Positions 1 to 64,000 of a stretch of 64,000 nt of DNA are shown here, one piece after another (position 1 is the stretch's first letter; every line of letters begins with the position of its first letter). Source of the stretch: Pseudactinotalea sp. HY158 (lineage in GTDB: Bacteria > Actinomycetota > Actinomycetes > Actinomycetales > Beutenbergiaceae); the NCBI RefSeq assembly GCF_009660225.1, contig NZ_CP045920.1, positions 682,001 through 746,000 of the forward strand, given 5' to 3'. Below the pieces are notes generated by a model. The model was not told where the DNA came from. It saw nothing but the letters and a program-made list of their open reading frames with translations, and ran no database searches. The position numbers and the translations under genes were made by a program.

Positions 1-66
1 GCGATCCTCGCCGTGGTGTTGGCCGGGGCCTACGGCATCGGCAGCGCGGTGGGACCCATCGGGTAG
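1..66 (+). CDS. C-terminal end of an unidentified, probably membrane, protein (partial)
   Basis: An open frame runs in from the window edge and stops at TAG 64-66, giving 21 visible residues. They are mostly hydrophobic, rich in Ala, Val, Gly and Leu, which suits the last transmembrane segment of a membrane protein. The gene ends 45 bp before the copper ATPase and points the same way, so the two may be cotranscribed and this protein may relate to metal handling. Too little is visible to name a family. Confidence 0.4.
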   Translation, partial: AILAVVLAGAYGIGSAVGPIG

Positions 67-111
67 TCCCCACACGGCCCGACTACGGACGTCCGCACGA
101 AAGGAAGAACC

Positions 112-2498
112 ATGAGCAGCATGCCCCCGGCGGCCGAGGAGCCCGGCGGCGAGGTCGAACTCGCGATCGCGGGCATGACGTGTGCCTCGTGCGCGAACCG
201 GATCGAACGCAAGCTCAACAAGATCGACGGGGTCACCGCCACGGTCAACTACGCGACCGAGAAGGCGACGGTCACCTATGGCGAGGGCATCGGCACCGCG
301 CTCCTGCTCGACACCGTCGAGCAGGCCGGCTACAGCGCGGCCCTGCCCCGACCGGCGTCGATCGGCCGGCGCGGCGGCGACAGCGGTGCGGCCGACGACG
401 ACCCGGCCGCGGAGGACGGCCCGGTGCGCGCCCTGCGCGACCGGGTGATCGTCTCGGCGGTGCTCTCGGTGCCCGTGATCGCGATGGCGATGGTGCCCGC
501 GCTGCAGTTCACCTACTGGCAGTGGCTCTCCCTCACCCTCGCGGCCCCGGTCATCGTGTGGGCGGGCTACCCGTTCCACCGGGCGGCGTGGAAGAACCTC
601 CGGCAGGGGACCGCCACGATGGACACGCTCGTCTCCATGGGCACGCTCGCCGCCCTGCTGTGGTCGCTCTATGCGCTCTTCCTCGGCACGGCCGGCATGC
701 CCGGCATGACCCACGCCTTCGAGCTGACGATCTCCCGCACCGACGGCGCAGGCAACATCTACCTCGAGGTCGGCGCCGGCGTCGTCACCTTCATCCTGCT
801 CGGCCGCTACTTCGAGGCCAGGGCCAAGCGCACCTCCGGGGCGGCGCTGCGCGCGCTGCTCGAGCTCGGTGCCAAGGACGTCGCGGTGCTCCGGGGCGGC
901 CGGGAGCAGCGGATCCCCATCGGCGACCTCGCCGTGGGGGACCGGTTCGTCGTGCGCCCGGGCGAGAAGATCGCCACCGACGGCCGGATCGTCGAGGGAT
1001 CCTCGGCGGTCGACGCCTCGATGGTCACCGGCGAATCCGTGCCCGTCGAGGTCGCCCCCGGCGACGACGTGGTCGGCGCGACCGTCAACGCCGGGGGCCG
1101 GCTCGTGATCGAGGCGAGGCGGGTCGGCGCCGACACCCAGCTCGCGCAGATGGCCCGGATGGTCGAGCAGGCGCAGACGGGCAAGGCCCGGGCCCAGCGC
1201 CTGGCCGACAGCATCTCGGGCGTCTTCGTGCCGATCGTCATCGCCCTCGCCGTGGCGACCTTCGGCTTCTGGGCCGGCGCCGGCGACTCCCTCGCCGCCG
1301 CGTTCACCGCCGCGGTCGCGGTGCTCATCGTCGCCTGCCCGTGCGCGCTCGGCCTCGCGACGCCGACCGCGCTCATGGTCGGCACCGGCCGCGGCGCCCA
1401 GCTCGGCATCCTCATCAAGGGCCCCGAGGTGCTCGAGACCACCCGCCGGATCGACACCATCGTGCTCGACAAGACCGGCACCGTGACGAGCGGCCGGATG
1501 AGCCTGCTCGACGTGGTCACCGCCGACGGCGAGGACCGCGCGCAGGTGTTGCGCCTCGCCGGGGCCCTCGAGCACGCCAGCGAACACCCGATCGCCCAGG
1601 CGATCGCCACGGGCGCCGCAGCGGAGGTCGGCGACCTCCCGGAGGTCGAGGACTTCGCGAGCATCGAGGGCCTCGGCGTGCAGGGCATCGTGACGGGCGG
1701 CCGGGACGATGCGGCGAGCCACGCGGTCGTCGTCGGCCGCCCGAGCCTGCTGGCCGAGTGGTCCCAGCCGCTGCCGCCCGTGCTCGAGGCCGCGATGGGG
1801 GCGCCGCCGAGCGGGGCCGCACCGCGGTCGCGGTCGGCTGGGACGGGCGGGCCCGCGGCGTGCTCGTCGTCGCCGACGCGATCAAGCCCACCTCCGCCGA
1901 GGCCATCATGCAGCTCCGGGAGCTCGGCCTCACCCCGATCCTGCTCACCGGCGACCACGCCGCCGTGGCCCGATCCGTCGCGGCCGAGGTCGGCATCGAC
2001 CCCGAGCACGTCATCGCCGGCGTCCTGCCCGCCGACAAGGTCGCCCACATCCAGCGCCTCCAGGCCGGCGGCAGGCGGGTCGCGATGGTCGGCGACGGCG
2101 TGAACGACGCCGCCGCCCTCGCCCAGGCCGACCTCGGGCTGTCGATGGGCACCGGCACCGACGTGGCGATCGAGGCCTCCGACCTCACCCTCGTGCGCGG
2201 CGACTTGCGCGCCGCGCCCGACGCGATCCGACTCTCCCGCCGCACCCTCGGTACGATCCGCGGCAACCTGTTCTGGGCGTTCGCCTACAACGTCGCGCTC
2301 ATCCCGGTCGCGGCCACCGGGCTGCTCAACCCCATGCTCGCCGGTGCGGCGATGGCGTTCTCCTCCGTGTTCGTCGTGTCGAACAGCCTGCGGCTGCGCA
2401 CGTTCAAGGCCGCGAACTCCGCTCCGCCCGCTCAGTCCGGCCCGTCCGATGGCCCGATCATGGACGACGCCCGCTCGCCTCGGGCGGTCCGCTCCTGA
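112..2498 (+). pseudogene. copA: Copper-exporting P1B-type ATPase, disrupted by a frameshift
   Basis: Cytoplasmic-membrane Cu(I) export ATPase. The start ATG 112 follows an AAAGGAAG ribosome site. The first frame encodes a heavy-metal-associated domain with Cys24-x-x-Cys27, the first membrane helices, the actuator motif TGES near residue 306, the metal-binding CPC motif near residue 409 and the phosphorylation motif DKTGT at Asp453. Around 1795-1812 the conserved sequence jumps to another frame, which carries the hinge motif [10 protein letters not shown] near 2092 and the last two helices with the YN and MxxSS signature of Cu(I) pumps, ending at 2498. One base appears to be missing in a GC run. 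Without the shift the first frame stops at 2103 after junk sequence. This is either a recent pseudogene or a sequencing error; the rest of the protein looks intact. Confidence 0.85.
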
Positions 2499-2524
2499 CG
2501 CGGGCGTGAGTCAGCGGGCGTGAG

Positions 2525-3598
2525 TCAGTCGTGCGGCCACCGCGCGATCGCCCGGTCGATCGCGCGGGCGGTCGCCGCCGTCACGTCCCCCACCAGGTGG
2601 ATCTCCGGGCCGGGGCGGGCCGGCGGGCGCGCCGGCAGCCACGTGCCCACCACGACGCCGTCGAGGAGGATCGCCGGCCGGAACACGCCGTTGCCGCCCG
2701 GGACGACCGCCTCGAGCGCGGCGGGCGTGGCCACGAGCGAGCGGTCCGAGTAGCCGAGCAGCCACTCGTCGAAGCCCGGTACGAGCCGCACACCCGTGCG
2801 GGGTGGGGGCGCACTCGGCAGCAGCTCCTCGAGCAGGTAGGCGGGCCGGCCCGCCACCGTCACCTCGACCAGATCCTCGAGCCGCGCCGCATACCCGCGC
2901 AGCAGCGCCTTGGGCAGCTTGGTCCACCACGCCAGATCCTCCAGGCTCACCGGCGCCCGGGAGGCGATGAACGAGCGCACGATCGCGACCATCGCCGCGG
3001 TGTGGTCGGAGTCCTCCGCGTCCGCCGTGCCCCCGGTACCCGCCGACGCCTCGACCAACTGCTGCGTGCGCCCCGCGTCGAAGCGGCCCCAGTGCAGCAG
3101 GCCGGTCACCGCCAGGTGCATGAGCAGGTGGTAGCCGCGGCCCGCGGCGGTCGCGATCCCGGCCGCCTCCCACTCGGCGAGCAGCTCCGCCCGGGTCCGT
3201 GGCGCCTGGTCCAGCGCCGCCCGCGCCACCTCGCCGGCCCTCGCGAGCGTCCGATCGTCGAGCCCGAGGTGCCGGCGCCGCAGGGCCGTCGCCCGCACGA
3301 TCCGCTCGCCGGTGGCGGCGAGGAGCACGCGCAGGTGTGCCGGCGTCGTCAGGAAGAGCGTGCTGCGCATCGGCCACGAGCGCACGAGCAGCCCCGCATC
3401 GACCGCATCGCGCACGTCGTCGAGGCTCGTGCCGGGCCGGGAGCGCAGCGCGACGGCGCGCAGCACGGCCGGCAGGTCCTGCCCCTGGAGCGCGACCCCG
3501 CGCGCCACCACCTCGGCCGGGCCCAGGTCGCTGCCGCCGAGAAGCTGGGTCTGCGCGCGCAGCCGCCGGGCCTGCGCGGGGGTCAGGTCGAGCACCAT
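2525..3598 (-). CDS. Winged-helix DNA-binding protein, AlkZ-like DNA glycosylase family
   Basis: This 357-residue protein belongs to the winged-helix HTH_42 family. Members such as AlkZ of Streptomyces remove damaged bases, including interstrand crosslinks made by natural products, using a Gln-x-Gln motif. Here Gln38-Gly-Gln40 sits in the expected context near the N terminus, and the length is normal for the family. Typical segments such as the RSWPMRST stretch near residues 73-80 and the late FDEWLLGY stretch are also present. The family also contains uncharacterised proteins without a known lesion, so glycosylase activity is an inference. It is transcribed alone, between the copper ATPase and a divergent ABC exporter operon. 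Confidence 0.75.
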   Translation of the reverse strand: MVLDLTPAQARRLRAQTQLLGGSDLGPAEVVARGVALQGQDLPAVLRAVALRSRPGTSLDDVRDAVDAGLLVRSWPMRSTLFLTTPAHLRVLLAATGERIVRATALRRRHLGLDDRTLARAGEVARAALDQAPRTRAELLAEWEAAGIATAAGRGYHLLMHLAVTGLLHWGRFDAGRTQQLVEASAGTGGTADAEDSDHTAAMVAIVRSFIASRAPVSLEDLAWWTKLPKALLRGYAARLEDLVEVTVAGRPAYLLEELLPSAPPPRTGVRLVPGFDEWLLGYSDRSLVATPAALEAVVPGGNGVFRPAILLDGVVVGTWLPARPPARPGPEIHLVGDVTAATARAIDRAIARWPHD

Positions 3599-3731
3599 CG
3601 ACTCACCCTAATCGGGCGCGGCTTCCGCGCGCGAGGCGAGCCGCGTCGTCCATACGCCCCTGACAAACGTCACGGCCCCGCTGTGACAGCCGCGCTACCC
3701 GGCCGCCCGCCCCGCGGAGAACCCTGGATGC

Positions 3732-4715
3732 ATGACCACACCACCAGCCATCCGGCTCACGGAACTGACCAAGACCTACGGGCGGATCACCGCCGTGGAC
3801 GCCGTCGACCTGACCATCGCACCCGGTGAGGTCGTCGCCCTCCTCGGCCCGAACGGCGCCGGCAAGTCGACCACGATCGATCTCGCGCTCGGCCTCGCCC
3901 GGCCGACGGCGGGCACCGCCGAGATCTACGGCGCGGCCCCGCGCCAGGCGATCGCCGCCGGCCGGGTGGGCGCGATGCTCCAGGGCGGGGCGCTGCTGCC
4001 CACGACGACCGTGGCCCAGTCCGTGGCCCTCGTGGCGAGCGTGCACCGGCACCCGCTGAGCATCGCCGAGGCGCTGGAGCGCGCTCGCTGCACCGAGATC
4101 GCGAACCAGCGGGTGAGCAAGCTCTCCGGCGGGCAGATGCAGCGGGCCCGGTTCGCGGTCGCCGTCGTCTCCAACCCCGACCTGCTCCTGCTCGACGAAC
4201 CGACCGCCGCGATGGACGTCGAGGCGCGGCGCGTGTTCTGGCAGTCGATGGCCGAGTTCACCGCCGCCGGGCGCACGGTCGTCTTCGCCACCCATTACCT
4301 CGACGAGGCCGACGCCTACGCCGATCGGATCATCATGCTCGCCGCCGGACGCGTCGTCGCCGACGGCAGCCCGGGCGAGGTCAAGTCGATCGTGTCCGGC
4401 CGGCGGATCCGCCTCGCCCTCGGGCGGCCGTGGACGCCGGCGCTCGGCGCCGAGCTCGCGGCCCTGCCGGGGGTCCGCAGCGTCGAGAACCGCGGCGAGT
4501 ACGTCACCCTCGTCAGCGGTGCCCCGGACGCCGCGCTGCGCCGGCTCCTCGCCGAGCACCCGGACGCCCACGACATCGAGGTCGCCTCCCACAGCATGGA
4601 CGACGCCTTCCTCGCCCTCACCGCCGCATCCCCCGACGATCCTGCCACCCCCGAGAACCCTGCCGACCCCGCTCGGGCCGACGCGACCACCGAACCGATC
4701 GGAGCCCGCTCATGA
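3732..4715 (+). CDS. ABC exporter ATP-binding protein (DrrA/ABC-2 type)
   Basis: Cytoplasmic ATPase subunit (327 residues) of an ABC-2 type exporter. It shows a Walker A GPNGAGKST near residues 38-46, the ABC signature LSGGQ, the Walker B LLLLDEPTAAMD, and an H-loop in the ATHYLDEAD stretch. The C-terminal 100 residues form the accessory domain usual in antibiotic or lipid exporters, followed by an Ala/Pro/Asp-rich tail. The stop overlaps the permease start by 4 bp (ATGA), so the two are translationally coupled. A histidine kinase and response regulator follow, which suggests an export or resistance module induced by an envelope signal. The substrate cannot be told from sequence. Confidence 0.9.
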   Translation: MTTPPAIRLTELTKTYGRITAVDAVDLTIAPGEVVALLGPNGAGKSTTIDLALGLARPTAGTAEIYGAAPRQAIAAGRVGAMLQGGALLPTTTVAQSVALVASVHRHPLSIAEALERARCTEIANQRVSKLSGGQMQRARFAVAVVSNPDLLLLDEPTAAMDVEARRVFWQSMAEFTAAGRTVVFATHYLDEADAYADRIIMLAAGRVVADGSPGEVKSIVSGRRIRLALGRPWTPALGAELAALPGVRSVENRGEYVTLVSGAPDAALRRLLAEHPDAHDIEVASHSMDDAFLALTAASPDDPATPENPADPARADATTEPIGARS

Positions 4716-5455
4716 GCCTCACGTATGTGCGTCTCGAGTCGCTGCGTCAACTCAAGAACACCCGCACCCTGCTGTTCACCCTCGCCGTGCCGCTCGTCAT
4801 GCTCTTCGCGTTCGGCGGCACCTTCGGCGCCGGCGGGAGTATGGACGACGTCACCCACCTCCCGTGGATCGTCGTCACCACGATCCAGATGGCCGCCTAC
4901 GGCGCGATGATCGCCGCGCTGTCGCAGTCGTTCAACATCGTCAACGAGCGTTCCCTGGGCTGGAACCGGCAGCTGCGCATCACCCCGCTCAGCGGCACGG
5001 GCTACCTGGTGTCCAAGGTGGTCACCGCGATGCTGCTGGCACTCGTGGCGATCGTCGTGGTCATCGCGGTGGCGGCGGTGGTGTTCCGGCCGGACCTGGG
5101 AACGGCGGCGTGGCTCGCCACCGGTCTCGGCATCTGGTTCGGGGTGCTGCCGTTCGCGCTCATCGGCCTGCTCATCGGCCAGTTCGCCAAGCCGGAGTTC
5201 GCCCAGCCGCTGTTCATGGCCGTGTTCATGGGGCTGTCGCTGCTGGGCGGGCTGTGGGTGCCGTTGCAGATCTTCCCCGCCTGGATGTCCGAGGCGGCCC
5301 AGGTCGTGCCTTCCTATTGGCTCAACCGGCTCGGCCAGATGGGCGCGCACCTGAGCGGCGACGTGCTCACACCGGCCCTCGTGCTCACCGCCTGGACCCT
5401 CGTGATCGGCACCGTCATCGTGTGGCGCTACCAGCGCGACGCGGCGCGGAGCTGA
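4712..5455 (+). CDS. ABC-2 type permease
   Basis: Membrane subunit (247 residues) partnering the ATPase encoded just upstream; the genes overlap by 4 bp. The sequence has about six hydrophobic segments, starting with LLFTLAVPLVMLFAFGG near residue 20 and ending with LVLTAWTLVIGTVIVW, the normal topology and length for ABC-2 permeases. It probably forms a homodimer. A 72-bp gap separates it from the histidine kinase gene, which is on the same strand. Substrate unknown. Confidence 0.88.
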   Translation: MSLTYVRLESLRQLKNTRTLLFTLAVPLVMLFAFGGTFGAGGSMDDVTHLPWIVVTTIQMAAYGAMIAALSQSFNIVNERSLGWNRQLRITPLSGTGYLVSKVVTAMLLALVAIVVVIAVAAVVFRPDLGTAAWLATGLGIWFGVLPFALIGLLIGQFAKPEFAQPLFMAVFMGLSLLGGLWVPLQIFPAWMSEAAQVVPSYWLNRLGQMGAHLSGDVLTPALVLTAWTLVIGTVIVWRYQRDAARS

Positions 5456-5527
5456 GGATGACGACCGCGGCGGGGCCGCGCCGTGCCCACGATGACCCGA
5501 CCGAGCGATCGACGTAGGCTGGAGGGC

Positions 5528-6646
5528 ATGAGCACGTGGCGCCGGCCCCGTGAGCGGCTCGCCGGCGGTGGCGCCCGCAAATGGTTCCTGGGCTCGTTCT
5601 GGGGCCTGGCGTACCTGGCCGTGCCCATCACGGCCGCGTGGGTCCGGCCGGACTTCGCGCTCGACCCGTACCTGACCACGGCGCTCATGCTCGCCCTCGG
5701 CGCCGCGTACGTGGTGCTGCCGCCGCTGCTGTGGAGCCGGGGTCGGCCGATCGTGGTGGCGGCGCTCGCCGGCTTCTTCGCGCTCACGTGCCTGGCGTTC
5801 CCGCTCATGGGAAGCGACACCGTGTGGCTGTGGATCTATCTGCCCGTGATCGCCGCCATGACCTGGCAGCCGCGTCGATTCCTCCTCGCGGTCATCGCGG
5901 TCGTGGCCCTCGCGCAGGCCGTCGTGCTCTGGATCGCCGGGGATCTCGGCTCGGAATGGTTCATCGTCGCGTTGACCACCTCGATCGGCATCATGATGTT
6001 CGCGTTCTCCCTGCAGATCCAGGCCGTGCGGGGGCTGCGCGCGGCCCAGGGCGAGATCGCCCGGCTCGCGGTGGCCGACGAACGGGAGCGCCTCGCCCGC
6101 GACATCCACGACCTGCTCGGACATTCGCTCACCGTGGTCACGGTCAAGTCCGAGCTGGCCCGGCGGCTCGTGCCCTCCGATCCGGCGCGGGCCGTGGCCG
6201 AGCTCGACGACATCGAGCGGACGACCCGGGCCGCCCTCGTCGACCTGCGGGCCGCGGTCACCGGCTATCGCGAGGTGAACCTGGCCACCGAGCTGTCGGC
6301 CGCGCACGCGGCACTGAGCGCGGCCGGCGCCACCCCGCACCTACCCGACTCGACCGGCGGCGTCGATCCCGACCTGCGGGAGCTGTTCGCCTGGGCGTTG
6401 CGGGAGAGCGTGACGAACGTGATCCGCCACGCCCGGGCGAGGAACTGCTGGGTCGAGCTCGAACCGCGCTCGATCACGATCGTGGACGACGGCCGCGGCG
6501 GGGCGTCCCTCGACGCCGGATCGGGCGGCCGCGGCAGCGGACTCGCCGGACTCGCCGCGCGCGCTCAGCGATCCGGCGCCGTGCTCAGCGTCGCCGAACG
6601 CGATCACGGCGGCACCCTCCTGACGGTCACGGGCGTTGCGCCGTGA
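5528..6646 (+). CDS. DesK/NarL-type sensor histidine kinase
   Basis: Membrane sensor kinase of 372 residues. The N-terminal half has several hydrophobic segments and no large extracellular domain, as in DesK/LiaS-like kinases that sense the membrane or an ABC transporter. The HisKA_3 dimerisation box follows, with ERLARDIHDLLGHSLT carrying the phosphorylated His, and then a HATPase_c domain with the N box (ALRESVTNVIRHA) and G box (DDGRGG, GSGLAGL). The ATG at 5528 follows GGAGGG very closely. The stop overlaps the GTG of the response regulator by 4 bp. It most likely controls the ABC exporter upstream. Confidence 0.9.
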   Translation: MSTWRRPRERLAGGGARKWFLGSFWGLAYLAVPITAAWVRPDFALDPYLTTALMLALGAAYVVLPPLLWSRGRPIVVAALAGFFALTCLAFPLMGSDTVWLWIYLPVIAAMTWQPRRFLLAVIAVVALAQAVVLWIAGDLGSEWFIVALTTSIGIMMFAFSLQIQAVRGLRAAQGEIARLAVADERERLARDIHDLLGHSLTVVTVKSELARRLVPSDPARAVAELDDIERTTRAALVDLRAAVTGYREVNLATELSAAHAALSAAGATPHLPDSTGGVDPDLRELFAWALRESVTNVIRHARARNCWVELEPRSITIVDDGRGGASLDAGSGGRGSGLAGLAARAQRSGAVLSVAERDHGGTLLTVTGVAP

Positions 6647-7263
6647 CCGGGGCGATCCGGCTGCTCCTGGCCGACGACCAGGCGATGGTCCGCGGCGCCC
6701 TCGCGACCCTCCTCGGCCTCGAGTCGGATCTCGAGGTCGTGGCGCAGGTCGGCCGGGGAGACGAGGTGCTCGGGGCCGCGGCGGGCAGTGGCGCCGAGGT
6801 CGCGCTGCTCGACGTCGAGATGCCGGGGCTCGACGGGATCGCGGCGGCCGCGCTGCTGCGGCGGCGCCTGCCCGGCTGCCGGAGCCTCATCGTCACGACC
6901 TTCGGCCGGCCGGGGTACCTGCGCCGGGCGCTCGAGGCCGGCGCCTCCGGGTTCATCGTCAAGGACACCCCGGCGAGCGAGCTGGCCGACGCCGTGCGCC
7001 GGGTGGCCGCGGGACTGCGGGTCGTCGACCCGGTGCTCGCAGCCGAATCGCTCGCCTCGGGCCGGTCACCGTTGACGGTGCGGGAGACCGACGTGCTCCT
7101 CGTCGCACGCAAGGGGGGAACGATCAGCGAGATCGCCGCGGAGGTGGGGCTTTCCCCGGGCACCGTGCGCAATCACCTCTCGGCCGCGATCGGCAAGACC
7201 GGGGCGCGCAACCGGGCCGATGCCGCCGCGATCGCCTCCGAGCAGGGCTGGCTGCCGCCCTGA
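6643..7263 (+). CDS. NarL/LuxR-family response regulator
   Basis: Cytoplasmic transcription factor of 206 residues, starting at a GTG that overlaps the kinase stop. The receiver domain is canonical: an acidic pair in LLADDQ, the phosphoacceptor Asp in LLDVEMPGLDG, and the conserved Lys in FIVKD. The C-terminal LuxR helix-turn-helix spans about residues 140-200 (LTVRETDVLLVA, SEIAAEVGLSPGTVRNHL). It should be phosphorylated by the preceding kinase and probably regulates this four-gene operon. Confidence 0.92.
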   Translation: MTGAIRLLLADDQAMVRGALATLLGLESDLEVVAQVGRGDEVLGAAAGSGAEVALLDVEMPGLDGIAAAALLRRRLPGCRSLIVTTFGRPGYLRRALEAGASGFIVKDTPASELADAVRRVAAGLRVVDPVLAAESLASGRSPLTVRETDVLLVARKGGTISEIAAEVGLSPGTVRNHLSAAIGKTGARNRADAAAIASEQGWLPP

Positions 7264-7295
7264 CGCCTCCCGGGCGCGCATTCGAGCCCTCCCGC

Positions 7296-7856
7296 TCACG
7301 CCCGTGCGTGCAGCGCCCGCACGCCCGCGGCCACGCGTAGGAAGACCCCGCGGTCGAGCGCGGCCCCCTCCCGCCGGATCGAGCCGGTGGGCAGGAACAG
7401 CAGTCGGTCGAGGCGGACCTCGGAATCGCGTCGGCGGGCGTCCCAGTCGCCGGAGCCGACGTCCATCCAGTAGCGCCCGTTGCTCGTATCGGCCGCGCGG
7501 GTGCGCGAGTGGTCGCGGGAGGTGAGCTGGAGCCCGAGGAGGCCCCCCGGCAGCCGGGAGACGACGAGCACCGGCCGGTCCTTGCCGACGGTCGCATCCT
7601 CCTCGTACGGCACCCACGCCCAGACGACCTCGCCCGGATCGGCCTCGCCGTCGGCGTGGGCGTCGTGCCGCAGCGGGGGCAGGCCGGAGGCCGGCACGGT
7701 GTACTCCCGGGCCGGGCTCGCGGTCGGGGCAGGTACCCCGCCCCCCGCATGGCCGGTGGCGCTCCGGTTGGACGCGCGCGGCTCACGGCGCGTGGCGCGA
7801 AGGGTCCGGGCGAGGGCCCGGCCGACCCTGCGCCACATCCTCTCTCCGGGCTTCAT
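7296..7856 (-). CDS. PemK/MazF-like protein (possible endoribonuclease toxin)
   Basis: This 186-residue protein has a basic, low-complexity first third and a PemK/MazF-like C-terminal domain: the GEVVWAWVPYEED start, the DRPVLVVSR strand and the LQLTSRDHS segment match the family fold. MazF toxins are mRNA interferases, but many long actinobacterial members stand alone, and no antitoxin-like gene lies next to this one. Its neighbours are a response regulator on the opposite strand (32-bp gap, convergent) and an alcohol dehydrogenase. Toxicity is therefore not implied. Confidence 0.7.
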   Translation of the reverse strand: MKPGERMWRRVGRALARTLRATRREPRASNRSATGHAGGGVPAPTASPAREYTVPASGLPPLRHDAHADGEADPGEVVWAWVPYEEDATVGKDRPVLVVSRLPGGLLGLQLTSRDHSRTRAADTSNGRYWMDVGSGDWDARRRDSEVRLDRLLFLPTGSIRREGAALDRGVFLRVAAGVRALHARA

Positions 7857-7910
7857 GTCGGCACCCTATCGGCCGAGAGTTCCGGGCCGCGAGCGTTCCG
7901 ACAGCAGCCG

Positions 7911-8927
7911 TCAGGGGATGAGCATGGCCTTGATCGACCGGCGCTCGTCCATCGCGCGGTAGGCGTCGGCCGCCTGTTCCAGCGGCAGGGTCAGGTCGAA
8001 GACCCGGCCGGGGTCGATCCGCCGCTGCCAGATGAGGTCGATGAGCTCCGGCAGGAAGCGGCGCACGGGTGCCGGGCAGCCGTGCAGGTGCACGGCGGAC
8101 TGGAACAGCTCCGGGCCGGGCACGTCGCCGTGTGGGAGCCCGACGAAGCCGACATGGCCGCCGGGGCGGGCCGATCCGATCGCCTGCCGCATCGACTCCG
8201 CGGTGCCGACCGCCTCGATCACCGAATGGGCACCGAGCCCACCGGTCAGCTCACGAACCCGGGCGGCGCCGTCCTCGCCCCGTTCGGCCACGATCTCGGT
8301 GGCGCCGAACTCGAGCGCAAGCCGCCGGCGGTCGGCGTGCCGGGACATCGCGATGACCTGCTCCGCCCCGAGTCGCCGGGCCGCGAGCACGGCGAGCAGG
8401 CCGACCGCGCCGTCGCCGACGACCGCGACGGACCTTCCCGGTCCCGCCTCCGCCGCCACGGCGGCGAACCAGCCGGTGCCGAGCACGTCCGAGGCGGCGA
8501 GCAGCGATGCGAGGAGGTCGTCGTCCGGGTACTCGGGAGTGGCCACGAGCGTGCCGTCGGCCCAGGGGATGCGGGCCCGCTCCGCCTGGGTGCCGATGCC
8601 GCCCATGCCCACGAAGTGGACGCACCGGGACTGGTAGCCGGCCGTGCAGATCTCGCACGTGTTGTCCGAGGCGATGAACGAGCCCACGACGAACTCACCC
8701 GGTACGACCGTGCGCACCTGTGGGCCGATCTCCTCGACCACCCCGACGTACTCGTGGCCCATGGGCTGGTCGCGCACCTCCCGGTCGCCCCGGTAGGGCC
8801 ACAGATCCGAACCGCACACGCACGTGGCCACCACCCGGATGATCGCGTCCGTCGGCTCGCGGAGCCGCGGATCGGGCCGGTCCACCACGCGTACGTCCCC
8901 CGGGGCGTGCATGACGACTGCGCGCAT
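7911..8927 (-). CDS. Zinc-dependent alcohol dehydrogenase, MDR family
   Basis: Cytoplasmic NAD(P)-dependent medium-chain dehydrogenase/reductase. The catalytic zinc region CVCGSD and GHEYVGVVEEIG is near residues 35-70. The structural-zinc loop reads DNTCEICTAGYQSRC, with only three Cys, so Asp may take the place of the first Cys ligand. The Rossmann motif is VVGDGAVGLLAV. The ATG at 8927 is preferred over a GTG three codons upstream because AGGAG lies 8 nt before it. The substrate is unknown. The gene stands alone, 80 bp downstream of the KGGxGR/TPR gene stop on the same strand. Confidence 0.88.
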   Translation of the reverse strand: MRAVVMHAPGDVRVVDRPDPRLREPTDAIIRVVATCVCGSDLWPYRGDREVRDQPMGHEYVGVVEEIGPQVRTVVPGEFVVGSFIASDNTCEICTAGYQSRCVHFVGMGGIGTQAERARIPWADGTLVATPEYPDDDLLASLLAASDVLGTGWFAAVAAEAGPGRSVAVVGDGAVGLLAVLAARRLGAEQVIAMSRHADRRRLALEFGATEIVAERGEDGAARVRELTGGLGAHSVIEAVGTAESMRQAIGSARPGGHVGFVGLPHGDVPGPELFQSAVHLHGCPAPVRRFLPELIDLIWQRRIDPGRVFDLTLPLEQAADAYRAMDERRSIKAMLIP

Positions 8928-9007
8928 CTCGACCACTCCTCCCGCGCCGGCGACTCATGCCTTCCATGACACCACTCGGTGGCCGACGGCGCGAGGTGGA
9001 CGGGCGC

Positions 9008-11344
9008 TCAGTCCTCTTCGGGTGTCAGCAGTTCCTGCCGCTCCGCGCGGACGCGGTCGGCATCCTCGGTGTTCCCGCGGCTCTCCAAGAGGTCGGCGAG
9101 GGTCGTGAGCCTGTGCGCGAAGTCGTGTCCATGAAGGGTTCGATTCGCGCGAGTCAGCTGCCGGGATATATCGGCGGCGCGTCGAGCGACGGGGAGCGCG
9201 GACTGCGGGTCGCCGGACCGCGTGAGTACCCGAGCGTACGTATCGAGCGACGAGGCCAGAGCCGGCAAATTGGCTGCAGGGTTGGCACTGGCCAGTTCCT
9301 CGCGGATCGCAACCGACCGCTGTGCGGCCGCCCGCGCATCCGATACGTGCCCGAGGCGGTCAAGAGCTGTGGCGTATGTATTGAGCGTGAGGGCCAGACC
9401 GGGCAGATTGGCCATCTCGTTCTCTTGCACGAGCTGGGTGCGGATCTCGAGTGATCGTCGAGCGGGCGCGAGTGCTTCGTCGACGGCCCCGATCTGAAGC
9501 AGGATATGGGCGAGGTTGTTCAACGCGGCACTGAGCTCGGGCAGGAAGATCGTTGGGTAGCGCTTCGTCAACTGGTCGAATACGTCGATCGAGCGTCGCG
9601 TGACATCGAGCGCCTCCGTGTCGTGTCCAGCTCGGGAGAGTTGGACGGAGTAGTTGGTCAAGGCGAGTGCGAGGCTTGGATTCGGCTCATCCGGGGTCGT
9701 GGGTAGGACTCTCTCGAAGGTGTCGACTGCGCGTGCGGCGAGGTGGAGTGCCTCCTCCTCGCGACCGACGGCGCGGAGCCTGTTCGAAAGATTGCTCAGC
9801 GACGTGGCAAGGCCGGCGAGGTAGAGGTCCGGATAGTCCTGCGCCAATCGTTCACGGATCCGCACGGCGCTCTCGGCAGGCCGTAGAGCCTCCATGTGTC
9901 GACCGGCGTGTGCGAGGTCGATGGCGTAGTTGTTGAAGGCCTTGGCGAGAATGGGTAGGTAGGCATCAGGTAGGTGATCGGCCAACTCCGCGTGGAGTCC
10001 GACCGCGCGCTCGCTCATCTTGAGCGCCGCAGGGTGATCGCCCACTGCGGCGAGTGAGTCCGCCGCGGTTGCGTATGCGTCTGCAAGTTCGGGCAAATAC
10101 CGTTTCGGGTCGGAGTCTGCGAACTGTTCGTAGCGCTCCACGGCTTCGATCGCCGAGTCCACGGCGGCACGGTGCTCCCCGACCTGGGACTGGGTGAGGG
10201 ACAACTCCGTGAGTAGGCGCGAAAGACGCGGTTGCTCCGCTGGATCCGAATCGGCCAGCAGTCTCTGCCGATCGACCCGGGCATGGAGGGGCTCGTTCAG
10301 TCGAGTATTCGCAGGGGTGATGCTCGCACTGCGCGAGCCGGGCCCGGCGACCGGACCCGTATCTCCGCTGAGAAGAGCCCGCGTCGCCGCCGGCATGCGG
10401 GCCCGGCCCATTCCCGCGGTGGCCCGGATGATCGCGTTCTCGTCGTCGAGGATCGCGCGGGCGATCCCCATATAGTCCCAGGCGAGCGCGGACTCCGCCA
10501 CGCCGGGCTCGGCCAGGCGCATCAAGACGAGGTGTTCGTCCTCGATGAGCGCGGGCCGATGGTGGAGTTGGAACACACGCACCGCATCGATGCTGAATTC
10601 GGCGGGGTTGGCCGGCGCCAGCAGGAACCGTTCGGCCTCTCGGGCTCGCGCTTCGTCACGTTCAGTGCTGGTCCAGCCGGCGCCCCGGTGCTCACCGTCG
10701 AGCGGAACCCGGGAGAGCACGACGTTGAGAGTGGGGCGGCCCTCGCGAGCGAGCGGAGCGAGGGACCGAAAGACCATGCGGGTGCCATCGCGCTGTTCGG
10801 GCAGGTCGAGGTAGAGCGCATACACCTCGTCCGCCAACTCGGAGAGCACGAGCGAGTTGCTGTTGGTGATCCCCGTGCGAGCGTCGATGAACACGAGATC
10901 GGGCTCGAGGTCTTGTTCGATGCGGTCGAGAAGACGCCCCATGAGATCGACGGCCGAGCCGTCGTCCACCCGGGCGTCGAAGTTGAGCCGCTGGAGCTGA
11001 CCGAAGTAGTTGGGAGAGGAGAGATCGCCCGCGGGCATGAGCCAGAGCGCACCACCCTGATCGACGATGCCGACGTTCGGGGCGAGGTCCGGTTCGAGGA
11101 GGTAGCCGTCCAGCGAATCCGGCTCCTCGTCGCCCAGGGCGGTGTCGAGGAGCCAGCCCACGAGACCGCTGCAAGTGGTGGCGGCTGGATCGACGCCGAA
11201 CTTGTACAACGCACCCGGGGCCTCGAGGTCCATGTCGATGACCACGACCTTCTTGCCCGCGATCGCACAGAACGCCGCGACGTTGGCAAGGGCCAGGGTG
11301 CGCCCCGTGCCGCCCTTATAGCTGTAGAACGCAATCCGCTTCAC
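9008..11344 (-). CDS. KGGxGR-type MinD/ParA-like NTPase fused to TPR repeats
   Basis: A 778-residue fusion. The N-terminal 300 residues are a SIMIBI/ParA-like P-loop NTPase. The deviant Walker A reads KGGTGRT (residues 10-16), with Arg where the usual motif has the catalytic Lys, and the IDMDLEAPG motif follows. Residues from about 370 to 770 are at least seven tetratricopeptide-like units built around segments such as ALKMSERAVGLHAELA and EALRPAESAVRIRERL. KGGxGR NTPases fused to TPRs occur in multidomain signalling and conflict proteins of actinobacteria and other bacteria with complex life cycles. The ATG overlaps the preceding stop by 4 bp, so this is the last gene of a coupled three-gene operon. 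Codon use is slightly less GC-rich than in its neighbours. Function is unknown. Confidence 0.75.
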   Translation of the reverse strand: MKRIAFYSYKGGTGRTLALANVAAFCAIAGKKVVVIDMDLEAPGALYKFGVDPAATTCSGLVGWLLDTALGDEEPDSLDGYLLEPDLAPNVGIVDQGGALWLMPAGDLSSPNYFGQLQRLNFDARVDDGSAVDLMGRLLDRIEQDLEPDLVFIDARTGITNSNSLVLSELADEVYALYLDLPEQRDGTRMVFRSLAPLAREGRPTLNVVLSRVPLDGEHRGAGWTSTERDEARAREAERFLLAPANPAEFSIDAVRVFQLHHRPALIEDEHLVLMRLAEPGVAESALAWDYMGIARAILDDENAIIRATAGMGRARMPAATRALLSGDTGPVAGPGSRSASITPANTRLNEPLHARVDRQRLLADSDPAEQPRLSRLLTELSLTQSQVGEHRAAVDSAIEAVERYEQFADSDPKRYLPELADAYATAADSLAAVGDHPAALKMSERAVGLHAELADHLPDAYLPILAKAFNNYAIDLAHAGRHMEALRPAESAVRIRERLAQDYPDLYLAGLATSLSNLSNRLRAVGREEEALHLAARAVDTFERVLPTTPDEPNPSLALALTNYSVQLSRAGHDTEALDVTRRSIDVFDQLTKRYPTIFLPELSAALNNLAHILLQIGAVDEALAPARRSLEIRTQLVQENEMANLPGLALTLNTYATALDRLGHVSDARAAAQRSVAIREELASANPAANLPALASSLDTYARVLTRSGDPQSALPVARRAADISRQLTRANRTLHGHDFAHRLTTLADLLESRGNTEDADRVRAERQELLTPEED

Positions 11345-11859
11345 GCCGCCATCCCGAAGAATCCGCGACTTCGATCGAGCCGGTGCGGCTGCTCGGGACG
11401 GTTCGGCCGCAGTGTCACGGGCCGCCTCGGCGGGCGGGCCGCCTGGCGCAGGAGTTCCGCGAGCTCCTTCACCAGCGCCGGGTCCGCCGCCACGGTGTCA
11501 TGGTCGAGTAGGCGTGAGATCACGCGGGTGACGTCGAGGTTCTGGGTCGGACGTGCCAGCTCTTCCCGCAGGAGGGGAAGCAGATCACGCGCGAGTCCGC
11601 GGCTGAGCGGAATGTCGGTCGGAAGAACGCGCGTCGTGGGAATACGTGCCTGGACCGCTGCCTCGAGTGCCGCCCAGGTGTCGAACTCCCGATCGATCCG
11701 GTCGAGACCGTGCTCACCGATGGCCCATTCGACCTCTGCGATGCCGATTTCGATCGGGGCGCCCGGACGGTAGGGGGTGTGGCGCCGGTAGGTGCCGTCG
11801 GCATCCCGGGAGATATACACCTCCCCGTACCGGGCGGCGGCGACGAGGAGCTTGCTCAT
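11341..11859 (-). CDS. Uncharacterised 172-residue protein of the KGGxGR operon
   Basis: No family recognised. The ATG at 11859 overlaps the upstream stop by 4 bp and this gene's stop overlaps the KGGxGR NTPase start by 4 bp, so all three proteins are probably made in fixed ratio. The first 40 residues (VAAARYGEVYISRDADGTYRR) look like a beta-rich element. The middle is predicted helical, with Leu/Arg-rich runs (GLARDLLPLLREELARPTQN). The last 30 residues are basic and Pro-rich. It could be an adaptor or an effector-associated domain feeding the NTPase, but this is a guess from context. Confidence 0.6.
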   Translation of the reverse strand: MSKLLVAAARYGEVYISRDADGTYRRHTPYRPGAPIEIGIAEVEWAIGEHGLDRIDREFDTWAALEAAVQARIPTTRVLPTDIPLSRGLARDLLPLLREELARPTQNLDVTRVISRLLDHDTVAADPALVKELAELLRQAARPPRRPVTLRPNRPEQPHRLDRSRGFFGMAA

Positions 11860-12668
11860 GTGACCTCCTCGAGGATCGTCAGGCGGAGTCGACCCGATTC
11901 CTGTTCGTGTCGAAGCTCCGCGAGCAGCAGGGCGGAGTCCTCGATGTCCGTGGCGTCCTCCGAGCCGAGTCCGCGCAGGGCTGATCGGAGCACGTCGTCC
12001 TTGTATCGGCGCCCGACCCGGATCTCCGCGACATCGCTCATCGGTCGCTGGCCGGCCGGGCAGACGAGTTCGACGAGGTCGTGGTTCTCGTCTCCCTCGG
12101 ACAGAAGCATCGGCCATCGGGGCCGTGGGGATGAGGGAATCCGGGCGGCGAGGCGCGCGACGGCCACGTCGGCGCGTGAGTCCCAGCCGGCCACATCCTC
12201 GCTCAACCGAGCCGCGTGGAAACGACCCCCATGACCGTATTCGGCAGCGCTGTTGTGCGGCACGACGATCGGCTCGTCCCCGTCGAGGGCCGGATACGAG
12301 AGCCGAAACGGTCCATAGCGGTCGTCGCCGGGGCAGTCGGGAATGTCCAGCGTCCCGTAGACCGCCCGCGTGTACACGCCGATGCCGCGCTCGAAGGCCG
12401 CTCGCCGCTCTCCCCAGGAATTGCCGTAGGTCAGCCGCTCCGCCTGCGTCTCGCCGACCTCCGCCGCGCGTACGTCGAATGTGCTGACGATGGTCGGGGG
12501 CTCGAGGCCACGGAAGTGGAGCAGCTTGCGCGCATCGACGTTCGTGCCGATGAGGCTCGTGCGTGCGACATCGCGGAAATCGGAGTGGGCGGTGCTCCGC
12601 TCGCACACCTCGTCGGCGCGCTCGCGCCAGCGTGGCGCATTCCGCTCGGTGCACGCCTCGACATCCAT
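11856..12668 (-). CDS. Uncharacterised 270-residue protein, first gene of the KGGxGR operon
   Basis: No family recognised. The protein is acidic to neutral, without a signal peptide or membrane segment, and has a likely globular core (residues 20-170) rich in conserved-looking Gly, Trp and His (for example HNSAAEYGHGGRFHAARL). The ATG at 12668 opens the operon and the stop overlaps the next start by 4 bp. As the first gene of the set it may be the sensor or effector component, but no catalytic motif is certain. The upstream gap to ectC, on the same strand, is 57 bp. Confidence 0.55.
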   Translation of the reverse strand: MDVEACTERNAPRWRERADEVCERSTAHSDFRDVARTSLIGTNVDARKLLHFRGLEPPTIVSTFDVRAAEVGETQAERLTYGNSWGERRAAFERGIGVYTRAVYGTLDIPDCPGDDRYGPFRLSYPALDGDEPIVVPHNSAAEYGHGGRFHAARLSEDVAGWDSRADVAVARLAARIPSSPRPRWPMLLSEGDENHDLVELVCPAGQRPMSDVAEIRVGRRYKDDVLRSALRGLGSEDATDIEDSALLLAELRHEQESGRLRLTILEEVT

Positions 12669-12725
12669 GAACAGAGCCTATCCCGGCCCCACCGACATTC
12701 CCGATGGCACAACGACGTCCCGCAG

Positions 12726-13118
12726 TCAGTCGTTCTCGACGACGAGCGGGTAGACCCCGTTCTCGTCGTGCACCTCCCGGCCGGTCACGGGCGGGTTGAA
12801 CACGCAGACCATCCGCATCTCCTCGTCGGCCTGGAGCGTGTGCTTCTCGTGCCCGTTGAGCAGGTAGAGGCTGCCGTCGCGCAGCTCGTGCACCTCACCG
12901 GTCTCGAGGTTCGTGATCCGGCCCGAGCCGCCGACGCAGTACACGGCCTCGACGTGGTTCTGATAGTGGAACGTCGAGGTGGTGCCGGCGAAGATGGTCG
13001 TCTCGTGCAGGGAGAAGCCGACCTTCTCCCGGGCGAGGATCATCCGACGGCTGCGCCAGTTCTCGGTGACGATGTCGCGGTCGGTCTCGTCGAAGTCTTC
13101 GATGTTGGTGACGATCAT
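12726..13118 (-). CDS. ectC: L-ectoine synthase
   Basis: Closes N-gamma-acetyl-2,4-diaminobutyrate to ectoine in the cytoplasm, the last step of compatible-solute synthesis. The 130-residue length is normal. It has the EctC start MIVTNIEDFDETDRDI and the cupin core, including TSTFHYQNHVEAVYC near residues 47-61, the ETGEVHEL metal-site segment and HEKHTLQA. It lies 16 bp after ectB and ends the ectABC operon. No ectD hydroxylase is seen here. Confidence 0.97.
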   Translation of the reverse strand: MIVTNIEDFDETDRDIVTENWRSRRMILAREKVGFSLHETTIFAGTTSTFHYQNHVEAVYCVGGSGRITNLETGEVHELRDGSLYLLNGHEKHTLQADEEMRMVCVFNPPVTGREVHDENGVYPLVVEND

Positions 13119-13134
13119 GATGGGTTCCTCGGGC

Positions 13135-14403
13135 TCAGACGGCGGCTAGTTCGGGCGTGCGGACGACGCTGGTGACCGCCTCGGCGAAGATGTCGAGCCC
13201 AGCGGTCAGGTCGGCCAGGCCGATCGTCAGCGGCGGCATGAGCTTGACCACCTCGTCCTCCGGCCCGGAGGTCTCCACCATAAGCCCGCCGCGGTAGCAC
13301 GCGGCGGCGATCTTCTTGGCGGCCGTGGGGTCGCTGAACATGATGCCCGCGAGCAGCCCGCGACCGCGCACGTAGCCGCCGCTCTGCACGGCGATCTCCT
13401 CGAGCCGGGCGTGGAACGCGGCGATGACGCCGGCCACCTCGTTCTGGAAGTCGTCGTCGGCCCAATACGTCTCCAGGGCCGCCGTCGCCGTGACGAACGC
13501 CGGAGCATTTCCGCGGAAGGTGCCGTTGTGCTCGCCCGGCTCCCACACGTCCAGCTCGCGGCGGAACATCGTCAGCGCCATCGGCAGGCCGTATCCGGAG
13601 ATCGACTTCGACACGGTGACGATGTCCGGGACGATGCCGGCCTCCTCGAAGGAGAAGAAGGTGCCCGTGCGGCCGCAGCCGGCCTGGATGTCGTCGACGA
13701 TGAGCAGCACGTCGTGACGCTTGCAGAGCTCGGCCAGGCCGCGCAGCCACTCGGGCCGGGCGGCGCGCAGCCCGCCCTCACCCTGGACCGTCTCGACGAT
13801 GATCGCGGCCGGCTTGTCCACGCCGGAGCCGGAGTCGCCGAGCACACGGTCGAGCCACAGGAAGTCGGGGGTCTCGCCGTCCAGGTAGTCGTCGTAGGGG
13901 ATGGTCGAGCTGTGGCTCAGCGGGATGCCGGCGCCCTTGCGCTTCATGCCGTTGCCGGTGATCGCGAGCGAGCCGAGGGTCATCCCGTGGAATGCGTTCG
14001 TGAACGAGAGCACGTGCTCGCGCCCGGTCACCTTGCGGGCGAGCTTGAGCGCGGCCTCGACCGCGTTCGTGCCCGTGGGCCCGGGGAACATGACCTTGTA
14101 GTCGAGCCCGCGGGGGGACAGGATGAGCCGGTCGAACGTCTCGAGGAAGGTCCGCTTCGCGGGGGTCTTCATGTCGAGCGAGTGGACGACGGCCCCGGAC
14201 TGCAGGTACTCGAGCAGCGGTGCGAGCAGGGTGGGGTTGTTGTGGCCGTAGTTGAGCGCGCCGGCGCCCGAGAAGAAGTCCAGGTACTCGGTGCCGTCCT
14301 CGGCGCGCTGCCGGCAGCCGGAGGCGGCGACGAAGGTCGCGGGCCAATTGCGCGGGTAGCCTCGAACCTCGGATTCCAGGGTGTCGAAGACGTCGGTCGT
14401 CAC
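13135..14403 (-). CDS. ectB: Diaminobutyrate--2-oxoglutarate transaminase
   Basis: PLP-dependent class III aminotransferase (422 residues). It makes L-2,4-diaminobutyrate from aspartate semialdehyde and glutamate, the first step of ectoine synthesis. The GTG start at 14403 opens MTTDVFDTLESEVRGYPR, the usual EctB N terminus; an AGGAAAGG site is 8 nt upstream. The frame is open further upstream, but that part has no family match. The cofactor-binding lysine is in TVSKSISGYGLP, and the GPTGTNAVEAALKLAR and DDIQAGCGRTG motifs are present. It is 89 bp downstream of ectA and 16 bp upstream of ectC. Confidence 0.97.
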   Translation of the reverse strand: MTTDVFDTLESEVRGYPRNWPATFVAASGCRQRAEDGTEYLDFFSGAGALNYGHNNPTLLAPLLEYLQSGAVVHSLDMKTPAKRTFLETFDRLILSPRGLDYKVMFPGPTGTNAVEAALKLARKVTGREHVLSFTNAFHGMTLGSLAITGNGMKRKGAGIPLSHSSTIPYDDYLDGETPDFLWLDRVLGDSGSGVDKPAAIIVETVQGEGGLRAARPEWLRGLAELCKRHDVLLIVDDIQAGCGRTGTFFSFEEAGIVPDIVTVSKSISGYGLPMALTMFRRELDVWEPGEHNGTFRGNAPAFVTATAALETYWADDDFQNEVAGVIAAFHARLEEIAVQSGGYVRGRGLLAGIMFSDPTAAKKIAAACYRGGLMVETSGPEDEVVKLMPPLTIGLADLTAGLDIFAEAVTSVVRTPELAAV

Positions 14404-14492
14404 GGGTGTGTCCTTTCCTCTCGGCGGGGTGCCGAAGTGAACTGTCTGGTGGAGCTGTGAGTCGACGGGCGGGATCGCCGCATCGACCGGTC

Positions 14493-15014
14493 TCAGGAGA
14501 GCGGTCCGATCTCGAAGAGGTACTCGGTCTCGTGGGAGTCCGGGTAGTGCTCCGGGGTGAAGAGCGCGGTGCGCGAGCAGGTGGCTCCGCGACGGTCCGC
14601 GAACCCGGTGAACAGCGAGATCGAGGCCGTGTTGTCCGCGGTGATCGTGGTCTCGAGCCGGTCCGGCCGGGTGGCCTCGACCAGGTGATCGAGCATTCCC
14701 TTCGCCAGCCCGCGACCACGGAAGCGGGCGTCGGTGGCGACCTGCCAGATCATCAGGGTGCCCGGGGCGTCGGGACGGAGGTACCCGGTGATGAACCCCG
14801 CGAATGCACCGTCGATCGCGGCCACGACGGAGGTCTGTGCGAAGTCCCGGCACCACAGCAGGTAGGCGTAGGAGGAATTGAGGTCCAGCACGCCGGTGTC
14901 CCGCGCCAGGCGCCACATGGGACTGCCGTCGGCGAGGGTGGGGGAGCGGAATTCGGGGGGACTCGGAACGGTCGGATCGGGATCGGTAACGGGGTCTGCG
15001 CTTATGTCAGGCAT
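14493..15014 (-). CDS. ectA: L-2,4-diaminobutyrate N-gamma-acetyltransferase
   Basis: GNAT-family enzyme (173 residues) that acetylates diaminobutyrate with acetyl-CoA, the second step of ectoine synthesis. The acetyl-CoA loop ARFRGRGLAKGM and the LDLNSSYAYLLWCRDF substrate segment identify EctA. The ATG at 15014 has no convincing Shine-Dalgarno site and lies only 8 nt after a -10-like hexamer, so the mRNA is probably leaderless. A TTG 12 codons upstream would lie inside the promoter and was rejected. First gene of ectABC. Confidence 0.95.
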   Translation of the reverse strand: MPDISADPVTDPDPTVPSPPEFRSPTLADGSPMWRLARDTGVLDLNSSYAYLLWCRDFAQTSVVAAIDGAFAGFITGYLRPDAPGTLMIWQVATDARFRGRGLAKGMLDHLVEATRPDRLETTITADNTASISLFTGFADRRGATCSRTALFTPEHYPDSHETEYLFEIGPLS

Positions 15015-15022
15015 CGCGTTCC

Positions 15023-15050
15023 AACCTAACGAGTAGAGCGGCCACGTCAA
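15023..15050 (-). promoter_or_regulatory. Predicted ectABC promoter, leaderless transcript
   Basis: On the minus strand TTGACG (15050-15045) is followed after 16 nt by TAGGTT (15028-15023), a good match to housekeeping sigma -35 and -10 elements of actinobacteria. The distance from the -10 box to the ectA ATG is 8 nt, so the start point should coincide with the start codon. Seen in sequence; activity is inferred. Confidence 0.6.
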
Positions 15051-15254
15051 GGGCGGAAAAGCCGGAATTGACTCATTTTGCCCCCGCTTGACCCGGTGGG
15101 CCCGCTCGGGGCGACCTGCGATCTGCCGCGGGCCGTCAACGTAAAGTCCGCATCGAGGGGAGCCCTCGAGGCGGCCGCTGCCATCGTTATCGATTCGTGA
15201 CCGAGATGTGTCACAGGGTGATGTCGGTCACGGCGAAAGCGGCGGACGGGCACC

Positions 15255-16103
15255 TCAGCGGCCGAACAGGATCCGGCGAGGGGTGGCGAGGGAGAGCCGC
15301 CGGGCGCCCGCGCGGCCCATCCGCCGGTCGAGGGCCCGGGCGGCCGCCGAGATGAGCACGTTGACGACGATGTAGACGATCGTGACCACGAGGTAGGTCT
15401 GCACGAGATCGCCCGTGTTCGCGATGAGCACACGGCCGCTCTGCAGCAGCTCCGCGTAGGAGACGACGTAGCCGAACGCCGTGTCCTTGACCACGATGAC
15501 CGCCTGCGCCACGAGGGAGGGGATGACGATCCGCAGGGCCTGCGGCAGCACGATCGAACGGAACGTCTGCCCCGGGGTGAGCCCGATGGTCAGGCCCGCC
15601 TCGGTCTGCCCGCGGGGAAGGGCGAGGATGCCGGCCCGGAACACCTCGGCGATGACGGCCGAGGCGCACAACGAGATCGGCAGCACGAGCTGGGCGAACC
15701 GGCTCGCGTTGATCCCGTACGCGGGCAGCGCGAACATGAACACGTAGATGACCAGCAGCACCGGGATCGCCCGGAAGAGCTCGATGAAGGCGATGCACGG
15801 CCACCGCAGCGGCGGGAGGTGCGAGAGGCGCCCGAGCGCGAGCAGCAGCCCCGCGGGCACCGAGATGAGGCCGGCGACCGCGGCGGCCACCATCGTGTTC
15901 TTCAAGGCAACACCGAGGTAGCGCAGCGTGCCCGGCTCGGTGAACGTGCGCCACTTCGAGGGCGCGAGCGCCCCCGAGGCGGAGAAGCGGTAGACGACGA
16001 AGGCCGCCAGGCCCGCGAGCGCGAGGAGCGAGAGCCAGGTGAGGAGGCGGATCCACCGGCGGGCCCGCGGCCCGGCCGTGTCGAAGACGGCGTGGGCGCT
16101 CAC
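15255..16103 (-). CDS. Polar amino-acid (glutamate-type) ABC permease, second subunit
   Basis: Membrane permease of the HisM/GlnP family, 282 residues, with a longer N terminus than its partner and about five to six helices. The EAA loop that docks the ATPase is visible in the segment around AGLTIGLTPGQTFRSIVLPQA. The GTG start overlaps the previous stop by 4 bp. It corresponds to GluD of the corynebacterial GluABCD system. A 240-bp gap separates it from ectA, which is on the same strand and has its own promoter. Confidence 0.88.
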   Translation of the reverse strand: MSAHAVFDTAGPRARRWIRLLTWLSLLALAGLAAFVVYRFSASGALAPSKWRTFTEPGTLRYLGVALKNTMVAAAVAGLISVPAGLLLALGRLSHLPPLRWPCIAFIELFRAIPVLLVIYVFMFALPAYGINASRFAQLVLPISLCASAVIAEVFRAGILALPRGQTEAGLTIGLTPGQTFRSIVLPQALRIVIPSLVAQAVIVVKDTAFGYVVSYAELLQSGRVLIANTGDLVQTYLVVTIVYIVVNVLISAAARALDRRMGRAGARRLSLATPRRILFGR

Positions 16104-16747
16104 CTGAGCACCTGCACCCGCGCCTCGACCCGCGAGCCGATTCCGGCCGCGAGGAGGGAGATGACCGCGTAGATCACGGCGACGACGCCGAAGGTGACGA
16201 GCCCGAGGGCCTCCTTCGAGTTGATGAGCGAGGCCGTGTAGGTCAGGTCGGGCTGGCCCACGACGGCGGCCATCGAGGAGGAGAGCAGGATCCCGATGAA
16301 CAGGGTCACGAGCGGGCCCACGACCGAGCGGGCCGCCTGCGGGACGACCAGGTGCCGCATGATCCCCAGGAAGGACAGCCCGATCGCCCGGGCCGCCTCC
16401 ACCTGGCCGGCGCCGACCGTGTTGATCCCGGTGCGCAGGGTCTCGCACGCGAACGCGGTGCCCACGGCGGTCGTGGCGAGGATGACCCCGGGCAGGAACC
16501 CGGGATTGAAGCCGATGTCGGGCAGGCCGTACACGACCAGCACGACGAGCGCCACGAGCGGGACGTTGCGGAAGATCTCCACGTAGACCGAACCCACCGC
16601 CCGCAGCGGCGGTATCGGGCTGATCCGGAACACGGCGAGGATCGTGCCGGCCGCGAGCGCCCCGGCGAACGAGATCCCGGTGATGCGCAGGGTGAGCCAC
16701 AGCGCCGACGCGAGCGTCGGCACGTAGTGCTCGATCAGAACGCCCAT
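16100..16747 (-). CDS. Polar amino-acid (glutamate-type) ABC permease, first subunit
   Basis: A 215-residue HisM/GlnP-family permease, equivalent to GluC. It has about five helices and an EAA loop near EAARAIGLSFLGIMRHLVVPQA. It probably forms a heterodimer with the next gene product, whose start overlaps this stop. The substrate-binding lipoprotein gene is 21 bp upstream. No ATPase gene is found in the operon, so an ATPase must come from elsewhere in the genome. Confidence 0.88.
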   Translation of the reverse strand: MGVLIEHYVPTLASALWLTLRITGISFAGALAAGTILAVFRISPIPPLRAVGSVYVEIFRNVPLVALVVLVVYGLPDIGFNPGFLPGVILATTAVGTAFACETLRTGINTVGAGQVEAARAIGLSFLGIMRHLVVPQAARSVVGPLVTLFIGILLSSSMAAVVGQPDLTYTASLINSKEALGLVTFGVVAVIYAVISLLAAGIGSRVEARVQVLR

Positions 16748-16768
16748 CGCATCCTCACTCCCCGCCTG

Positions 16769-17680
16769 TCACAGGCCGGTGTCCCCGGGCGTCGGCGGCG
16801 CCGGCGGGGTGTCCAGGCCCGTGCGGTCGCCGATCGTCAGCTGCCACACCTTCGCCCACGTGCCGTCGTCGGTGATCTGGGTGAGGAACTCGTTGATGAA
16901 GTCGACCGCGTCCGAGTCGGAGTTCACGCCGATGCCGTACAGGTCACGCGGACCGAACGCCTCGCCGACGAGCTTGACGTCGTCCTCGGCCACGACGGCG
17001 TTGAGGAGGAGGGTCTCGTCGATGACGTAGGCGTCCGCGTTGCCCTGCTGCACGGCGGCGAGGGCCTGGGCGTGGTCGGGCAGTGCGACGATCTCCGCCT
17101 CGGGCGCCTCCTCCTCGAGGAGCGTGACGCCGGTGGAGTTCGCCTGGGTGGCCACCTTCTTGCCCGCGAGGTCCGCGATCGAGGTGATCTCCTCGTTGTC
17201 CTTCGTGACCAGAATCCCCGCCTGGGAGCTGTAGTACGGGCCGGCGAAGGCGATCCGCTCGGCTCGCTCGGGGGTGATCGAGTACGTGGCGATGACCGTG
17301 TCGACCGTGTTCTGCTCGAGCAGCGACTCGCGGGTGTCCACCGTGACCTGCTGCAGGTCCGTGCTCACCTCGCCGAGGATGTATCGGCTGAGCAGCTGAG
17401 AGATCGCGGCGTCGAAGCCGCGGGCCTCGCCGCTCGTGGGGTCGAGCAACGAGAAGAGCTCGGAGGTCTCGGTGCCGCCGACCTCGAGCACACCGGCCTC
17501 GCGCACGCCGCTGGCCCACTCGTTGGCCTCGACCGTGGCGTCGTCGGCGACCGGTCCCGAGCCGATGAGCTCCGTGTAGGCGTCACCGCCGCCGGAATCC
17601 TCGGCGGAGCAGGCCGCCAGGGACACGGCCGTCATGGCCGCGACGGCCAGGACCGCCAGGGGGGTGCGGGTTCTTCTCAT
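16769..17680 (-). CDS. Glutamate-type ABC transporter substrate-binding lipoprotein
   Basis: Secreted lipoprotein (303 residues). The ATG at 17680, with GAGGAG upstream, begins a signal peptide with lipobox LAAC and acylated Cys24. The mature part is a periplasmic-binding-protein family 3 domain, with RGFDAAISQLLSRYILG and the central PYYSSQAGILVTKD typical of glutamate/glutamine binding proteins (GluB). It heads the three-gene uptake operon and is divergent from the LLM flavoprotein genes across a 238-bp region in which no clear promoter was identified. Confidence 0.9.
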   Translation of the reverse strand: MRRTRTPLAVLAVAAMTAVSLAACSAEDSGGGDAYTELIGSGPVADDATVEANEWASGVREAGVLEVGGTETSELFSLLDPTSGEARGFDAAISQLLSRYILGEVSTDLQQVTVDTRESLLEQNTVDTVIATYSITPERAERIAFAGPYYSSQAGILVTKDNEEITSIADLAGKKVATQANSTGVTLLEEEAPEAEIVALPDHAQALAAVQQGNADAYVIDETLLLNAVVAEDDVKLVGEAFGPRDLYGIGVNSDSDAVDFINEFLTQITDDGTWAKVWQLTIGDRTGLDTPPAPPTPGDTGL

Positions 17681-17918
17681 CTGTCTCTCCTCGCTCTGTG
17701 ACCGGACACCGCATCCGGGTCGCATCCTCATCGGTGCGCACGTCTTCGAAGAGTACGCATCCGCCCCGGCCGCGGGGGAGCGAAGCGGCTCGCGGCTTCG
17801 GAATTCGAGACGTCGTCCGCGATGTGAGACGACGAGCGGGAAGGAACGGGCCCGGCCCGGCGTTGGACCGATCGCACCCCACGCCCTCACGACGACCTGC
17901 GACGAAACGGACCCCGCG

Positions 17919-18812
17919 GTGGACTACGGCCACGACCTGCTCTTCGGATCGTTCCTCACGCCCTCGAACCGGGCGCCGGAGGAGGTGGTCGCGCTGGCAG
18001 AACACTCCGAGGCCGTCGGGCTCGACCTCGTCACGTTCCAGGATCACCCCTACCAGCCGGCCTTCCTCGACACGTGGACCCTGCTGAGCCACGTCGCCGC
18101 CCGCACGAGCCGGATCCACCTGTCCGGGAACGTGCTCAACGTGCCGCTGCGCAACCCGGCCGTGCTCGCCCGCTCCGTCGCCACCCTCGACCTCCTCAGC
18201 GGCGGCCGCGTGGAACTGGGGCTCGGCACGGGCGCGTTCTGGGACGCGATGGTCGCCCTGGGCGTCGACCGGCTCACCCCCGGCGAGGCCGTGACCGCGC
18301 TCGGGGAGGCGATCGACGTCATCCGCGGCCTCTGGGACACCTCCGACACCTCCCGCCTCGTGGTCGAGGGGCGCCACCACCGGCTCGCGGGGGCCAAGCG
18401 CGGGCCGGCCCCCGCGCACGACGTCGGCATCTGGCTCGGCGCGTACAAGCCGCGGATGCTGCGCATGGTCGGCACCAAGGCCGATGGCTGGCTGCCCTCG
18501 TGGGGGTACCTGTCGGGCGTGGGGCAGCTCGCGAAGGCGAATGAGCGTATCGACGACGCGGCCGCCTCCGTGGGTCGCGCCCCCGCGGCGATTCGTCGCC
18601 TCCTCAACATCGGCGGGCGCTTCTCCGGCCGGCGCGCGCCCGGCATGTTCGCCGGCACGCCGCAGCAGTGGGCCGAGCAGCTGGCGGAGCTCGCCACCGA
18701 GTACGGAACGAGCGCGTTCATCCTCGGCAGCGACGACCCGACCGACCTGACCGTCTTCGGCCGGGAGGTCGCCCCCGCGGTCCGTGAGCTCGTCGCCGGC
18801 GCACGCGCATGA
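17919..18812 (+). CDS. LLM-class flavin-dependent oxidoreductase
   Basis: A bacterial-luciferase-like TIM-barrel flavoprotein (297 residues) using FMN or F420. Family landmarks include the LVTFQDHPYQPAF segment, ATLDLLSGGRVELGLGTGAFWDAM, and a late ADGWLPSWGYLS. The GTG at 17919 is the best start because it opens the first beta strand (DYGHDLLFGSFLTP); no strong ribosome site is seen, so the start is uncertain. The stop overlaps the next gene by 4 bp and the next protein begins with a paralogous domain, so the pair looks like a duplication. Substrate unknown. Confidence 0.85.
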   Translation: MDYGHDLLFGSFLTPSNRAPEEVVALAEHSEAVGLDLVTFQDHPYQPAFLDTWTLLSHVAARTSRIHLSGNVLNVPLRNPAVLARSVATLDLLSGGRVELGLGTGAFWDAMVALGVDRLTPGEAVTALGEAIDVIRGLWDTSDTSRLVVEGRHHRLAGAKRGPAPAHDVGIWLGAYKPRMLRMVGTKADGWLPSWGYLSGVGQLAKANERIDDAAASVGRAPAAIRRLLNIGGRFSGRRAPGMFAGTPQQWAEQLAELATEYGTSAFILGSDDPTDLTVFGREVAPAVRELVAGARA

Positions 18813-21034
18813 CCGACTACGGCCACCCGCTGGAGTTCGGGCTCGCGCTCGAGGCCGGCATCGAGGACCCGCACGCGCCGGTCCGCCTCGCACGGCTCGC
18901 AGAGGAGGCGGGCCTCGACCTCGTCACCGTGGGGAACCCCGAGGCGGATGCCGGCGGCCCCGCCGAGCCCTGGACCGTGCTCGGCTGGATCGCCGGACGC
19001 ACGAGCCGGATCCGCCTCGCCGCCACCGGTGTGCGCACCGCCGATCACAACGCCGCCGTGCTCGCCCGGGCGGCGGCGAGCCTCGATCTCCTCGGCGGCG
19101 GCCGGGTCGAGCTCGGCCTGACCGGTGAGGACACCGACGACTCCGAGCTCGTCGAGGCACTGACGATCATCCGCGGCATGTGGGACGCCGGCCGGCCGGG
19201 CCGGCTGCACGCCGACGGCTCCCGCCACCGGGTCGCCGGCGCCGAGCGCGGGCCCGCACCGGCGCGCCACCTCCCCATCCACCTGAGCGGCGACTCCCCG
19301 GAGCAGCTCGACCTCGTCGGCCGGCACGCAGACGGCTGGCTCGTCCCGGCCGGAATCGTGAGCCTCGACCGGCTCACCGGCGCCCATGAGGCGATCGATA
19401 CGGCCGCGATCGCCGCGGGCCGCGACCCCCGGGAGGTTCGGCGCATTCTCACGCTGACGGATATGCCCGACCTGACCGGGCGAGGAGGCGGCCCCCACCC
19501 GCGGGTGGCGGACCTGGTGGCGCTCATCGTCGACGGCGGGGTCGCCACGATCCTGCTCGCGACCGGCGACGTCGCCGGTGCCGAGCGATTCGCGCGGGTC
19601 GTCGTGCCCGCCGTGAGGGCGGCGGCGGCGACGCGGCGGACCCGGGCCGGCACCCGGGTGAGCTCCGTCGTCCCCACGCGGGTACGGCGCCGGCGCCGCG
19701 AGGGGATCGACTACGACGCCGTTCCGACCGCCCTGCGGGCCGACGCGGTCGAACCCGGCGACGCCGGCTACGGGGCGGTGCGCTCGAACTACGTCCGCGG
19801 GGGCGCGCCCGGTCTCGTGCTGCGGCCGCGCTCGGCCGGCGAGGTGGCGCTCGCGCTCGAGTGGGCACGCACCCAACCCGTGGACCTCGGGGTGCGCAGC
19901 GGCGGTCACGGCTTCTCCGGCCGCTCGACCAACGACGGCGGGATCGTCATCGACCTGGGCCACCTGCGCTCGATCGACGTGCTCGACGAACGCACCCGGC
20001 TCGTGCGGATCGAGCCCGGGGCCCGCTGGGGCGACGTGGCGGCCGCCCTGCGCCCCCACGGCTGGGCGCTCAGTTCCGGCGACTCCGGCGGGGTCGGCGT
20101 GGGCGGGCTCGCCACCGCCGGCGGCATCGGGTTCCTCTCCCGCGCGCACGGGCTGACGATCGATCGGCTGCGCGCGGTCGAGGTGATCCTCGCCGACGGC
20201 TCCCGGGTGCGGGCGAGCGAGAGCGAGAAGGCGGACCTGTTCTTCGGCATGCGCGGGGCCGGATTCAACTTCGGCATCGCCGTCGCGTTCGAGTTCGAGG
20301 TGGCGGAGGTCGGCGAGATCGGCTTCGGCCGGCTCGTCTTCGACGTGACCGCGGACATCGCGGGCTTCCTGCAGCGGTGGGGTGCCGCGGTCGAGGCGTC
20401 CCCGCGGGAGGTGACGAGCTTCCTGCTCATGGGCGGCTCGCGGGACGGCCGCTTCCTCGCGCAGACGATGACCGTGGTCGACTCCGACGATCCCGACACG
20501 ATCGTCTCCCGGCTGCAGCCGCTGGCCGCCGTGGCCCCGATGGTCGACCGGCAGGTCGCGCTCCTGCCCTACGACGCCCTCGTGAGCGCAGGCCCCCGCA
20601 CGGGGCATGCGGGCTCCGGCGAGCCCGCCGCCCGGTCCGGGCTGCTCACCCGCGTGAGCGCCGACTTCGCTCGCGACGCCGAGCGGCTCCTGCGCGGCGG
20701 CGGCACGTACTTCTTCCAGATCCGCGCCCTCGGGGGCGCGACCACGGACGTCGCACCGCACGAGACGGCCTTCGCGCATCGCGGCGCCCAGTTCTCCGTA
20801 CTGGCGATGGGGACCCCCTCCCGGCTCGACCCGTTGTGGGAGCCGATGCGCTCCCACTTCGTGGGCCTGTACCTGAGCTTCGAGACCGATCGCAGCGCCG
20901 AGCGACTGGCCGAGGCGTTCCCGCCGGCGACCCTCGCCCGGCTGCGCGACCTCAAGCGCCGCTACGACCCGGAGAACGTGTTCCGCGACAACTTCAACAT
21001 CGAACCGCGTGCCCCCGGCGAGCCGCCCCGATAG
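18809..21034 (+). CDS. Fusion of an LLM flavin domain with a berberine-bridge-type FAD oxidase
   Basis: One open frame of 741 residues. Residues 1 to about 275 are an LLM-like barrel, shorter than normal and clearly related to the protein upstream (ASLDLLGGGRVELGL, ADGWLVPAG). After a basic linker (about 276-300), residues from about 305 form a PCMH-type FAD-binding domain with VRSGGHGFSG, whose His is the usual covalent flavin site, and GGVGVGGLATAGGIGFLSR. The last 25 residues are the BBE motif (RYDPENVFRDNFNI). The LLM half lacks much of the usual barrel and may be degenerate. The fusion suggests two flavin steps on one metabolite, but no substrate can be named. Confidence 0.85.
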   Translation: MTDYGHPLEFGLALEAGIEDPHAPVRLARLAEEAGLDLVTVGNPEADAGGPAEPWTVLGWIAGRTSRIRLAATGVRTADHNAAVLARAAASLDLLGGGRVELGLTGEDTDDSELVEALTIIRGMWDAGRPGRLHADGSRHRVAGAERGPAPARHLPIHLSGDSPEQLDLVGRHADGWLVPAGIVSLDRLTGAHEAIDTAAIAAGRDPREVRRILTLTDMPDLTGRGGGPHPRVADLVALIVDGGVATILLATGDVAGAERFARVVVPAVRAAAATRRTRAGTRVSSVVPTRVRRRRREGIDYDAVPTALRADAVEPGDAGYGAVRSNYVRGGAPGLVLRPRSAGEVALALEWARTQPVDLGVRSGGHGFSGRSTNDGGIVIDLGHLRSIDVLDERTRLVRIEPGARWGDVAAALRPHGWALSSGDSGGVGVGGLATAGGIGFLSRAHGLTIDRLRAVEVILADGSRVRASESEKADLFFGMRGAGFNFGIAVAFEFEVAEVGEIGFGRLVFDVTADIAGFLQRWGAAVEASPREVTSFLLMGGSRDGRFLAQTMTVVDSDDPDTIVSRLQPLAAVAPMVDRQVALLPYDALVSAGPRTGHAGSGEPAARSGLLTRVSADFARDAERLLRGGGTYFFQIRALGGATTDVAPHETAFAHRGAQFSVLAMGTPSRLDPLWEPMRSHFVGLYLSFETDRSAERLAEAFPPATLARLRDLKRRYDPENVFRDNFNIEPRAPGEPPR

Positions 21035-21177
21035 GCAGGCGGGACGGGGTGGGGCCGGGGCGCGAGCGAGCACCGCCCGGGGGTGAGCGCGGGGTGAGGC
21101 GGCGGGTGAACATGAGGCCGTCCCACGGGCCGGAGCCATTCCCGGGGATCGGACGCCCGTGGGAGACTGGCGGTGCT

Positions 21178-24100
21178 ATGACAGCCAGCGAGGTGCCCGC
21201 CGCGAGGCCGGAACCCGATTCGTTCGCACTCGGTGACCCCGTCCCACCGGCGCAGCCCGGGATGTCGCCGCCGACGAACCCGGTCCCGGCCTCGGTGGTC
21301 GGGCTGCGCCGGGAACAACTGCTGCGCCGGCTCGACCCGGTCGCCCGCGATCACCTCGGCCTGCTCGTCGCCCCGGCCGGCAGCGGGAAGACCACGCTCA
21401 TGGCCCAGTGGGCGGAGTCCGCGGCGATGCCCGTGGCGTGGTGCCGGCTCGACGTCTCCGCGGCGACCGGACGGCTCCTCGACTGGCTGTGGCAGGCCCT
21501 CGGCGCGCATCTGCGCCCGAACGGGGCCGCGCCCGCCGACGTGGCCGAACTGGCCCGGCTCCTGCGGGACCATCCCGGCCGGCTCCTGCTCGTGATCGAC
21601 GACCTGCACGCGATCGCCGAGAGCGCCATGACCGCCGAGCTCGAGCGGTTCATCCTGCTCGCCCCGCCCAACATCCGCTTCCTGCTCGGGTCCCGGGTGT
21701 TCCCGCGCGTGAACATGGCCCGCAGCGAGCTGCCCCCGGTCGTGCTGCTCACCGGCGACGACCTGCGCTTCCGCACGTGGGAGGTGGAGAAGCTCTTCCA
21801 ACAGGTCCATCGCGCGCCGCTGCCCCCGCACGACGTGGCGGCCCTGACGCGCTACACCCAGGGGTGGGCGGCCGCACTCCAGCTGTTCCACCTGGCGACC
21901 GTCGGCCATCAGCACGTCGACCGGCGCCGAGCCGTCGAGGCGCTCGCCGCCCGGCCCCGCTACGCGCAGCGCTACCTCTCCGAGCAGGTGCTCGCCACGC
22001 TGCCCGCCGCCACGCAGGAGTTCCTCGTGCGGACCTCGGTCTTCGACGTGCTCACGGCCCGCCGGTGCGATCTGCTCCTGGGGATCACCGACTCCCAGCG
22101 CATCCTGCGCGACCTGACCGACCGGCAGGCGTTCACCACGACCCTCGACGGCGGGGTGACCTTCCACTACCACGACGTGCTGCGGCGCCACCTGGAGACG
22201 ATGCTGCGCGAGGAGCTGGGGGCCGAGGCGACGCACGCCTGGTACCGGATGGTCGCCGACCTGCTCGAGGCCGAGCGGGCGAACGTCGAGGCCCTCCGTG
22301 CCCGCGCCCGGGGCGAGGACTGGGAGGGAGTGCGCGAACTGCTGCGCCACGACGGCCACCGGATCGTCGGCGGCACCGAGGCCGGTGGCGGCCCGAGCAC
22401 CTGGGCCCCGCTGCTCCCGCGCTGGCTCACGGAGGCCGATCCCTGGTGCGGAGTGGCCGAGGCCCGCCGACTGTACAACGACGGCCGGCTCGCCGCCGCC
22501 GACCTCGAGGCCCGCCGGGCCCGCGAGGCGTTTACCCAGGATGTCGGCAGGCGGATCTGCGATCGGATCATCGCCGACGTGGCGGCCTGGCGCGATCCCA
22601 CCGCGACGCCGAGCCCGAACCCGACGTGGGGCCACCTGCTGCGCGCGGCCGTCCGGCGGGACCCGCTCGCCGCGGCCCGGGCGGCCCGCGAGGTCGATGG
22701 GCCGGACGGCCGACTCGTCGAAGGCCTCGCCCTCGCGTTCGCCGGCCGGTGCATCGACGCGACGGCCGTGCTCAGCGCACTCGTGGCCGCGGCCGATCCC
22801 GAGGCCCCCTCCGGGCACGCGGCGAGCCTCGCGCTCGTGACGATCCGGGCGCTGCTGCGCGGACCGGACGAGAGCACGGCCTCCCGCTTCGACGACATCG
22901 CCGCCGACACGGGCCGGCTCGGCCTCACCTGGCTGGCGCGGCTCGCCACGGGCCTCTCGCTCGCGCTCGGTCAGTCCCGCACCCGCCGCGACCTCGTGGC
23001 ACTCGTGGCCGAGCACGAGGCCCGCGGCGACCGGGGTGCGGGCGCGCTCATCGCGATGGTGACCCTCCTGTCGCAGTGCCGGCACGATCGCGGCCGCGCC
23101 GGCGACCTCCTCGATCTCGGCCAGCGACTGCGCAGCATGGACGCCGCGACCCTCGCCGTGTGGTGCGAGTCGATCGGGGCCCTCATGGCCGCCTCCCAGG
23201 GGCTGCCGGACGCCGACCGGCTCGCCCGCGGGGCCGAGGACGCGGTGCGTCATGCCGCCGTTCCAGGGGCCGCCCCGTTCGCCTACGCCGCGCTCCGGCA
23301 CGCCGATCCCGCACGCCGGGACGACTACCTGGCGCTCGCTCGCGGCGCCGCCATCGACGTGGACCTCGGGCTGCGGCCCTGGGAATGGTTCGCCGCGCAC
23401 GAACCGCCGCCCACACCATCCACACCGTTCACACCGCCCGAGCCGGCCGAGCCGCCCGAGCCACCCGGGCAGACACGCGGCGCATCCACGGCGACAGGGT
23501 CCCGACAGGGCGAGCACGATGCGGGACCGCGGGTGCGGATGAGCTGCCTCGGCGGCTTCGCGTTCGCGGTCGACGGCCGGGCCGGCGACCTGAGCCGGCT
23601 GCGGCCCCGCGCCCGGGCGCTGCTCAAGTTCCTCGGCATCCATGCGGGTCGCCAGGTTCACCGGGACGCGATCGCCGACGCCCTGTGGGGCGACCTCGAC
23701 TCCGATTCGGCGATGCGGAACTTCCAGGTGAGCCTGTCCACGCTCCGATCGGCGATCGAGCCCGGTGTGCCCGGGCGGGCGAGCCGCATCATCCAACGCA
23801 CAGGGGAGGCCTACCGACTCAACCTCGCGCCGGGCTCGCACGTCGACGTCCGCGAGTTCGAGGCGGCGCTGAACGAGGCGAAGGTCGCCCGCCTCGCCCG
23901 GGACGCCCAGGAGGAGCTGACGCAGCTCGCCCATGCGGTCGAGCTCTACCGCGGCGACCTGTTCCCCGAGGAGGGCGCGGCCGAGTGGGTGCAGGAACAC
24001 CGCGAACGTCTCCGCGCGAGCGCCGCCGAGGCCGCCTCCGAGCTCGCCCGGCTCCACTTCGACGCCACCCGCTGGTCGGCGGCGGTCGCGACCGCCCAGC

Positions 24101-24255
24101 GCAGCATCGACATCGACCACTACCGCGACGACGCCTGGCGGCTCCAGGTCGCCGCCCTGCGCCGAGCAGGCGAACCCGCCGCGGCCGAACGCGCCGCGCG
24201 CGCCTACCGTGACATGCTCGGGGAGCTCGGCGTGCACGAGGTCATCGACCTCTGA
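21178..24255 (+). CDS. STAND NTPase-SARP transcriptional regulator
   Basis: A 1025-residue cytoplasmic regulator. Residues 55-330 form a MalT-like STAND NTPase with Walker A APAGSGKTT near residue 64 and Walker B LLLVIDDLHAIAE. A helical repeat region follows, then a Pro-rich linker, then from about residue 785 an OmpR-like winged helix and bacterial transcriptional activation domain (MSCLGGFAF..., RLRPRARALLKFLGIHAGR, ELYRGDLFPEEGAAEW). The order is inverted compared with classic SARPs, whose DNA-binding part is N-terminal. The gene converges on the CIS operon and its last 14 bp overlap the 3' end of the CisA-like gene. It is a candidate CIS regulator by position only. Confidence 0.85.
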   Translation: MTASEVPAARPEPDSFALGDPVPPAQPGMSPPTNPVPASVVGLRREQLLRRLDPVARDHLGLLVAPAGSGKTTLMAQWAESAAMPVAWCRLDVSAATGRLLDWLWQALGAHLRPNGAAPADVAELARLLRDHPGRLLLVIDDLHAIAESAMTAELERFILLAPPNIRFLLGSRVFPRVNMARSELPPVVLLTGDDLRFRTWEVEKLFQQVHRAPLPPHDVAALTRYTQGWAAALQLFHLATVGHQHVDRRRAVEALAARPRYAQRYLSEQVLATLPAATQEFLVRTSVFDVLTARRCDLLLGITDSQRILRDLTDRQAFTTTLDGGVTFHYHDVLRRHLETMLREELGAEATHAWYRMVADLLEAERANVEALRARARGEDWEGVRELLRHDGHRIVGGTEAGGGPSTWAPLLPRWLTEADPWCGVAEARRLYNDGRLAAADLEARRAREAFTQDVGRRICDRIIADVAAWRDPTATPSPNPTWGHLLRAAVRRDPLAAARAAREVDGPDGRLVEGLALAFAGRCIDATAVLSALVAAADPEAPSGHAASLALVTIRALLRGPDESTASRFDDIAADTGRLGLTWLARLATGLSLALGQSRTRRDLVALVAEHEARGDRGAGALIAMVTLLSQCRHDRGRAGDLLDLGQRLRSMDAATLAVWCESIGALMAASQGLPDADRLARGAEDAVRHAAVPGAAPFAYAALRHADPARRDDYLALARGAAIDVDLGLRPWEWFAAHEPPPTPSTPFTPPEPAEPPEPPGQTRGASTATGSRQGEHDAGPRVRMSCLGGFAFAVDGRAGDLSRLRPRARALLKFLGIHAGRQVHRDAIADALWGDLDSDSAMRNFQVSLSTLRSAIEPGVPGRASRIIQRTGEAYRLNLAPGSHVDVREFEAALNEAKVARLARDAQEELTQLAHAVELYRGDLFPEEGAAEWVQEHRERLRASAAEAASELARLHFDATRWSAAVATAQRSIDIDHYRDDAWRLQVAALRRAGEPAAAERAARAYRDMLGELGVHEVIDL

Positions 24256-26011
24256 ACTCCACCTCCGCCACCGCCACCCGCGCGTCCGCGGGATCCTTGT
24301 CCGCCGGTGGATACGAGCTGAGCACGGTCATCCGCAGCGTCGTCACGTCGTCGAACCGGAGCAGGAGTTCCTGCGCCGTTCCCACGTCCTCGACCGGCAG
24401 GTCCTTGATCTGCCGGGTGCCGTCGCCCGTGGTCGCGCTGAAGCGCACCTTGCTCGGCCGTGCCTGCGCGAGCCGCTCCTTGTCCTGCGTCGAGGCACCC
24501 GAGGTGAGCAGCACGTGCACGAGCCGGAACGGTTCGTCGAAGGTGAACTCGATCCATTCCCCGTCCCCGCCGCCCGTGGCCTCCGGAGCCCAATAGTCGG
24601 TGTTCACCCCGTTCCGGGCGAGGTCCGCCCCGTGCCCCTTCTGCGAACTCGAGGCGGTCGCCGCGGAGGGATTGAACACCTGATTGCCGTTGACCCGGTC
24701 GAGCACCACGTTGTAGCCGTCGGCCAGGCTCGAGCGGTAGATCCATCCGGCGGTGCCCGCGAGGGCGAGGATCACGAGCACCACGACCGTCTTCACCGGG
24801 AACCGGCGCCGCCGGGTCGTCGGCCGGGTCCCCGCCGTCGGGCCCGCGCGACGGCGGCTCCGGCGGAGCCTGCGCCGCTCCCGCCGGCTGAGCCGGCCCT
24901 GGACCGGAGCATCGATCAGGCTCGCTCCGCAGCGGCGGCAGAACTTGCGGTGGGGCGCGTTCCCGGCCCCGCAGGCGCCACAGATGAGGTCTCCGGGGGC
25001 CGGCGGCGGCTCCTCCGCCGGGGCCGGTTCGACGTGCCGACGCGGCTTCGGCGCCTGGGGCCGGACCGGGGCGGGTACGGCCGGTTGGACGCCGGCGGGT
25101 TGGACGGGGGCGGGCCGGACGGGGGCGACCGGCGTGGGCACGACCGCCTGCTCCGACGCGGCGTCGCGCGCCACCGCGTCGGAGGTCGCCGGGGACGACA
25201 CCTCCTCGGGCGCGGGCGCGGGGGCCGCCGTCTCCTCGGCCGCGTGTCTCGTCGGTGCCGCCACCTGTGTCTCGGCCGGGGACTGGGGGACCTGGTCGTC
25301 GGCCTTCTTCCGGTCGTCCCGGCGGCGCCGGGCACCCCGCCCGAGGGAACTCAACGCCGAGGTAGCCCGCCCGGTCATCGCCGGCGGCAGGCCGAGCGAG
25401 GAGGCGGCCTTCGAGGTCGCCTCGTACCCGGCCTGGGAGGCGGAGCTGCGGGCGCTGCCGGCCGGGGAGGACATGCCGGGGACGTGCGGGACCGAGGAGC
25501 CGAGCGGGCCAGGCCGCAGGGCGGAGGCCGCCGTGCCACCCGCGCGACGCCCGGGTCGCTCGGGTCGCTCGGGTTGCCCAGTGGCCGCGGGCCCCGGCTC
25601 GGGCTCGGCGGGCTCGGTCGGCACAGCCGGCTCGGTCGGCACAGCCGGCTCGGTCGGCACAGCGGGCGCCCGGGGAGGGGTGGCCGGGGCCGGGGCCGGC
25701 GGCGGTGGAGGTGCAGGCGAGTGTGCACTCGTCGCACTCGCGGCCGACTCACTCCCCGACTCGGGCACGGACGCCGCGGGGGCCGGCGCGCCGGTCGAGC
25801 CCTGGGAGCCCCGGGTACTCGTTGTGTCAGCCGTGTCAGCTGTGTCAGCTGTGTCGGCTGTGCTGGTCGTGCCGGCTGTGTCAACTGTGCTGGTCGTGCT
25901 GGTCGTGCTGGTCGTGCTGGTCGGGTCGTCCCATTCGAGGTAGACGCCGCAGTTCCCGCAGAAGAGTTCGCCGTCCTCGTTGCGGGCACCGCATGCCGGG
26001 CAGGTCGTCAT
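24242..26011 (-). CDS. Zinc-ribbon, single-pass membrane protein with discoidin-like outer domain (CisA-like)
   Basis: A 589-residue last gene of the CIS structural operon. Residues 4-24 form a zinc ribbon (CPACG...CGNCG), a second ribbon (CGACG...CRRCG) is near residues 340-365, and between them lies a disordered Pro/Ala/Thr-rich region. One transmembrane helix is at about 405-428 (TVVVLVILALAGTAGWIY). The outer C-terminal 160 residues look like a discoidin/glycan-binding fold. This layout resembles CisA, the membrane adaptor of Streptomyces CIS that links cytoplasmic particles to the membrane; homology is inferred from architecture and position. The start overlaps the gpI stop by 4 bp. The tail end overlaps the convergent SARP gene by 14 bp. 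Confidence 0.75.
   Translation of the reverse strand: MTTCPACGARNEDGELFCGNCGVYLEWDDPTSTTSTTSTTSTVDTAGTTSTADTADTADTADTTSTRGSQGSTGAPAPAASVPESGSESAASATSAHSPAPPPPPAPAPATPPRAPAVPTEPAVPTEPAVPTEPAEPEPGPAATGQPERPERPGRRAGGTAASALRPGPLGSSVPHVPGMSSPAGSARSSASQAGYEATSKAASSLGLPPAMTGRATSALSSLGRGARRRRDDRKKADDQVPQSPAETQVAAPTRHAAEETAAPAPAPEEVSSPATSDAVARDAASEQAVVPTPVAPVRPAPVQPAGVQPAVPAPVRPQAPKPRRHVEPAPAEEPPPAPGDLICGACGAGNAPHRKFCRRCGASLIDAPVQGRLSRRERRRLRRSRRRAGPTAGTRPTTRRRRFPVKTVVVLVILALAGTAGWIYRSSLADGYNVVLDRVNGNQVFNPSAATASSSQKGHGADLARNGVNTDYWAPEATGGGDGEWIEFTFDEPFRLVHVLLTSGASTQDKERLAQARPSKVRFSATTGDGTRQIKDLPVEDVGTAQELLLRFDDVTTLRMTVLSSYPPADKDPADARVAVAEVEFRGR
25611..25670. repeat. 21-bp in-frame tandem repeat in the CisA-like gene
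   Basis: Three adjoining near-identical copies of a 21-bp unit (ggctcggtcggcacagccgg) encode a repeated PTEPAV peptide in the disordered cytoplasmic region. The multiple-of-three unit means copy-number change would alter linker length, not frame. Confidence 0.75.
25817..25924. repeat. 9-bp microsatellite coding for Thr/Ser/Ala/Asp runs
   Basis: Repeated gtgtcagct and gtgctggtc nonamers encode, on the minus strand, TSTTSTTST- and TADTADTAD-like runs right after the first zinc ribbon of the CisA-like protein. Units are in frame. Confidence 0.8.
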
Positions 26012-26547
26012 GAGCTCACCACCTCCACGGTGTGGGGAACATGGGCGGGCTTGAGTTCGGTCACGAGGGCCTCGAGGCGGTCGGCACGCACCGAACCGCC
26101 CGGCCTCGGGGTCACCCGCACGTGCAGGCGCGGGACGGGGTCACCGGGCATGTCCGCTCCGAACGAGGTGGACCAGGCGGCCGCCCCGTTCTCCGTCACC
26201 ACCACCTCCCCGTCGACGAGGAGTCCGAGGGCGGCGCGCAGGCCGGCGGCCGTGCCGCGGCGCGCGTGCAGTCGCACGGCGCCGGCGACGACCTGGCGCA
26301 GCTGCTCGACGTCCCAGGCAGCGTCCACCTCGATGCCCACCCACGTGGCGAGCCAGGTGAGGAAGTCCTCCGGTGCGAGTTCGGGGTCCACGTAGGCCCC
26401 GAGCCCGTCGAGACTGAGGAAGAGGGGGGCGAGCGACTCGTCGAAGGCGGCGAGGAACCGGCGGAGGAAGTCGTCGTCCTGGTACACGGCCGGCAGCCGC
26501 TCGATCAGGGGGAACGGGCTCGGAACGCCCGGGAGCCGGCCGCGCAT
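26008..26547 (-). CDS. CIS baseplate protein, phage tail protein I (gpI) family
   Basis: Baseplate wedge component of 179 residues, equivalent to P2 gpI and Afp12. Recognisable parts are the start SPFPLIERLPAVYQDDDFLRRFL, the middle FLTWLATWVGIEVDAAW and the HARRGTAAGLRAALGLLV motif. The ATG at 26547 overlaps the stop of the baseplate J gene by one base (TGATG). The frame extends upstream, but only as a shadow of the J gene. It should contact the J-like protein in the wedge. Confidence 0.88.
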   Translation of the reverse strand: MRGRLPGVPSPFPLIERLPAVYQDDDFLRRFLAAFDESLAPLFLSLDGLGAYVDPELAPEDFLTWLATWVGIEVDAAWDVEQLRQVVAGAVRLHARRGTAAGLRAALGLLVDGEVVVTENGAAAWSTSFGADMPGDPVPRLHVRVTPRPGGSVRADRLEALVTELKPAHVPHTVEVVSS

Positions 26548-28499
26548 CACCGGCCCCCCATCGCCCGCACCTGGTGCTGGTAGGAGAACACGAGACCGTG
26601 CTGATCGATGGCGATCCGCTCGGTCGGCTCGCCCCGCTTGCCCGTGAGGGGATCGGCACCGAACACCTTGACGTCCTCGATGAGGTCGAGGCCGGGCAGA
26701 CGCTGCAGCACGGCGTAGACCTCGCCCGCCTGCACGGGCCGCCCGAACGGCCACCCCGTGGCGTCGGGACCGCCGGTGAGCGGATCGAAATAGTAGTTGA
26801 GCGCGCGGACCGCCTCGGCCTCGAGCCGGGCGGAATCGGCCCGCGGGCGCGCCAGGATCCGCGCCACCACCGTGACCCCCTGGTAGAACGGCGGCTCCAC
26901 GAGTAGCCGCGCACCGATCGGCCGCCGCTCGTCGAGATACGACGAGATCCGCGCGAGCGCCCGTTCGGAGGGGATGAGATCCTCGAGCGCCAGCCGGCCC
27001 TGGTCGTCGGCGACGGCGGCGGGCACGACGAGCAGGCGCACCCCGCCGCGGTCGTCCTCGCCATCGGCGACGACGCAGCGCACCCGGGCGATCGACGGCG
27101 CCGCCTGCCGCGCGAGCTCCTCGTAGTCCTCCGCGGTCACCGCCCGGTCTCGGGTGCGCAGGGTGATCGGCCCGCGGATCATGGCCTGATCGACGGTCTC
27201 GGTGGCCACGCCACCGAAGCCGGCACGCCGGTTCTCCACCCGGCTCACGAGCGGAATGAGGTCGCTCATGACCACGACGGTCCGGGCGGCCACGTTTCCG
27301 CGCGGCCCGCCGCCGGTGCGGTAGGAGGGAACCCGCATCGGCGCACCCTTGGGCGGAGTGTCCCCGTAGGTTCGCAGGGAGCCGTCCGCCTCCCGCACCG
27401 CGGGCGGGAAGTGGAGCTCCCCGGTGGCCCGGTCGAGCCGGAACACGGTCGCGGAGGCGTCGAGGCCGGCGAAGGAGTCGACCTCGGTCCACTCCCGCCA
27501 GCCGGAGCCGGCCGCCACCTCGAGCACGAACGGGCCGTCGCCGGGAACGACCGGTGCGTGGGCGAGCCGGAACACCTGGCCGGGGGTGCCCTCCGACAGC
27601 CCGAGGATCTCCTCGGTGATCGTCTCGGCGTGCACGGCGGGCACGGTCCCGCCGACCGTCACGGCGTTCATCGCGGCGATCGTCGGGGAGGCGCTGTACG
27701 TGGGATAGCCCGGATCCGGCTCGATCACGCGGCACCGCAGCCAGCCGGCGCGCTCGCCGGCGATGACCGAGGTCTCGTGCAGGGCCGGCAGGTGCAGGAC
27801 CACCTCGCCGGACCGGTTGAGCCCGCCCGTGCCGTCCGAGTCGAGCTCGCACTCACGCCACCCGCCCTCGGCCCACGCCTCCCAGCGCAGCGGCGGGAAC
27901 CGCGGGTCCACCCCGCGTCCCTCGACCTGGGCGTCGATGTGGATCGACACGATGCAGCCCGGGGCCGCGTCGTCGAGGCCGACGAGCAGCGCGTCGCCGA
28001 CGCGCGGCGGGGCGGGGGTGAACGCGGAGAACCGATCCCCCTCGCGCAGGTTCGCATCCCGGGAGGAGGGGTCGCCGTCCGCCTGTTCGACGAGCACGTG
28101 CGCGAGGGTGCGGGGCGGAACCACGAGATCGTGGGTCGTGGCGAACACCACGGGATCCTCGTTCTCCTCGCGGGGCGTGCATGCCGCCGTCCCCGCGGGA
28201 ATGCGGACCTCCTCCGGCTGGGGCGCCGAGAGCCAGTACGTCAGGTCGGCCCGGGCCGCCGACGGCGGCTGCAGCTGCACGCCGATGAGCTCGAGGAACG
28301 TGACGAAGAGCCGGTCGGGCACGCGGTTGAGCCGGTAGGAGAGCTCGTCGACCATGTGCGCGAAGGTCTCCACGAGGGTCACGCCGGGGTCGGACACGTT
28401 GTGGTCGGTCCATTCCGGGCAGGTCGCCTGGATGCGCCGCTTGGCGTCGTCGACCAGGTCCTGGAACCGGCGATCGTCGAGATGGGGCGTGGGCAGCAT
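26547..28499 (-). CDS. CIS baseplate J-like wedge protein
   Basis: A 650-residue baseplate assembly protein of the gpJ/Afp11 family, the main wedge arm that links the hub to the sheath. The start LPTPHLDDRRFQDLVDDAKR and the segment WTDHNVSDPGVTLVETFAHM (about residues 30-50) are typical of the long form found in CIS loci. The C-terminal half has the J-type domain with AVTAEDYEELARQAAPSIARV. The next gene upstream (gp25-like) ends 2 bp before this ATG. Confidence 0.92.
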   Translation of the reverse strand: MLPTPHLDDRRFQDLVDDAKRRIQATCPEWTDHNVSDPGVTLVETFAHMVDELSYRLNRVPDRLFVTFLELIGVQLQPPSAARADLTYWLSAPQPEEVRIPAGTAACTPREENEDPVVFATTHDLVVPPRTLAHVLVEQADGDPSSRDANLREGDRFSAFTPAPPRVGDALLVGLDDAAPGCIVSIHIDAQVEGRGVDPRFPPLRWEAWAEGGWRECELDSDGTGGLNRSGEVVLHLPALHETSVIAGERAGWLRCRVIEPDPGYPTYSASPTIAAMNAVTVGGTVPAVHAETITEEILGLSEGTPGQVFRLAHAPVVPGDGPFVLEVAAGSGWREWTEVDSFAGLDASATVFRLDRATGELHFPPAVREADGSLRTYGDTPPKGAPMRVPSYRTGGGPRGNVAARTVVVMSDLIPLVSRVENRRAGFGGVATETVDQAMIRGPITLRTRDRAVTAEDYEELARQAAPSIARVRCVVADGEDDRGGVRLLVVPAAVADDQGRLALEDLIPSERALARISSYLDERRPIGARLLVEPPFYQGVTVVARILARPRADSARLEAEAVRALNYYFDPLTGGPDATGWPFGRPVQAGEVYAVLQRLPGLDLIEDVKVFGADPLTGKRGEPTERIAIDQHGLVFSYQHQVRAMGGR

Positions 28500-28501
28500 G
28501 A

Positions 28502-28906
28502 TCAGGCCTCCTCGTGGTCGGGGATGACGTAGAACGGGAACACCAGGTTGCGCGGGTCGTTGCTCCCGCGCAGGGAGTAGCTGATGTCGATGTAGAGCAC
28601 CCCGGAGGCCGCGGCGTCGAACCTCACCGTGACCCCCTCGAGGTCGATCCGCGGCTCCCAGCGTTCGAGGGCGACCCGGACCGCGTAGGCGATGTCCCCG
28701 GCGGTCCCCGCGTCGGCGGGGGCGAACACGTAGTCGTGCACCCCGCAGCCGAACTCGGGGCGCATCGGCCGCTCGCCCGGAGCGGTGGCCAGGATGAGGC
28801 GGATGCTCTCCTCGATCTCGTTCTCGCCCGAGGTGAGCGCGATGCTCCCGGTGCGGCTCGTGCGCACCGGGAACGCCCAGCCGGAGCCGATGAAGTCCTC
28901 TGCCAT
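28502..28906 (-). CDS. GPW/gp25-family baseplate wedge protein
   Basis: A small baseplate wedge protein (134 residues), equivalent to T4 gp25, P2 gpW and Afp9, which starts sheath polymerisation. It shows the family EIEESIRLILATAPGERPMRPEFGCG stretch (residues 30-55), including the EPR-like core, and a late YIDISYSLRGSNDPRNLVFPFY. It sits 10 bp after the VgrG-like gene and 2 bp before the J gene. Confidence 0.93.
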   Translation of the reverse strand: MAEDFIGSGWAFPVRTSRTGSIALTSGENEIEESIRLILATAPGERPMRPEFGCGVHDYVFAPADAGTAGDIAYAVRVALERWEPRIDLEGVTVRFDAAASGVLYIDISYSLRGSNDPRNLVFPFYVIPDHEEA

Positions 28907-28916
28907 CTCAGCCCTC

Positions 28917-30710
28917 CTAGTTGATCCGCACGATCGACCCGCGCACGACCGTCTGCCCGCTCGAGCTCAACTCGGCCGACGCGTTTCCCTTGACGGTCGC
29001 GGTCGCCTGCGCCTCGACCGCCACCGTCGAACCGGTGAGCTTGGCGGCGCCCGTCGCCTCCATGGTCAGGCCGGCGTTCGCCTTGATCGCCACGTCCATC
29101 CCGGCCAGCGAGAGCTTCTGCTTCGACTCGATCGCGATGGCGCCGTCCGCCTTGATGTCGATCGGCCCCGTGGATGCGAGCTCGATCCCGCCCTGCGGGG
29201 ACTGCGTGAGGATGAGGCGCTGGTCGGAGTTCTTCGTGGCGATCGTGAGCGTCGCCCCGCCCTCGTCCTCGAACATCTCGATGAACATCCCCGTGCGGGA
29301 GGTGAACGACCGGCGGATCACCTGCCCGCGGGAGTTGAGGGTCTGGGGCCATCCGGTGAGCGGCTGGTCCTTGCCGTTGTACAGGCCCCCGAGCACGTAC
29401 GGGGACTGGGCGTCCCCGTCCGCGAAGGCCACGAGCACCTCGTCGTTCACCTCGGGAAGCACGACACCGCCGCGCTTCGCGCCCGCGCCGGTCTGCATCA
29501 CCCGCGCCCACCAGCTCTGTTCGGCGTCGTCGAGCGTCGGGAACTTGACTCGTACGCGGCCGTGCTTCTCAGGGTCGTTCAAGTCGGTCACGATCGCCGG
29601 CAGCAGGCCTCGATGAGCCGGATGCTCCGTGGCCGCGGCGCCGTTCCCGGCGGAGACGACGCCGTAGCCGGACCGCTCCGAGGCGGCGGCCACCGTCACG
29701 TCCGTGACGTAGCCGTTCACTGCATCGAACGTGTGCCGTGCGGCGGTGAGCGCGTACATGCCGTCGAAGGCGGCGCCCGCACCCTTGAGCGTGATCGCGG
29801 TGCCGGCGTGCAGGGCCGGGTTGCCGCGCAGCCGCGCATCCAGTTCCGCGAAGCCGCCGGCGCGGGCGGCCATCTCCGCCTTCGCGCGGGCCTCCGCCTG
29901 GGCCTGGCTCACGAGGCCGGGGGCACTGAGCAGCTGGGTGCCGCCGCTGCGGCCGAGGGTCGCGGGGCTCTGGCTCAGCTGCGCGCTCGTGGACGCGGCC
30001 GGCGCCCGCCCGACCACGGCCTGCTTCGCCTTGGGGTCCCAGCCGTGGACCTCTGTGTCCTGGACCTGACCGCTCGCGGTCACGGTGCTGCGCAGGTGGA
30101 TGACCTGGTCCGCGACGTCGATCTCGGTCGGGCCGCCCGCCGCCGTGGCGGCCTTCGTGGGCTGGCCGAACGTGAGGGTCGTGCCCTCCATGGCGATGAC
30201 GGCGCCGTGGTCCGCGGCGAGCCGGCACAGGAAGTCCCAATCGGATCGGCCGTCCTGAAGCACGTGCGGGTAGATCGGACCGATCGAGGATGCCTTGCAG
30301 GTGAGCCCGGCCGCCCGCGCGACCGTCGTCGCGATGTCCGAGACCTTCTGGTCCGTGAAACTCGTGACCTTCGTGGCGCCCTGAAGCTTGTGCCGGTGAT
30401 CGAGCCCGCGCACGATCGTGTACTGGCCCCGCGCGTCGATCTCCCGTTCGAGCGCGGTGACGGTCGCGGTGATGAGCGGCTCGGGCGGGCCGGGGCGGCT
30501 CGACTGCACGGCGACCTCGAGTGCGGCCCCGATCTTGATCGAGGCGGTCGAGAGCACCCGGTCGTGCGGATCCGAGAAGCGCAGGTGCACGAGGGCGGGC
30601 AGATGCACCGAGTCGTCGACGTACGCCTCGGTGATGCGCTCGGCGACCTGCGCCGGCAGCGGGCACCCGTCCACCTTGACCACGACGGCGTACGAGAAGC
30701 CCTCAGGCAC
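28917..30710 (-). CDS. VgrG-like spike protein (gpD-gpV fusion)
   Basis: Central spike of the injection device, equivalent to Afp8: an N-terminal gpD/gp27-like hub (about residues 1-360) joined to a gp5/gpV OB-fold and a C-terminal beta-helix. The OB region contains GLLPAIVTDLNDPEKHGRVRV and LPEVNDEVLVAFADGD. The last 130 residues repeat the strand pattern of the needle and end in VVRGSIVRIN. The GTG at 30710 is preferred because GAGGGG lies about 7 nt upstream; the frame opens at a GTG at 30725 with no ribosome site. It overlaps the LysM gene by 8 bp. The PAAR tip is encoded far away at 56146. Confidence 0.92.
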   Translation of the reverse strand: MPEGFSYAVVVKVDGCPLPAQVAERITEAYVDDSVHLPALVHLRFSDPHDRVLSTASIKIGAALEVAVQSSRPGPPEPLITATVTALEREIDARGQYTIVRGLDHRHKLQGATKVTSFTDQKVSDIATTVARAAGLTCKASSIGPIYPHVLQDGRSDWDFLCRLAADHGAVIAMEGTTLTFGQPTKAATAAGGPTEIDVADQVIHLRSTVTASGQVQDTEVHGWDPKAKQAVVGRAPAASTSAQLSQSPATLGRSGGTQLLSAPGLVSQAQAEARAKAEMAARAGGFAELDARLRGNPALHAGTAITLKGAGAAFDGMYALTAARHTFDAVNGYVTDVTVAAASERSGYGVVSAGNGAAATEHPAHRGLLPAIVTDLNDPEKHGRVRVKFPTLDDAEQSWWARVMQTGAGAKRGGVVLPEVNDEVLVAFADGDAQSPYVLGGLYNGKDQPLTGWPQTLNSRGQVIRRSFTSRTGMFIEMFEDEGGATLTIATKNSDQRLILTQSPQGGIELASTGPIDIKADGAIAIESKQKLSLAGMDVAIKANAGLTMEATGAAKLTGSTVAVEAQATATVKGNASAELSSSGQTVVRGSIVRIN

Positions 30711-31488
30711 GGCCGGCCCCCTCACGATCGGCGGGGGCGCCGGTGAGCTCCTCGGCGGCCGGAAGCAGCACGGTGGTGCCGACCCGGACCCGGAACGGGT
30801 CGTCGATGCCGTTGACCTGGGCGACCTTGCGCCACAGTGCGGCCGTGCCGTATTCCTGGTAGGCGAGGGCGGCGAGCGTGTCGCCCTCGACCATGACGTG
30901 GGCGCGCCGGGGAACGAGCCCGCCGGAGGTCGGGTTCTGGCCCGGGGTGCTGCCGGAGAGCTCCTCGAGGGTCAGGGTGACGGCCGCCCGGATCGGCAGG
31001 CCGCCGGAGGAGAACATCGTGTATTTCGCGCTCACCTTCGAGACGTAGGCGAGGAAGCTCGTGATGCCGCCCCAGCGGAACATGACCCACGGCGGGGAGT
31101 CCCGGTCCTGGGAGTGGGAGGACCGGGTGGGCACGCAGCAGCCGAGCAGCAGCTCGACCTTCGACACCACGGAGTTGTCCTGTGTGGCCGAGGCGTCGAG
31201 GAACAACTCCAGGTCGAGCTTCGAGGGTTCGGGGCCCTGATACTGCGGCGGGCCGCTGCTCTGATTGCCCGTTCCGGTCGCCCGGGCCCAACGCGCCGAC
31301 TTCGCCACGGTCAGGTGGGTGGGGTTGAACTGGAAGTCCACCCGCTCGAGCCGCCCGCCGGGCTGGGAGAGGGTGCCGTCACGGGAGGGCTCGTACAGTT
31401 GCAGGTACGCCTTCTCGAACCGGGTCGGCGGCGCGGCGCCGCCGCCCGACCCGGTGGAGGTGGTGACGTTCTGGATCGCTACGGGCAT
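30703..31488 (-). CDS. LysM-domain CIS hub protein
   Basis: A 261-residue protein equivalent to Afp7, which sits between the tube and the VgrG-like spike. The N-terminal part carries the family's KAYLQLYEPSRDG and VDFQFNPTHLTVAKSARW. The C-terminal LysM domain is at about residues 205-250 (HVMVEGDTLAALAYQEYG ... VGTTVLLP). It lies 19 bp after the second tube gene and overlaps the VgrG-like gene. LysM here is structural and need not bind cell wall. Confidence 0.92.
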   Translation of the reverse strand: MPVAIQNVTTSTGSGGGAAPPTRFEKAYLQLYEPSRDGTLSQPGGRLERVDFQFNPTHLTVAKSARWARATGTGNQSSGPPQYQGPEPSKLDLELFLDASATQDNSVVSKVELLLGCCVPTRSSHSQDRDSPPWVMFRWGGITSFLAYVSKVSAKYTMFSSGGLPIRAAVTLTLEELSGSTPGQNPTSGGLVPRRAHVMVEGDTLAALAYQEYGTAALWRKVAQVNGIDDPFRVRVGTTVLLPAAEELTGAPADREGAGRA

Positions 31489-31507
31489 CGTGGTCTCCTT
31501 CGACTCG

Positions 31508-31933
31508 TCACGAGATGAACCCGTGGTGGGCGATCTCGAGGGTCTCGGTCGCGATCTGCGGGGAGTCCGGGCTGAAGGAGGGCCCCGACCAGCGCACCGG
31601 CACCACCCCCTCGAGGCCCCATTGGGCCACGAGGGTTCCGTTCGTGGTCATCGCCTTGATGGTCGCGGTCTGGCGCTGATAGCCGCGGGTGATCCCCGTG
31701 ATCCAGGTCGCGATCCGGCTCGTGTCCGCACCGAGTGGTCGGGTGAGCTTGATCGTGGGGTAACTGATCCGGCTCGGGAACTGCCAGGTGAACTGGTTGT
31801 TCCCGCCCTCCTGATGGGTCTCCAGGGACACCTCGGCGCCCAGGCCCTCGCAGCCCGTGAACGTGCCGAGCTGCTGATTGTCGATGCTCACGAGGAACTG
31901 GATCGTCACCGCGGTGTCGGTGTCTGCGAGCAT
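31508..31933 (-). CDS. CIS inner tube protein, second copy
   Basis: A gp19-like tube protein of 141 residues, probably the Afp5 equivalent that starts the tube on the hub. It shows QFLVSIDNQQLGTFTGCEGLGAEV (residues 10-33), matching the tube family's paired sheets, and a final LEIAHHGF. The ATG at 31933 has AGGAGGTGAG just upstream. It differs clearly from the main tube protein at 35951-36400. Confidence 0.92.
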   Translation of the reverse strand: MLADTDTAVTIQFLVSIDNQQLGTFTGCEGLGAEVSLETHQEGGNNQFTWQFPSRISYPTIKLTRPLGADTSRIATWITGITRGYQRQTATIKAMTTNGTLVAQWGLEGVVPVRWSGPSFSPDSPQIATETLEIAHHGFIS

Positions 31934-31936
31934 GTC

Positions 31937-34900
31937 TCACCTCCTGTCGACGCGGTGCCCGCGCCGTTCCCGGTCGAGCAGGAGCTCCTGGCGCAGCCGC
32001 CGGAGCAGCGGATCGAGCAGTTGGCCGGCGAGCAGGTCGAGTTCCTGCGGCGCCATCTCCGCCCGGGCGGCACCCTCCTCGGCGGTCGGCTGCTGCGACT
32101 CGGGACCACTCGGGGTCCCGGTCGGGGGCGGATCCGCGGGCGCCGCGGTCTCTGGACGTTGCGGTGGCTGTGGCGGCTGCGGCAACGGCCGCGGCGGCGG
32201 CGAGCTCGGCCGTGACGGGCCACGGGCGGGTGCCCGCTGGACGACGTCCAGCGCCTCCGCCGGCCGCGGGGACGGCCTCGCGGTGTGTTGGACCGGGGGC
32301 ACGGGGCCTGCGAGCACGGCGCCCGGGGGCACGGACCGGGCGAGCGATACCGGGCTGTCCGGCGTGAACGACGACGACGCGGAGGGTGAGAGCGGCGCGG
32401 CCGGGGAGAGCGGCGAAGGCGGGGAGGCCGTGTCGGTGGTGAGGGGGAGCGAGGCCGGTTCGTCCAGCGGCGTGCCGGAGCGCTGCAGGGTGGTCATCGC
32501 CCCGGCGAGGGGCAGGCTCGTGCCCGGCGCGAAGAGCAGTGGCCGTGACTCGGGGGCGGTGCGCTGGATCGATGCGGTGCGCGTGAGGAGCGCCGTGGTG
32601 CCGGGTGGCATGGGGCCGGGTGCCGTGGTGCCGGGTGCCGTGGTGCGGGCCGTCCTCGACGACGCGCTCTCCCGGTAGCCCGCGCCACCGGTGGAACGGA
32701 CAACGGTGGACGGTCCGCCGGCGGACAGGCGACCGGTGGGCAGGTCGGCGCGGGTGGTCGGGTCGGGTCGGGCGGCCGGGTCGGCTCGGGTGGCCGGCGC
32801 CGGATCGCCCGGGGCCCGGTCGGTCAGCGCGTGGCCGGTCGGAGCACGGTCGGTCAGGGCCCTGAGCACGACGGGAGCGGGACCCGCTGTGCTCGCCGTG
32901 CCTGCTGTGCCTGCTGTGTGCGGGCGGGTCGATGACGGGGTCACCGCAGCCGTGGCGCGAGGAGTGGGGAGGTGCGCGGCGCGGGCGACGACCGGGGCCC
33001 CGAGCGTGGTGCCGCCGGGGCCTCGGCCGGGAGCACCGCTCGCCGGCGCCGCCGGCGACGTCGCCGGCGAATTGGCTACGCCCGAACGAGCGCTTGCAGA
33101 TGCGGTGGGCGGCCGCGAACCGGGAGGGACGGACGGACCTGTCACGGACGTGTCCGGGGAGCCGGACGGCCGGGACCGTTGCGTCGTTCGTTGCACCCGA
33201 GCGGTGGGGGCGACAGGAGCGGTGGCGGCTGACTGCCCGATCGAGCCGGCCGGGCCGATCGAGCCGTCCAGGCCGATCGGGCCGATCGAGTCGATCGAGC
33301 CGGCCGGGGGGCCGACCGAGGGGCCGGGGCCGGCCGATCCGGACTCGTCGAGCGGGAGGGCCGGCGGGCGATCGGCGAGAATCGCGGCCTCTGCCGCCTC
33401 TGCCGCCTCTGCCGCCTCTGCCGACGCTGAGGACGCTGAGGACGCTGTGGACGCTGAGGACGCTACAGATCGTGAGATCGTGACGTCCGCGGACGGGGCC
33501 GGAGCGCTGGGCCCATCCACGGCGGTGCTCGAACCGGTCGAACCGGTCGAACTGGTCGAATCAGCCGAATCAGTCGAACTGGCGGAACTGGTCGCATCGC
33601 GGGAACTCGCAGCCCCCGTCGAACCGGGCGCGACCGAGCGTGCGACGGGGAGGCCGGGCGACGAGCCCGATACGGAGCCGGGTGTCGAGGTCGACGCTGA
33701 GCCCGGGCTCCGTCGAGGTTCCCCAAGCGATCGCGATCCAGTCGTTGGACGGGTGGAACGGGGCGGCACCGGCGGAGACACTGCCGGGGCTCCGTGCCCG
33801 GACGTGGGGAAGGGTGCGGCCCCGGAGACGTCCGGGGTCGTCGCGGAGCGCTGCACCGGCATTCGGGTGGAGATGGTCGGCGTGGCGGGGGAGTTGCCGG
33901 CCGGGACGGCCGGGACGCCGGTGACGGGGATCGCTCGCGTTCCCGGAAGCGATATCGCGGTGGACCGCGGCGGGAACACCTGGCTCTCGCCGGGCCCTGC
34001 AGCTGCCTCGGAAGCCGGCGACTCGGGCGCAGGTGGCTCGAAAGCCGGCGGCACAGCGGGTGCCGGCACAGCCGACGCGGGCACCACCGCCGATTCGGTC
34101 GCGGCGGAGCCCCTGCTCCGCTGTACGGGAGGCTGCAGCAGGGTCTGGTCGGCGGGGTCCGGCGCGCCGGGTGGCTCCACGCGCACCACGGCAGCGCTCG
34201 CGTCCGCAGGGGTCCCGGCGACCCGGGCGACCTCGACAGCGCCGGCGATCCCGGCCGACTCCGCTCGGCGCTGCACCGGGGCCGGAGTGGCCGGAGCGGC
34301 CGGCACGGACGCCACGTGGGCACTCGGGGTGCTGGATGCCCGGGCAGGCCCGGGACCCGAGTGCTCCGGCGCGGGGGAGCGCTGCGCGGGTACGTCCAGG
34401 GTGGGCTTCTGCTGGGTGGGATTCTTCGGGGTGGGCACGTGCCGGGGGGCCGGAGCGCTCGGGCGCAGGGGCGCGCCGAGACCGGGAGCGTGCGGCCGGG
34501 AGGGGTCGACCCGGGGGAGCGGAGGCCGGTCCGCGGCGCTGCGCTGGGCGGCCGGACCCGACCGCTCCGTGGGTGCGCCGAGGACCGGCGCGGCATCGAC
34601 CGGTGCGATCGGCACATCCGTCTGCCCGGTGAGCGCGGCCTGGGCCGCGACGGCCGCGATATCGCCGAGCGACATCGCCGTCACGGGGCCGGCCTGCTCG
34701 ACCGAACGCTGAACCGGCTGCCCCGGCTGAACCGGCTGCCCCGGGGGCGTGGCGGCGGTCGGGGTCGAGGACGTGCTCCGCCCGGGGTGGCCGGTGCCGT
34801 CCTCCGCTGCGAGCTCGGCGGGACCGTGGACGCCGGGGGAGGGCGCCAGGGTGAGTTCCTCCCCGGTGGGGTAGCTCGTGCGGGGGAGGGCCGTCGTCCC

Positions 34901-35341
34901 TGCGCTCAGGAACGGCGACCGCAGCGCGAGCGGGTCGCGGCGCGCCACGGCGGGCGAGACACTGCGGCTCACGACCGGCACGTCCACCTCACGGGCGGTG
35001 ACGGCGGTGGCGGACTCCGCGGCCGTTCCGAGGCCGACCCCGTCGCCGTCGACGACGCCCGCGGGACCGGACGAGGAGACGAGGTGACTCATCGTGCCGG
35101 TGACCAGCGGGGAACGGCCGAGGGTCGTCCAGGACGAGCCCCCGAGTTCCATGGACGCGGACGGCGCGAGCGAACGCTGCAACGGCGGCAGGTGCGCCCA
35201 CCCCATCGGGGGCGGCCCAGCCGGTCCAGCGGGCATAGTGGGCTCGGTCGGCCCAGCGGGCCCAGTGCCGGGCATGCGGGAACCGGCGGGCTGGGCGCCG
35301 CCCGAGGGCTCCTCCGTCCGCCTCTGCCAGGGCCAGCGCAT
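31937..35341 (-). CDS. Giant disordered VQR-repeat protein of the CIS operon
   Basis: A 1134-residue protein, almost entirely Pro, Ser, Ala, Thr and Gly, with no predicted fold except the ends. A short motif of the form (P/V)VQRS or similar recurs about a dozen times (for example PVQRSVEQ, PVQRRAES, PVQRSRGS, TLQRSGTP). The last 45 residues are helical and charged (QELDLLAGQLLDPLLRRLRQ). The ATG overlaps the DUF6760 stop by one base and the second tube gene follows 3 bp later. In Afp-like loci the tape-measure protein is the long conserved-position gene; this one is a candidate for that role, or for lumen cargo or scaffold. All roles are inferred. Confidence 0.7.
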   Translation of the reverse strand: MRWPWQRRTEEPSGGAQPAGSRMPGTGPAGPTEPTMPAGPAGPPPMGWAHLPPLQRSLAPSASMELGGSSWTTLGRSPLVTGTMSHLVSSSGPAGVVDGDGVGLGTAAESATAVTAREVDVPVVSRSVSPAVARRDPLALRSPFLSAGTTALPRTSYPTGEELTLAPSPGVHGPAELAAEDGTGHPGRSTSSTPTAATPPGQPVQPGQPVQRSVEQAGPVTAMSLGDIAAVAAQAALTGQTDVPIAPVDAAPVLGAPTERSGPAAQRSAADRPPLPRVDPSRPHAPGLGAPLRPSAPAPRHVPTPKNPTQQKPTLDVPAQRSPAPEHSGPGPARASSTPSAHVASVPAAPATPAPVQRRAESAGIAGAVEVARVAGTPADASAAVVRVEPPGAPDPADQTLLQPPVQRSRGSAATESAVVPASAVPAPAVPPAFEPPAPESPASEAAAGPGESQVFPPRSTAISLPGTRAIPVTGVPAVPAGNSPATPTISTRMPVQRSATTPDVSGAAPFPTSGHGAPAVSPPVPPRSTRPTTGSRSLGEPRRSPGSASTSTPGSVSGSSPGLPVARSVAPGSTGAASSRDATSSASSTDSADSTSSTGSTGSSTAVDGPSAPAPSADVTISRSVASSASTASSASSASAEAAEAAEAAEAAILADRPPALPLDESGSAGPGPSVGPPAGSIDSIGPIGLDGSIGPAGSIGQSAATAPVAPTARVQRTTQRSRPSGSPDTSVTGPSVPPGSRPPTASASARSGVANSPATSPAAPASGAPGRGPGGTTLGAPVVARAAHLPTPRATAAVTPSSTRPHTAGTAGTASTAGPAPVVLRALTDRAPTGHALTDRAPGDPAPATRADPAARPDPTTRADLPTGRLSAGGPSTVVRSTGGAGYRESASSRTARTTAPGTTAPGPMPPGTTALLTRTASIQRTAPESRPLLFAPGTSLPLAGAMTTLQRSGTPLDEPASLPLTTDTASPPSPLSPAAPLSPSASSSFTPDSPVSLARSVPPGAVLAGPVPPVQHTARPSPRPAEALDVVQRAPARGPSRPSSPPPRPLPQPPQPPQRPETAAPADPPPTGTPSGPESQQPTAEEGAARAEMAPQELDLLAGQLLDPLLRRLRQELLLDRERRGHRVDRR

Positions 35342-35499
35342 CAGACCTCCTGCGACATCCGCCGGTTGATGGCCGCGATCTCGTGCACGTAGCGCAGCCG
35401 CTGGCCGTGCTCGAGATCGAGGATGTCATCCTGCGGCCAATGGAAGTGATAAGCCACGTACGCGACCTCCTCGTAGATCTGCTTGGGCGCGTACGTCAC
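35341..35499 (-). CDS. DUF6760-family small CIS protein
   Basis: A 52-residue protein starting at GTG 35499. It reads YAPKQIYEEVAYVAYHFHWP near the start and DILDLEHGQRLRYVHEIA in the middle, matching the small DUF6760 proteins found in actinobacterial CIS loci between the tube and hub genes. The pattern also resembles the small gp43-type partners of phage tail chaperones. The start overlaps the previous stop by 4 bp (GTGA), and its own stop overlaps the giant protein start by one base. The longer upstream open frame is a shadow. Confidence 0.8.
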   Translation of the reverse strand: MTYAPKQIYEEVAYVAYHFHWPQDDILDLEHGQRLRYVHEIAAINRRMSQEV

Positions 35500-35954
35500 G
35501 ATTCCCCCAGGCGACCGTCCGAGAGATCGAGGGTGAACCGGTGTGAGCAGTCCGGGCACGTGACGGCCGCCCGGGTGTGCCCCTCGGTGTTGACCCGCCG
35601 GTAGAGGTCCTGCAGGAACGCGACGTCGGAGGCGAACATGTTCTCCACCACCGACGGGCCCAGGCTGCCGAGGGTCCCGAGCGAGGTCACGACCCGCCCG
35701 AGCAGCACGACGGTGGTGAACGCCGGATTCTCCTGAACACGGGCGTCGTAGGCGGGCATGAGCTCGTCCCGGGCCGTGGCCAGGCGCATCGTGCCCTCCC
35801 GGTGCAGGACCCCGTCCGCATCGAGATACCCCCGCGGCAGCACGAAGTCGAACTCCGTGCGCAGGGTCTCCCGCGGCGAGGGCTCCGACTGCACGGATTG
35901 GACCGGGAGTGCAGTCGGAGCCTCGGCGAGCTCCGGAGGGGAGCCTCGTCTCAC
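35496..35954 (-). CDS. T4 baseplate-hub-chaperone-like protein with a Cys pair
   Basis: A 152-residue protein with the pattern of the gp26/gp51-like family placed after tube genes in CIS loci (FDFVLPRGYLDADGVLHREG, residues 35-54; MRLATARDEL). Near the C terminus a CPDC pair occurs in a short segment that could be a degenerate zinc site. It overlaps the tube gene by 4 bp and the DUF6760 gene by 4 bp. The role would be assembly help for the tube or hub rather than a structural part. Confidence 0.7.
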   Translation of the reverse strand: MRRGSPPELAEAPTALPVQSVQSEPSPRETLRTEFDFVLPRGYLDADGVLHREGTMRLATARDELMPAYDARVQENPAFTTVVLLGRVVTSLGTLGSLGPSVVENMFASDVAFLQDLYRRVNTEGHTRAAVTCPDCSHRFTLDLSDGRLGES

Positions 35955-36400
35955 TGGAACTCCATCTCATCCCAGCAGACCGTGAACGACTCGGCGATCG
36001 GGTCGGTCGAGCCGGCCTTGAGGGTGCCGCTCACCTCGACGTCCTTGACCCAGCAGTTGCGGTAGCTGAGCTTCTTCACGATCGTGTCGTCCGAGGAGTA
36101 GATCGCCACCTCGGCGGTCTTCCGCGATCCGGCGAGATCCCCGCCCATGACGGCCTTGAGCCAGTCGGTGATCGTCTTCGAATCGGTGAGCCCCCGCTTG
36201 ACTGTGAACTCGCCGGGCTTCTGCCTGCCCATCATCTGGCGGGTGATGAACTTCCCGTCCGCCGCCTGATGCTGGTAGGTCACCTTGTCGACCTCGGCCT
36301 TGAGGCCCGAGACCTCCATGACGTAGGGGACCTGCACACCGTCGATCGTCACGCTGAACGAATAGGCCGGGGCGACGTCCATCGCGTCTGGTAATGGCAT
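35951..36400 (-). CDS. CIS inner tube protein, main copy
   Basis: A 149-residue gp19/Hcp-like protein that polymerises into the inner tube, equivalent to Afp1. The family pattern YSFSVTIDGVQVPYVMEVSGL (split here) is seen at residues 13-33, followed by KRGLTDSKTITDWLKAVMGG. It lies 32 bp after the sheath gene, as in most contractile systems, and overlaps the next gene by 4 bp. Confidence 0.95.
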   Translation of the reverse strand: MPLPDAMDVAPAYSFSVTIDGVQVPYVMEVSGLKAEVDKVTYQHQAADGKFITRQMMGRQKPGEFTVKRGLTDSKTITDWLKAVMGGDLAGSRKTAEVAIYSSDDTIVKKLSYRNCWVKDVEVSGTLKAGSTDPIAESFTVCWDEMEFQ

Positions 36401-36432
36401 GTCGATTCACTCCTTCTCGAGTAGATTCCGGC

Positions 36433-37980
36433 CTATTCGGAGACGAGGCTGGCGCCGCCGGAGAACTGCGCGAGCTGGAAGATGACGAATTCGGCGGGCT
36501 TGACCGGGGCCACGCCGATCTGGCAGAGGACCTGGCCGGCGTCGATCGCCTCGGCCGGGTTGGTCTCACGGTCGCACTTGACGTAGAACGCCTCGTCCGG
36601 ACTGAGCCCGAACAGGGCGCCCTTGCGCCACTCGTTCACCAGGAACGAGGCGATGGTGCGCTGGATCCGGGCCCACAGCGCGTCGTCGTTCGGCTCGAAC
36701 ACGACCCACTGGGTGCCGATGAGGATCGACTTCTCCAGGTAGTTGAACAGGCGGCGCACGTTGAGGTAGCGCCAGGCGGGATCGCTCGAGAGGGTACGGG
36801 CGCCCCAGATGCGGATACCGCGGCCGGGGAAGCTGCGCACGCAGTTGATCCCGACCGGGTTGAGCAGGTCGTGCTCGGCCCGCGTGATCGTGGTCTGCAG
36901 CGAGATCGCCCCGCGCACCACCTCGTTCGCCGGGGCCTTGTGCACGCCGCGGGTGTCGTCGCTGCGTGCCCACACCCCGGCCATGTGGCCCGAGGGCGGC
37001 ACGAACGTCGCGGCGCCCGAGGCCGGGTCGAATACCTTGATGTAGGGCCAGTACAGCGTCGCGTACTTGGAGTCGTAGCCCGCGCCGTCGACGCGCCATT
37101 CCTTGATCTGCTGGGCGTTGAGGTTCGGGGGCGGATCGAGGATCGCCATCCGGTCGCCCATGAGCTCGCAGTGGGAGATCATCGCCAGCTGCACGGCCTG
37201 AACGCCCTCGAGGTCGATCGCACCCTGCTCGTAGGCGGCCATGAGATCGGGCACGGCGAGCATCGTCACGTCCTCGATCGCCTCGAGGCCCGCGAATCCG
37301 GTGCGCTCGGCGGCGTCTCCGACGTAGTCGTCCGCGCCGAGGCGCTCCGTGCTCGGCGGCTCGGGCGCCGGCTCCGGCGCGATGAGCTCCACCTCGCCCT
37401 TCGTCGGCTTCATCACCGCGCTTCCCTGGGCGACCTGCTCGATCGTGATGATCTTCGACTCGGCGCTCACCTTCGTGGCGACGTTGTCGCCGCCCTTCTT
37501 GGTGGTCACCCCGTCGAAGGTCTCGGCGGGCTTGCCGTCGACCTTGATCACGAGCTTGAACTTGTCCTCGCCCGCCTTGTCGTCGGCCGAGTCCTCGACC
37601 GCGATCGAGATCTTCTTGGTGGTGGACTCCTTCGCGGTCACGAGGAAGCCGGCAAGCTCACGCTGGGGCGGGCCCGCGATCTGCTTGCGGGAGCCCTTGC
37701 CGGACCCCCCGGCCGGCTCGGCGCCAATGCGCACGACATAACAGTTCCCGCCGCCGTTCTGGAAGTACCCGTAGACGGCATGGGCGAGATAGGAACCCGG
37801 GATGAAGTCGCCGAATGCCTCGGCGAACTGGGTCCAATTGGAGACCAGCGTGGGCTCGTTGACCGGGCCTTGCTCCGCTAGTCCGACGAATGCGGCGACG
37901 GCAGTGCCGACACCTTCGATCGGGCGTGATCCCGCCTCGACCTCCTCGACGTACACACCTGGTGACAGGTAGGTCGGCAT
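36433..37980 (-). CDS. CIS contractile sheath protein
   Basis: A 515-residue tail sheath. It has the hallmark start MPTYLSPGVYVEEVEAGSRP, then VGTAVAAFVGLAEQGPVNEP. A Lys-rich surface domain (about 90-215) is inserted before the conserved core. The C-terminal core includes DPAWRYLNVRRLFNYLEKSI and NEWRKGALFG, which form the inner scaffold of the sheath. GAGGAGAAGAG precedes the ATG. It is the only sheath gene in the window, unlike Afp with three. Contraction would drive the tube. Confidence 0.97.
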   Translation of the reverse strand: MPTYLSPGVYVEEVEAGSRPIEGVGTAVAAFVGLAEQGPVNEPTLVSNWTQFAEAFGDFIPGSYLAHAVYGYFQNGGGNCYVVRIGAEPAGGSGKGSRKQIAGPPQRELAGFLVTAKESTTKKISIAVEDSADDKAGEDKFKLVIKVDGKPAETFDGVTTKKGGDNVATKVSAESKIITIEQVAQGSAVMKPTKGEVELIAPEPAPEPPSTERLGADDYVGDAAERTGFAGLEAIEDVTMLAVPDLMAAYEQGAIDLEGVQAVQLAMISHCELMGDRMAILDPPPNLNAQQIKEWRVDGAGYDSKYATLYWPYIKVFDPASGAATFVPPSGHMAGVWARSDDTRGVHKAPANEVVRGAISLQTTITRAEHDLLNPVGINCVRSFPGRGIRIWGARTLSSDPAWRYLNVRRLFNYLEKSILIGTQWVVFEPNDDALWARIQRTIASFLVNEWRKGALFGLSPDEAFYVKCDRETNPAEAIDAGQVLCQIGVAPVKPAEFVIFQLAQFSGGASLVSE

Positions 37981-38106
37981 CTCTTCTCCTCACGGCTTTG
38001 GGCGTGTGAGAACTGTGACGCGAACCACCGTGCGGGCGAAGGTTCCCGGGGTCGTGATCGGGGGAAGCAGACCTCGCCCGAACGGGCAGCCGCCCGAGCC
38101 CTCGGC

Positions 38107-38865
38107 TCAGAGCTCCTCGTCCTCCACCGCGTCGCCGGCCTCCTCCCGCTGCACGAAGCGCTGCGTCTGGACGGCGGAGCTCGCCTCGTCCTCGAGCAGG
38201 TCCGTCTCCTCGGACGCGCGTTGGAGGGGCTGGGCCATGACCGAGTGCGCATTCGCCTCGGCCGCCCGCTCGAACCGGTCGCCCGGATCGGACAGCTGGA
38301 TGCCGCCGCCGGTGGGAGTGCCCGAGACCGGCCCGGAGCGTTGCTGGACCACGTGGGTGAGTTCGTGGGCGAGCAGGTGCCGCCCGGAGTCGCTGCCGGG
38401 CTGATAGTGCCCGGCGGAGAACACGATGTCGGAGCCGACCGTGTAGGCGTGGGCCTGCACGGACCGGGCCGAGGCGTCGGCTGCGCCGCCGGTGTGCACG
38501 CGCACGTCCGAGAAGTCGTGACCCATCCGGGTCTCCATCTCGGCGCGGGTGCCGGCCTCGAGCGGGGACCCGCTGGAGGAGGAGAGCAGGTCGAGCGCCG
38601 GCGAGCGGGCGTCGTCGATGAGCTCTTCGGTCGCGGCGTTGCCCGCGCTTCGCTGCAGGTCGAGCAGGCCGCGGGCGCCGAGCACCTCCGGATCGAAGGA
38701 GGCGAGCCCGGCGGGAGGGGACGCGGGCGCCGTCACGTTCGTCGCGCCGGGGCTGCGGGCCGGGCGTGACAAACGCTCCGTGCCCACCGAGCGCGGCCGG
38801 TCGGGGGTCTGCGGTCCGTGTTCGAGCATCATGCCTCCCGGTAGAGCTGTGCGCGCCATCCTCAC
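38107..38865 (-). CDS. DUF4157 protein (CIS-associated metallopeptidase-like domain)
   Basis: A 252-residue protein with the DUF4157 core: DLQRSAGNAA, a MGHDFSDVRVHTG segment near residue 116, DIVFSAGHYQPGSDSG and the zinc-peptidase motif HELTH near residue 168. This domain is strongly enriched in CIS loci, where it occurs in toxins and cargo. VQR/LQR motifs flank it (LQRASEE, VQTQRFVQREE). The frame starts at GTG 38865, but ATGs at 38832 or 38829 have a better GGGAGG site. It is 126 bp upstream of the sheath. It may be cargo, a processing protease or a chaperone-like carrier. Confidence 0.85.
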   Translation of the reverse strand: MRMARTALPGGMMLEHGPQTPDRPRSVGTERLSRPARSPGATNVTAPASPPAGLASFDPEVLGARGLLDLQRSAGNAATEELIDDARSPALDLLSSSSGSPLEAGTRAEMETRMGHDFSDVRVHTGGAADASARSVQAHAYTVGSDIVFSAGHYQPGSDSGRHLLAHELTHVVQQRSGPVSGTPTGGGIQLSDPGDRFERAAEANAHSVMAQPLQRASEETDLLEDEASSAVQTQRFVQREEAGDAVEDEEL

Positions 38866-38962
38866 CTCGCCGTGGGGTGAGGCGAAACGGCGCGCGGACG
38901 AACGATCGGGAGGGCGCGCGTGCCCGATCGGGCGAGGGCTCGGGCCGGGCCGCGCTCCGCCG

Positions 38963-39838
38963 TCACTCCCGCAGGGCGAGGTGCTGCGGCTCCGTGTCCA
39001 TGTGCTCCCCGTTGCCGGGGAGGCCGTCGACCGGGCCGGGACCCTCCCCGAGGGTCACCCCGGCGAAGGCCATCGGCAGGCCGTGCGCGGTGCGGAGCGA
39101 GGCCCGGTCCATGAGCTGGGCGTGCACGTGCGGTTCGCTGCTGTTGCCGCTGTTCCCGCACCGGCCGATCACGGTGCCCGCCGTGACCGCCTCGCCGACC
39201 CGGACCGTGACCGAGTGGCGCTGCAGGTGCGCGACGGTGGCGAACACGCCGTCGTCGGTGCGGATAGTCACGTGGTTGCCCAGCAGGAAGGACGGGCCGC
39301 CGATCTCGCGGATCATGCCCTCGATCATCAGATAGCCCACGGCGAGGAGGTTCGACCGGGACCGGTGGTCGCGGTGGCGGCGGGCGGCGCGGACGACGAC
39401 GCCGTCGGCCATCGCATGGACGGGCCGGCCGAACGCCGGATACTCCTGGGGGCGGCGCATGGGCCCCCGACCACCGAAGCTCGGGCGCGGGCGGTCGTGG
39501 GGCTCGTGCACGAGGTCGATCGCGTAGGCCTGTCCGTAGGCGCGGACGCCGTGGCTCGGGACCTTCGTGGCCGGGCTGTTGAGCGCAAGCCACCGCCCGT
39601 GCACCGGGGCAGGCACCGTGCGGGGCGCGTGCGCCGGGAGCAGCCGCGGGCCGGCGAACGTGATGATCACGGCCACGGCCCCGACGATGAGGGCCGCGTT
39701 CACGGCGGCGCCCCGCGCCGTGTCCACGAGGTCGTGATCGAGCGTGCGGAGTATCACCGCGTTGGCCACGAGTACGAGGCAGGCGGCGTAGTAGAGGAGC
39801 CCGCGGACTCGGTAGAGGGCCAGCAGCGCGGCGGTCAT
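38963..39838 (-). CDS. M23-family peptidase-like membrane protein
   Basis: A 291-residue protein with two hydrophobic N-terminal segments (about 8-28 and 45-65) and an M23/LytM-like domain. Possible metal ligands are His and Asp in the HGVRAYGQAYAIDLV stretch and the HxH of EPHVHAQLMD, in a lysostaphin-type fold with AHLQRHSVTVRVGEAVTAG. M23 enzymes cut peptidoglycan cross-links. The ATG at 39838 overlaps the ArsR-like stop by 4 bp. The DUF4157 gene starts 97 bp further on. It could open the wall for the CIS or be an unrelated passenger. Confidence 0.75.
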   Translation of the reverse strand: MTAALLALYRVRGLLYYAACLVLVANAVILRTLDHDLVDTARGAAVNAALIVGAVAVIITFAGPRLLPAHAPRTVPAPVHGRWLALNSPATKVPSHGVRAYGQAYAIDLVHEPHDRPRPSFGGRGPMRRPQEYPAFGRPVHAMADGVVVRAARRHRDHRSRSNLLAVGYLMIEGMIREIGGPSFLLGNHVTIRTDDGVFATVAHLQRHSVTVRVGEAVTAGTVIGRCGNSGNSSEPHVHAQLMDRASLRTAHGLPMAFAGVTLGEGPGPVDGLPGNGEHMDTEPQHLALRE

Positions 39839-40437
39839 CGCTGGGCTCCGAGCAGGCAGACGAGCAGGGGGACGACGCGGGGTGCCGGCACCTCGTAGCT
39901 GCCGCGCCCGCTCTGACGCACCCAGCCGGCCGCGAGCAGCTGGCGCAGGTGGTGATGCAGTTGGCCGGTGGTGCCGACCGAGTCGAGGTCGGCGAGGTCG
40001 GCCGTGGCGTGCATTCCCGAGAGGATGTGGCGGAGGAGTTCGATCCGGACGGGGTGCGCGAGCGCCGAGAACGTCTCGGCCCGGTCGTCCCATGCGGACT
40101 CCAGGAGCCCCTCGGTGCCCGCGCTCTGCTGCCAGGCCACCGGTGCGCCGTCCGGAAGGGTGAGCGAGCCGACGAGCATGACGGCGCCCTCGGCCGTCGT
40201 CGGGTGATCCGGCCGCCGATCGCGGAGGCCCGTGAGCGCCCAGAACGTGTCGTCGCCCGGGATCGCGCCCGCGATGGTCGACGGTCGCTCCGACGCGGAT
40301 CCGGCCGGGGCGGGTTGTTCTGGCTCGCCCCGATTCTCCGCCGCGCCCGTGTCGAGCGCCGCGCGTTCGAGGGCCGACACCCGGGCGGCCAGGTCCGCAA
40401 GCTCCGCCTGGAGGGATATCGTGTCAACTTCAGCCAT
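39835..40437 (-). CDS. ArsR-like winged-helix regulator
   Basis: A 200-residue cytoplasmic DNA-binding protein. An N-terminal coiled-coil-like stretch (LQAELADLAARVSALERAA) is followed by a winged helix (ALAHPVRIELLRHILSG ... ADLDSVGTTGQLHHHLRQLLAAGWV) typical of ArsR/HTH_20 regulators. No metal-binding Cys pair is seen, so the signal is unknown. The ATG at 40437 is preferred over an upstream one at 40473. It overlaps the M23 gene by 4 bp, so the two form a unit. A 10-bp palindrome lies directly upstream. Confidence 0.75.
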   Translation of the reverse strand: MAEVDTISLQAELADLAARVSALERAALDTGAAENRGEPEQPAPAGSASERPSTIAGAIPGDDTFWALTGLRDRRPDHPTTAEGAVMLVGSLTLPDGAPVAWQQSAGTEGLLESAWDDRAETFSALAHPVRIELLRHILSGMHATADLADLDSVGTTGQLHHHLRQLLAAGWVRQSGRGSYEVPAPRVVPLLVCLLGAQR

Positions 40438-40445
40438 GCGACGAT

Positions 40446-40455
40446 AGTACGTACT
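40446..40455. promoter_or_regulatory. Palindrome AGTACGTACT upstream of the ArsR-like gene
   Basis: A perfect 10-bp palindrome begins 9 bp before the ATG at 40437. ArsR-like proteins often repress their own promoter through such sites. Only position and symmetry support this. Confidence 0.35.
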
Positions 40456-40498
40456 TGCGTCCTTTGGGTGCAAGGCAGTTTCGCGTCATCGGCACCAG

Positions 40499-40540
40499 CA
40501 TCGGCATCGGCATCGGCATCGGCATCGGCATCAGCATCAG
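40499..40540. repeat. CATCGG hexanucleotide microsatellite
   Basis: Seven tandem hexamers: five CATCGG followed by two CATCAG. The tract lies in the non-coding gap 40438-40703 between the ArsR-like and HNH genes. A second short repeat (about 40640-40680, unit around gcgtggctccttggg) follows. Nothing else recognisable is in this gap. Confidence 0.9.
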
Positions 40541-40703
40541 TGCCGTGCTTTGGGTGGGGTCATCGTCGAGAAACGGCCTGAGGTGCTCGTCCGGCCGGCG
40601 TGCGCGCTCCGGGGTCGTGCATTTCGGGATCTCTTCGGCGTGGCTCCTTGGGCGTGGCTCCTTGGGCGTGGGGCCTGGGAACCGGTTCCTGGCTGTCTGG
40701 GCC

Positions 40704-43229
40704 CTACCTTGAGGGCGGCTCCGATGGCCCATCGGCGAGCATGGCTTCGAGGTCGGCCTCGCTCGGCTCGACGTCACTGTCGGCATTGCCGTATTCGTAG
40801 TCGAGGGCGTCCATGAAGGCCTCGTCGAGGTCGTCCCGGCGAGCCCGCGAGTCGGGTCCTGCCGCAGCGTTCGGGTGACCCCGGTGAGCTTCGAGATCCG
40901 TGCGAGCCGCGGGGTTCTGGCGTGCGTCGAGCGCCGTGTCGGCTTCGAGTCCCGGGAGAGTCTCGTTGCCCGGGACAGTCTGATGATCCGGGCGATCCGG
41001 GCGATCCGGGCGATCCGGGCGATCCGGGCGCGGCTCGTGGCCGGGAATGGCATGGGGGCCTGGAATCGCGCCGGAGTCCGGGAGCGCTTCGTGGCCCGGG
41101 AGGGCGGCGGGGCCCTGGAGGGCGCTGAGGTCGTGGCGGTGCCAGGCCTGGTCGGTGACCTCGGTGGTGCCGGTCGGGGTGCGTAGGAACCGTAGGCCCA
41201 TGGGGCCCGTCCAGTAGTAGGTTCCGGGTCCGAGCATGACGTAGGACCAGGATCCGCGGCCCTGCGGCTGTCCGGGGTGGTTGTGGGTCTTCCAGCGGTG
41301 GTGCCGGCGGCACAGGCTGGCGAGGTTGCAGGTGCAGGTGGGCCCGCCGGTCGGGTCGCCCTGGCGGTCGGTCTTCCAGGGGTCGATGTGGTCGGCATCG
41401 CAGGCCCGGGCCGGGCGGGCGCAATCGGGGAAAGCGCAGGTTCGATCGCGCAGGTGGAGGTGGTCCTTGATCACGTCCCCGGCAACGTAGCCGGCGACTT
41501 CGTGTTCGGTTTCGAGGTCGATGACCGGACGCACGAACACCTGCGGCCCCCACGGCCCACCAGACCCGCCAGGCCCGTGCGCCGCGCCGGACCCGCCAGC
41601 GCGCCCGGGCATGGCCGCGTCGTGGGGCGTGGTGAACATGGCCGCGACCTCGGCGGCGCTGATCACGAGCCCGGTCGGGATCCCCGGCCCCTCGATGCGC
41701 ACGGGTTCACGGGCCAACCTGCCCGCGACATAGGCCGGACCGGCGACGTGCTCGGGATCGACTGTGCCCGTCGAGCCGGCCGCACGTTCGAGACAACCCG
41801 TGCCTGGCGGATCCGCGCACGACCCATCGTCGGACAGGCCGCCGGGATGGCAATGAGGCCGGCCGCCGGGATCACGATCGGGATGATCGGGAGGCGGGCC
41901 TCCGGGATGGTGACCGGACCGGTGACCGGGCCCGTGATCGGGATGATCACGGGGTGGGCCGCCGGGTTGGTCGGGTGGCCTGCCGTCGGGCCAGAACGCG
42001 GAGGCGTTCATATGCAGGTACATGACGACCTTCGCCCGCGGCACGCCCCGACCCGACCACGCAGGCCCGCAGGACAGACCACCGCCCGCAGCCGTGGCAG
42101 GCGCCTCGCCGGTCGGGTCCGCCGCAGCTCCGACCACCGCAGCTCCGGCCACCGCCGCTCCGGCGGCGCTGCCCACGGCTGTACTCCCGGCGGGGCCCGC
42201 GGCTGTACTCACGGCGGGGCCTGCGGCTGTGCTCACGATCGGGCCGTCGAACTCGCCTGCGGCTTCATCGGGAGTCAGATCGACTGCGGCGGCCGCAGCC
42301 ATGCCCACAGTGCCGCCGATGCCGACTGTGCCGCCCGTGCTGTTCGTGCTGTTCGTGCTGTTCGTGCAGTCCGGGGCCCCCGCCCCCGGCGCCTGTGCCT
42401 GCCGGGTCTGCTGGGCCTGCCGGGCCTGCCGGCCTGATTGTCCGTTAGTCAGGTCGAGGGCGTCCTGCCGGGCCGGTGCGGGGTGGTGGGTGGCGGCGAT
42501 GATGCCCTCGAACGTGAGCGAACGTCGGGTATCGAGGACCTCACCGGATCCGGCGGCCTTGAGCTGCGCGGCCCCGAAGGCCAGGCTCTGTTCCAGATCG
42601 AGGGCCGCGAACGTGGACACGATCGCGTCGATGCGGCCTGTGCCGTCGGTGCCGATATGGACATCGGCCCGGCGCGGATCGGCCTGCGCCCGCTGCAGGT
42701 CGGCGTACTGGTCGGGCATGTGGGTGATCATCGCCTCCCGCACCAGACCCTTGATCGCGTATCGGCCCCGGATCGCCCCGGCGGCAGCGACCTGGACATC
42801 GACGAACCGGGCCGCCTCCACGTTCAAACCGAGGGTCTGTTCGGCCACGAGCCGGGCCGTGTGCGCCCGGGTACGCCCATCGAGCACCCGCCCGTACAGC
42901 AGCGGTAGCCGTTCGGCGACCTCGAGGGCTTCGAGGAGCATCGCCTGGGCGGCGTCGGTGGAGAAGCCGGTCACGGCCGCGAACCAGTTCGCCGCCGAAT
43001 CACAGTACGAGACCCCCAGGGCCAGATCGGTGTGACAGGACCACGCCCCGCACTCTTCGGTGACCGGGCTGCGTTGGGCGATCTCGATCGCCAGGAAGAA
43101 CAGATCGGCCTCCGCACCAGCCTGGACCTTGCGCACCTGACGGACCCGGTCCAGTACCGCGTCCTCGGACGCGAGCGAGGCGATCTCCGCTCGCCTCGCT
43201 CGCATCTGCCGGACTGCCTTCGTGCTCAT
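40704..43229 (-). CDS. DUF222/13E12-family HNH endonuclease with low-complexity expansions
   Basis: An 841-residue protein. The N-terminal 230 residues are the DUF222 helical domain. A C-terminal HNH nuclease is seen as CAFPDCARPARACDADHIDP followed by NLASLCRRHHRWKTH. Such proteins are abundant in actinobacteria, often in mobile or repeated copies, with no settled function. This copy is unusually long because repeated tracts are inserted: NSTNSTNST, STAAGPAVSTAAGP, HPDHGPGHRSGHHPGG and DRPDRPDRPDRP. It lies inside the CIS locus but has no VQR motifs or CIS-type signal, so it is probably an insertion rather than a CIS part. Confidence 0.85.
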   Translation of the reverse strand: MSTKAVRQMRARRAEIASLASEDAVLDRVRQVRKVQAGAEADLFFLAIEIAQRSPVTEECGAWSCHTDLALGVSYCDSAANWFAAVTGFSTDAAQAMLLEALEVAERLPLLYGRVLDGRTRAHTARLVAEQTLGLNVEAARFVDVQVAAAGAIRGRYAIKGLVREAMITHMPDQYADLQRAQADPRRADVHIGTDGTGRIDAIVSTFAALDLEQSLAFGAAQLKAAGSGEVLDTRRSLTFEGIIAATHHPAPARQDALDLTNGQSGRQARQAQQTRQAQAPGAGAPDCTNSTNSTNSTGGTVGIGGTVGMAAAAAVDLTPDEAAGEFDGPIVSTAAGPAVSTAAGPAGSTAVGSAAGAAVAGAAVVGAAADPTGEAPATAAGGGLSCGPAWSGRGVPRAKVVMYLHMNASAFWPDGRPPDQPGGPPRDHPDHGPGHRSGHHPGGPPPDHPDRDPGGRPHCHPGGLSDDGSCADPPGTGCLERAAGSTGTVDPEHVAGPAYVAGRLAREPVRIEGPGIPTGLVISAAEVAAMFTTPHDAAMPGRAGGSGAAHGPGGSGGPWGPQVFVRPVIDLETEHEVAGYVAGDVIKDHLHLRDRTCAFPDCARPARACDADHIDPWKTDRQGDPTGGPTCTCNLASLCRRHHRWKTHNHPGQPQGRGSWSYVMLGPGTYYWTGPMGLRFLRTPTGTTEVTDQAWHRHDLSALQGPAALPGHEALPDSGAIPGPHAIPGHEPRPDRPDRPDRPDRPDHQTVPGNETLPGLEADTALDARQNPAARTDLEAHRGHPNAAAGPDSRARRDDLDEAFMDALDYEYGNADSDVEPSEADLEAMLADGPSEPPSR
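40985..41032. repeat. 9-bp tandem repeat in the HNH gene
   Basis: About five copies of a gatccgggc unit encode the Arg-Pro-Asp run near the C terminus of the HNH protein. The unit is in frame, so length change would be tolerated. Confidence 0.8.
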
Positions 43230-43536
43230 GAAACAACCCTAGAACCGAGCACCGACATTCCAACTTGACCGCCGGCCGGCGGCCCGAGTTCCGAGGAATC
43301 ACAACGAACTTCGGTCACGGGACCCTTCGGGTGCTGATCTGGAGACTGCAACCACGACCGCTGAGTGCGCCTCGCAGCGCTGGCTCGATCGTCGTCGCGG
43401 AGGCCGATCGCGGCGAGCGCGTGCCCTGCTCTGGCATGCTTGGTGCACGCCGTCCGGCAGCCGCACACTCGCGTGCGAGAGAGGGCGCAGGCATGGATTC
43501 GCGGCAGCATCGCCGCGCACGAGCGGACCAGGAGGA
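43230..43536. other. Non-coding gap between the HNH gene and the restriction relic
   Basis: This 307-bp divergent gap holds the upstream region of the HNH gene and sequence before the hsdM relic. An AGGAGG near 43530-43535 precedes the relic. No convincing promoter, attachment site, tRNA or terminator is seen. Confidence 0.5.
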
Positions 43537-43545
43537 ATGCCGGTA

Positions 43546-43728
43546 GTGGCGCTCAAAGAAGTTGGACCTTTACTCGTCTCTCTGGGCGAGCTGCGACCAG
43601 CTGCGCGGCGACATGGACGCCGTCGAGTACACGCACGCCTCGCCAAGGCCCGCGCGATCAAGGTGGGGATGATGCAGCAGCCCCTCACGGGCCGCGTGCG
43701 GCTGCCGATTTCGGAGGAGGCGGCATGA
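43546..43728 (+). pseudogene. Type I restriction relic: hsdM start fused to hsdS end
   Basis: From GTG 43546, correcting one inserted A near 43555, the reading is VALKKLDLYSSLWASCDQLR and then GDMDAVEYTH, the N terminus of HsdM methyltransferase subunits. At about 43631-43640 it passes, in another frame, into RLAKARAIKVGMMQQPLTGR and VRLPISEEAA, the typical C terminus of HsdS specificity subunits. All of the hsdM body and nearly all of hsdS are therefore missing, apparently by one large deletion. The stop overlaps the next start by 4 bp, as hsdS often does with its neighbour. An in-frame 63-codon reading also exists from 43537 but its first half has no family match. No function is expected. 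Confidence 0.75.
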
Positions 43729-44654
43729 GCGCGGGTAAGTCGGTCCGACTGTTCCTGGCGGATGGGACGCCGGGCGGGCTGCTCACGGCGGAGATCATGA
43801 ACTGGACGGGCCACGTGGTCGCGGCTCCCCGCTCCGATTTCGCCGCGCTGCTCAACCGGCAGGAGGTGAAGCGAACCGGCGTCTACATCCTTATCGGCGA
43901 CGATCCCGACAGCATCGGGGGCGTGCGCGCGTATATCGGTGAGGCCGACGAGGTGCGCACCCGCCTGTACCAACACGAGCGGAACAAGGACTTCTGGGAT
44001 CGCGCGATCGTGCTCACGAGCAAGGACGCGAATCTGACCAAGGCGCACGCTCGCTACCTGGAGAGCCGGTTCATCGGTCTCGGCCAGGCGGCCGGCCGTT
44101 CGACGCTCGACAACGCGACCCAGCCACCGGCGACTTCACTCCCCGAGGCCGACGTCTCCGACATGGAGTACTTCATCACCCAGGCGCAGATCGTGCTTCC
44201 CGTGCTCGGCATCAACCTCTTCCGCGGCAAGCCCGCTACGACTCAAGCGACTCAGACGAGCCCGGCGGTCCATCCCGTCGAATCGCCGACCTTCGTTCTC
44301 GACGTGCCGAAGAAGGGCATCACGGCCTCGGCCCAGGTGGTCGACGGTGAGTTCACCGTCCTGGCAGGATCGCGGGTTGCGCCCGGTGTGCGATCGGATA
44401 TGAAGTACTCGGCTGCAACCGCGAGGGCGTATGCGGGCTACGAGGCGCTGCATCGCAAGCTCCGCGACGACGGCTCCATCGCCGTTGAGGGAACGATCGG
44501 TACGACGACCCGGAACATCGTGTTCTCCTCACCGTCGACGGCGGGCTCCATCGTGACCGGCCGGTCGTGCAACGGCCGCATGCAGTGGATGACGACCGAC
44601 GGCACGACCTACGGAGCCTGGGAGGACCAGGGTGTCACCGAGGAGGCGCCGTGA
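43725..44654 (+). CDS. GIY-YIG nuclease-like protein with a DUF4357 domain
   Basis: A 309-residue protein with GGAGGAGG before ATG 43725. Residues about 45-125 carry the GIY-YIG motif (GVYILIGDD ... AYIGEADEVRTRLYQHE) and the later Glu (LESRF). The C-terminal 100 residues are a DUF4357 domain (YSAATARAYAGYEALHRKLRDDGS). Such proteins travel with type I restriction genes. The 4-bp overlaps on both sides keep it in the old restriction operon. It appears intact and may still be expressed, but its partner genes are ruined. Confidence 0.82.
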   Translation: MSAGKSVRLFLADGTPGGLLTAEIMNWTGHVVAAPRSDFAALLNRQEVKRTGVYILIGDDPDSIGGVRAYIGEADEVRTRLYQHERNKDFWDRAIVLTSKDANLTKAHARYLESRFIGLGQAAGRSTLDNATQPPATSLPEADVSDMEYFITQAQIVLPVLGINLFRGKPATTQATQTSPAVHPVESPTFVLDVPKKGITASAQVVDGEFTVLAGSRVAPGVRSDMKYSAATARAYAGYEALHRKLRDDGSIAVEGTIGTTTRNIVFSSPSTAGSIVTGRSCNGRMQWMTTDGTTYGAWEDQGVTEEAP

Positions 44655-45613
44655 GTGACGTCGAACTCTCCGGCCACTTCCTCGTCTATCGCGACGAGGC
44701 CGGCAACGCCCGCATCGACGTGCGCTTCGACGGCGACACCGTCTGGCTCACGCAGGCCCAGCTCGTCGACCTCTTCGATTCGTCCAAGGCGAATATCAGC
44801 GAGCACATCGCGAACATCATCGACGAGGGCGAACTCGCCGCTGAAGCAACTGTTCGGGATTTCCGAACAGTTCGGCAGGAGGGCTCCCGCCAGGTGCGGC
44901 GCTCCCTCACCCACTACAACCTCGACATGATCATCTCGGTCGGATACCGGGTGCGGTCCAAGACCGCGACGGCGTTCCGCATCTGGGCCACCCAGCGCCT
45001 CCGCGAGTTCATCGTCAAGGGTTTCGTGCTCGACGACGAGCGGCTCAAGAACCCCGACCTGCCCTTCGACTACTTCGACGAACTGCTCCAGCGGATCCAG
45101 GACATCCGCACCTCCGAGCGGCGCTTCTACCAGAAGATCACCGACGTGTACGCGACCTCGATCGACTACGACTCCGCCGCCGAGATCACGAAGGCGTTCT
45201 TCGCCACCGTGCAGAATAAGCTGCACTGGGCCATCACCGGCCAGACCGCCGCCGAGGTCGTCCGAGACCGCGCCGACTCGGCCAAACCCACCATGGGGCT
45301 GACCTCCTGGCGCGGCGACCGGATCAGGGCTGCCGACATCGCCGTCGCGAAGAACTACTGCACCGAGGACGAGCTGCGCGCGCTGAACAATCTCGTGGAG
45401 CAGTACCTGGCGGCACGCGAGCCCGCGCGCGGAGGAGCCATGAGCGACGTCGGACAGCATGAGCCGACGCACTACTTCGAGCGCAACCACGGCACGGCCT
45501 TCGCAGTGCTCATGGATGAACGTCTGCCCGACTGGCGCAGGCGGCGCACGCACAGGGGGCACGTCCCGCTCCGCTCCGAGGAATGGACCGCTCACCCCAG
45601 CAGCGACCAGTAG
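44651..45613 (+). pseudogene. RhuM-family protein, C-terminally truncated and read into an hsdR start and CIS antisense
   Basis: GTG 44651 with AGGAGG upstream. Residues 1 to about 253 match the RhuM family (VWLTQAQLVDLFDSSKANIS, AFRIWATQRLREFIVKGF, TSERRFYQKITDVYATSIDY), whose genes are common inside type I restriction operons. Normal members run about 80 residues further. Here the family match stops at LNNLVEQYL, and a GGAGGAGCC-ATG at 45440 then reads MSDVGQHE, like the start of HsdR. The last codons run 22 bp into the opposite strand of the CIS ATPase gene. The tail is thus a deletion scar; the N-terminal domain may still fold. Confidence 0.7.
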
Positions 45614-47589
45614 TCCCCGAACTCCTCGGCGAGGGTGAGCCGGCCGAGCTTGCGGTACTCGCGTTGCACGGCCGTGACCACGTGGCGCATCTGCACAGCG
45701 GCATCGGCCCCCTCGTCGGCGGCGTAATACGCGGCGGTGATCGCGGCGGAGCGGATCGCCCCACCCGAGAGGGTGAAGGCCTGGGCGCAGAAACGCAGGT
45801 CGAGATCGTCCGCGCGCGGCAGGTGGCGACCGAGGCACACGTCCCAGAGCAACTCGCGCTGCTCGGGCTCCGGCACGGGGAAGTCGACCACCACGTCGAG
45901 GCGACGGGTGAACGCGTCGTCGATATTGGCGCGCAGGTTCGTGGCGAGCAGCACGAGGCCGTCGAAGGTCTCGAGCCGCTGCAGCAGATAGGCGCTCTCG
46001 ATGTTCGCGTACCGGTCGTGGGCGTCCTTGACCTCGGAGCGCTTCCCGAAGATCGAGTCCGCCTCGTCGAAGAGGAGCACCGCGTTGACGCCGTCGGCGG
46101 CGGTGAAGATCCGTTCGAGGTTCTTCTCGGTCTCACCGATGTACTTGTCCACCACGGTCGCCAGGTCCACGACGTACAGGTCGAGCCCGAGGTCCCCCGC
46201 GAGCACCTCGGCCGACATCGTCTTACCCGTTCCCGAGTCGCCCGCGAAGAGCGCGGCGACGCCGTGCCCGCGGCCGCCGCCGGGGCGCATCCGCCATTCG
46301 CTCAGGACCCGCTCGCGGTGCCGGGCCCGCAGCGCCACTTCGCGCAGCCCGCCGAGCGCGGCCTCCGGCAGCACGAGCTCGTCCCAGCCGACGGTGGGGC
46401 TCACGCGCCGGGCGAGGCGTTCGAGGGCGGTGCCGTTCTGGGCGCGCGCCCCGGTCCGGATGTGTTCGACGCCGATGCCGGTCGCGCCGTCCGCGACGGC
46501 CGCGGCTCGGGCGGTCCGGGCCGCGTGATGGATCTGCTCGGGGCTCAGGCGGAACTGCGAGGTGAGCTCGAGGCCCGCGGGGTCCTCGAGGCCGAGCTGC
46601 TCGGCCCACAGTGCCGTGCGCTCGGCCAGGGTGGTCTCGGGGGCGTCGATACGCAGCGGGAGGCGCCGGCTCCAGCGCGGATCCCAGCTCTCCGAGCCGA
46701 TGAGGCATACGGGCACGTCCGCGGCGAGCTCATCGAGGAGTCCGGGGGCGAGCAGCAGCCGGTCGACCGGGCCGAGCACGAGGCCGGCCCCGGCGAGCCG
46801 GGCCTCCCGGGTGAGTAGCCGGAGCGCCTCCCGGGCCCGATCGGCGTCCGGCCACGGGGGCAGCTCGACGTTGAGCACTCCGCGGCCGACCCGCTCGAGG
46901 GCCCCGGCGGCCAGCAGTCGGCCCGAGCCGGTGCCGTGCTCCCGCACGTACACCGGATTCGCTCCGCCCTCGAGCGCCCGCGCCAGCGGCAGCGGATCGC
47001 CCCACGCCACCGGCGGCAGCGGGGCCAGCAGGCCCGCGATGTCCGGGTCGGGGGTGTCGTCGCCGAGCAGGTGGGCGACGACCCGTTCCGGCACCCGGAG
47101 CGCGCGCGAGGCGAGTGGGCGGTCGGGGTCCTCGAGGGTGAGCAGCCCGGAGGTCGGCAGCGGGCCGTGGGTGATCCGGGCGCGGTCGGCCCCGGACGTG
47201 AGCGCCAGCCCGCACAGCTCGAACGCGACCGCCGCCGAGACGCGGCGGCGGGTGACGTCGTCGTTGAGATAGCCGAACAGCTGCTCGAACCGCGGCTCCA
47301 CCTCGGGCGCGAGGGCGGTCATGAGCAGGTCGAGGTCGGCGCCGTCGAGCCCGCACGCCTGCGCGAGGCGTGCGAGCGGGCCGTGGCCGATCCGGGCGCG
47401 GCCGGCGGGGGGATCGGCCACGGCGCGCGCGTTCGCGAGGAGCTGTTCCACGCGCTCCTCGGAGATGTACAGGCCCCGGTAGGGGTCGTCCGGGGCGGGG
47501 TCGACGGCCCGCCGCGCGGCTACGAGATTTCGGATGCGCTGCTCGACCTCGGCCAGGGCCCCCAGAAGCGCGGCCGCGCGCTCGGTCAC
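45592..47589 (-). CDS. AAA+ ATPase of the contractile injection system
   Basis: About 665 residues, equivalent to Afp15, needed for particle assembly. The N-terminal half is a winged-helix/helical region with weak P-loop remains, as in this family. The C-terminal AAA+ domain has Walker A GDSGTGKT near residue 450, Walker B LLFDEADSIFGKRSE near 505, and a sensor/arginine-finger region LATNLRANIDDAFTRRLDV. The GTG at 47589 (VTERAAALLG) is chosen because family similarity starts there; the frame is open to 47694. It overlaps the extended DUF4255 frame. The gene is cut off from the structural genes by the insertion at 40.4-45.6 kb. Confidence 0.9.
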   Translation of the reverse strand: MTERAAALLGALAEVEQRIRNLVAARRAVDPAPDDPYRGLYISEERVEQLLANARAVADPPAGRARIGHGPLARLAQACGLDGADLDLLMTALAPEVEPRFEQLFGYLNDDVTRRRVSAAVAFELCGLALTSGADRARITHGPLPTSGLLTLEDPDRPLASRALRVPERVVAHLLGDDTPDPDIAGLLAPLPPVAWGDPLPLARALEGGANPVYVREHGTGSGRLLAAGALERVGRGVLNVELPPWPDADRAREALRLLTREARLAGAGLVLGPVDRLLLAPGLLDELAADVPVCLIGSESWDPRWSRRLPLRIDAPETTLAERTALWAEQLGLEDPAGLELTSQFRLSPEQIHHAARTARAAAVADGATGIGVEHIRTGARAQNGTALERLARRVSPTVGWDELVLPEAALGGLREVALRARHRERVLSEWRMRPGGGRGHGVAALFAGDSGTGKTMSAEVLAGDLGLDLYVVDLATVVDKYIGETEKNLERIFTAADGVNAVLLFDEADSIFGKRSEVKDAHDRYANIESAYLLQRLETFDGLVLLATNLRANIDDAFTRRLDVVVDFPVPEPEQRELLWDVCLGRHLPRADDLDLRFCAQAFTLSGGAIRSAAITAAYYAADEGADAAVQMRHVVTAVQREYRKLGRLTLAEEFGDYWSLLG

Positions 47590-48265
47590 GTCGTGGCTCG
47601 GCGGCGCGACCCGCCGGACTTCGCCGGCTCGGGGGCTCGGCCGGCTCGGCGCGCCCGGGCGGCTCGTGCCTCGTGCGCCGGGGGTCGGCGGCACCCGAGT
47701 CGGTGTCGGACATCTCCACGCCGGCGCCCCCGCTCGCGAGCGGGGCGATCGCGATCTCCGAGGGCACGAACGGGGCGGTGACGACCACGTCGATCGACGG
47801 CTTGAGCTGGCCGCCCAGGGCGGACCAGACGTCCGCGAAGCCGCGATCCTCGGGCGGTGGCATCCCGACCGAGAGCCGCACGTCGTTCTTGGCCGAGGCG
47901 AGCGCCCCGGTCAGGTCGCTGCGGGGGATCGACTCGTGCCACACGAGCGTCGCGAGCAGGCTGTCGAGGAGCCGGTGCTCGTCCTCGGGGCGCTGGGTCC
48001 ACGCGGTCACGAGGTAGGAGAGCTTGAAGAGTCGCTCGGCGGGCCGGCGGGCGGAGACCCGGCCGTCGACGACGTCGTTGCCCAGGCCCCACTGGCGCCA
48101 GCGGGAATCCTCCCGCAGGTCGTACAGGTAGAGGTTGACGGTCGGGGCGTTGCGTCGCGCCGCCCACTCGGTCGTGGGCGCGTCGAAGACCACCTCCACC
48201 TCCGCCTTGCCGAGCGCCTTGGTGCGCAGCAGGGAACTGAGCGCCTCGTCGATCTCCGGGATCAC
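46730..48265 (-). CDS. DUF4255 CIS cap/terminator protein with an abnormal C-terminal run-on
   Basis: Residues 1 to about 185 are DUF4255 (MIPEIDEALSSLLRTKALGK, NLYLYDLREDSRWRQWGL, LLDSLLATLVWHESIPR), equivalent to Afp16, which caps and sets the length of tube and sheath. Family members end at 180-230 residues. Here no stop occurs, and the frame runs another 326 codons across the ATPase gene to 46730, as an Arg/Ala/Pro-rich shadow-like sequence. A lost stop, a frameshift or a sequencing error near 47.6-47.7 kb is likely. Only about 47590-48265 should be trusted as coding for this protein. One base separates its start from the stop of the propeller gene. Confidence 0.75.
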   Translation of the reverse strand: MIPEIDEALSSLLRTKALGKAEVEVVFDAPTTEWAARRNAPTVNLYLYDLREDSRWRQWGLGNDVVDGRVSARRPAERLFKLSYLVTAWTQRPEDEHRLLDSLLATLVWHESIPRSDLTGALASAKNDVRLSVGMPPPEDRGFADVWSALGGQLKPSIDVVVTAPFVPSEIAIAPLASGGAGVEMSDTDSGAADPRRTRHEPPGRAEPAEPPSRRSPAGRAAEPRRDRARGRASGGPGRGRAAHPKSRSRAAGRRPRPGRPLPGPVHLRGARGTAPRERARRGRSPRRPRPDRPRPARTPRAGVRARRRRPRPAHDRPRARGGAAVRAAVRLSQRRRHPPPRLGGGRVRAVRAGAHVRGRPRPDHPRPAADLRAAHPRGPRPPTRLARAPGAGTGRRPPARRRHPRPGHRGPAGPAAAGGVGRSAAAGAGARGRSESGVRAGARHRLGPTAGRRGPRAGRPRSAQRRAAPVAGRRSGPGGAPATHPGGPARRGRPRARPGRPAAARPRTPR

Positions 48266-48266
48266 A

Positions 48267-51200
48267 TCAACCTCGCGTGACGAATTCGGGCGGCTCCAGG
48301 CCCCGCGGGACCACGAGCAGCGTGGGTGGCGTCTCGAGCCCGAAGCTCGTGCCCGAGACGTGGGTCACCTCGACCTCCCGCTCGCCGAGCTCGTCGCCCT
48401 CGATGATGAGCATGGAGAAGCGGAGCGTGCCGTCGTCCCGGGCCTCGATCGGCCCGGCGGAGGCCGTGACCCCCTCCGACCAGCGCGTGCTGATCACGGC
48501 ATCGGGCGGCAGGTCGACCCCGTACAGGAGCGTGACATCGCCCGGGCGGGCGACGGCCGGCAGCAGCCGCAGGGTCGCCTGGACCGCCTCGAAGGCGGCG
48601 GTGGCCGTGTTGTTCGCGGGCGCCGGGTCGGGTGTCGTCGCCGCGACGACCGCCTCGATCTCCAGGTCGCCGACCTCGGTGGGCAGCAACGTGAGCCTCA
48701 GGGTCGTCTGCTCATCCGGCCCGAGGTCACCCAGCAGGCACACGCCCCGCCGTGGGCACGGGCCGGGATCGGTGACCTCCACGGACTCCGGAATGTTCAA
48801 CGTGAGTTGGGTCCCCGCCGCCGTCACGGGCCCGTCATTATGGACGACGATGCTCGCCTCGAGCCCGTCCCCTCCGAGCCAGGCGCGATCCTCCGCGAGC
48901 GTCAGCCGCACCCGTAGGTCGGCGTCCGTGTCCGCGGGGTCAGACGGGTCGGACGGCCGCGGGGTGGGCGTGGGCGAGGGGACGCTGGTCGTCGTGAGGA
49001 CGATCGTGGCCGTGTCGTTCGTGTCGTTCAGGTCGATCGAGTTGGTCGCCACGGTCACATTCACCTCGTGATCGCCGGCAGCGCCCGGCAGGCCCACCGG
49101 GATGGTGAACGTGACGTGGTCGCCGACCGGGATCGTGTCGTCGTGGGTGCAGGTGATCGTCGCCGCCGCGAGCGTGCATCCGGCCGGCAGCGGGCCCGGC
49201 ACGACACCGTCCGGCACCGGGATCGTCGCGAGTGCGTCGCGGGCCGGGGACGGGCCGGTGTTCGTCACGGTGACGGTCACGGCGGTCGACCCGCGGGCCG
49301 GAATCGGCCCCGGGTGGTCGAGGGTGAGGCCCAGGTCGCTCAGCGGGACGTAGTCGGGGTGGTCGACCGCCGATTGGTACGCGTACCTCGTGTACTCCGC
49401 CGTGTACATCGAGGTGGGCACGGCGTCCTCGACGGCCGGATCGATCTCGACGATCTGATCGGGCCGGTCCCTGCCGAGCGAGCGGGCGAGCGCGATCCGC
49501 TCCCCGTCCGGGGACCACGTCGCGGCGCTGACGTCGAGCTCGGAGTACGCGTCCGGGTCGGCCCCGGGGTCGGCCAGGTCGATGGCGACGGGCGTGGTCA
49601 CGACGATGTCGCCGGCGCCGGCCGGGTCGATCTGCGGCAGGTCGAGCACGAAGAGCCCGTCGAAGTCCGAGATCAGGTCGGTGAAGGCGACTCGATCGCC
49701 GCCGGGGGACCAGGACGGCTCGGCCCCGTCCACGCCGCAGGGCTCGCTCCCGACCGCGCAGTCGTCCGGCCCCAGCACGATCGGGCGCAGGGTGGGATCG
49801 GCGAGCGAGACGTAGAACAACTCCATCCGGTAGGTGTCGCCGATGACGGCCGAGAAGATGAGCCCGGTGCCGTCGGGGGACCACGTGGGGCTGGAGACCC
49901 TGTGGACGTCGTCGAAGCCCGCGAGCGGGAAGGTGAGGTCGCCGGTGGCCACGTCGATGACGGAGAGTTCACCGTCGAAGCCGCGGTCGTACGGCGCGCG
50001 CACGAACGCGACCCGGGTCGCATCCGGGGACCACACGGGTTCGCTGTCGGTGTAGAGGGCGTCGCGGTCGTCGCCGACGTCGACGACCGGGTCCGTGAGG
50101 GCGGTGATATTCGCCAGGTCGAGGGTGCCCGGTTCACCCAGATCTCCCTGCTGCCGACCGTAGACGTCGGCGACGACCAGTTGCCGGGCGCTCGTGGCGT
50201 AGCCCGAGCCGATGTCGAGTTGATGCTCGGAGATCCGGTCGTAGACGACCCGGCCGCCGTCCGGCGAGTAGTCGATGTTGTCCTCGTCGGTCGGGTACGG
50301 GGTGCCGGTGCCGGCGCCGCCCGGGAACGTCAGCTCGGGGAAGACGCTGTCGGCGAGAACGAGGTAGGAGTCCGGGCCGGCCGCACCGGCCGGCTCGGGG
50401 ACCGCCTGCACGAGATCGTGCGAGGGCGGGCCGGAGTAGTACTCGCTCGGTTGCTCGCCTCGCAGACTGAAGGCGATCCGCTCCGTTTCCGGGTAGGTCG
50501 GGGCGGCCGCGTCGATCGTGATCGCCACCTCGTCGTTGTCGGCCACCGGATCGATCGAGTTCGTGCGGATCGCGGCGGTCACGTCGTTGGCGCCGGCGGT
50601 GCTCAGGTACACGTCGATCTGCCCGGAGACACTGTCGCCGACGGCGATCGGCCCGTCGACCGAACACGTGAGGGTCGTCGAGGCGAGGGTGCAGCGGTAG
50701 GGCACGTAGTCGAGTTCCGCACCCGCGGGGATCTCGATCGTCACCTCCCCGTCCCGGGCGGGGGAGGGCCCGGTGTTCGTCAGGGTCCACTCGACCGTCG
50801 CCGGCCGCCCGGCGGTGACCTCGGCGTCGGCCTCGAGCCCGATCGCCAGGTCGGCGACGGGTTCGTAGGCGGGGTTCGAGAGCGAGTACTCCGGCGCGAG
50901 GGGCCGGAAGTCCACGGTCGACACGCCGTCGTCGAGGTGGAAGGTGACGAGGCTCGATGGTTCCTCCCCGGTCCCCTCGAACGCCTCGGTCCGGGCGGCG
51001 GTCGTCAGGAGGCCTCCGTCGGGTGACCAGGCGGGCTCGTAGAAGCCCACCCACTCGTCGAGGTCGGGATCCTGCTCCGCGCTCAGGCGCGTGACCGCGC
51101 TCGCGGTCGGTGGGGCGCCGGGGCGGGTGAGCAGGTCGAGCACGAAGACGGCGTCCCCAGAACGCCCGCCCTCGAACTCCGGCGCGCCCGCGGTCACCGC

Positions 51201-53759
51201 GAGCCGCGCCGGACCGGAGCCGCCGGGGGGTGAGAAGGCGGGGGCGCGGGCGGGCACGATCCCCATGCACGGCTCGGACAGCCCGGCGCAGTCGGTCACG
51301 CCGGGTGCGAAATCGAGTGGCACGGGAGTCTCGGTCGTGCCCGTGACGGGCACGTACCAGAGCCCGCGCGGCTGATCCGAACCCGCGACGGATCCGTCCT
51401 CGACGGCGAAGACGATCCCACCGCCGTCCGGACTCCAGGTGGGCGAGGAGATCTCGAGGCCGCCGGTGTCGGCCAGCCAGGTCGGGTCGAGGAGATCCGT
51501 GGCGGCGTCGGTGCCGGCCGGGTCGAGGAGCAGCACCCTGCTCGACCCGATCGTCGTCCAGGAGGCGTCGGGATCGAAGTAGCGGCGCACGACGGCCAGG
51601 GTGGAACCATCGGGCGACCACGCGGGGTCCACATCGGTGAAGAGGTCGTCGGGTACGGGGTTCGGTGGTGGCTCGGGCGCCACGATCTCGGTGGCGCCGC
51701 CGAACGTGCCCGGATCGGCCTGCCGGCTCCCGCTCACATCGGCGACGACGATCCGGTGGTTCTCCGTGTCGTAGCTCGCCTCCTCAGTCGGGAGGATCTC
51801 GCGGGAGTATGCCACGCGGGAGCCGTCCGGGGAGTAGTCGAGGCCGTCCTCGTTGCGGAGCTGTGGCCCCTCGGGGCCGTCGACCGTGCCCGAGGCGAGC
51901 ACCCGGTAGTTCTCGCTCGTGCTCGCGGGGTCGGCGAGTGACTGCACGAGGTCGAGGCTCCAGGAGTTCTCCCCGTCGATCTCGCCGACCCGGTCCATCG
52001 TGAACGAGAGCCGTTCCTGCCGGGCGTTCGTGGGCAGGGAGGGCTCGTCGGCCAGCGTCAGGTAGTCGGACTCGTAGTTCGACCCGCCCGCGAATCGAGA
52101 CACCGTCGGGTCCGGGGAGGGCGACGATACGGACGCATCCCAGTAGGTGCCGCCCGGCACCTGTGGGGTGAAGGAGTACTCGACGCTCAGCTGTGCCGAC
52201 GCATCCGGCGTCTCTGTGAGCGGCTCGAGGCGGGCCACCTCGCAGCGCACCGCGGAGGAGGACGCGATCACGCACCCGGGGGGCGGCTGCACGGCGGTCG
52301 ACCCTCGGGGAATTCCGAGGAGGAGCCATCCGGGCCGGGAGGGGGAGGGGCCGTGATTCGTCACGGTCACCGTGACCGTGACCGGGGTTCCGACAACGGT
52401 GGCGGGGGAGAGCTCGGCCTCGAGCCCCAGGTCGCTCCACGGCTGCACGGACATCGAGGTCGCGTACGCGAACTGGTCGGTCAGCAGGGTCGCGGCCGGC
52501 ATCGGCTCGTCGTCGGTCGGGGGAGGCAGTTCGAAGATGGAGTACTGGTCGCCCTCGCCGGTCCACGTGTCGACGTCTAGCAGAAGCGATCCGGTCGGCA
52601 GCCAGGCGATGTCGTTGATCGTCGGCCCCTCGTACTCGGGGTCGACGGCGTCGGCGTCGGTCCAGCCCACCGCATTCTCGGTCACGGTGATGGTGCCTGC
52701 AACAGGCGTCAGATCGGCCGGGAGCGTGAGCCGGTAGACGGTGAACCCATCCTCCACGATCGCTAGGACCTGCGGGTCCGTCGGGGACCAGGCAAGCTCG
52801 TCGATCCCCGAGAAGTCGTCCGGGCAGTAGTCGTCCTCGTCCGCCATCGTGAAGCAGACGCCGGGGCCGAGCACGATCTCGCTCGCCGTTCCGCTCGACA
52901 GGTCGTAGTGCCACAGCGCGGAGGGTCCGTCGCGGTAGCCGGGCTGCGGGGGTGCGAACATGCCCATGAACTCACCGATCCGACCGCGGAAGACGAGTGA
53001 ACCGCCGTCCGGCGACCAGGACGGGTCGATGCTCCACTGGATGAGCGTGTCGTCGCCCGCCGGATCGGGCAGCTCGATCGGCGCCGGGTTCGGGGCGGAG
53101 TCGTCCGCGGGCTGGTCGAGGTCGTAGATCCAGATCCGCGGCCCGTCCGCGGCGGGCTGCCCGGCGGCGTCGACGGGCCGGTTCCGCACGAACGCGATAT
53201 GGCGTCCGTCCGGTGACCACTGCGCCCCGAAATCGCTGTCGGTCTCGCGTGGGGAGGCGTCGAGCGGGGTGGGGGCGTCGAGGGGGCCTGCGGCCTGATC
53301 CTCCTGGGCGCCGAGCACGCCGGCCGTCATGAGCCGCCAGACGTCGGGAGTGTCCGGGTTGTCGTCCGGGTCGGTCTGCTCGCTGTAGACGACCTCGCTC
53401 CCGTCGGGCGAGTAGGACAGGTCGGCGGTCGCCGGATCGTCGGCGCCCGAATCGTCGCCGGCGGGCAGCATGGACCGGCTCCCGATCGCCTCGACCCCCG
53501 GGCGGTAGGCGAAGTCGTGCAGTCTGGAGTCGGTCGGCCGGCCGGCGCCGTCGAACGTGGCCGAGGTGGTCACGGCGATCCGCGGAGCGAGCGCCGCGGG
53601 ATACGTCACCGCATCGGGCGGAGGCGCCGCGAGCGGCGGATGGACGACGGTCACGCCCCCGAGCGTGAGCAGGAGCGCCACCGGGAGGGTCACCGCGAGC
53701 GCGCCCCGGCCCGCGTGGCGCCACGCGCGCGGCAGCGGCACGCCGGTGCTCACCGGCAT
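48267..53759 (-). CDS. Giant secreted beta-propeller and DUF11 protein at the head of the CIS cap operon
   Basis: About 1830 residues. An N-terminal hydrophobic segment (ALAVTLPVALLLTLGGVTVV) acts as signal or anchor. The rest alternates TolB/WD40-like propeller strands (SYSPDGSEVVYSEQ, QWSPDGRHIAFVRN, SWSPDGGSLVFRG and many more) with four DUF11/CARDB-like domains (VTVTVTNTGPSPARD, and similar). Three propeller-DUF11 modules and a last DUF11 unit can be counted. No C-terminal sorting signal is seen. The start is the ATG at 53759 or the GTG at 53753, the latter 5 nt after AAGGA. It stops one base before the DUF4255 start, so it is cotranscribed with CIS genes. It could bind partner surfaces or the wall; role unknown. 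Confidence 0.8.
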   Translation of the reverse strand: MPVSTGVPLPRAWRHAGRGALAVTLPVALLLTLGGVTVVHPPLAAPPPDAVTYPAALAPRIAVTTSATFDGAGRPTDSRLHDFAYRPGVEAIGSRSMLPAGDDSGADDPATADLSYSPDGSEVVYSEQTDPDDNPDTPDVWRLMTAGVLGAQEDQAAGPLDAPTPLDASPRETDSDFGAQWSPDGRHIAFVRNRPVDAAGQPAADGPRIWIYDLDQPADDSAPNPAPIELPDPAGDDTLIQWSIDPSWSPDGGSLVFRGRIGEFMGMFAPPQPGYRDGPSALWHYDLSSGTASEIVLGPGVCFTMADEDDYCPDDFSGIDELAWSPTDPQVLAIVEDGFTVYRLTLPADLTPVAGTITVTENAVGWTDADAVDPEYEGPTINDIAWLPTGSLLLDVDTWTGEGDQYSIFELPPPTDDEPMPAATLLTDQFAYATSMSVQPWSDLGLEAELSPATVVGTPVTVTVTVTNHGPSPSRPGWLLLGIPRGSTAVQPPPGCVIASSSAVRCEVARLEPLTETPDASAQLSVEYSFTPQVPGGTYWDASVSSPSPDPTVSRFAGGSNYESDYLTLADEPSLPTNARQERLSFTMDRVGEIDGENSWSLDLVQSLADPASTSENYRVLASGTVDGPEGPQLRNEDGLDYSPDGSRVAYSREILPTEEASYDTENHRIVVADVSGSRQADPGTFGGATEIVAPEPPPNPVPDDLFTDVDPAWSPDGSTLAVVRRYFDPDASWTTIGSSRVLLLDPAGTDAATDLLDPTWLADTGGLEISSPTWSPDGGGIVFAVEDGSVAGSDQPRGLWYVPVTGTTETPVPLDFAPGVTDCAGLSEPCMGIVPARAPAFSPPGGSGPARLAVTAGAPEFEGGRSGDAVFVLDLLTRPGAPPTASAVTRLSAEQDPDLDEWVGFYEPAWSPDGGLLTTAARTEAFEGTGEEPSSLVTFHLDDGVSTVDFRPLAPEYSLSNPAYEPVADLAIGLEADAEVTAGRPATVEWTLTNTGPSPARDGEVTIEIPAGAELDYVPYRCTLASTTLTCSVDGPIAVGDSVSGQIDVYLSTAGANDVTAAIRTNSIDPVADNDEVAITIDAAAPTYPETERIAFSLRGEQPSEYYSGPPSHDLVQAVPEPAGAAGPDSYLVLADSVFPELTFPGGAGTGTPYPTDEDNIDYSPDGGRVVYDRISEHQLDIGSGYATSARQLVVADVYGRQQGDLGEPGTLDLANITALTDPVVDVGDDRDALYTDSEPVWSPDATRVAFVRAPYDRGFDGELSVIDVATGDLTFPLAGFDDVHRVSSPTWSPDGTGLIFSAVIGDTYRMELFYVSLADPTLRPIVLGPDDCAVGSEPCGVDGAEPSWSPGGDRVAFTDLISDFDGLFVLDLPQIDPAGAGDIVVTTPVAIDLADPGADPDAYSELDVSAATWSPDGERIALARSLGRDRPDQIVEIDPAVEDAVPTSMYTAEYTRYAYQSAVDHPDYVPLSDLGLTLDHPGPIPARGSTAVTVTVTNTGPSPARDALATIPVPDGVVPGPLPAGCTLAAATITCTHDDTIPVGDHVTFTIPVGLPGAAGDHEVNVTVATNSIDLNDTNDTATIVLTTTSVPSPTPTPRPSDPSDPADTDADLRVRLTLAEDRAWLGGDGLEASIVVHNDGPVTAAGTQLTLNIPESVEVTDPGPCPRRGVCLLGDLGPDEQTTLRLTLLPTEVGDLEIEAVVAATTPDPAPANNTATAAFEAVQATLRLLPAVARPGDVTLLYGVDLPPDAVISTRWSEGVTASAGPIEARDDGTLRFSMLIIEGDELGEREVEVTHVSGTSFGLETPPTLLVVPRGLEPPEFVTRG

Positions 53760-53887
53760 CCTTCGGTGCTGCTCAGGTTCACGCTTCCAGCCCTTCCATG
53801 ACCCGCGCGCCGGGGCGTCGTGCCCGGTCCGGCCCGCGGACGTCGTGCCTCGTGGTCCACTGCGCCGTCGACGCTCGCCATCCCAGT

Positions 53888-53905
53888 CTCGCCCGCGCGG
53901 GCGAG
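53888..53905. terminator. 18-bp perfect palindrome between LuxR-like and propeller genes
   Basis: CTCGCCCGCGCGGGCGAG is fully self-complementary and lies 80 bp downstream of the regulator stop on the minus strand. It could end or attenuate that transcript, but no T-tract follows. Confidence 0.35.
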
Positions 53906-53984
53906 CGCGGCGAGGCGGTCGGGACGGCGGTGCGGGCAGGTCGTCCGGCACGAACGGGCACCTCGCCGGTGTCGGACGCCGGTG

Positions 53985-54608
53985 TCAGATGAGGCCCTCG
54001 CGCAGCGCATAGGCCACCGCATGTGAGCGGTTGCGCAGCTGGAGCCGGGAGGTGACGTCGTGCAGCACGTTCTTGACCGTCCGCTCGGAGTAGCTCAAGG
54101 TCTTGGCCACCTCGGTGGTGTCGTAGCCGTCGGCGATGAGGCGCAGCACCTCGATCTCGCGGGCGGCGAGGCCGTTGAAGGTCAGCCCGCGGGGCTCGAG
54201 GATCTGCCGCTGCAGCTGGCCCACCTGGCTCATGAGCCGGCCGAGGAGGTCCGGGGGGACCATGCCCTGGCCGGCGGCGGCGATGCGGATGACCTCGACG
54301 AGCCGGTCGGCGGAGGCGTCCTCACGGTGGACGACGCCGACGACGCCCGCCTCGATCGCGGTGACGAGCTCGCCGTCATCGATCTGATTGATCACCAGGA
54401 CCGACTTGGTGATGCCCCGGCGCTGGGCGCTGCGGAGCCGGCGCAGCGTCGGCTCGTCGAGCGAGGTCGTCACGATCATGGCCACATCGGCCGATTCCCG
54501 CTCCTCGGTGTCGAGGAGTCGCAATTCCGGGCGCACCCGGAGTTGACTGATGATTCCGGCGCGCGAGATCGGGTCTGCTGCGCTGATCCATACCTGAATG
54601 ATCTCCAT
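53985..54608 (-). CDS. LuxR-type response regulator with an atypical receiver domain
   Basis: A 207-residue transcription factor. The ATG at 54608 has AAGGAG 5 nt upstream. The receiver-like domain lacks the phosphoacceptor Asp (ADVAMIVTTSLDE in its place), and the conserved Lys is replaced (GVVHRED), so it cannot be switched by ordinary phosphorylation. The C-terminal LuxR helix-turn-helix is intact (LAAREIEVLRLIADGYDTTEVAKTLSYSERTVKNVLHDV). Streptomyces CIS loci also carry a LuxR regulator at one edge. It is divergent from the COG1470/PAAR pair and likely controls both arms of the CIS. Confidence 0.85.
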   Translation of the reverse strand: MEIIQVWISAADPISRAGIISQLRVRPELRLLDTEERESADVAMIVTTSLDEPTLRRLRSAQRRGITKSVLVINQIDDGELVTAIEAGVVGVVHREDASADRLVEVIRIAAAGQGMVPPDLLGRLMSQVGQLQRQILEPRGLTFNGLAAREIEVLRLIADGYDTTEVAKTLSYSERTVKNVLHDVTSRLQLRNRSHAVAYALREGLI

Positions 54609-54700
54609 CGGAACTCCTTCGGCCGGGGGAACGGGACGGAACGGTTCGGTCGCGTCGTCGGGGTTGCGGTTCGACGAGAGTATGACGCGGTGCACTTTAC

Positions 54701-54717
54701 GTCCGCTTAACACGGAC
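54701..54717. promoter_or_regulatory. Inverted repeat in the divergent LuxR/COG1470 region
   Basis: GTCCG-7 nt-CGGAC with a repeated CTTAAC element lies midway between the divergent starts, a fitting position for a LuxR-family operator acting on both promoters. Symmetry and place only. Confidence 0.4.
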
Positions 54718-54773
54718 TTAACGGGCAGCTTCGAGTGCCCCGGAAGACGGCTGTACGGCCATGAATCATCCGT

Positions 54774-54795
54774 GTGATCTTCCTACGATCACAAT
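54774..54795 (+). promoter_or_regulatory. Candidate promoter and inverted repeat before the COG1470-type gene
   Basis: GTGATC-7 nt-GATCAC (54774-54792) overlaps a -10-like TACGAT (54784-54789) placed 6 nt before ATG 54796. No ribosome site precedes that ATG, so the transcript is probably leaderless and the inverted repeat may be an operator. Confidence 0.4.
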
Positions 54796-56124
54796 ATGAG
54801 CACGATGGCGCGACTCGAGGAGACAACCGTTCGGCTGACGGCCGGCACCACGGAGACGGTGCCGCTGCTCATACGCAACGACAGCGACATCGTCGAGGGC
54901 TACCGGTTCGAGGTCCTGGGGGTGCCCCAGGAATGGACGAGCGTCGAGCCCGCCGAGATCACGGGGCTCTACCCCGGGGCGCAGACCACGGCCGCGATCA
55001 CCTTCGCGCCCCCCGTCTCCGCACAGGTGCCGGCCGGACGGTTCGATTTCGGCGTCCGGGTCATCCCCACGGAGAACCCCGAGAACGTGGTCGTTCCCGA
55101 GGGGATGGTCGAGGTCCTCCCGTTCCTGCAGACCACGGCCGAGCTCATTCCGCGCACGTCGCACGGCCGGCGGGGCGCCCGTCATCGGCTCGCGGTCGAC
55201 AACCGCGGGAACGCGCCGGTCACCGTGCAGCTCACGGGCGGTGACGAGGCCGGGGCGCTCGAGGTCGAGGTCACCCCGCCGTCGCTCACGGTCGAGCCGG
55301 GGCACGCGATGTTCACCGACCTCAAGGTCTCCCCGCTCGACAAGTTCTGGCGGGGGCCGGAGGTCACCCATCCGTTCACGGTGACGGTGGCGGCCGACGC
55401 CTCGACCCCGGTCGTACTCGACGGCACGCACGTTCAGGAACCGCTCGTGCCCACGTGGCTGCCCAAACTGCTCCTGGCCCTGCTGGCGCTGCTCATCCTG
55501 CTCGCACTGCTCTGGTTCCTGCTGCTCAAGCCGACGATCGTCTCCGCCGCACAGGCCGCGGTGGCCGAACCCGTCGAGCAGGCGAACGAACGGGCGGCCG
55601 ACGCGATGCAGGCGGCACAGCAGGCGGGGGAGAAGGCCGACCAGGCCGGCACGGCCGCGCAGTCGGCACAGAGCTCCGCCGTCGACGCGGGTGACGCCGC
55701 GAATACCGCGAACGAGCTCGTGGGCAGCCCGACCCTCGACGAGGTGGTCTCCCCGATCTCGGACCGGTTGCACACGACCACCGCGGCGGGTTCGACCAAC
55801 CAGGCGATCTTCGAGGTGCCGGAGAAGACGACGCTCAAGCTCACCGACTTCGTGCTTTCGAACCCGCAGGGCGACTTCGGCCGGCTCGAGGTGCACCTCG
55901 ACGACAGCGTGATCTTCGACGTCGCCCTCGAGAACTTCCGCAACACCGACTACCACTTCCAGGCGCCGTTCGTGGCGTCGTCGGGCTCGCGGCTGCGGAT
56001 GGTGGTGCGGTGCGACGAGGTGGGCGTGCCGCCCGCGCAGACACCGCCGCCGACCACGTGCGACACGGCCGTGCTCTGGGGCGGGCAGATGCTCAAGCCG
56101 GCGCCGAAGCCCGCCGAGGACTAG
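54796..56124 (+). CDS. COG1470-type membrane protein of the CIS locus
   Basis: A 442-residue protein. Residues 5-215 form two immunoglobulin-like beta domains (VRLTAGTTETVPLLIRNDSD; RHRLAVDNRGNAPVTVQLTGGD). A strong membrane helix follows at about 221-246 (LLLALLALLILLALLWFLLL), then an Ala/Gln-rich coiled coil of about 70 residues, then a beta domain up to the end. Similar genes, sometimes labelled hydrolytic protein, sit in Streptomyces CIS loci. It probably links the particle to the membrane or senses the envelope. It is followed by the PAAR tip gene 21 bp away. Confidence 0.75.
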   Translation: MSTMARLEETTVRLTAGTTETVPLLIRNDSDIVEGYRFEVLGVPQEWTSVEPAEITGLYPGAQTTAAITFAPPVSAQVPAGRFDFGVRVIPTENPENVVVPEGMVEVLPFLQTTAELIPRTSHGRRGARHRLAVDNRGNAPVTVQLTGGDEAGALEVEVTPPSLTVEPGHAMFTDLKVSPLDKFWRGPEVTHPFTVTVAADASTPVVLDGTHVQEPLVPTWLPKLLLALLALLILLALLWFLLLKPTIVSAAQAAVAEPVEQANERAADAMQAAQQAGEKADQAGTAAQSAQSSAVDAGDAANTANELVGSPTLDEVVSPISDRLHTTTAAGSTNQAIFEVPEKTTLKLTDFVLSNPQGDFGRLEVHLDDSVIFDVALENFRNTDYHFQAPFVASSGSRLRMVVRCDEVGVPPAQTPPPTTCDTAVLWGGQMLKPAPKPAED

Positions 56125-56145
56125 CGGCGAGAGGGGAGTCGGGCC

Positions 56146-56460
56146 ATGCCGATGGGACCGGCGCTGCGGGTGGGCGACTCCGCGCTGTGCCCGCTGTTCG
56201 ACGGGCCGAAGCCGCACGTGGGCGGGCCCATCACCCCCGCGGCCGGGGTGATGACGGTGCTCATCGGCGGGCAGCCGGCCGCCGTGGCGAACGCGATGCC
56301 CAGCGGCATCGCCTGCGTCGGGCCCCCGAACGGGATCGCGATGGGCAGCACGACCGTGCTCATCGGAAACTTCCCCGCCGCCCGGCTCGGGGACCAGAGC
56401 ATGCACGGCACCCCGATCGCGCCCGGGCCCGGAAGCCCGAACGTGATCGTCGGCGGTTGA
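56146..56460 (+). CDS. PAAR-domain spike tip protein
   Basis: A 104-residue PAAR-like protein (Afp10 type) that caps the VgrG-like spike and sharpens it. It has the repeated pattern PALRVGDSALCPLFDG, TVLIGGQPAAVANAM, TVLIGNFPAARLGDQSMHGTP. No C-terminal toxin domain is attached. It shares an operon with the COG1470-type gene. It ends 3 bp before the convergent hydroxy-acid oxidase gene, which marks the right edge of the CIS locus. Confidence 0.92.
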   Translation: MPMGPALRVGDSALCPLFDGPKPHVGGPITPAAGVMTVLIGGQPAAVANAMPSGIACVGPPNGIAMGSTTVLIGNFPAARLGDQSMHGTPIAPGPGSPNVIVGG

Positions 56461-56463
56461 GTC

Positions 56464-57696
56464 TCAGCCGCGCGGGAGGAGCCGCTGGAGCTGGGTCACG
56501 TGGCTCGACTCGAGTTCGTCCGTGCACGTGACCTGCAGCAGCTTCATCGTGCGCACGACCTGGTCGGCGAGGATCTCGATCGCGCGGTCGACACCCTCGC
56601 GGCCCCCGGCCATGAGCCCGTACAGGTAGGCGCGTCCGATGAGGGTGAACTTCGCGCCCAGGGCGATCGAGGCCACGATGTCCGCGCCGTTCATGATCCC
56701 GGTGTCGAGCACGATGTCGACGTCGTCGCCGACCTCCCGCGCGACCTCGGGCAGCAGGTGGAACGGGATCGGGGCGCGGTCGAGCTGGCGGCCGCCGTGG
56801 TTGGACAGCACGATCCCGTCGACCCCGAGGTCGGCGAGCTTCTTCGCGTCGGCGAGGGTCTGCACGCCCTTGATCGCGATCTTGCCGGGCCACAGGTCGC
56901 GGATGACCGCGAGGTCGTCGAAGTCGATGCTCGGGTCCATCGCCGAGTCGAGCAGCTCCCCGACCGTGCCCCCGGTGGCCGACAGCGAGGCGAACTCCAG
57001 CTTCGGGGTCGTGAGGAAGTCGAACCACCACCACGGGCGGGGAATCGCGTTGACCACGGTTCCCAGGCTCAGCTGCGGCGGGATCGAGAACCCGTTCCGC
57101 GCGTCCCGCAGGCGCGCACCGGCCACCGGGGTGTCGACGGTGAAGAAGAGGGTGTCGAACTCGCTCGCCGCGGCCCGGCGCACGAGTTCGTAGGAGATCT
57201 CCCGCTCGCGCATGACGTAGAGCTGGAACCAGTTCCGCCCGTGGGGGTTGGCGGCCTTGACGGCCTCGATCGAGGTGGTGCCCAGGGTCGAGAGGGTGAA
57301 CGGGATGCCCGCCGCGCCCGCCGCCCCGGCACCGGCGATCTCGCCCTCGGTCTGCATGAGCCGGGTGAATCCCGTGGGGGCGATCCCGAACGGCAGCGTC
57401 GACGTGCCGCCGAGGACGGAGGCGGTCGTGTCGAGGCGGGAGACGTCGTTGAGGACGGCCGGGTGGAACTCGATGTCCTTGAATGCCTGCCGGGCCCGGG
57501 CGAGGGAGAGTTCCCCCTCGGCCGCGCCGTCGGTGTAGTCGAAGGCGGCCGCGGGGGTGCGGCGCTTGGCGATCGCCCGCAGGTCCTCGATCGTCAGGGC
57601 CGCGTCCAGGCGGCGCCTCCTGCCGTCGAGCTCGGGCTTCTTGAACTGCATGAGCTCGAAGATCTCGGCGGGCTTCGGGAACTGGCGCTGGACCAT
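56464..57696 (-). CDS. FMN-dependent alpha-hydroxy-acid oxidase/dehydrogenase (LldD family)
   Basis: A 410-residue TIM-barrel flavoenzyme that oxidises 2-hydroxy acids such as L-lactate. Landmarks are [11 protein letters not shown], the FMN contact [18 protein letters not shown], and the active-site [12 protein letters not shown] with the catalytic His, then [18 protein letters not shown]. The insert that anchors E. coli LldD to the membrane is not obvious. It is transcribed alone. Substrate choice between lactate, glycolate and others is open. Confidence 0.88.
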
Positions 57697-57728
57697 CGGT
57701 CACCTCGTTGTTGCGGACACGCAGGACG

Positions 57729-57746
57729 CTGCTCAGCCTACCGAGC
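57729..57746. promoter_or_regulatory. Inverted repeat upstream of the hydroxy-acid oxidase gene
   Basis: TGCTC-8 nt-GAGCA lies 33 bp before the oxidase ATG and could be a regulator site. Supported by symmetry and position only. Confidence 0.35.
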
Positions 57747-57802
57747 AGGCGACAGTGCTTTGACACGGCGGCGGCGGCGTCGATCGTCCCCGGCCGTCGA
57801 TC

Positions 57803-58330
57803 TCAGGCTGGCGGGCCCATGCAGGTGAGAACGAGACCGACGAGTACGTTGACGGCGAGGAGGTTCTCAGTGACTGCTGCACTGGTCCACGGACCGAGCT
57901 GAACCGACACGCTCGCTGTGAGTGTCAGGCCGAGGGTGATGTTCTCCGGGCTGAGGGTGTACTCCGTGGAGTCCACCACCGCCGCGCGAGATTCGCCTCC
58001 CGGCCGCGTCCACGTCACGAGATAGGTCAACTTGGCGCCGGCGGGTGCGTCATCCGGCGGTGACCAACTGAGTTTCACTTGCCGATTTCCCAGCCCGAAC
58101 AGACCTCCACTTTTGCATTCCAGATCATTCACCGTGTTGAGGGAAGCCGCCGTGAACGTGGCCTCGGCTCGTTCGCTCGCCCGCCAGGCCGCGTCCGTGC
58201 CCGAGGCGCCGAGGCCGACCGTGAGCGTGAGCGCTGCGGCGGCGCAGGCGGCCGCGGCCACGTGGGAACGGGACCGCTGTGATCCGGTCCCCCGGGAACT
58301 GGACCGGTCCCGGCCGGTTCGGCGCGTCAT
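57803..58330 (-). CDS. Small secreted protein of the SipW/TasA cluster
   Basis: A 175-residue secreted protein with a Ser/Arg-rich start, a signal peptide (about 23-47) and the AAWRASERAEATFTAASL motif just after it, which matches proteins cut by SipW-type peptidases. The rest is a fibronectin-like beta domain (VKLSWSPPDDAPAGAKLTYLVTW). The ATG at 58330 has GGAGG upstream and overlaps the peptidase stop by 4 bp. Probably a minor fibre or surface component. Confidence 0.7.
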   Translation of the reverse strand: MTRRTGRDRSSSRGTGSQRSRSHVAAAACAAAALTLTVGLGASGTDAAWRASERAEATFTAASLNTVNDLECKSGGLFGLGNRQVKLSWSPPDDAPAGAKLTYLVTWTRPGGESRAAVVDSTEYTLSPENITLGLTLTASVSVQLGPWTSAAVTENLLAVNVLVGLVLTCMGPPA

Positions 58331-59646
58331 CGGGTCGTCCTCCTGCGAATGAGGGCGGCGCCCGCCGTGAGTGCGAGCAGCCCCGCCGCGAGGGCGGGCC
58401 ATGCGGGACCGGCACCCGTGGCCGGGAGGTGAGCCCCGTCGTCCGAGATCTCCTCGCCGAAGCCGCGGGCGCGCACGGTCAGGTCGACCGAGCCGTCCTG
58501 GGGCGCGCGGGGGTCGAGGGTCACGTCGATGCGGAGCCAGCGCTCCTCGGTCGAGTCGAAGCCGAGGAGGTCCCGCCCCGTGAGGTCGACGACGTCCGCC
58601 CCGGCGAGGAGTACCTGCTCCTCGCCGGGGCAGGCGGCGCCGCGCCAGGGAATATCGCAGCTCGTGATCCGCGCCGAGAACCGCCCCCGATCCGCGACGC
58701 CCGAGGCGCGCACGTCCACGTCGATCCGGCCGCCGTGTCCGTCGGGGGCCTCGGCCCACACGCCCACGATCCATGCGGCACTCTCCCCCGGGGTGAGGGA
58801 GCGCATCCCGGGCGCCTCGACCGTTCGAAGACGCAGGTACTCGCCTTCGATCAGCTGCGTGGTCGCCGGGCTCACCGGAGCCGGTGGAGCCGCCGGGGCC
58901 GTCGGGGTCGTCGGGGCCGGTGGGGTCGGCGCGGCACGGGCCACGGTCGCCCCCGGGCCGAGGTGCAGCAGGGCGGCGAGGGCGACGACCGCGGTCACGC
59001 TCGCGCCGCGCCCGCCGTGCCCACCGCGCCCACCGCTCCCACCGTGCCCGCTGTGCCCACCGCTCCCGCCGTGCCCACTGTGCCCGCCGTCTCGGTCGCT
59101 CGCAGCATCGCCGGCGGGTGCGGGAGGTGTGTCCTCCCGCGGCCAGAAGGCCCAGAGCACGAGGAGTGCGGCCGCCAGCGTGATCGGGCCGAGCACCAGC
59201 GGGTTCCCGAGGGCGGCGACGATCCGGGCTCCGCCCGGAACCGAGCCGAGCACGCGGCGCACCTCGATCGCGTCGTAGACCCGGGTGTCGGGCTCGGCAT
59301 TCGCGTCGCCCTGCATCCGAAAGCGCGTCTCGCCCGTGGCCGCGTCGGTGCCGAGGACCTCGATCACGCGGTGGGTGACGGGCAGCTGCCCGGCCTCGCG
59401 TTCCACGGTCACCACGTCGCCCATCTCGATCCCGGCGGCGGGGACCTCGCGCACGAGCGCCACGGCACCGGCGGGGATCGATGGCCCCATCGATCCCGTG
59501 CGAAAGAGCACGATACTGATATTCAGGGAGATTCCGGCAATGGCGAGCACGGCGATGACCGCCCCGGCGATTGCCGCGAGGTTGAGCAGCAATCCGCCGG
59601 CGCGGTCACGCAGGGTCGGGGGCGGCGAGGAATGGCGTGGTCTCAT
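58327..59646 (-). CDS. SipW-type signal peptidase I with a C-terminal LPxTG-like surface domain
   Basis: A 439-residue membrane protein. Residues 1-165 are an ER/archaeal-type signal peptidase with catalytic Ser52 (TGSMGPS), His92 (VTHRV) and acidic GDAN at 113-116, plus two helices. A His/Gly/Ser repeat follows, then a second signal-like helix (VTAVVALAALLHLG), a beta-rich extracellular domain, and an LPATGAG sorting-like end with a last helix and RRR. The second half looks like an independent surface protein fused in frame. It lies between its two probable substrates. Confidence 0.8.
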   Translation of the reverse strand: MRPRHSSPPPTLRDRAGGLLLNLAAIAGAVIAVLAIAGISLNISIVLFRTGSMGPSIPAGAVALVREVPAAGIEMGDVVTVEREAGQLPVTHRVIEVLGTDAATGETRFRMQGDANAEPDTRVYDAIEVRRVLGSVPGGARIVAALGNPLVLGPITLAAALLVLWAFWPREDTPPAPAGDAASDRDGGHSGHGGSGGHSGHGGSGGRGGHGGRGASVTAVVALAALLHLGPGATVARAAPTPPAPTTPTAPAAPPAPVSPATTQLIEGEYLRLRTVEAPGMRSLTPGESAAWIVGVWAEAPDGHGGRIDVDVRASGVADRGRFSARITSCDIPWRGAACPGEEQVLLAGADVVDLTGRDLLGFDSTEERWLRIDVTLDPRAPQDGSVDLTVRARGFGEEISDDGAHLPATGAGPAWPALAAGLLALTAGAALIRRRTTR

Positions 59647-59706
59647 CTATCCGCTTCCACCGGTGGGGTCTCGACCGGGGTCGAGACCCCACCCGTTCGA
59701 ATACGA

Positions 59707-60252
59707 CTACTTGGACTCCGCGTCGAAGGTCCAGGTCGTGGACGCCGAGGCGCCCTGCGCCAGGTCGGCCGAGGCCGTCACGACGAAGCACAGGAACGCG
59801 GGTGTGCCCGCGTCGAGGGTGGTGTTGTAGGTGCCGGTGTCGAGGTTGGAGTCGGTCAGGACTGGGTCGCCGGCGACCCCGGTCGTGCATTCGGCCGCAT
59901 CGCCGACCTCGTACAGGTCGTACGTCAGGCCGGTGAGTGCCGTGCCGCTCGTGGACATCGTCACGTCCGCCGAATAGTCGCCGGTCACCTGGAGCCCGAA
60001 CGGGGCGGCCACGGTGTCGCTCGGTGCCAGGGTGCCCGCATCGAACGCGAGCGTGGCCGGCGCGCTCTGGCCGTTGTTCGCCCAGTTCGTGCCGTCGGTG
60101 CTGCTCTGGAGCGCGAACGTGCCGGTCGTGAAGGTGCCGGTCGCCGCCTGATCGTCGCTCCAGGCGGCCAGGGTGACGGCCGCGCCGACGCCCAGCACGG
60201 CGCCGCCGGCGAGGATCGCCTTGAACTTGCGTGAACGGGTGGACTGCTTCAT
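59707..60252 (-). CDS. SipW-dependent, TasA/camelysin-like secreted protein
   Basis: A 181-residue protein with GGAG 5 nt before ATG 60252. The N terminus is a SipW-dependent signal (ILAGGAVLGVGAAVTLAAWSD) followed by QAATGTFTTGTFALQSS, and the rest is beta-rich, like TasA and camelysin fibre proteins. It heads the cluster of substrate, peptidase and second substrate. Confidence 0.82.
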   Translation of the reverse strand: MKQSTRSRKFKAILAGGAVLGVGAAVTLAAWSDDQAATGTFTTGTFALQSSTDGTNWANNGQSAPATLAFDAGTLAPSDTVAAPFGLQVTGDYSADVTMSTSGTALTGLTYDLYEVGDAAECTTGVAGDPVLTDSNLDTGTYNTTLDAGTPAFLCFVVTASADLAQGASASTTWTFDAESK

Positions 60253-60441
60253 CTCAACTCCAACTGATGGAAGGACGGAATGTTCGATCAGTGATCGCCC
60301 GGCGACAATAAGCGGCAGTGGAACCCGCGATACGCCCTCTTCCCGTGAGTGCGTTTTCGCCCCTGCCGTCCATGGCACCAGAAATCATCCCGATGCTAGC
60401 AGTCGATCGGCCTGGTGAAGTGAGACGGCTGTATATGAAGC

Positions 60442-60472
60442 GGCCGCGCCGGAGGAATTCTCCGGCGCGGCC
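60442..60472 (-). terminator. Strong hairpin downstream of the heme oxygenase gene
   Basis: Arms GGCCGCGCCGGAG and CTCCGGCGCGGCC (13 bp, perfect) with a 5-nt loop lie 34 bp after the heme oxygenase stop on the minus strand. It fits a rho-independent terminator in a GC-rich genome, though the T-tract is weak. Confidence 0.65.
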
Positions 60473-60505
60473 GAAATGGTGGCGGGTATGGCCCGCCGAC
60501 CCGTG

Positions 60506-61156
60506 TCAGATTGCGACCTCCAGGCTCTCGTTCCGGGCCCCGAGATCGACGAAGAGGGCGGCATTGAGGTCGAACGCGATCTTCGCCTCGGCCACGGCCT
60601 CGGCTCGCTGGGCGTCGGTGAAGGCGGCCGCGTCGAGCAGCGCGCGGTAGGAGTCCTTGAACGGCTTGACCTTCGGGATGGCGGTGAAGGAGTAGAAGGT
60701 CAGCTCCTCGGGCGGGATGCCGTAGTGGCGGCGCAGCATCGCGCTGATCGCCTGGCCGCCGGAGAGGTCGCCGAGGTAGCGCGTGTAGGCGTGCGCCACG
60801 TACTGGGCCGGGGTCGAGATCGCGGCGAGGCGATCGACATACACCTCCGTGGCCGGAACGAGGCTCGTGTGCTCGCGCCAGTCCGCGCCCACCATGGCCA
60901 CGAGGTCCGCCTCGATGCTCGGCAGCCGGATGAGCTCGGGCAGCAGGAAGGCGGCGGTGATCGGATCGTTCGAGAGTCGCTCGCCCAGCTGCTCGAGTGC
61001 CGTGTAGATCGCCTCGTGCTGGACCGCGAGGTCGATATAGGCGGGGCGCCCGAGTCGGCCCGACATGAGGTCGGTGACGAACGTGCGGGTCTCGGCGTGC
61101 TCGTGCTGTTCCCGGGTGGCGGTGCGCAGCAGTTCCGACAGGGGCGTGGTGGTCAT
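60506..61156 (-). CDS. hmuO: Heme oxygenase (biliverdin-producing)
   Basis: A 216-residue cytoplasmic enzyme that splits heme to biliverdin, CO and iron. The proximal His is probably His18 in TREQHEHAE, and the distal helix has the hallmark YLGDLSGGQAI. The ATG at 61156 is chosen because family similarity begins at TTTPLSELLRTATRE. It is divergent from the HtaA heme-binding surface protein, so the two should supply iron from heme together. A 34-bp palindrome lies in its leader. Confidence 0.95.
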   Translation of the reverse strand: MTTTPLSELLRTATREQHEHAETRTFVTDLMSGRLGRPAYIDLAVQHEAIYTALEQLGERLSNDPITAAFLLPELIRLPSIEADLVAMVGADWREHTSLVPATEVYVDRLAAISTPAQYVAHAYTRYLGDLSGGQAISAMLRRHYGIPPEELTFYSFTAIPKVKPFKDSYRALLDAAAFTDAQRAEAVAEAKIAFDLNAALFVDLGARNESLEVAI

Positions 61157-61210
61157 GGCGACGGCGTTCCTCGATCGACGGCGGTGTGTGGGTGGCAGGC
61201 GGGGCCGGCC

Positions 61211-61244
61211 GTGCTGACGCATTGTCACGACAGTGCGTCAGCAC
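61211..61244. promoter_or_regulatory. 34-bp near-perfect palindrome in the heme oxygenase leader
   Basis: Two 16-bp arms (GTGCTGACGCATTGTC and its complement with one mismatch) surround a 2-bp centre. It lies 55-88 bp before the heme oxygenase ATG and directly after a -10-like CATAGT (61250-61245, minus strand). It could be a repressor site or an RNA hairpin in the 5' leader. Confidence 0.6.
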
Positions 61245-61401
61245 ACTATGGCACGGTGCGTCGAATAACGACAGTTGTGAGTCACGTATTTGAGACGTGC
61301 GGTCGGCCGGGGCGTGAGGTCGGTCACGCGGCGGCGCCGCCGATGCTGGTCGGCGACGGCCGCAATCGCCGCCGCCGAGCCGATCGCGCCGGCGTCACGG
61401 G

Positions 61402-61422
61402 GATCCGACAGCCTGTCAGATC
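61402..61422. promoter_or_regulatory. 21-bp palindrome in the heme oxygenase/HtaA region
   Basis: GATCCGACAG-C-CTGTCAGATC has one mismatch and lies about 120 bp before the HtaA gene. A second candidate regulator site for the divergent pair. Confidence 0.4.
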
Positions 61423-61458
61423 AATATGCAAGGTGCGTGTTGCGATATAAAGCGAGGG

Positions 61459-61470
61459 AAGGCTAGCCTT
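61459..61470. promoter_or_regulatory. DtxR/IdeR-like iron box upstream of the HtaA gene
   Basis: The palindrome AAGGCTAGCCTT, inside a longer AGGCTAGCCTTAC, matches 11 of 13 positions of the DtxR/IdeR consensus core. It lies 75 bp before the HtaA start, so the gene is probably repressed by iron. Confidence 0.6.
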
Positions 61471-61544
61471 ACTCGCGCTCCGGCGTGGATGCCGGTGACC
61501 CGGGCGAGGCAGACGCATCGCGATCGATCAAGAACGAGGAACCC

Positions 61545-63890
61545 ATGTTGAGAACGAGTCCGTCTCGGCCGTGGCGGCGCTCCGCGAGTGCCCTCTCCAC
61601 GCTCGCCCTCGCCGCCGTCGGCGTCATCGCAGCGACACCGGCGATGGCCGATGAGGCTGATGACGGGGGTCGGGAGATCCCAGCCGTCGCCGCGGAGTTC
61701 GCGGGTGAGATGGAGGTCGAGGTGACCGGGGCGAGCGCGCAGGACGGGCTCGAGTTGAGCGCCTCTGGAACCGGGTTCGCCGACCTGCCGGAGTCGAGCT
61801 TGGGGACGCCCGCGGCGGGCTTCTATCTCGCCCTCGTCGACACCTCGATCAGCGATGCGGAACTCAACGCCGACCAGGATCTCGCGACCGCGCTGCAGTA
61901 CGTGCGGCCGACAGCGGTGAGCGACGGCGCCTGGTCCACGAGCCTGGTCGCCGGTGCCGACCAGCTCGACCGCGAATCGGACTACGAGGTCGTCTCCTGG
62001 GTCGCGCACGGCTTCCTCACCGAGGACACCGAGCTCGCCCGCGCGCCGATCACCCTGTCCGACGACCAGCTCGAGGCACTCTTCCCCGGTGATGCGGGCG
62101 AGGGGCCCGGCGATGGATCCGGCGAGGGCGGCACGGACGGAACCGACGCTCCCGAGACGACCGTGGCCGTGACCGCGGCCTCGGCGACGGACGGGCTGAC
62201 CGTGGCGGTCTCGGGCAGCGGCTATGTCGACCTGCCGGACGCCGAGGGCGCCGACGGGTCGGCCAAGCCCGCGATGGGCTTCTACGCCGCGATCCGCGAC
62301 GCGGCGACGCAGAGCTACGAGGACATCAACGCCTCGACGAGTGCGCTGGCGCTCACCTGGATCATGCCGCAGCAGGTGCGCGGCGGGGCATGGGCGACCG
62401 AACTGTCCGTGCCCGCGGGGGAACTGCCCGAGGCCGGCGACTTCGAGCTGCTCACCTGGTCCGCGCACGGGAACCTGACCGAGGCGACCCTCATCGACAC
62501 CGCGCCGATCACCCTGTCCGACGACCAGCTCGAGGCACTCTTCCCCGGTGATGCGGGCGAGGGGCCCGGAGATGGATCCGGCGAGGGCGGCACGGACGGG
62601 ACCGACGCTCCCGAGACGACCGTGGCGGTGACCGCGGCCTCGGCGACGGACGGGCTGACCGTGGCAGTCTCGGGCAGCGGCTATGTCGACCTGCCGGATG
62701 CCGAGGGCGCCGACGGGTCGGCCAAGCCCGCGATGGGCTTCTACGCCGCGATCCGCGACGCGGCGACGCAGAGCTACGAGGACATCAACGCCTCGACGAG
62801 TGCGCTGGCGCTCACCTGGATCATGCCGCAGCAGGTGCGGGATGGGGCATGGGCGACCGAATTGTCCGTGCCCGCGGGGGAGCTGCCCGAGGGCGGCGAC
62901 TTCGAGCTGCTCACCTGGTCCGCGCACGGGAGCCTGACCGAGGCGACCCTCATCGACACCGCGCCGATCACCCTGTCCGACGACCAGCTCGAGGCACTCT
63001 TCCCGGCCGGTCCGGGCGAGGGTGGCACGCCGGAGCAGCCGGGCACCACGCCCGAGCAGCCGGACGGTCAGGAGCCGGAGGCCGAGGAGAACGAGGGCCC
63101 GGCCCTCGAGAACACGGCCCCGGTCGTGACCGGCAAGCTCGAGAAGCAGAAGGACGACGGCACGGTCGTCACCTGCACCGTCGAGACCGTCCAGGGCTCG
63201 GCGGGCACCCCGCGCCTGACCTGGGGCGTCAAGTCCTCGTTCGCGAGCTACATCGAGGGCGGCATCGCGAAGGGATCGATCTCCACCGCCGGCGGGGCGG
63301 CCCGCGGCGGCGGCGGCTTCACCTGGGGCGCGGGATCGGGCAGCCTCGACGCCTCCGGCGCCGGCACCGTCACCTTCCCCGGATCCGTCCACTTCTCCGG
63401 CCACGACGGCGTGCTCACCACGACCGTCTCGAACGTGCGGGTCAAGGTGACCGGCGCCCGCTCCGGCGTGCTCGTCGCCGACATCGCCTCCCAGGACATG
63501 GAGGGCAACGACCTGTCCGCCCGCGGCGTGACCTTCGCCGACCTGTCGTTCTCGTCGGTCTCCGGCCAGGGCGGCACGGCATCCGCCACCCTGACCGCCG
63601 CCGGGGCGAAGGCGTTCGCCGGCTTCTACTCCGCCGGTGAATCCCTCGACTCCCTCACGCTCTCCGTCAGCGGGGCCACCGCCGACACGACCGAGGAGGT
63701 CTGCTACGACCAGGACGGCAACCGCGTGAACGCCGACGGCACCACCTACACCGGCGACGGGCTCGCCCACACCGGCCTCGGGGGCGCGGACGATCTCATC
63801 GCCCTCGTCGCGGGACTCACCCTCGCCGGGGCGGTCCTGCTGCTCGCCCGGGCGCGGACCACGCGCCGCGGTTCAGCGCTGCGCCGCTGA
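61545..63890 (+). CDS. Cell-surface HtaA-domain heme-binding protein with internal repeats
   Basis: A 781-residue surface protein. The ATG at 61545 follows GAGGA. A signal peptide (about 1-36) is followed by three copies of a domain of about 153 residues, the last two nearly identical, each ending in ITLSDDQLEALFP. The HtaA domain is near residues 560-650 (LTWGVKSSFASYIEGG, the usual Trp-Ser-Phe start, and FSGHDG). At the C terminus a membrane helix and Arg-rich tail anchor it. HtaA captures heme from host proteins and passes it to a transporter. It is divergent from heme oxygenase and probably iron-regulated. Confidence 0.88.
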   Translation: MLRTSPSRPWRRSASALSTLALAAVGVIAATPAMADEADDGGREIPAVAAEFAGEMEVEVTGASAQDGLELSASGTGFADLPESSLGTPAAGFYLALVDTSISDAELNADQDLATALQYVRPTAVSDGAWSTSLVAGADQLDRESDYEVVSWVAHGFLTEDTELARAPITLSDDQLEALFPGDAGEGPGDGSGEGGTDGTDAPETTVAVTAASATDGLTVAVSGSGYVDLPDAEGADGSAKPAMGFYAAIRDAATQSYEDINASTSALALTWIMPQQVRGGAWATELSVPAGELPEAGDFELLTWSAHGNLTEATLIDTAPITLSDDQLEALFPGDAGEGPGDGSGEGGTDGTDAPETTVAVTAASATDGLTVAVSGSGYVDLPDAEGADGSAKPAMGFYAAIRDAATQSYEDINASTSALALTWIMPQQVRDGAWATELSVPAGELPEGGDFELLTWSAHGSLTEATLIDTAPITLSDDQLEALFPAGPGEGGTPEQPGTTPEQPDGQEPEAEENEGPALENTAPVVTGKLEKQKDDGTVVTCTVETVQGSAGTPRLTWGVKSSFASYIEGGIAKGSISTAGGAARGGGGFTWGAGSGSLDASGAGTVTFPGSVHFSGHDGVLTTTVSNVRVKVTGARSGVLVADIASQDMEGNDLSARGVTFADLSFSSVSGQGGTASATLTAAGAKAFAGFYSAGESLDSLTLSVSGATADTTEEVCYDQDGNRVNADGTTYTGDGLAHTGLGGADDLIALVAGLTLAGAVLLLARARTTRRGSALRR
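62049..62966 (+). repeat. 459-bp tandem duplication inside the HtaA gene
   Basis: Units 62049-62507 and 62508-62966 differ at only a few positions. A more diverged copy precedes them (about 61705-62048). The unit is 153 codons, so copy-number change by recombination keeps the frame. Confidence 0.93.
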
Positions 63891-63899
63891 CCGAACGAT

Positions 63900-63933
63900 C
63901 GGGTGCTCCCGGGGCGATCCCCGGGGGCACCCG
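63900..63933 (+). terminator. Strong hairpin terminator after the HtaA gene
   Basis: Two 15-bp arms, with one G-U pair, flank a CGAT loop, starting 10 bp after the stop. A rho-independent type without a clear T-tract. Confidence 0.75.
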
Positions 63934-63985
63934 GTCCTTCACAACGACAGATCGACCGATCGACCACCACAGCAAGGAGTCGCCC

Positions 63986-64000
63986 GTGAAGCGGTCCAGG
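63986..64000 (+). CDS. Start of the next gene (partial)
   Basis: AAGGAG followed 6 nt later by GTG 63986 opens a reading (VKRSR) that leaves the window. A basic start fits a signal peptide, for example of a further heme-uptake protein, but only five codons are visible. Confidence 0.4.

What the first reader, a model, noticed from the sequence alone, without database searches (positions are those of the whole stretch)
48267..53759. Giant secreted propeller/DUF11 protein cotranscribed with CIS genes
About 1830 residues with three propeller-DUF11 modules, one base from the cap gene. It is not a standard CIS part. A secreted, surface-like partner next to an otherwise fibre-less injection system may be a wall tether, a sensor or a docking protein.
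Basis: partly seen in the sequence, partly recalled or inferred. Interest (0 to 1): 0.65.

Follow-up and report, generated by a model that had tools for sequence, protein, structure and literature searches.

The report
Exported partner of bacterial injection machine
A giant exported protein is encoded beside a phage-tail-like injection machine thought to stay inside the cell; its tail-end domain is found almost only where a neighbouring membrane protein carries one particular outside domain, which suggests that the two form a surface sensor or anchor for the machine.

Summary
A real 1,830-residue exported protein (three propeller + DUF11 modules, seven close cysteine pairs) ends one base before the cap gene of a type IId-like contractile injection system (CIS). 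In three overlapping genome samples (396, 394, 287) the 31 full-length CAD hits all lie within 11 kb of a cap gene; 13 of 13 newly found ones sit directly upstream of it. CAD presence tracks one ectodomain type ("ENFR") of the neighbouring Sco4256-4258-like membrane protein: of 72 loci 32 have both, 38 neither, 2 are discordant. CAD divergence follows the ENFR half of that protein, not its inner half. Both are present or absent together within Arthrobacter/Pseudarthrobacter and Agromyces. Four distant CAD-like/ENFR pairs have no CIS genes within 20 kb. Best reading: CAD docks a fast-evolving recognition rod onto the ectodomain, giving an intracellular CIS an outside sensing or anchoring arm. 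The partnership is well supported, though binding was not tested; sensing is inferred. Published work calls Sco4256-4258 effectors, so an outside immunity role remains a serious rival.

The parts
48267..53759 (-). Exported giant protein, 1,830 aa: signal-peptide-like start, three propeller + DUF11 modules, an extra DUF11-like domain, C-terminal CAD
48270..48587 (-). CAD: C-terminal domain (residues ~1725-1830); no Pfam family; an Arg lies within the last three residues in 67 of 67 CAD ORFs of the related loci
53625..53759 (-). Signal-peptide-like N-terminus (approximate)
   Evidence: sequence read directly; a simple rule found one in 56 of 59 untruncated relatives (the window protein was not among them)
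54796..56124 (+). Divergent single-pass membrane protein, 442 aa: two Ig domains like pilus chaperones and Cep192, TM helix, ENFR ectodomain; resembles the published description of Sco4256-4258
   Evidence: description in PMC10020575 and PMC10066040
55741..56100 (+). ENFR ectodomain (residues 316-435), block pLDDT 91-97, two conserved cysteines
53985..54713 (-). LuxR/GerE regulator between the two genes
46730..48265 (-). Cap gene ORF (Pvc16_N); conserved part about 47674-48265; the frame stays open to 46730, overlapping the AAA+ gene
45592..47694 (-). AAA+ ATPase
38963..39838 (-). M23 peptidase in the cargo region
38107..38865 (-). eCIS_core protein
36433..37980 (-). Contractile sheath
35951..36400 (-). 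Tube protein (T4 gp19 type)
31508..31933 (-). Second tube protein
30703..31488 (-). CIS_tube family protein
28917..30725 (-). Hub/spike (Phage_base_V + Phage_GPD)
28502..28906 (-). gp25 baseplate wedge
26547..28499 (-). Baseplate J
26008..26547 (-). Tail_P2_I baseplate protein
24242..26011 (-). CisA/Sco4242-like membrane protein: zinc ribbons, TM, NADase-type discoidin domain (71 bits, cut-off 38)

Best explanation
The protein is exported (from sequence: signal-peptide-like start, paired cysteines) and is held at the cell surface by its C-terminal CAD, which docks onto the ENFR ectodomain of the neighbouring single-pass membrane protein (inferred from coupled presence, coupled divergence and shared neighbourhood; no binding was tested). 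The membrane protein keeps its Ig-like domains in the cytoplasm, where the CIS is assembled (topology inferred). The propeller/DUF11 rod is the fast-evolving recognition part: it binds something in or beyond the wall (inferred). Together the two would give an intracellular CIS an outside arm that senses the envelope or anchors the machine, so that stress or a ligand can bias CIS recruitment or firing. How likely: CAD-ENFR partnership about 0.8; that its purpose is outside-in sensing or anchoring for the CIS about 0.5.
For: 1) CIS linkage: 31 of 31 full-length CAD hits within 11 kb of a cap gene (16 of them rows of the model itself); 13 of 13 newly found hits directly upstream of it; 0 of 7 sub-threshold controls with cap, AAA+ or sheath in 20 kb. 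2) Coupling: of 72 loci (71 named and the window) with at least 5 kb held upstream of the cap, CAD and ENFR are both present in 32, both absent in 38, discordant in 2. In named loci with a partner homologue of at least 100 bits the counts are 31 both, 0 CAD only, 1 ENFR only, 14 neither. 3) Within-group switches: L224, L225 and L228 (Arthrobacter/Pseudarthrobacter) lack CAD and their partner ends 26-29 residues after the matched domain, just past the TM helix, whereas L223 and L226 have both; Agromyces, Nocardioides and two Chloroflexi MAGs differ in the same way. 4) Divergence over 48 loci: CAD-ENFR partial r 0.39 given cap and the inner half of the same protein (0 of 2000 permutations as high); CAD-inner half given cap and ENFR 0.07 (264 of 2000). 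5) Four distant pairs without CIS genes in 20 kb still join ENFR to a CAD-like protein. 6) Partner homologues in CAD-less loci have other ectodomains, among them PASTA and ricin-type lectin. 7) Topology: two cysteines in ENFR in 48 of 48 loci, none conserved in the inner half; weak zinc-ribbon matches in the N-terminal part of L266 and L232, below Pfam's cut-offs. 8) The rod is less conserved than CAD in 56 of 60 close pairs, which are not independent. 9) Published: the S. coelicolor LuxR regulator SCO4263 is a sigma-E (envelope-stress) target and is needed for SCO4251-4253.
Against: Casu et al. 2023 (passages read) report that in a mutant lacking Sco4256-4258 about 85% of the tubes look empty, that stress death is lost, and that the three are toxic in E. 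coli: by that work the partner family are effectors, not receptors. One ricin-type homologue here (L111) also matches CDtoxinA at 7.7e-9, which fits that view. In the named sample 44 of 80 loci have no CAD, so it is not required for a CIS. The tree test has low power (4 independent pairs, p 0.125), and the divergence test does not remove all shared ancestry. The ENFR model was built from loci with CAD or a CAD-like protein after three rows with another ectodomain were left out by eye, which favours finding ENFR in such loci. Discordant cases: L287, Cellulomonas cellasea (ENFR, no CAD); L264, Glycomyces (CAD, no partner in the stretch held); G698 (CAD, no partner homologue in about 38 kb). One CAD-positive locus of the table, L281, rests on a 76-residue ORF, and in the CAD-positive Chloroflexi locus L301 the CAD gene lies 7.7 kb on the other side of the cap. 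A sigma-E-like motif is not enriched here (20 hits, 17.8 expected).
Confidence: 0.5

Rival explanations
1. Outside immunity: the ENFR-type membrane protein is a CIS effector, as published for Sco4256-4258, and the exported CAD protein neutralises its outside domain in the cell or its siblings.
For: The partner family is published as effectors; the mutant's tubes look empty. A gene that covaries with the C-terminal domain of its neighbour is what effector-immunity pairs look like.
Against: The protein is very large (ORFs up to about 2,100 aa) with changing N-terminal modules (PD40, VWA+HYR, PKD, DUF5122), more than a neutraliser needs. Loci with ricin-, PASTA- or fn3-type partners have no CAD protein (whether they have another neutraliser was not looked for). 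Pairs exist without CIS genes nearby, three of the four in genomes that are not among those with a cap hit.
Confidence: 0.22
2. Plain surface adhesin or matrix protein: ENFR is only its membrane anchor and the CIS locus only its address; it works in adhesion or shows itself after CIS-driven lysis, with no signal to the CIS.
For: Rod modules are typical adhesin and surface-layer parts; CIS-free pairs exist.
Against: Full-length CAD hits of the genome samples were found only in CIS loci, mostly between the regulator and the cap, which a general adhesin would not need.
Confidence: 0.18
3. Structural or cargo part of the particle: a fibre, tape measure or delivered protein.
For: It is encoded inside the operon next to the cap; the published S. 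coelicolor particle has no fibre.
Against: It has a signal-peptide-like start, as do 56 of 59 untruncated relatives, and seven cysteine pairs; ORF lengths of relatives vary several-fold. The published particle model holds nine proteins of the SCO4242-4260 cluster; whether that strain has a CAD gene was not tested.
Confidence: 0.05
4. Chance neighbour: an ordinary secreted DUF11/propeller protein.
For: PD40 and DUF11 domains are common: a 600-residue profile hit 176 of 396 genomes.
Against: The CAD-bearing form was found only in CIS loci in the genome samples.
Confidence: 0.02

Closest known systems
Type IId / cytoplasmic CIS of Streptomyces coelicolor (SCO4242-4260) with CisA
   Same: Cap, AAA+, eCIS core, sheath, tubes, baseplate; a CisA-like gene after the baseplate genes; LuxR regulator; a Sco4256-4258-like membrane protein
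   Different: An exported CAD protein lies upstream of the cap, and the membrane protein has an ENFR ectodomain, whereas Sco4257/4258 have a ricin-type one. The passages and the one section read about S. coelicolor mention no such exported protein.
Sco4256-4258 (published as CIS effectors)
   Same: One TM segment, conserved N-terminal domain, C-terminal domain, CIS-linked
   Different: Here the C-terminal domain is ENFR and is tied to an exported protein; the proposed role is receptor or anchor rather than cargo
TolB (Tol-Pal)
   Same: Exported propeller of PD40 repeats; fold match Z 17.6, rmsd 2.8 over 192 residues for the C-terminal propeller
   Different: NCBIfam TolB 48.7 bits against a cut-off of 343; three propellers, DUF11 domains and CAD
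Integrin alpha ectodomain
   Same: Propeller followed by Ig-like domains; top Foldseek hits
   Different: TM-scores only 0.20-0.25 on the model, about 10% identity; a likeness of layout, not kinship
PASTA-type wall sensors
   Same: One partner homologue (L266, Geodermatophilus) has PASTA repeats as ectodomain, E 4.6e-35; that PASTA domains read the wall is recalled
   Different: One search returned no kinase domain; the inner part is NEW3/Ig-like

Membership tests
Type IId / cytoplasmic CIS | Cap, AAA+, sheath, tube, hub, gp25, gpJ, eCIS core in one cluster | tested here: met
Type IId / cytoplasmic CIS | CisA-like TM protein just after the baseplate genes | tested here: met
   Architecture and place only: 24242-26011, zinc ribbon, TM, NADase-type discoidin; the CisA sequence itself was not compared
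Type IId / cytoplasmic CIS | No tail-fibre gene | tested here: inconclusive
   No fibre family among the proteins scanned, but several ORFs have no family
Type IId / cytoplasmic CIS | Particles stay in the cytoplasm | not testable with these tools
   needs imaging
Sco4256-4258 family (54796-56124) | Single TM, conserved N-terminal pilus-chaperone-like domain, C-terminal domain, linked to CIS | tested here: met
   description; the Sco4256 sequence itself was not compared
Sco4256-4258 family (54796-56124) | Acts as CIS effector / fills the tube | not testable with these tools
   published for S. coelicolor
TolB | Score above the TolB equivalog cut-off | tested here: not met
   48.7 bits, cut-off 343.15
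TolB | PD40 propeller fold | tested here: met
   (C-terminal propeller only)
DUF11 surface proteins | DUF11 domains | tested here: met
   PF01345 4.5e-32
DUF11 surface proteins | LPXTG-type wall anchor at the C-terminus | tested here: not met
   Sequence read directly: the protein ends ...PPEFVTRG with no sorting signal
Effector-immunity pair | Exported protein neutralises the ENFR protein | not testable with these tools
   needs an expression assay

The most novel reading that the evidence does not exclude
CAD-ENFR is an undescribed, portable outside-to-inside receptor module: an exported, fast-evolving recognition rod clicks through a constant C-terminal domain onto a membrane protein whose family has exchangeable wall- or glycan-binding ectodomains, and this complex supplies the unknown external trigger (or the anchor) of cytoplasmic contractile injection systems in many actinobacteria and at least one Chloroflexi lineage.
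Probability: 0.3. Interest if true: 0.9.

Novelty: new variant of a known kind. Interest (0 to 1): 0.72.

Why it matters
Cytoplasmic CIS of Streptomyces contract under stress and cause death of their own cell; Casu et al. [quoted passage not shown] A CIS-linked exported protein tied to one ectodomain type of a CIS-linked membrane protein gives a concrete, testable candidate for how the outside is read or gripped. It also questions whether Sco4256-4258-type proteins are only cargo. It points to two undescribed domains: no Pfam family covers CAD, and for the ENFR stretch of the window protein neither Pfam nor NCBIfam returned a match.

Tried and rejected
Whole-profile search: a 600-residue profile of the C-terminal part is dominated by common PD40/DUF11 domains (176 of 396 genomes, match list cut short); the CAD alone was needed.

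Alignment A2 held one wrong stretch (L116, N-terminus instead of C-terminus) and one weak row (L120); the first was put right and the second left out in A3.

Sigma-E-like promoter (GAAC-N15-18-CGTC): 20 matches in the window against 17.8 expected, none between the LuxR and membrane-protein genes. Sigma-70 and terminator scans of 47500-55500: none.

L287's large neighbour as a hidden CAD protein: no support; the held part (cut by the contig start) matches REase_MTES_1575 only. G698's missing partner: not found in a further 19 kb; G289's was found that way.

Fold searches: the lists were filled by the Ig domains (1-216) of the membrane protein and by the propeller, so they say nothing about novelty of the ENFR or CAD folds. 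Neither was folded alone.

Sub-threshold CAD hits: only the best per search were fetched (51 loci of about 3 kb), so an ENFR gene more than about 1.5 kb away would be missed there. The seven controls were picked among the best sub-threshold hits, not at random.

Literature: searches (open-access PMC only). In Geller 2021 a word search of the main text found no propeller, WD40, DUF11, PD40 or PASTA. None of the passages or listings seen describes this protein or the CAD-ENFR tie; subscription papers, supplements and preprints were not seen. Papers: PMC12237407, PMC10066040, PMC6767563, PMC2000904, PMC8213781, PMC12998442, PMC12402492 in passages; PMC10020575 in passages and one whole section; PMC13277306 abstract and outline; all others in search listings only.

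Of the Pvc16_N places, 12 were not fetched beyond their 2-4 kb loci. still contain the 5 repeated loci.
Full report
WHAT IS THERE. The ORF at 48267-53759 (minus strand) is real: 1,830 residues from the ATG, GC3 0.91 (longest form), the best-scoring gene of the window. It begins with a signal-peptide-like stretch (read) and shows three propeller + DUF11 modules with seven close cysteine pairs. One base separates its stop from the start of the cap gene. It is the only match in its own genome at E 0.001. Down to about 24.2 kb the cluster holds AAA+, an M23 peptidase, eCIS core, sheath, tubes, hub, gp25, gpJ, Tail_P2_I and a CisA-like membrane protein.

STRUCTURE. AlphaFold2 on the last 600 residues (25-row alignment; pLDDT 86.3) gives most of propeller 3, two Ig-like DUF11 domains and a third Ig-like domain, the CAD, whose last ten residues have a mean pLDDT of 60. 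The propeller part matches TolB (Z 17.6, rmsd 2.8 over 192 residues); the best Foldseek hits for the whole are integrin alpha chains at low TM-score.

CONSERVED NEIGHBOURHOOD. Among 59 relatives, 9 (own included) have a homologue, and 16 have a Pvc16_N cap gene. In all 9 the homologue abuts the cap gene; in the 8 where the contig reaches that far, the order is divergent membrane protein | LuxR > exported protein > cap > AAA+ (for the relatives; for the window).

THE CAD MARKS THE FAMILY. With the 600-residue profile, the listed hits that reached the profile's C-terminal end, outside the profile's own rows, were seven in five genomes, all in CIS loci (the list is cut short). A 16-row CAD profile separates cleanly: in samples of 396, 394 and 287 genomes the full-length hits score 87-132 bits, the next best 55, 37 and 48. 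Together these are 31 hits in 28 genomes, all within 11 kb of a cap gene. Sixteen of the 31, among them all 11 of the phylum sample, are rows of the profile; two more (G014, G018) were known. The independent evidence is therefore the 13 hits new to the class and order samples: 13 of 13 lie directly upstream of a cap gene. Of 7 of the best sub-threshold hits taken as controls, 0 have cap, AAA+ or sheath within 20 kb; one lower sub-threshold hit, G088, does lie in a CIS locus. Over all CAD ORFs of at least 60 bits in the loci, 56 of 67 are directly upstream of the cap on the same strand, and 67 of 67 have an arginine within the last three residues. 56 of 59 untruncated ones have a signal-peptide-like start by a simple rule. 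No Pfam family covers the CAD; three weak one-member hits only.

THE PARTNER. The divergent gene (54796-56124) encodes two Ig-like domains resembling pilus chaperones, WxLIP and Cep192, a TM helix, a disordered linker and a well-predicted beta domain, here called ENFR. It fits the published description of Sco4256-4258. The ENFR half has two cysteines in 48 of 48 loci, the inner half no conserved ones. Two homologues have weak zinc-ribbon matches in the N-terminal part (L266, L232; below cut-off). I infer inner domain inside, ENFR outside.

COUPLING. Thresholds: CAD 60, ENFR 30, partner 100 bits. In the named sample (80 loci) 31 have CAD and ENFR, 1 has ENFR without CAD (L287), 14 have a partner homologue with another or no ectodomain and no CAD, 29 have neither CAD nor a partner of at least 100 bits, and 5 have CAD with no partner in the stretch held: four at contig ends and L264. 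With the window, and only loci with 5 kb or more upstream: 32 both, 38 neither, 1 CAD only (L264), 1 ENFR only (L287). The tree of caps needs 9 CAD changes and 7 ENFR changes; on supported branches about 4 independent pairs, on average 3.8 going the same way and none or hardly any the other, p 0.125, which is low power. Changes of state occur inside narrow groups: L224, L225 and L228 (Arthrobacter/Pseudarthrobacter) lack CAD and their partner ends just after the TM helix, while Pseudarthrobacter sulfonivorans L223 and Arthrobacter AK04 L226 have both; four Agromyces loci have another ectodomain and no CAD, two have both; of two Chloroflexi MAGs one has both (with CAD on the other side of the cap), the other neither. 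Gain and loss cannot be told apart. In the 42 unnamed loci with a cap match: 21 both, 7 CAD without partner in the stretch held, 1 ENFR without full-score CAD (L120, where a weaker CAD-like protein lies near), 6 other ectodomain, 7 neither. A caution: the ENFR model was built from loci with CAD or a CAD-like protein, after leaving out three rows with another ectodomain by eye; the sequences show that the others differ plainly or stop early.

COUPLED DIVERGENCE. Over 48 loci the CAD distances correlate with ENFR at 0.70, with the inner half at 0.61, with cap at 0.55. Given cap and inner half, CAD-ENFR stays at 0.39 (0 of 2000 permutations as high); given cap and ENFR, CAD-inner half falls to 0.07 (264 of 2000). 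CAD thus follows the outer half of the very protein proposed as partner. Among 60 pairs of close loci mean identities are cap 0.85, inner half 0.73, ENFR 0.73, CAD 0.68, rest of the exported protein 0.56; the rest is below CAD in 56 of 60 (pairs not independent). In the pair L031/L034 CAD is 0.98 and ENFR 0.96 identical while the rod is 0.60.

ALTERNATIVE ECTODOMAINS AND RODS. CAD-less partner homologues carry ricin-type lectin (L111, L113), PASTA (L266, 4.6e-35), fn3 (L259; L302 just below the cut-off), collagen-like (L232) or carboxypeptidase-regulatory-like repeats (L041) (10 proteins scanned; three of them gave no clear ectodomain family or one below cut-off). L111 also matches CDtoxinA (7.7e-9). 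CAD proteins differ in their N-terminal modules: PD40/DUF11, VWA+HYR, PKD, DUF5122 propellers, and one with no family at all. So the docking end is constant and the reading end changes.

PAIRS WITHOUT CIS. Four genomes of one family (f45) have a CAD-like exported protein next to a membrane protein with NEW3-type inner domain and ENFR, with no CIS gene in 20 kb (three of the four inspected). G242, G210 and G146 are not among the 30 genomes with a cap hit; G168 is, about 470 kb away. Of 51 sub-threshold CAD loci, 5 have ENFR beside them: these four and G088. The pair may thus be older or wider than its use in CIS loci; what it serves without a CIS is unknown.

MECHANISM. Shown: export features, genomic linkage, coupled presence and divergence. 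Inferred: CAD binds ENFR; the inner domain talks to the CIS; the rod binds a wall or external ligand. Background from print: S. coelicolor CIS are cytoplasmic and act in stress-induced death, CisA is required for contraction in situ, SCO4263 and the sheath gene SCO4253 are listed as sigma-E targets, SCO4263 as wholly sigma-E-dependent, and SCO4263 is needed for SCO4251-4253. These make an envelope-reading arm plausible. The main obstacle is that Sco4256-4258 behave as effectors: then the CAD protein could be an outside immunity factor or a receptor for an inserted effector. The size and changing modules of the rod, the ectodomains of CAD-less homologues and the CIS-free pairs favour receptor or anchor over immunity, but do not settle it.

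VERDICT. A conserved exported component, not described in the literature seen, of many actinobacterial (and at least one Chloroflexi) CIS loci, defined by a C-terminal domain without a Pfam family and tied to one ectodomain type of a CIS-linked membrane protein. I file it as a new variant of a known kind (type IId-like CIS with an added surface arm).

Noticed in passing
window 46730-48265 and 45592-47694: The cap reading frame lacks a stop where relatives have one (198-306 aa by my gene caller) and stays open for 511 aa, overlapping the AAA+ ORF by 965 bases: a true overlap or a sequencing frameshift.
   Followed up: partly
window 43725-45613: Two plus-strand genes against the operon: DUF4357 protein and RhuM-family protein (1.7e-92), lying between the AAA+ and the cargo genes.
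   Followed up: no
window 38963-40437: M23 peptidase and an ORF with a weak ArsR-like match next to the eCIS_core gene: possible wall-cutting cargo.
   Followed up: no
window 31937-35341: 1,134-aa ORF between the tube genes without any family hit; its coding score is poor, gene borders unsure.
   Followed up: no
window 21262-24255: Large BTAD/AAA regulator at the other end of the CIS cluster, converging on the CisA-like gene.
   Followed up: no
L216-L219 (G242, G210, G146, G168): Stand-alone CAD-like/ENFR pairs without CIS genes in 20 kb.
   Followed up: partly
L041-L044, L123: A second CIS type has large membrane proteins with NEW3-like domains after the cap, some with carboxypeptidase-regulatory-like repeats.
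   Followed up: partly
L239, L241, L242, L254, L269, L272, L277, L278, L283, L293 (Mycobacterium, Mycolicibacterium, Rhodococcus, Nocardia): Cap loci with distant NEW3-repeat proteins that seem to carry several hydrophobic stretches at the C-terminus, and no CAD.
   Followed up: no
L287 2-4765: Large protein, cut by the contig start, with an MTES_1575 restriction-endonuclease-like domain beside a CIS locus.
   Followed up: no
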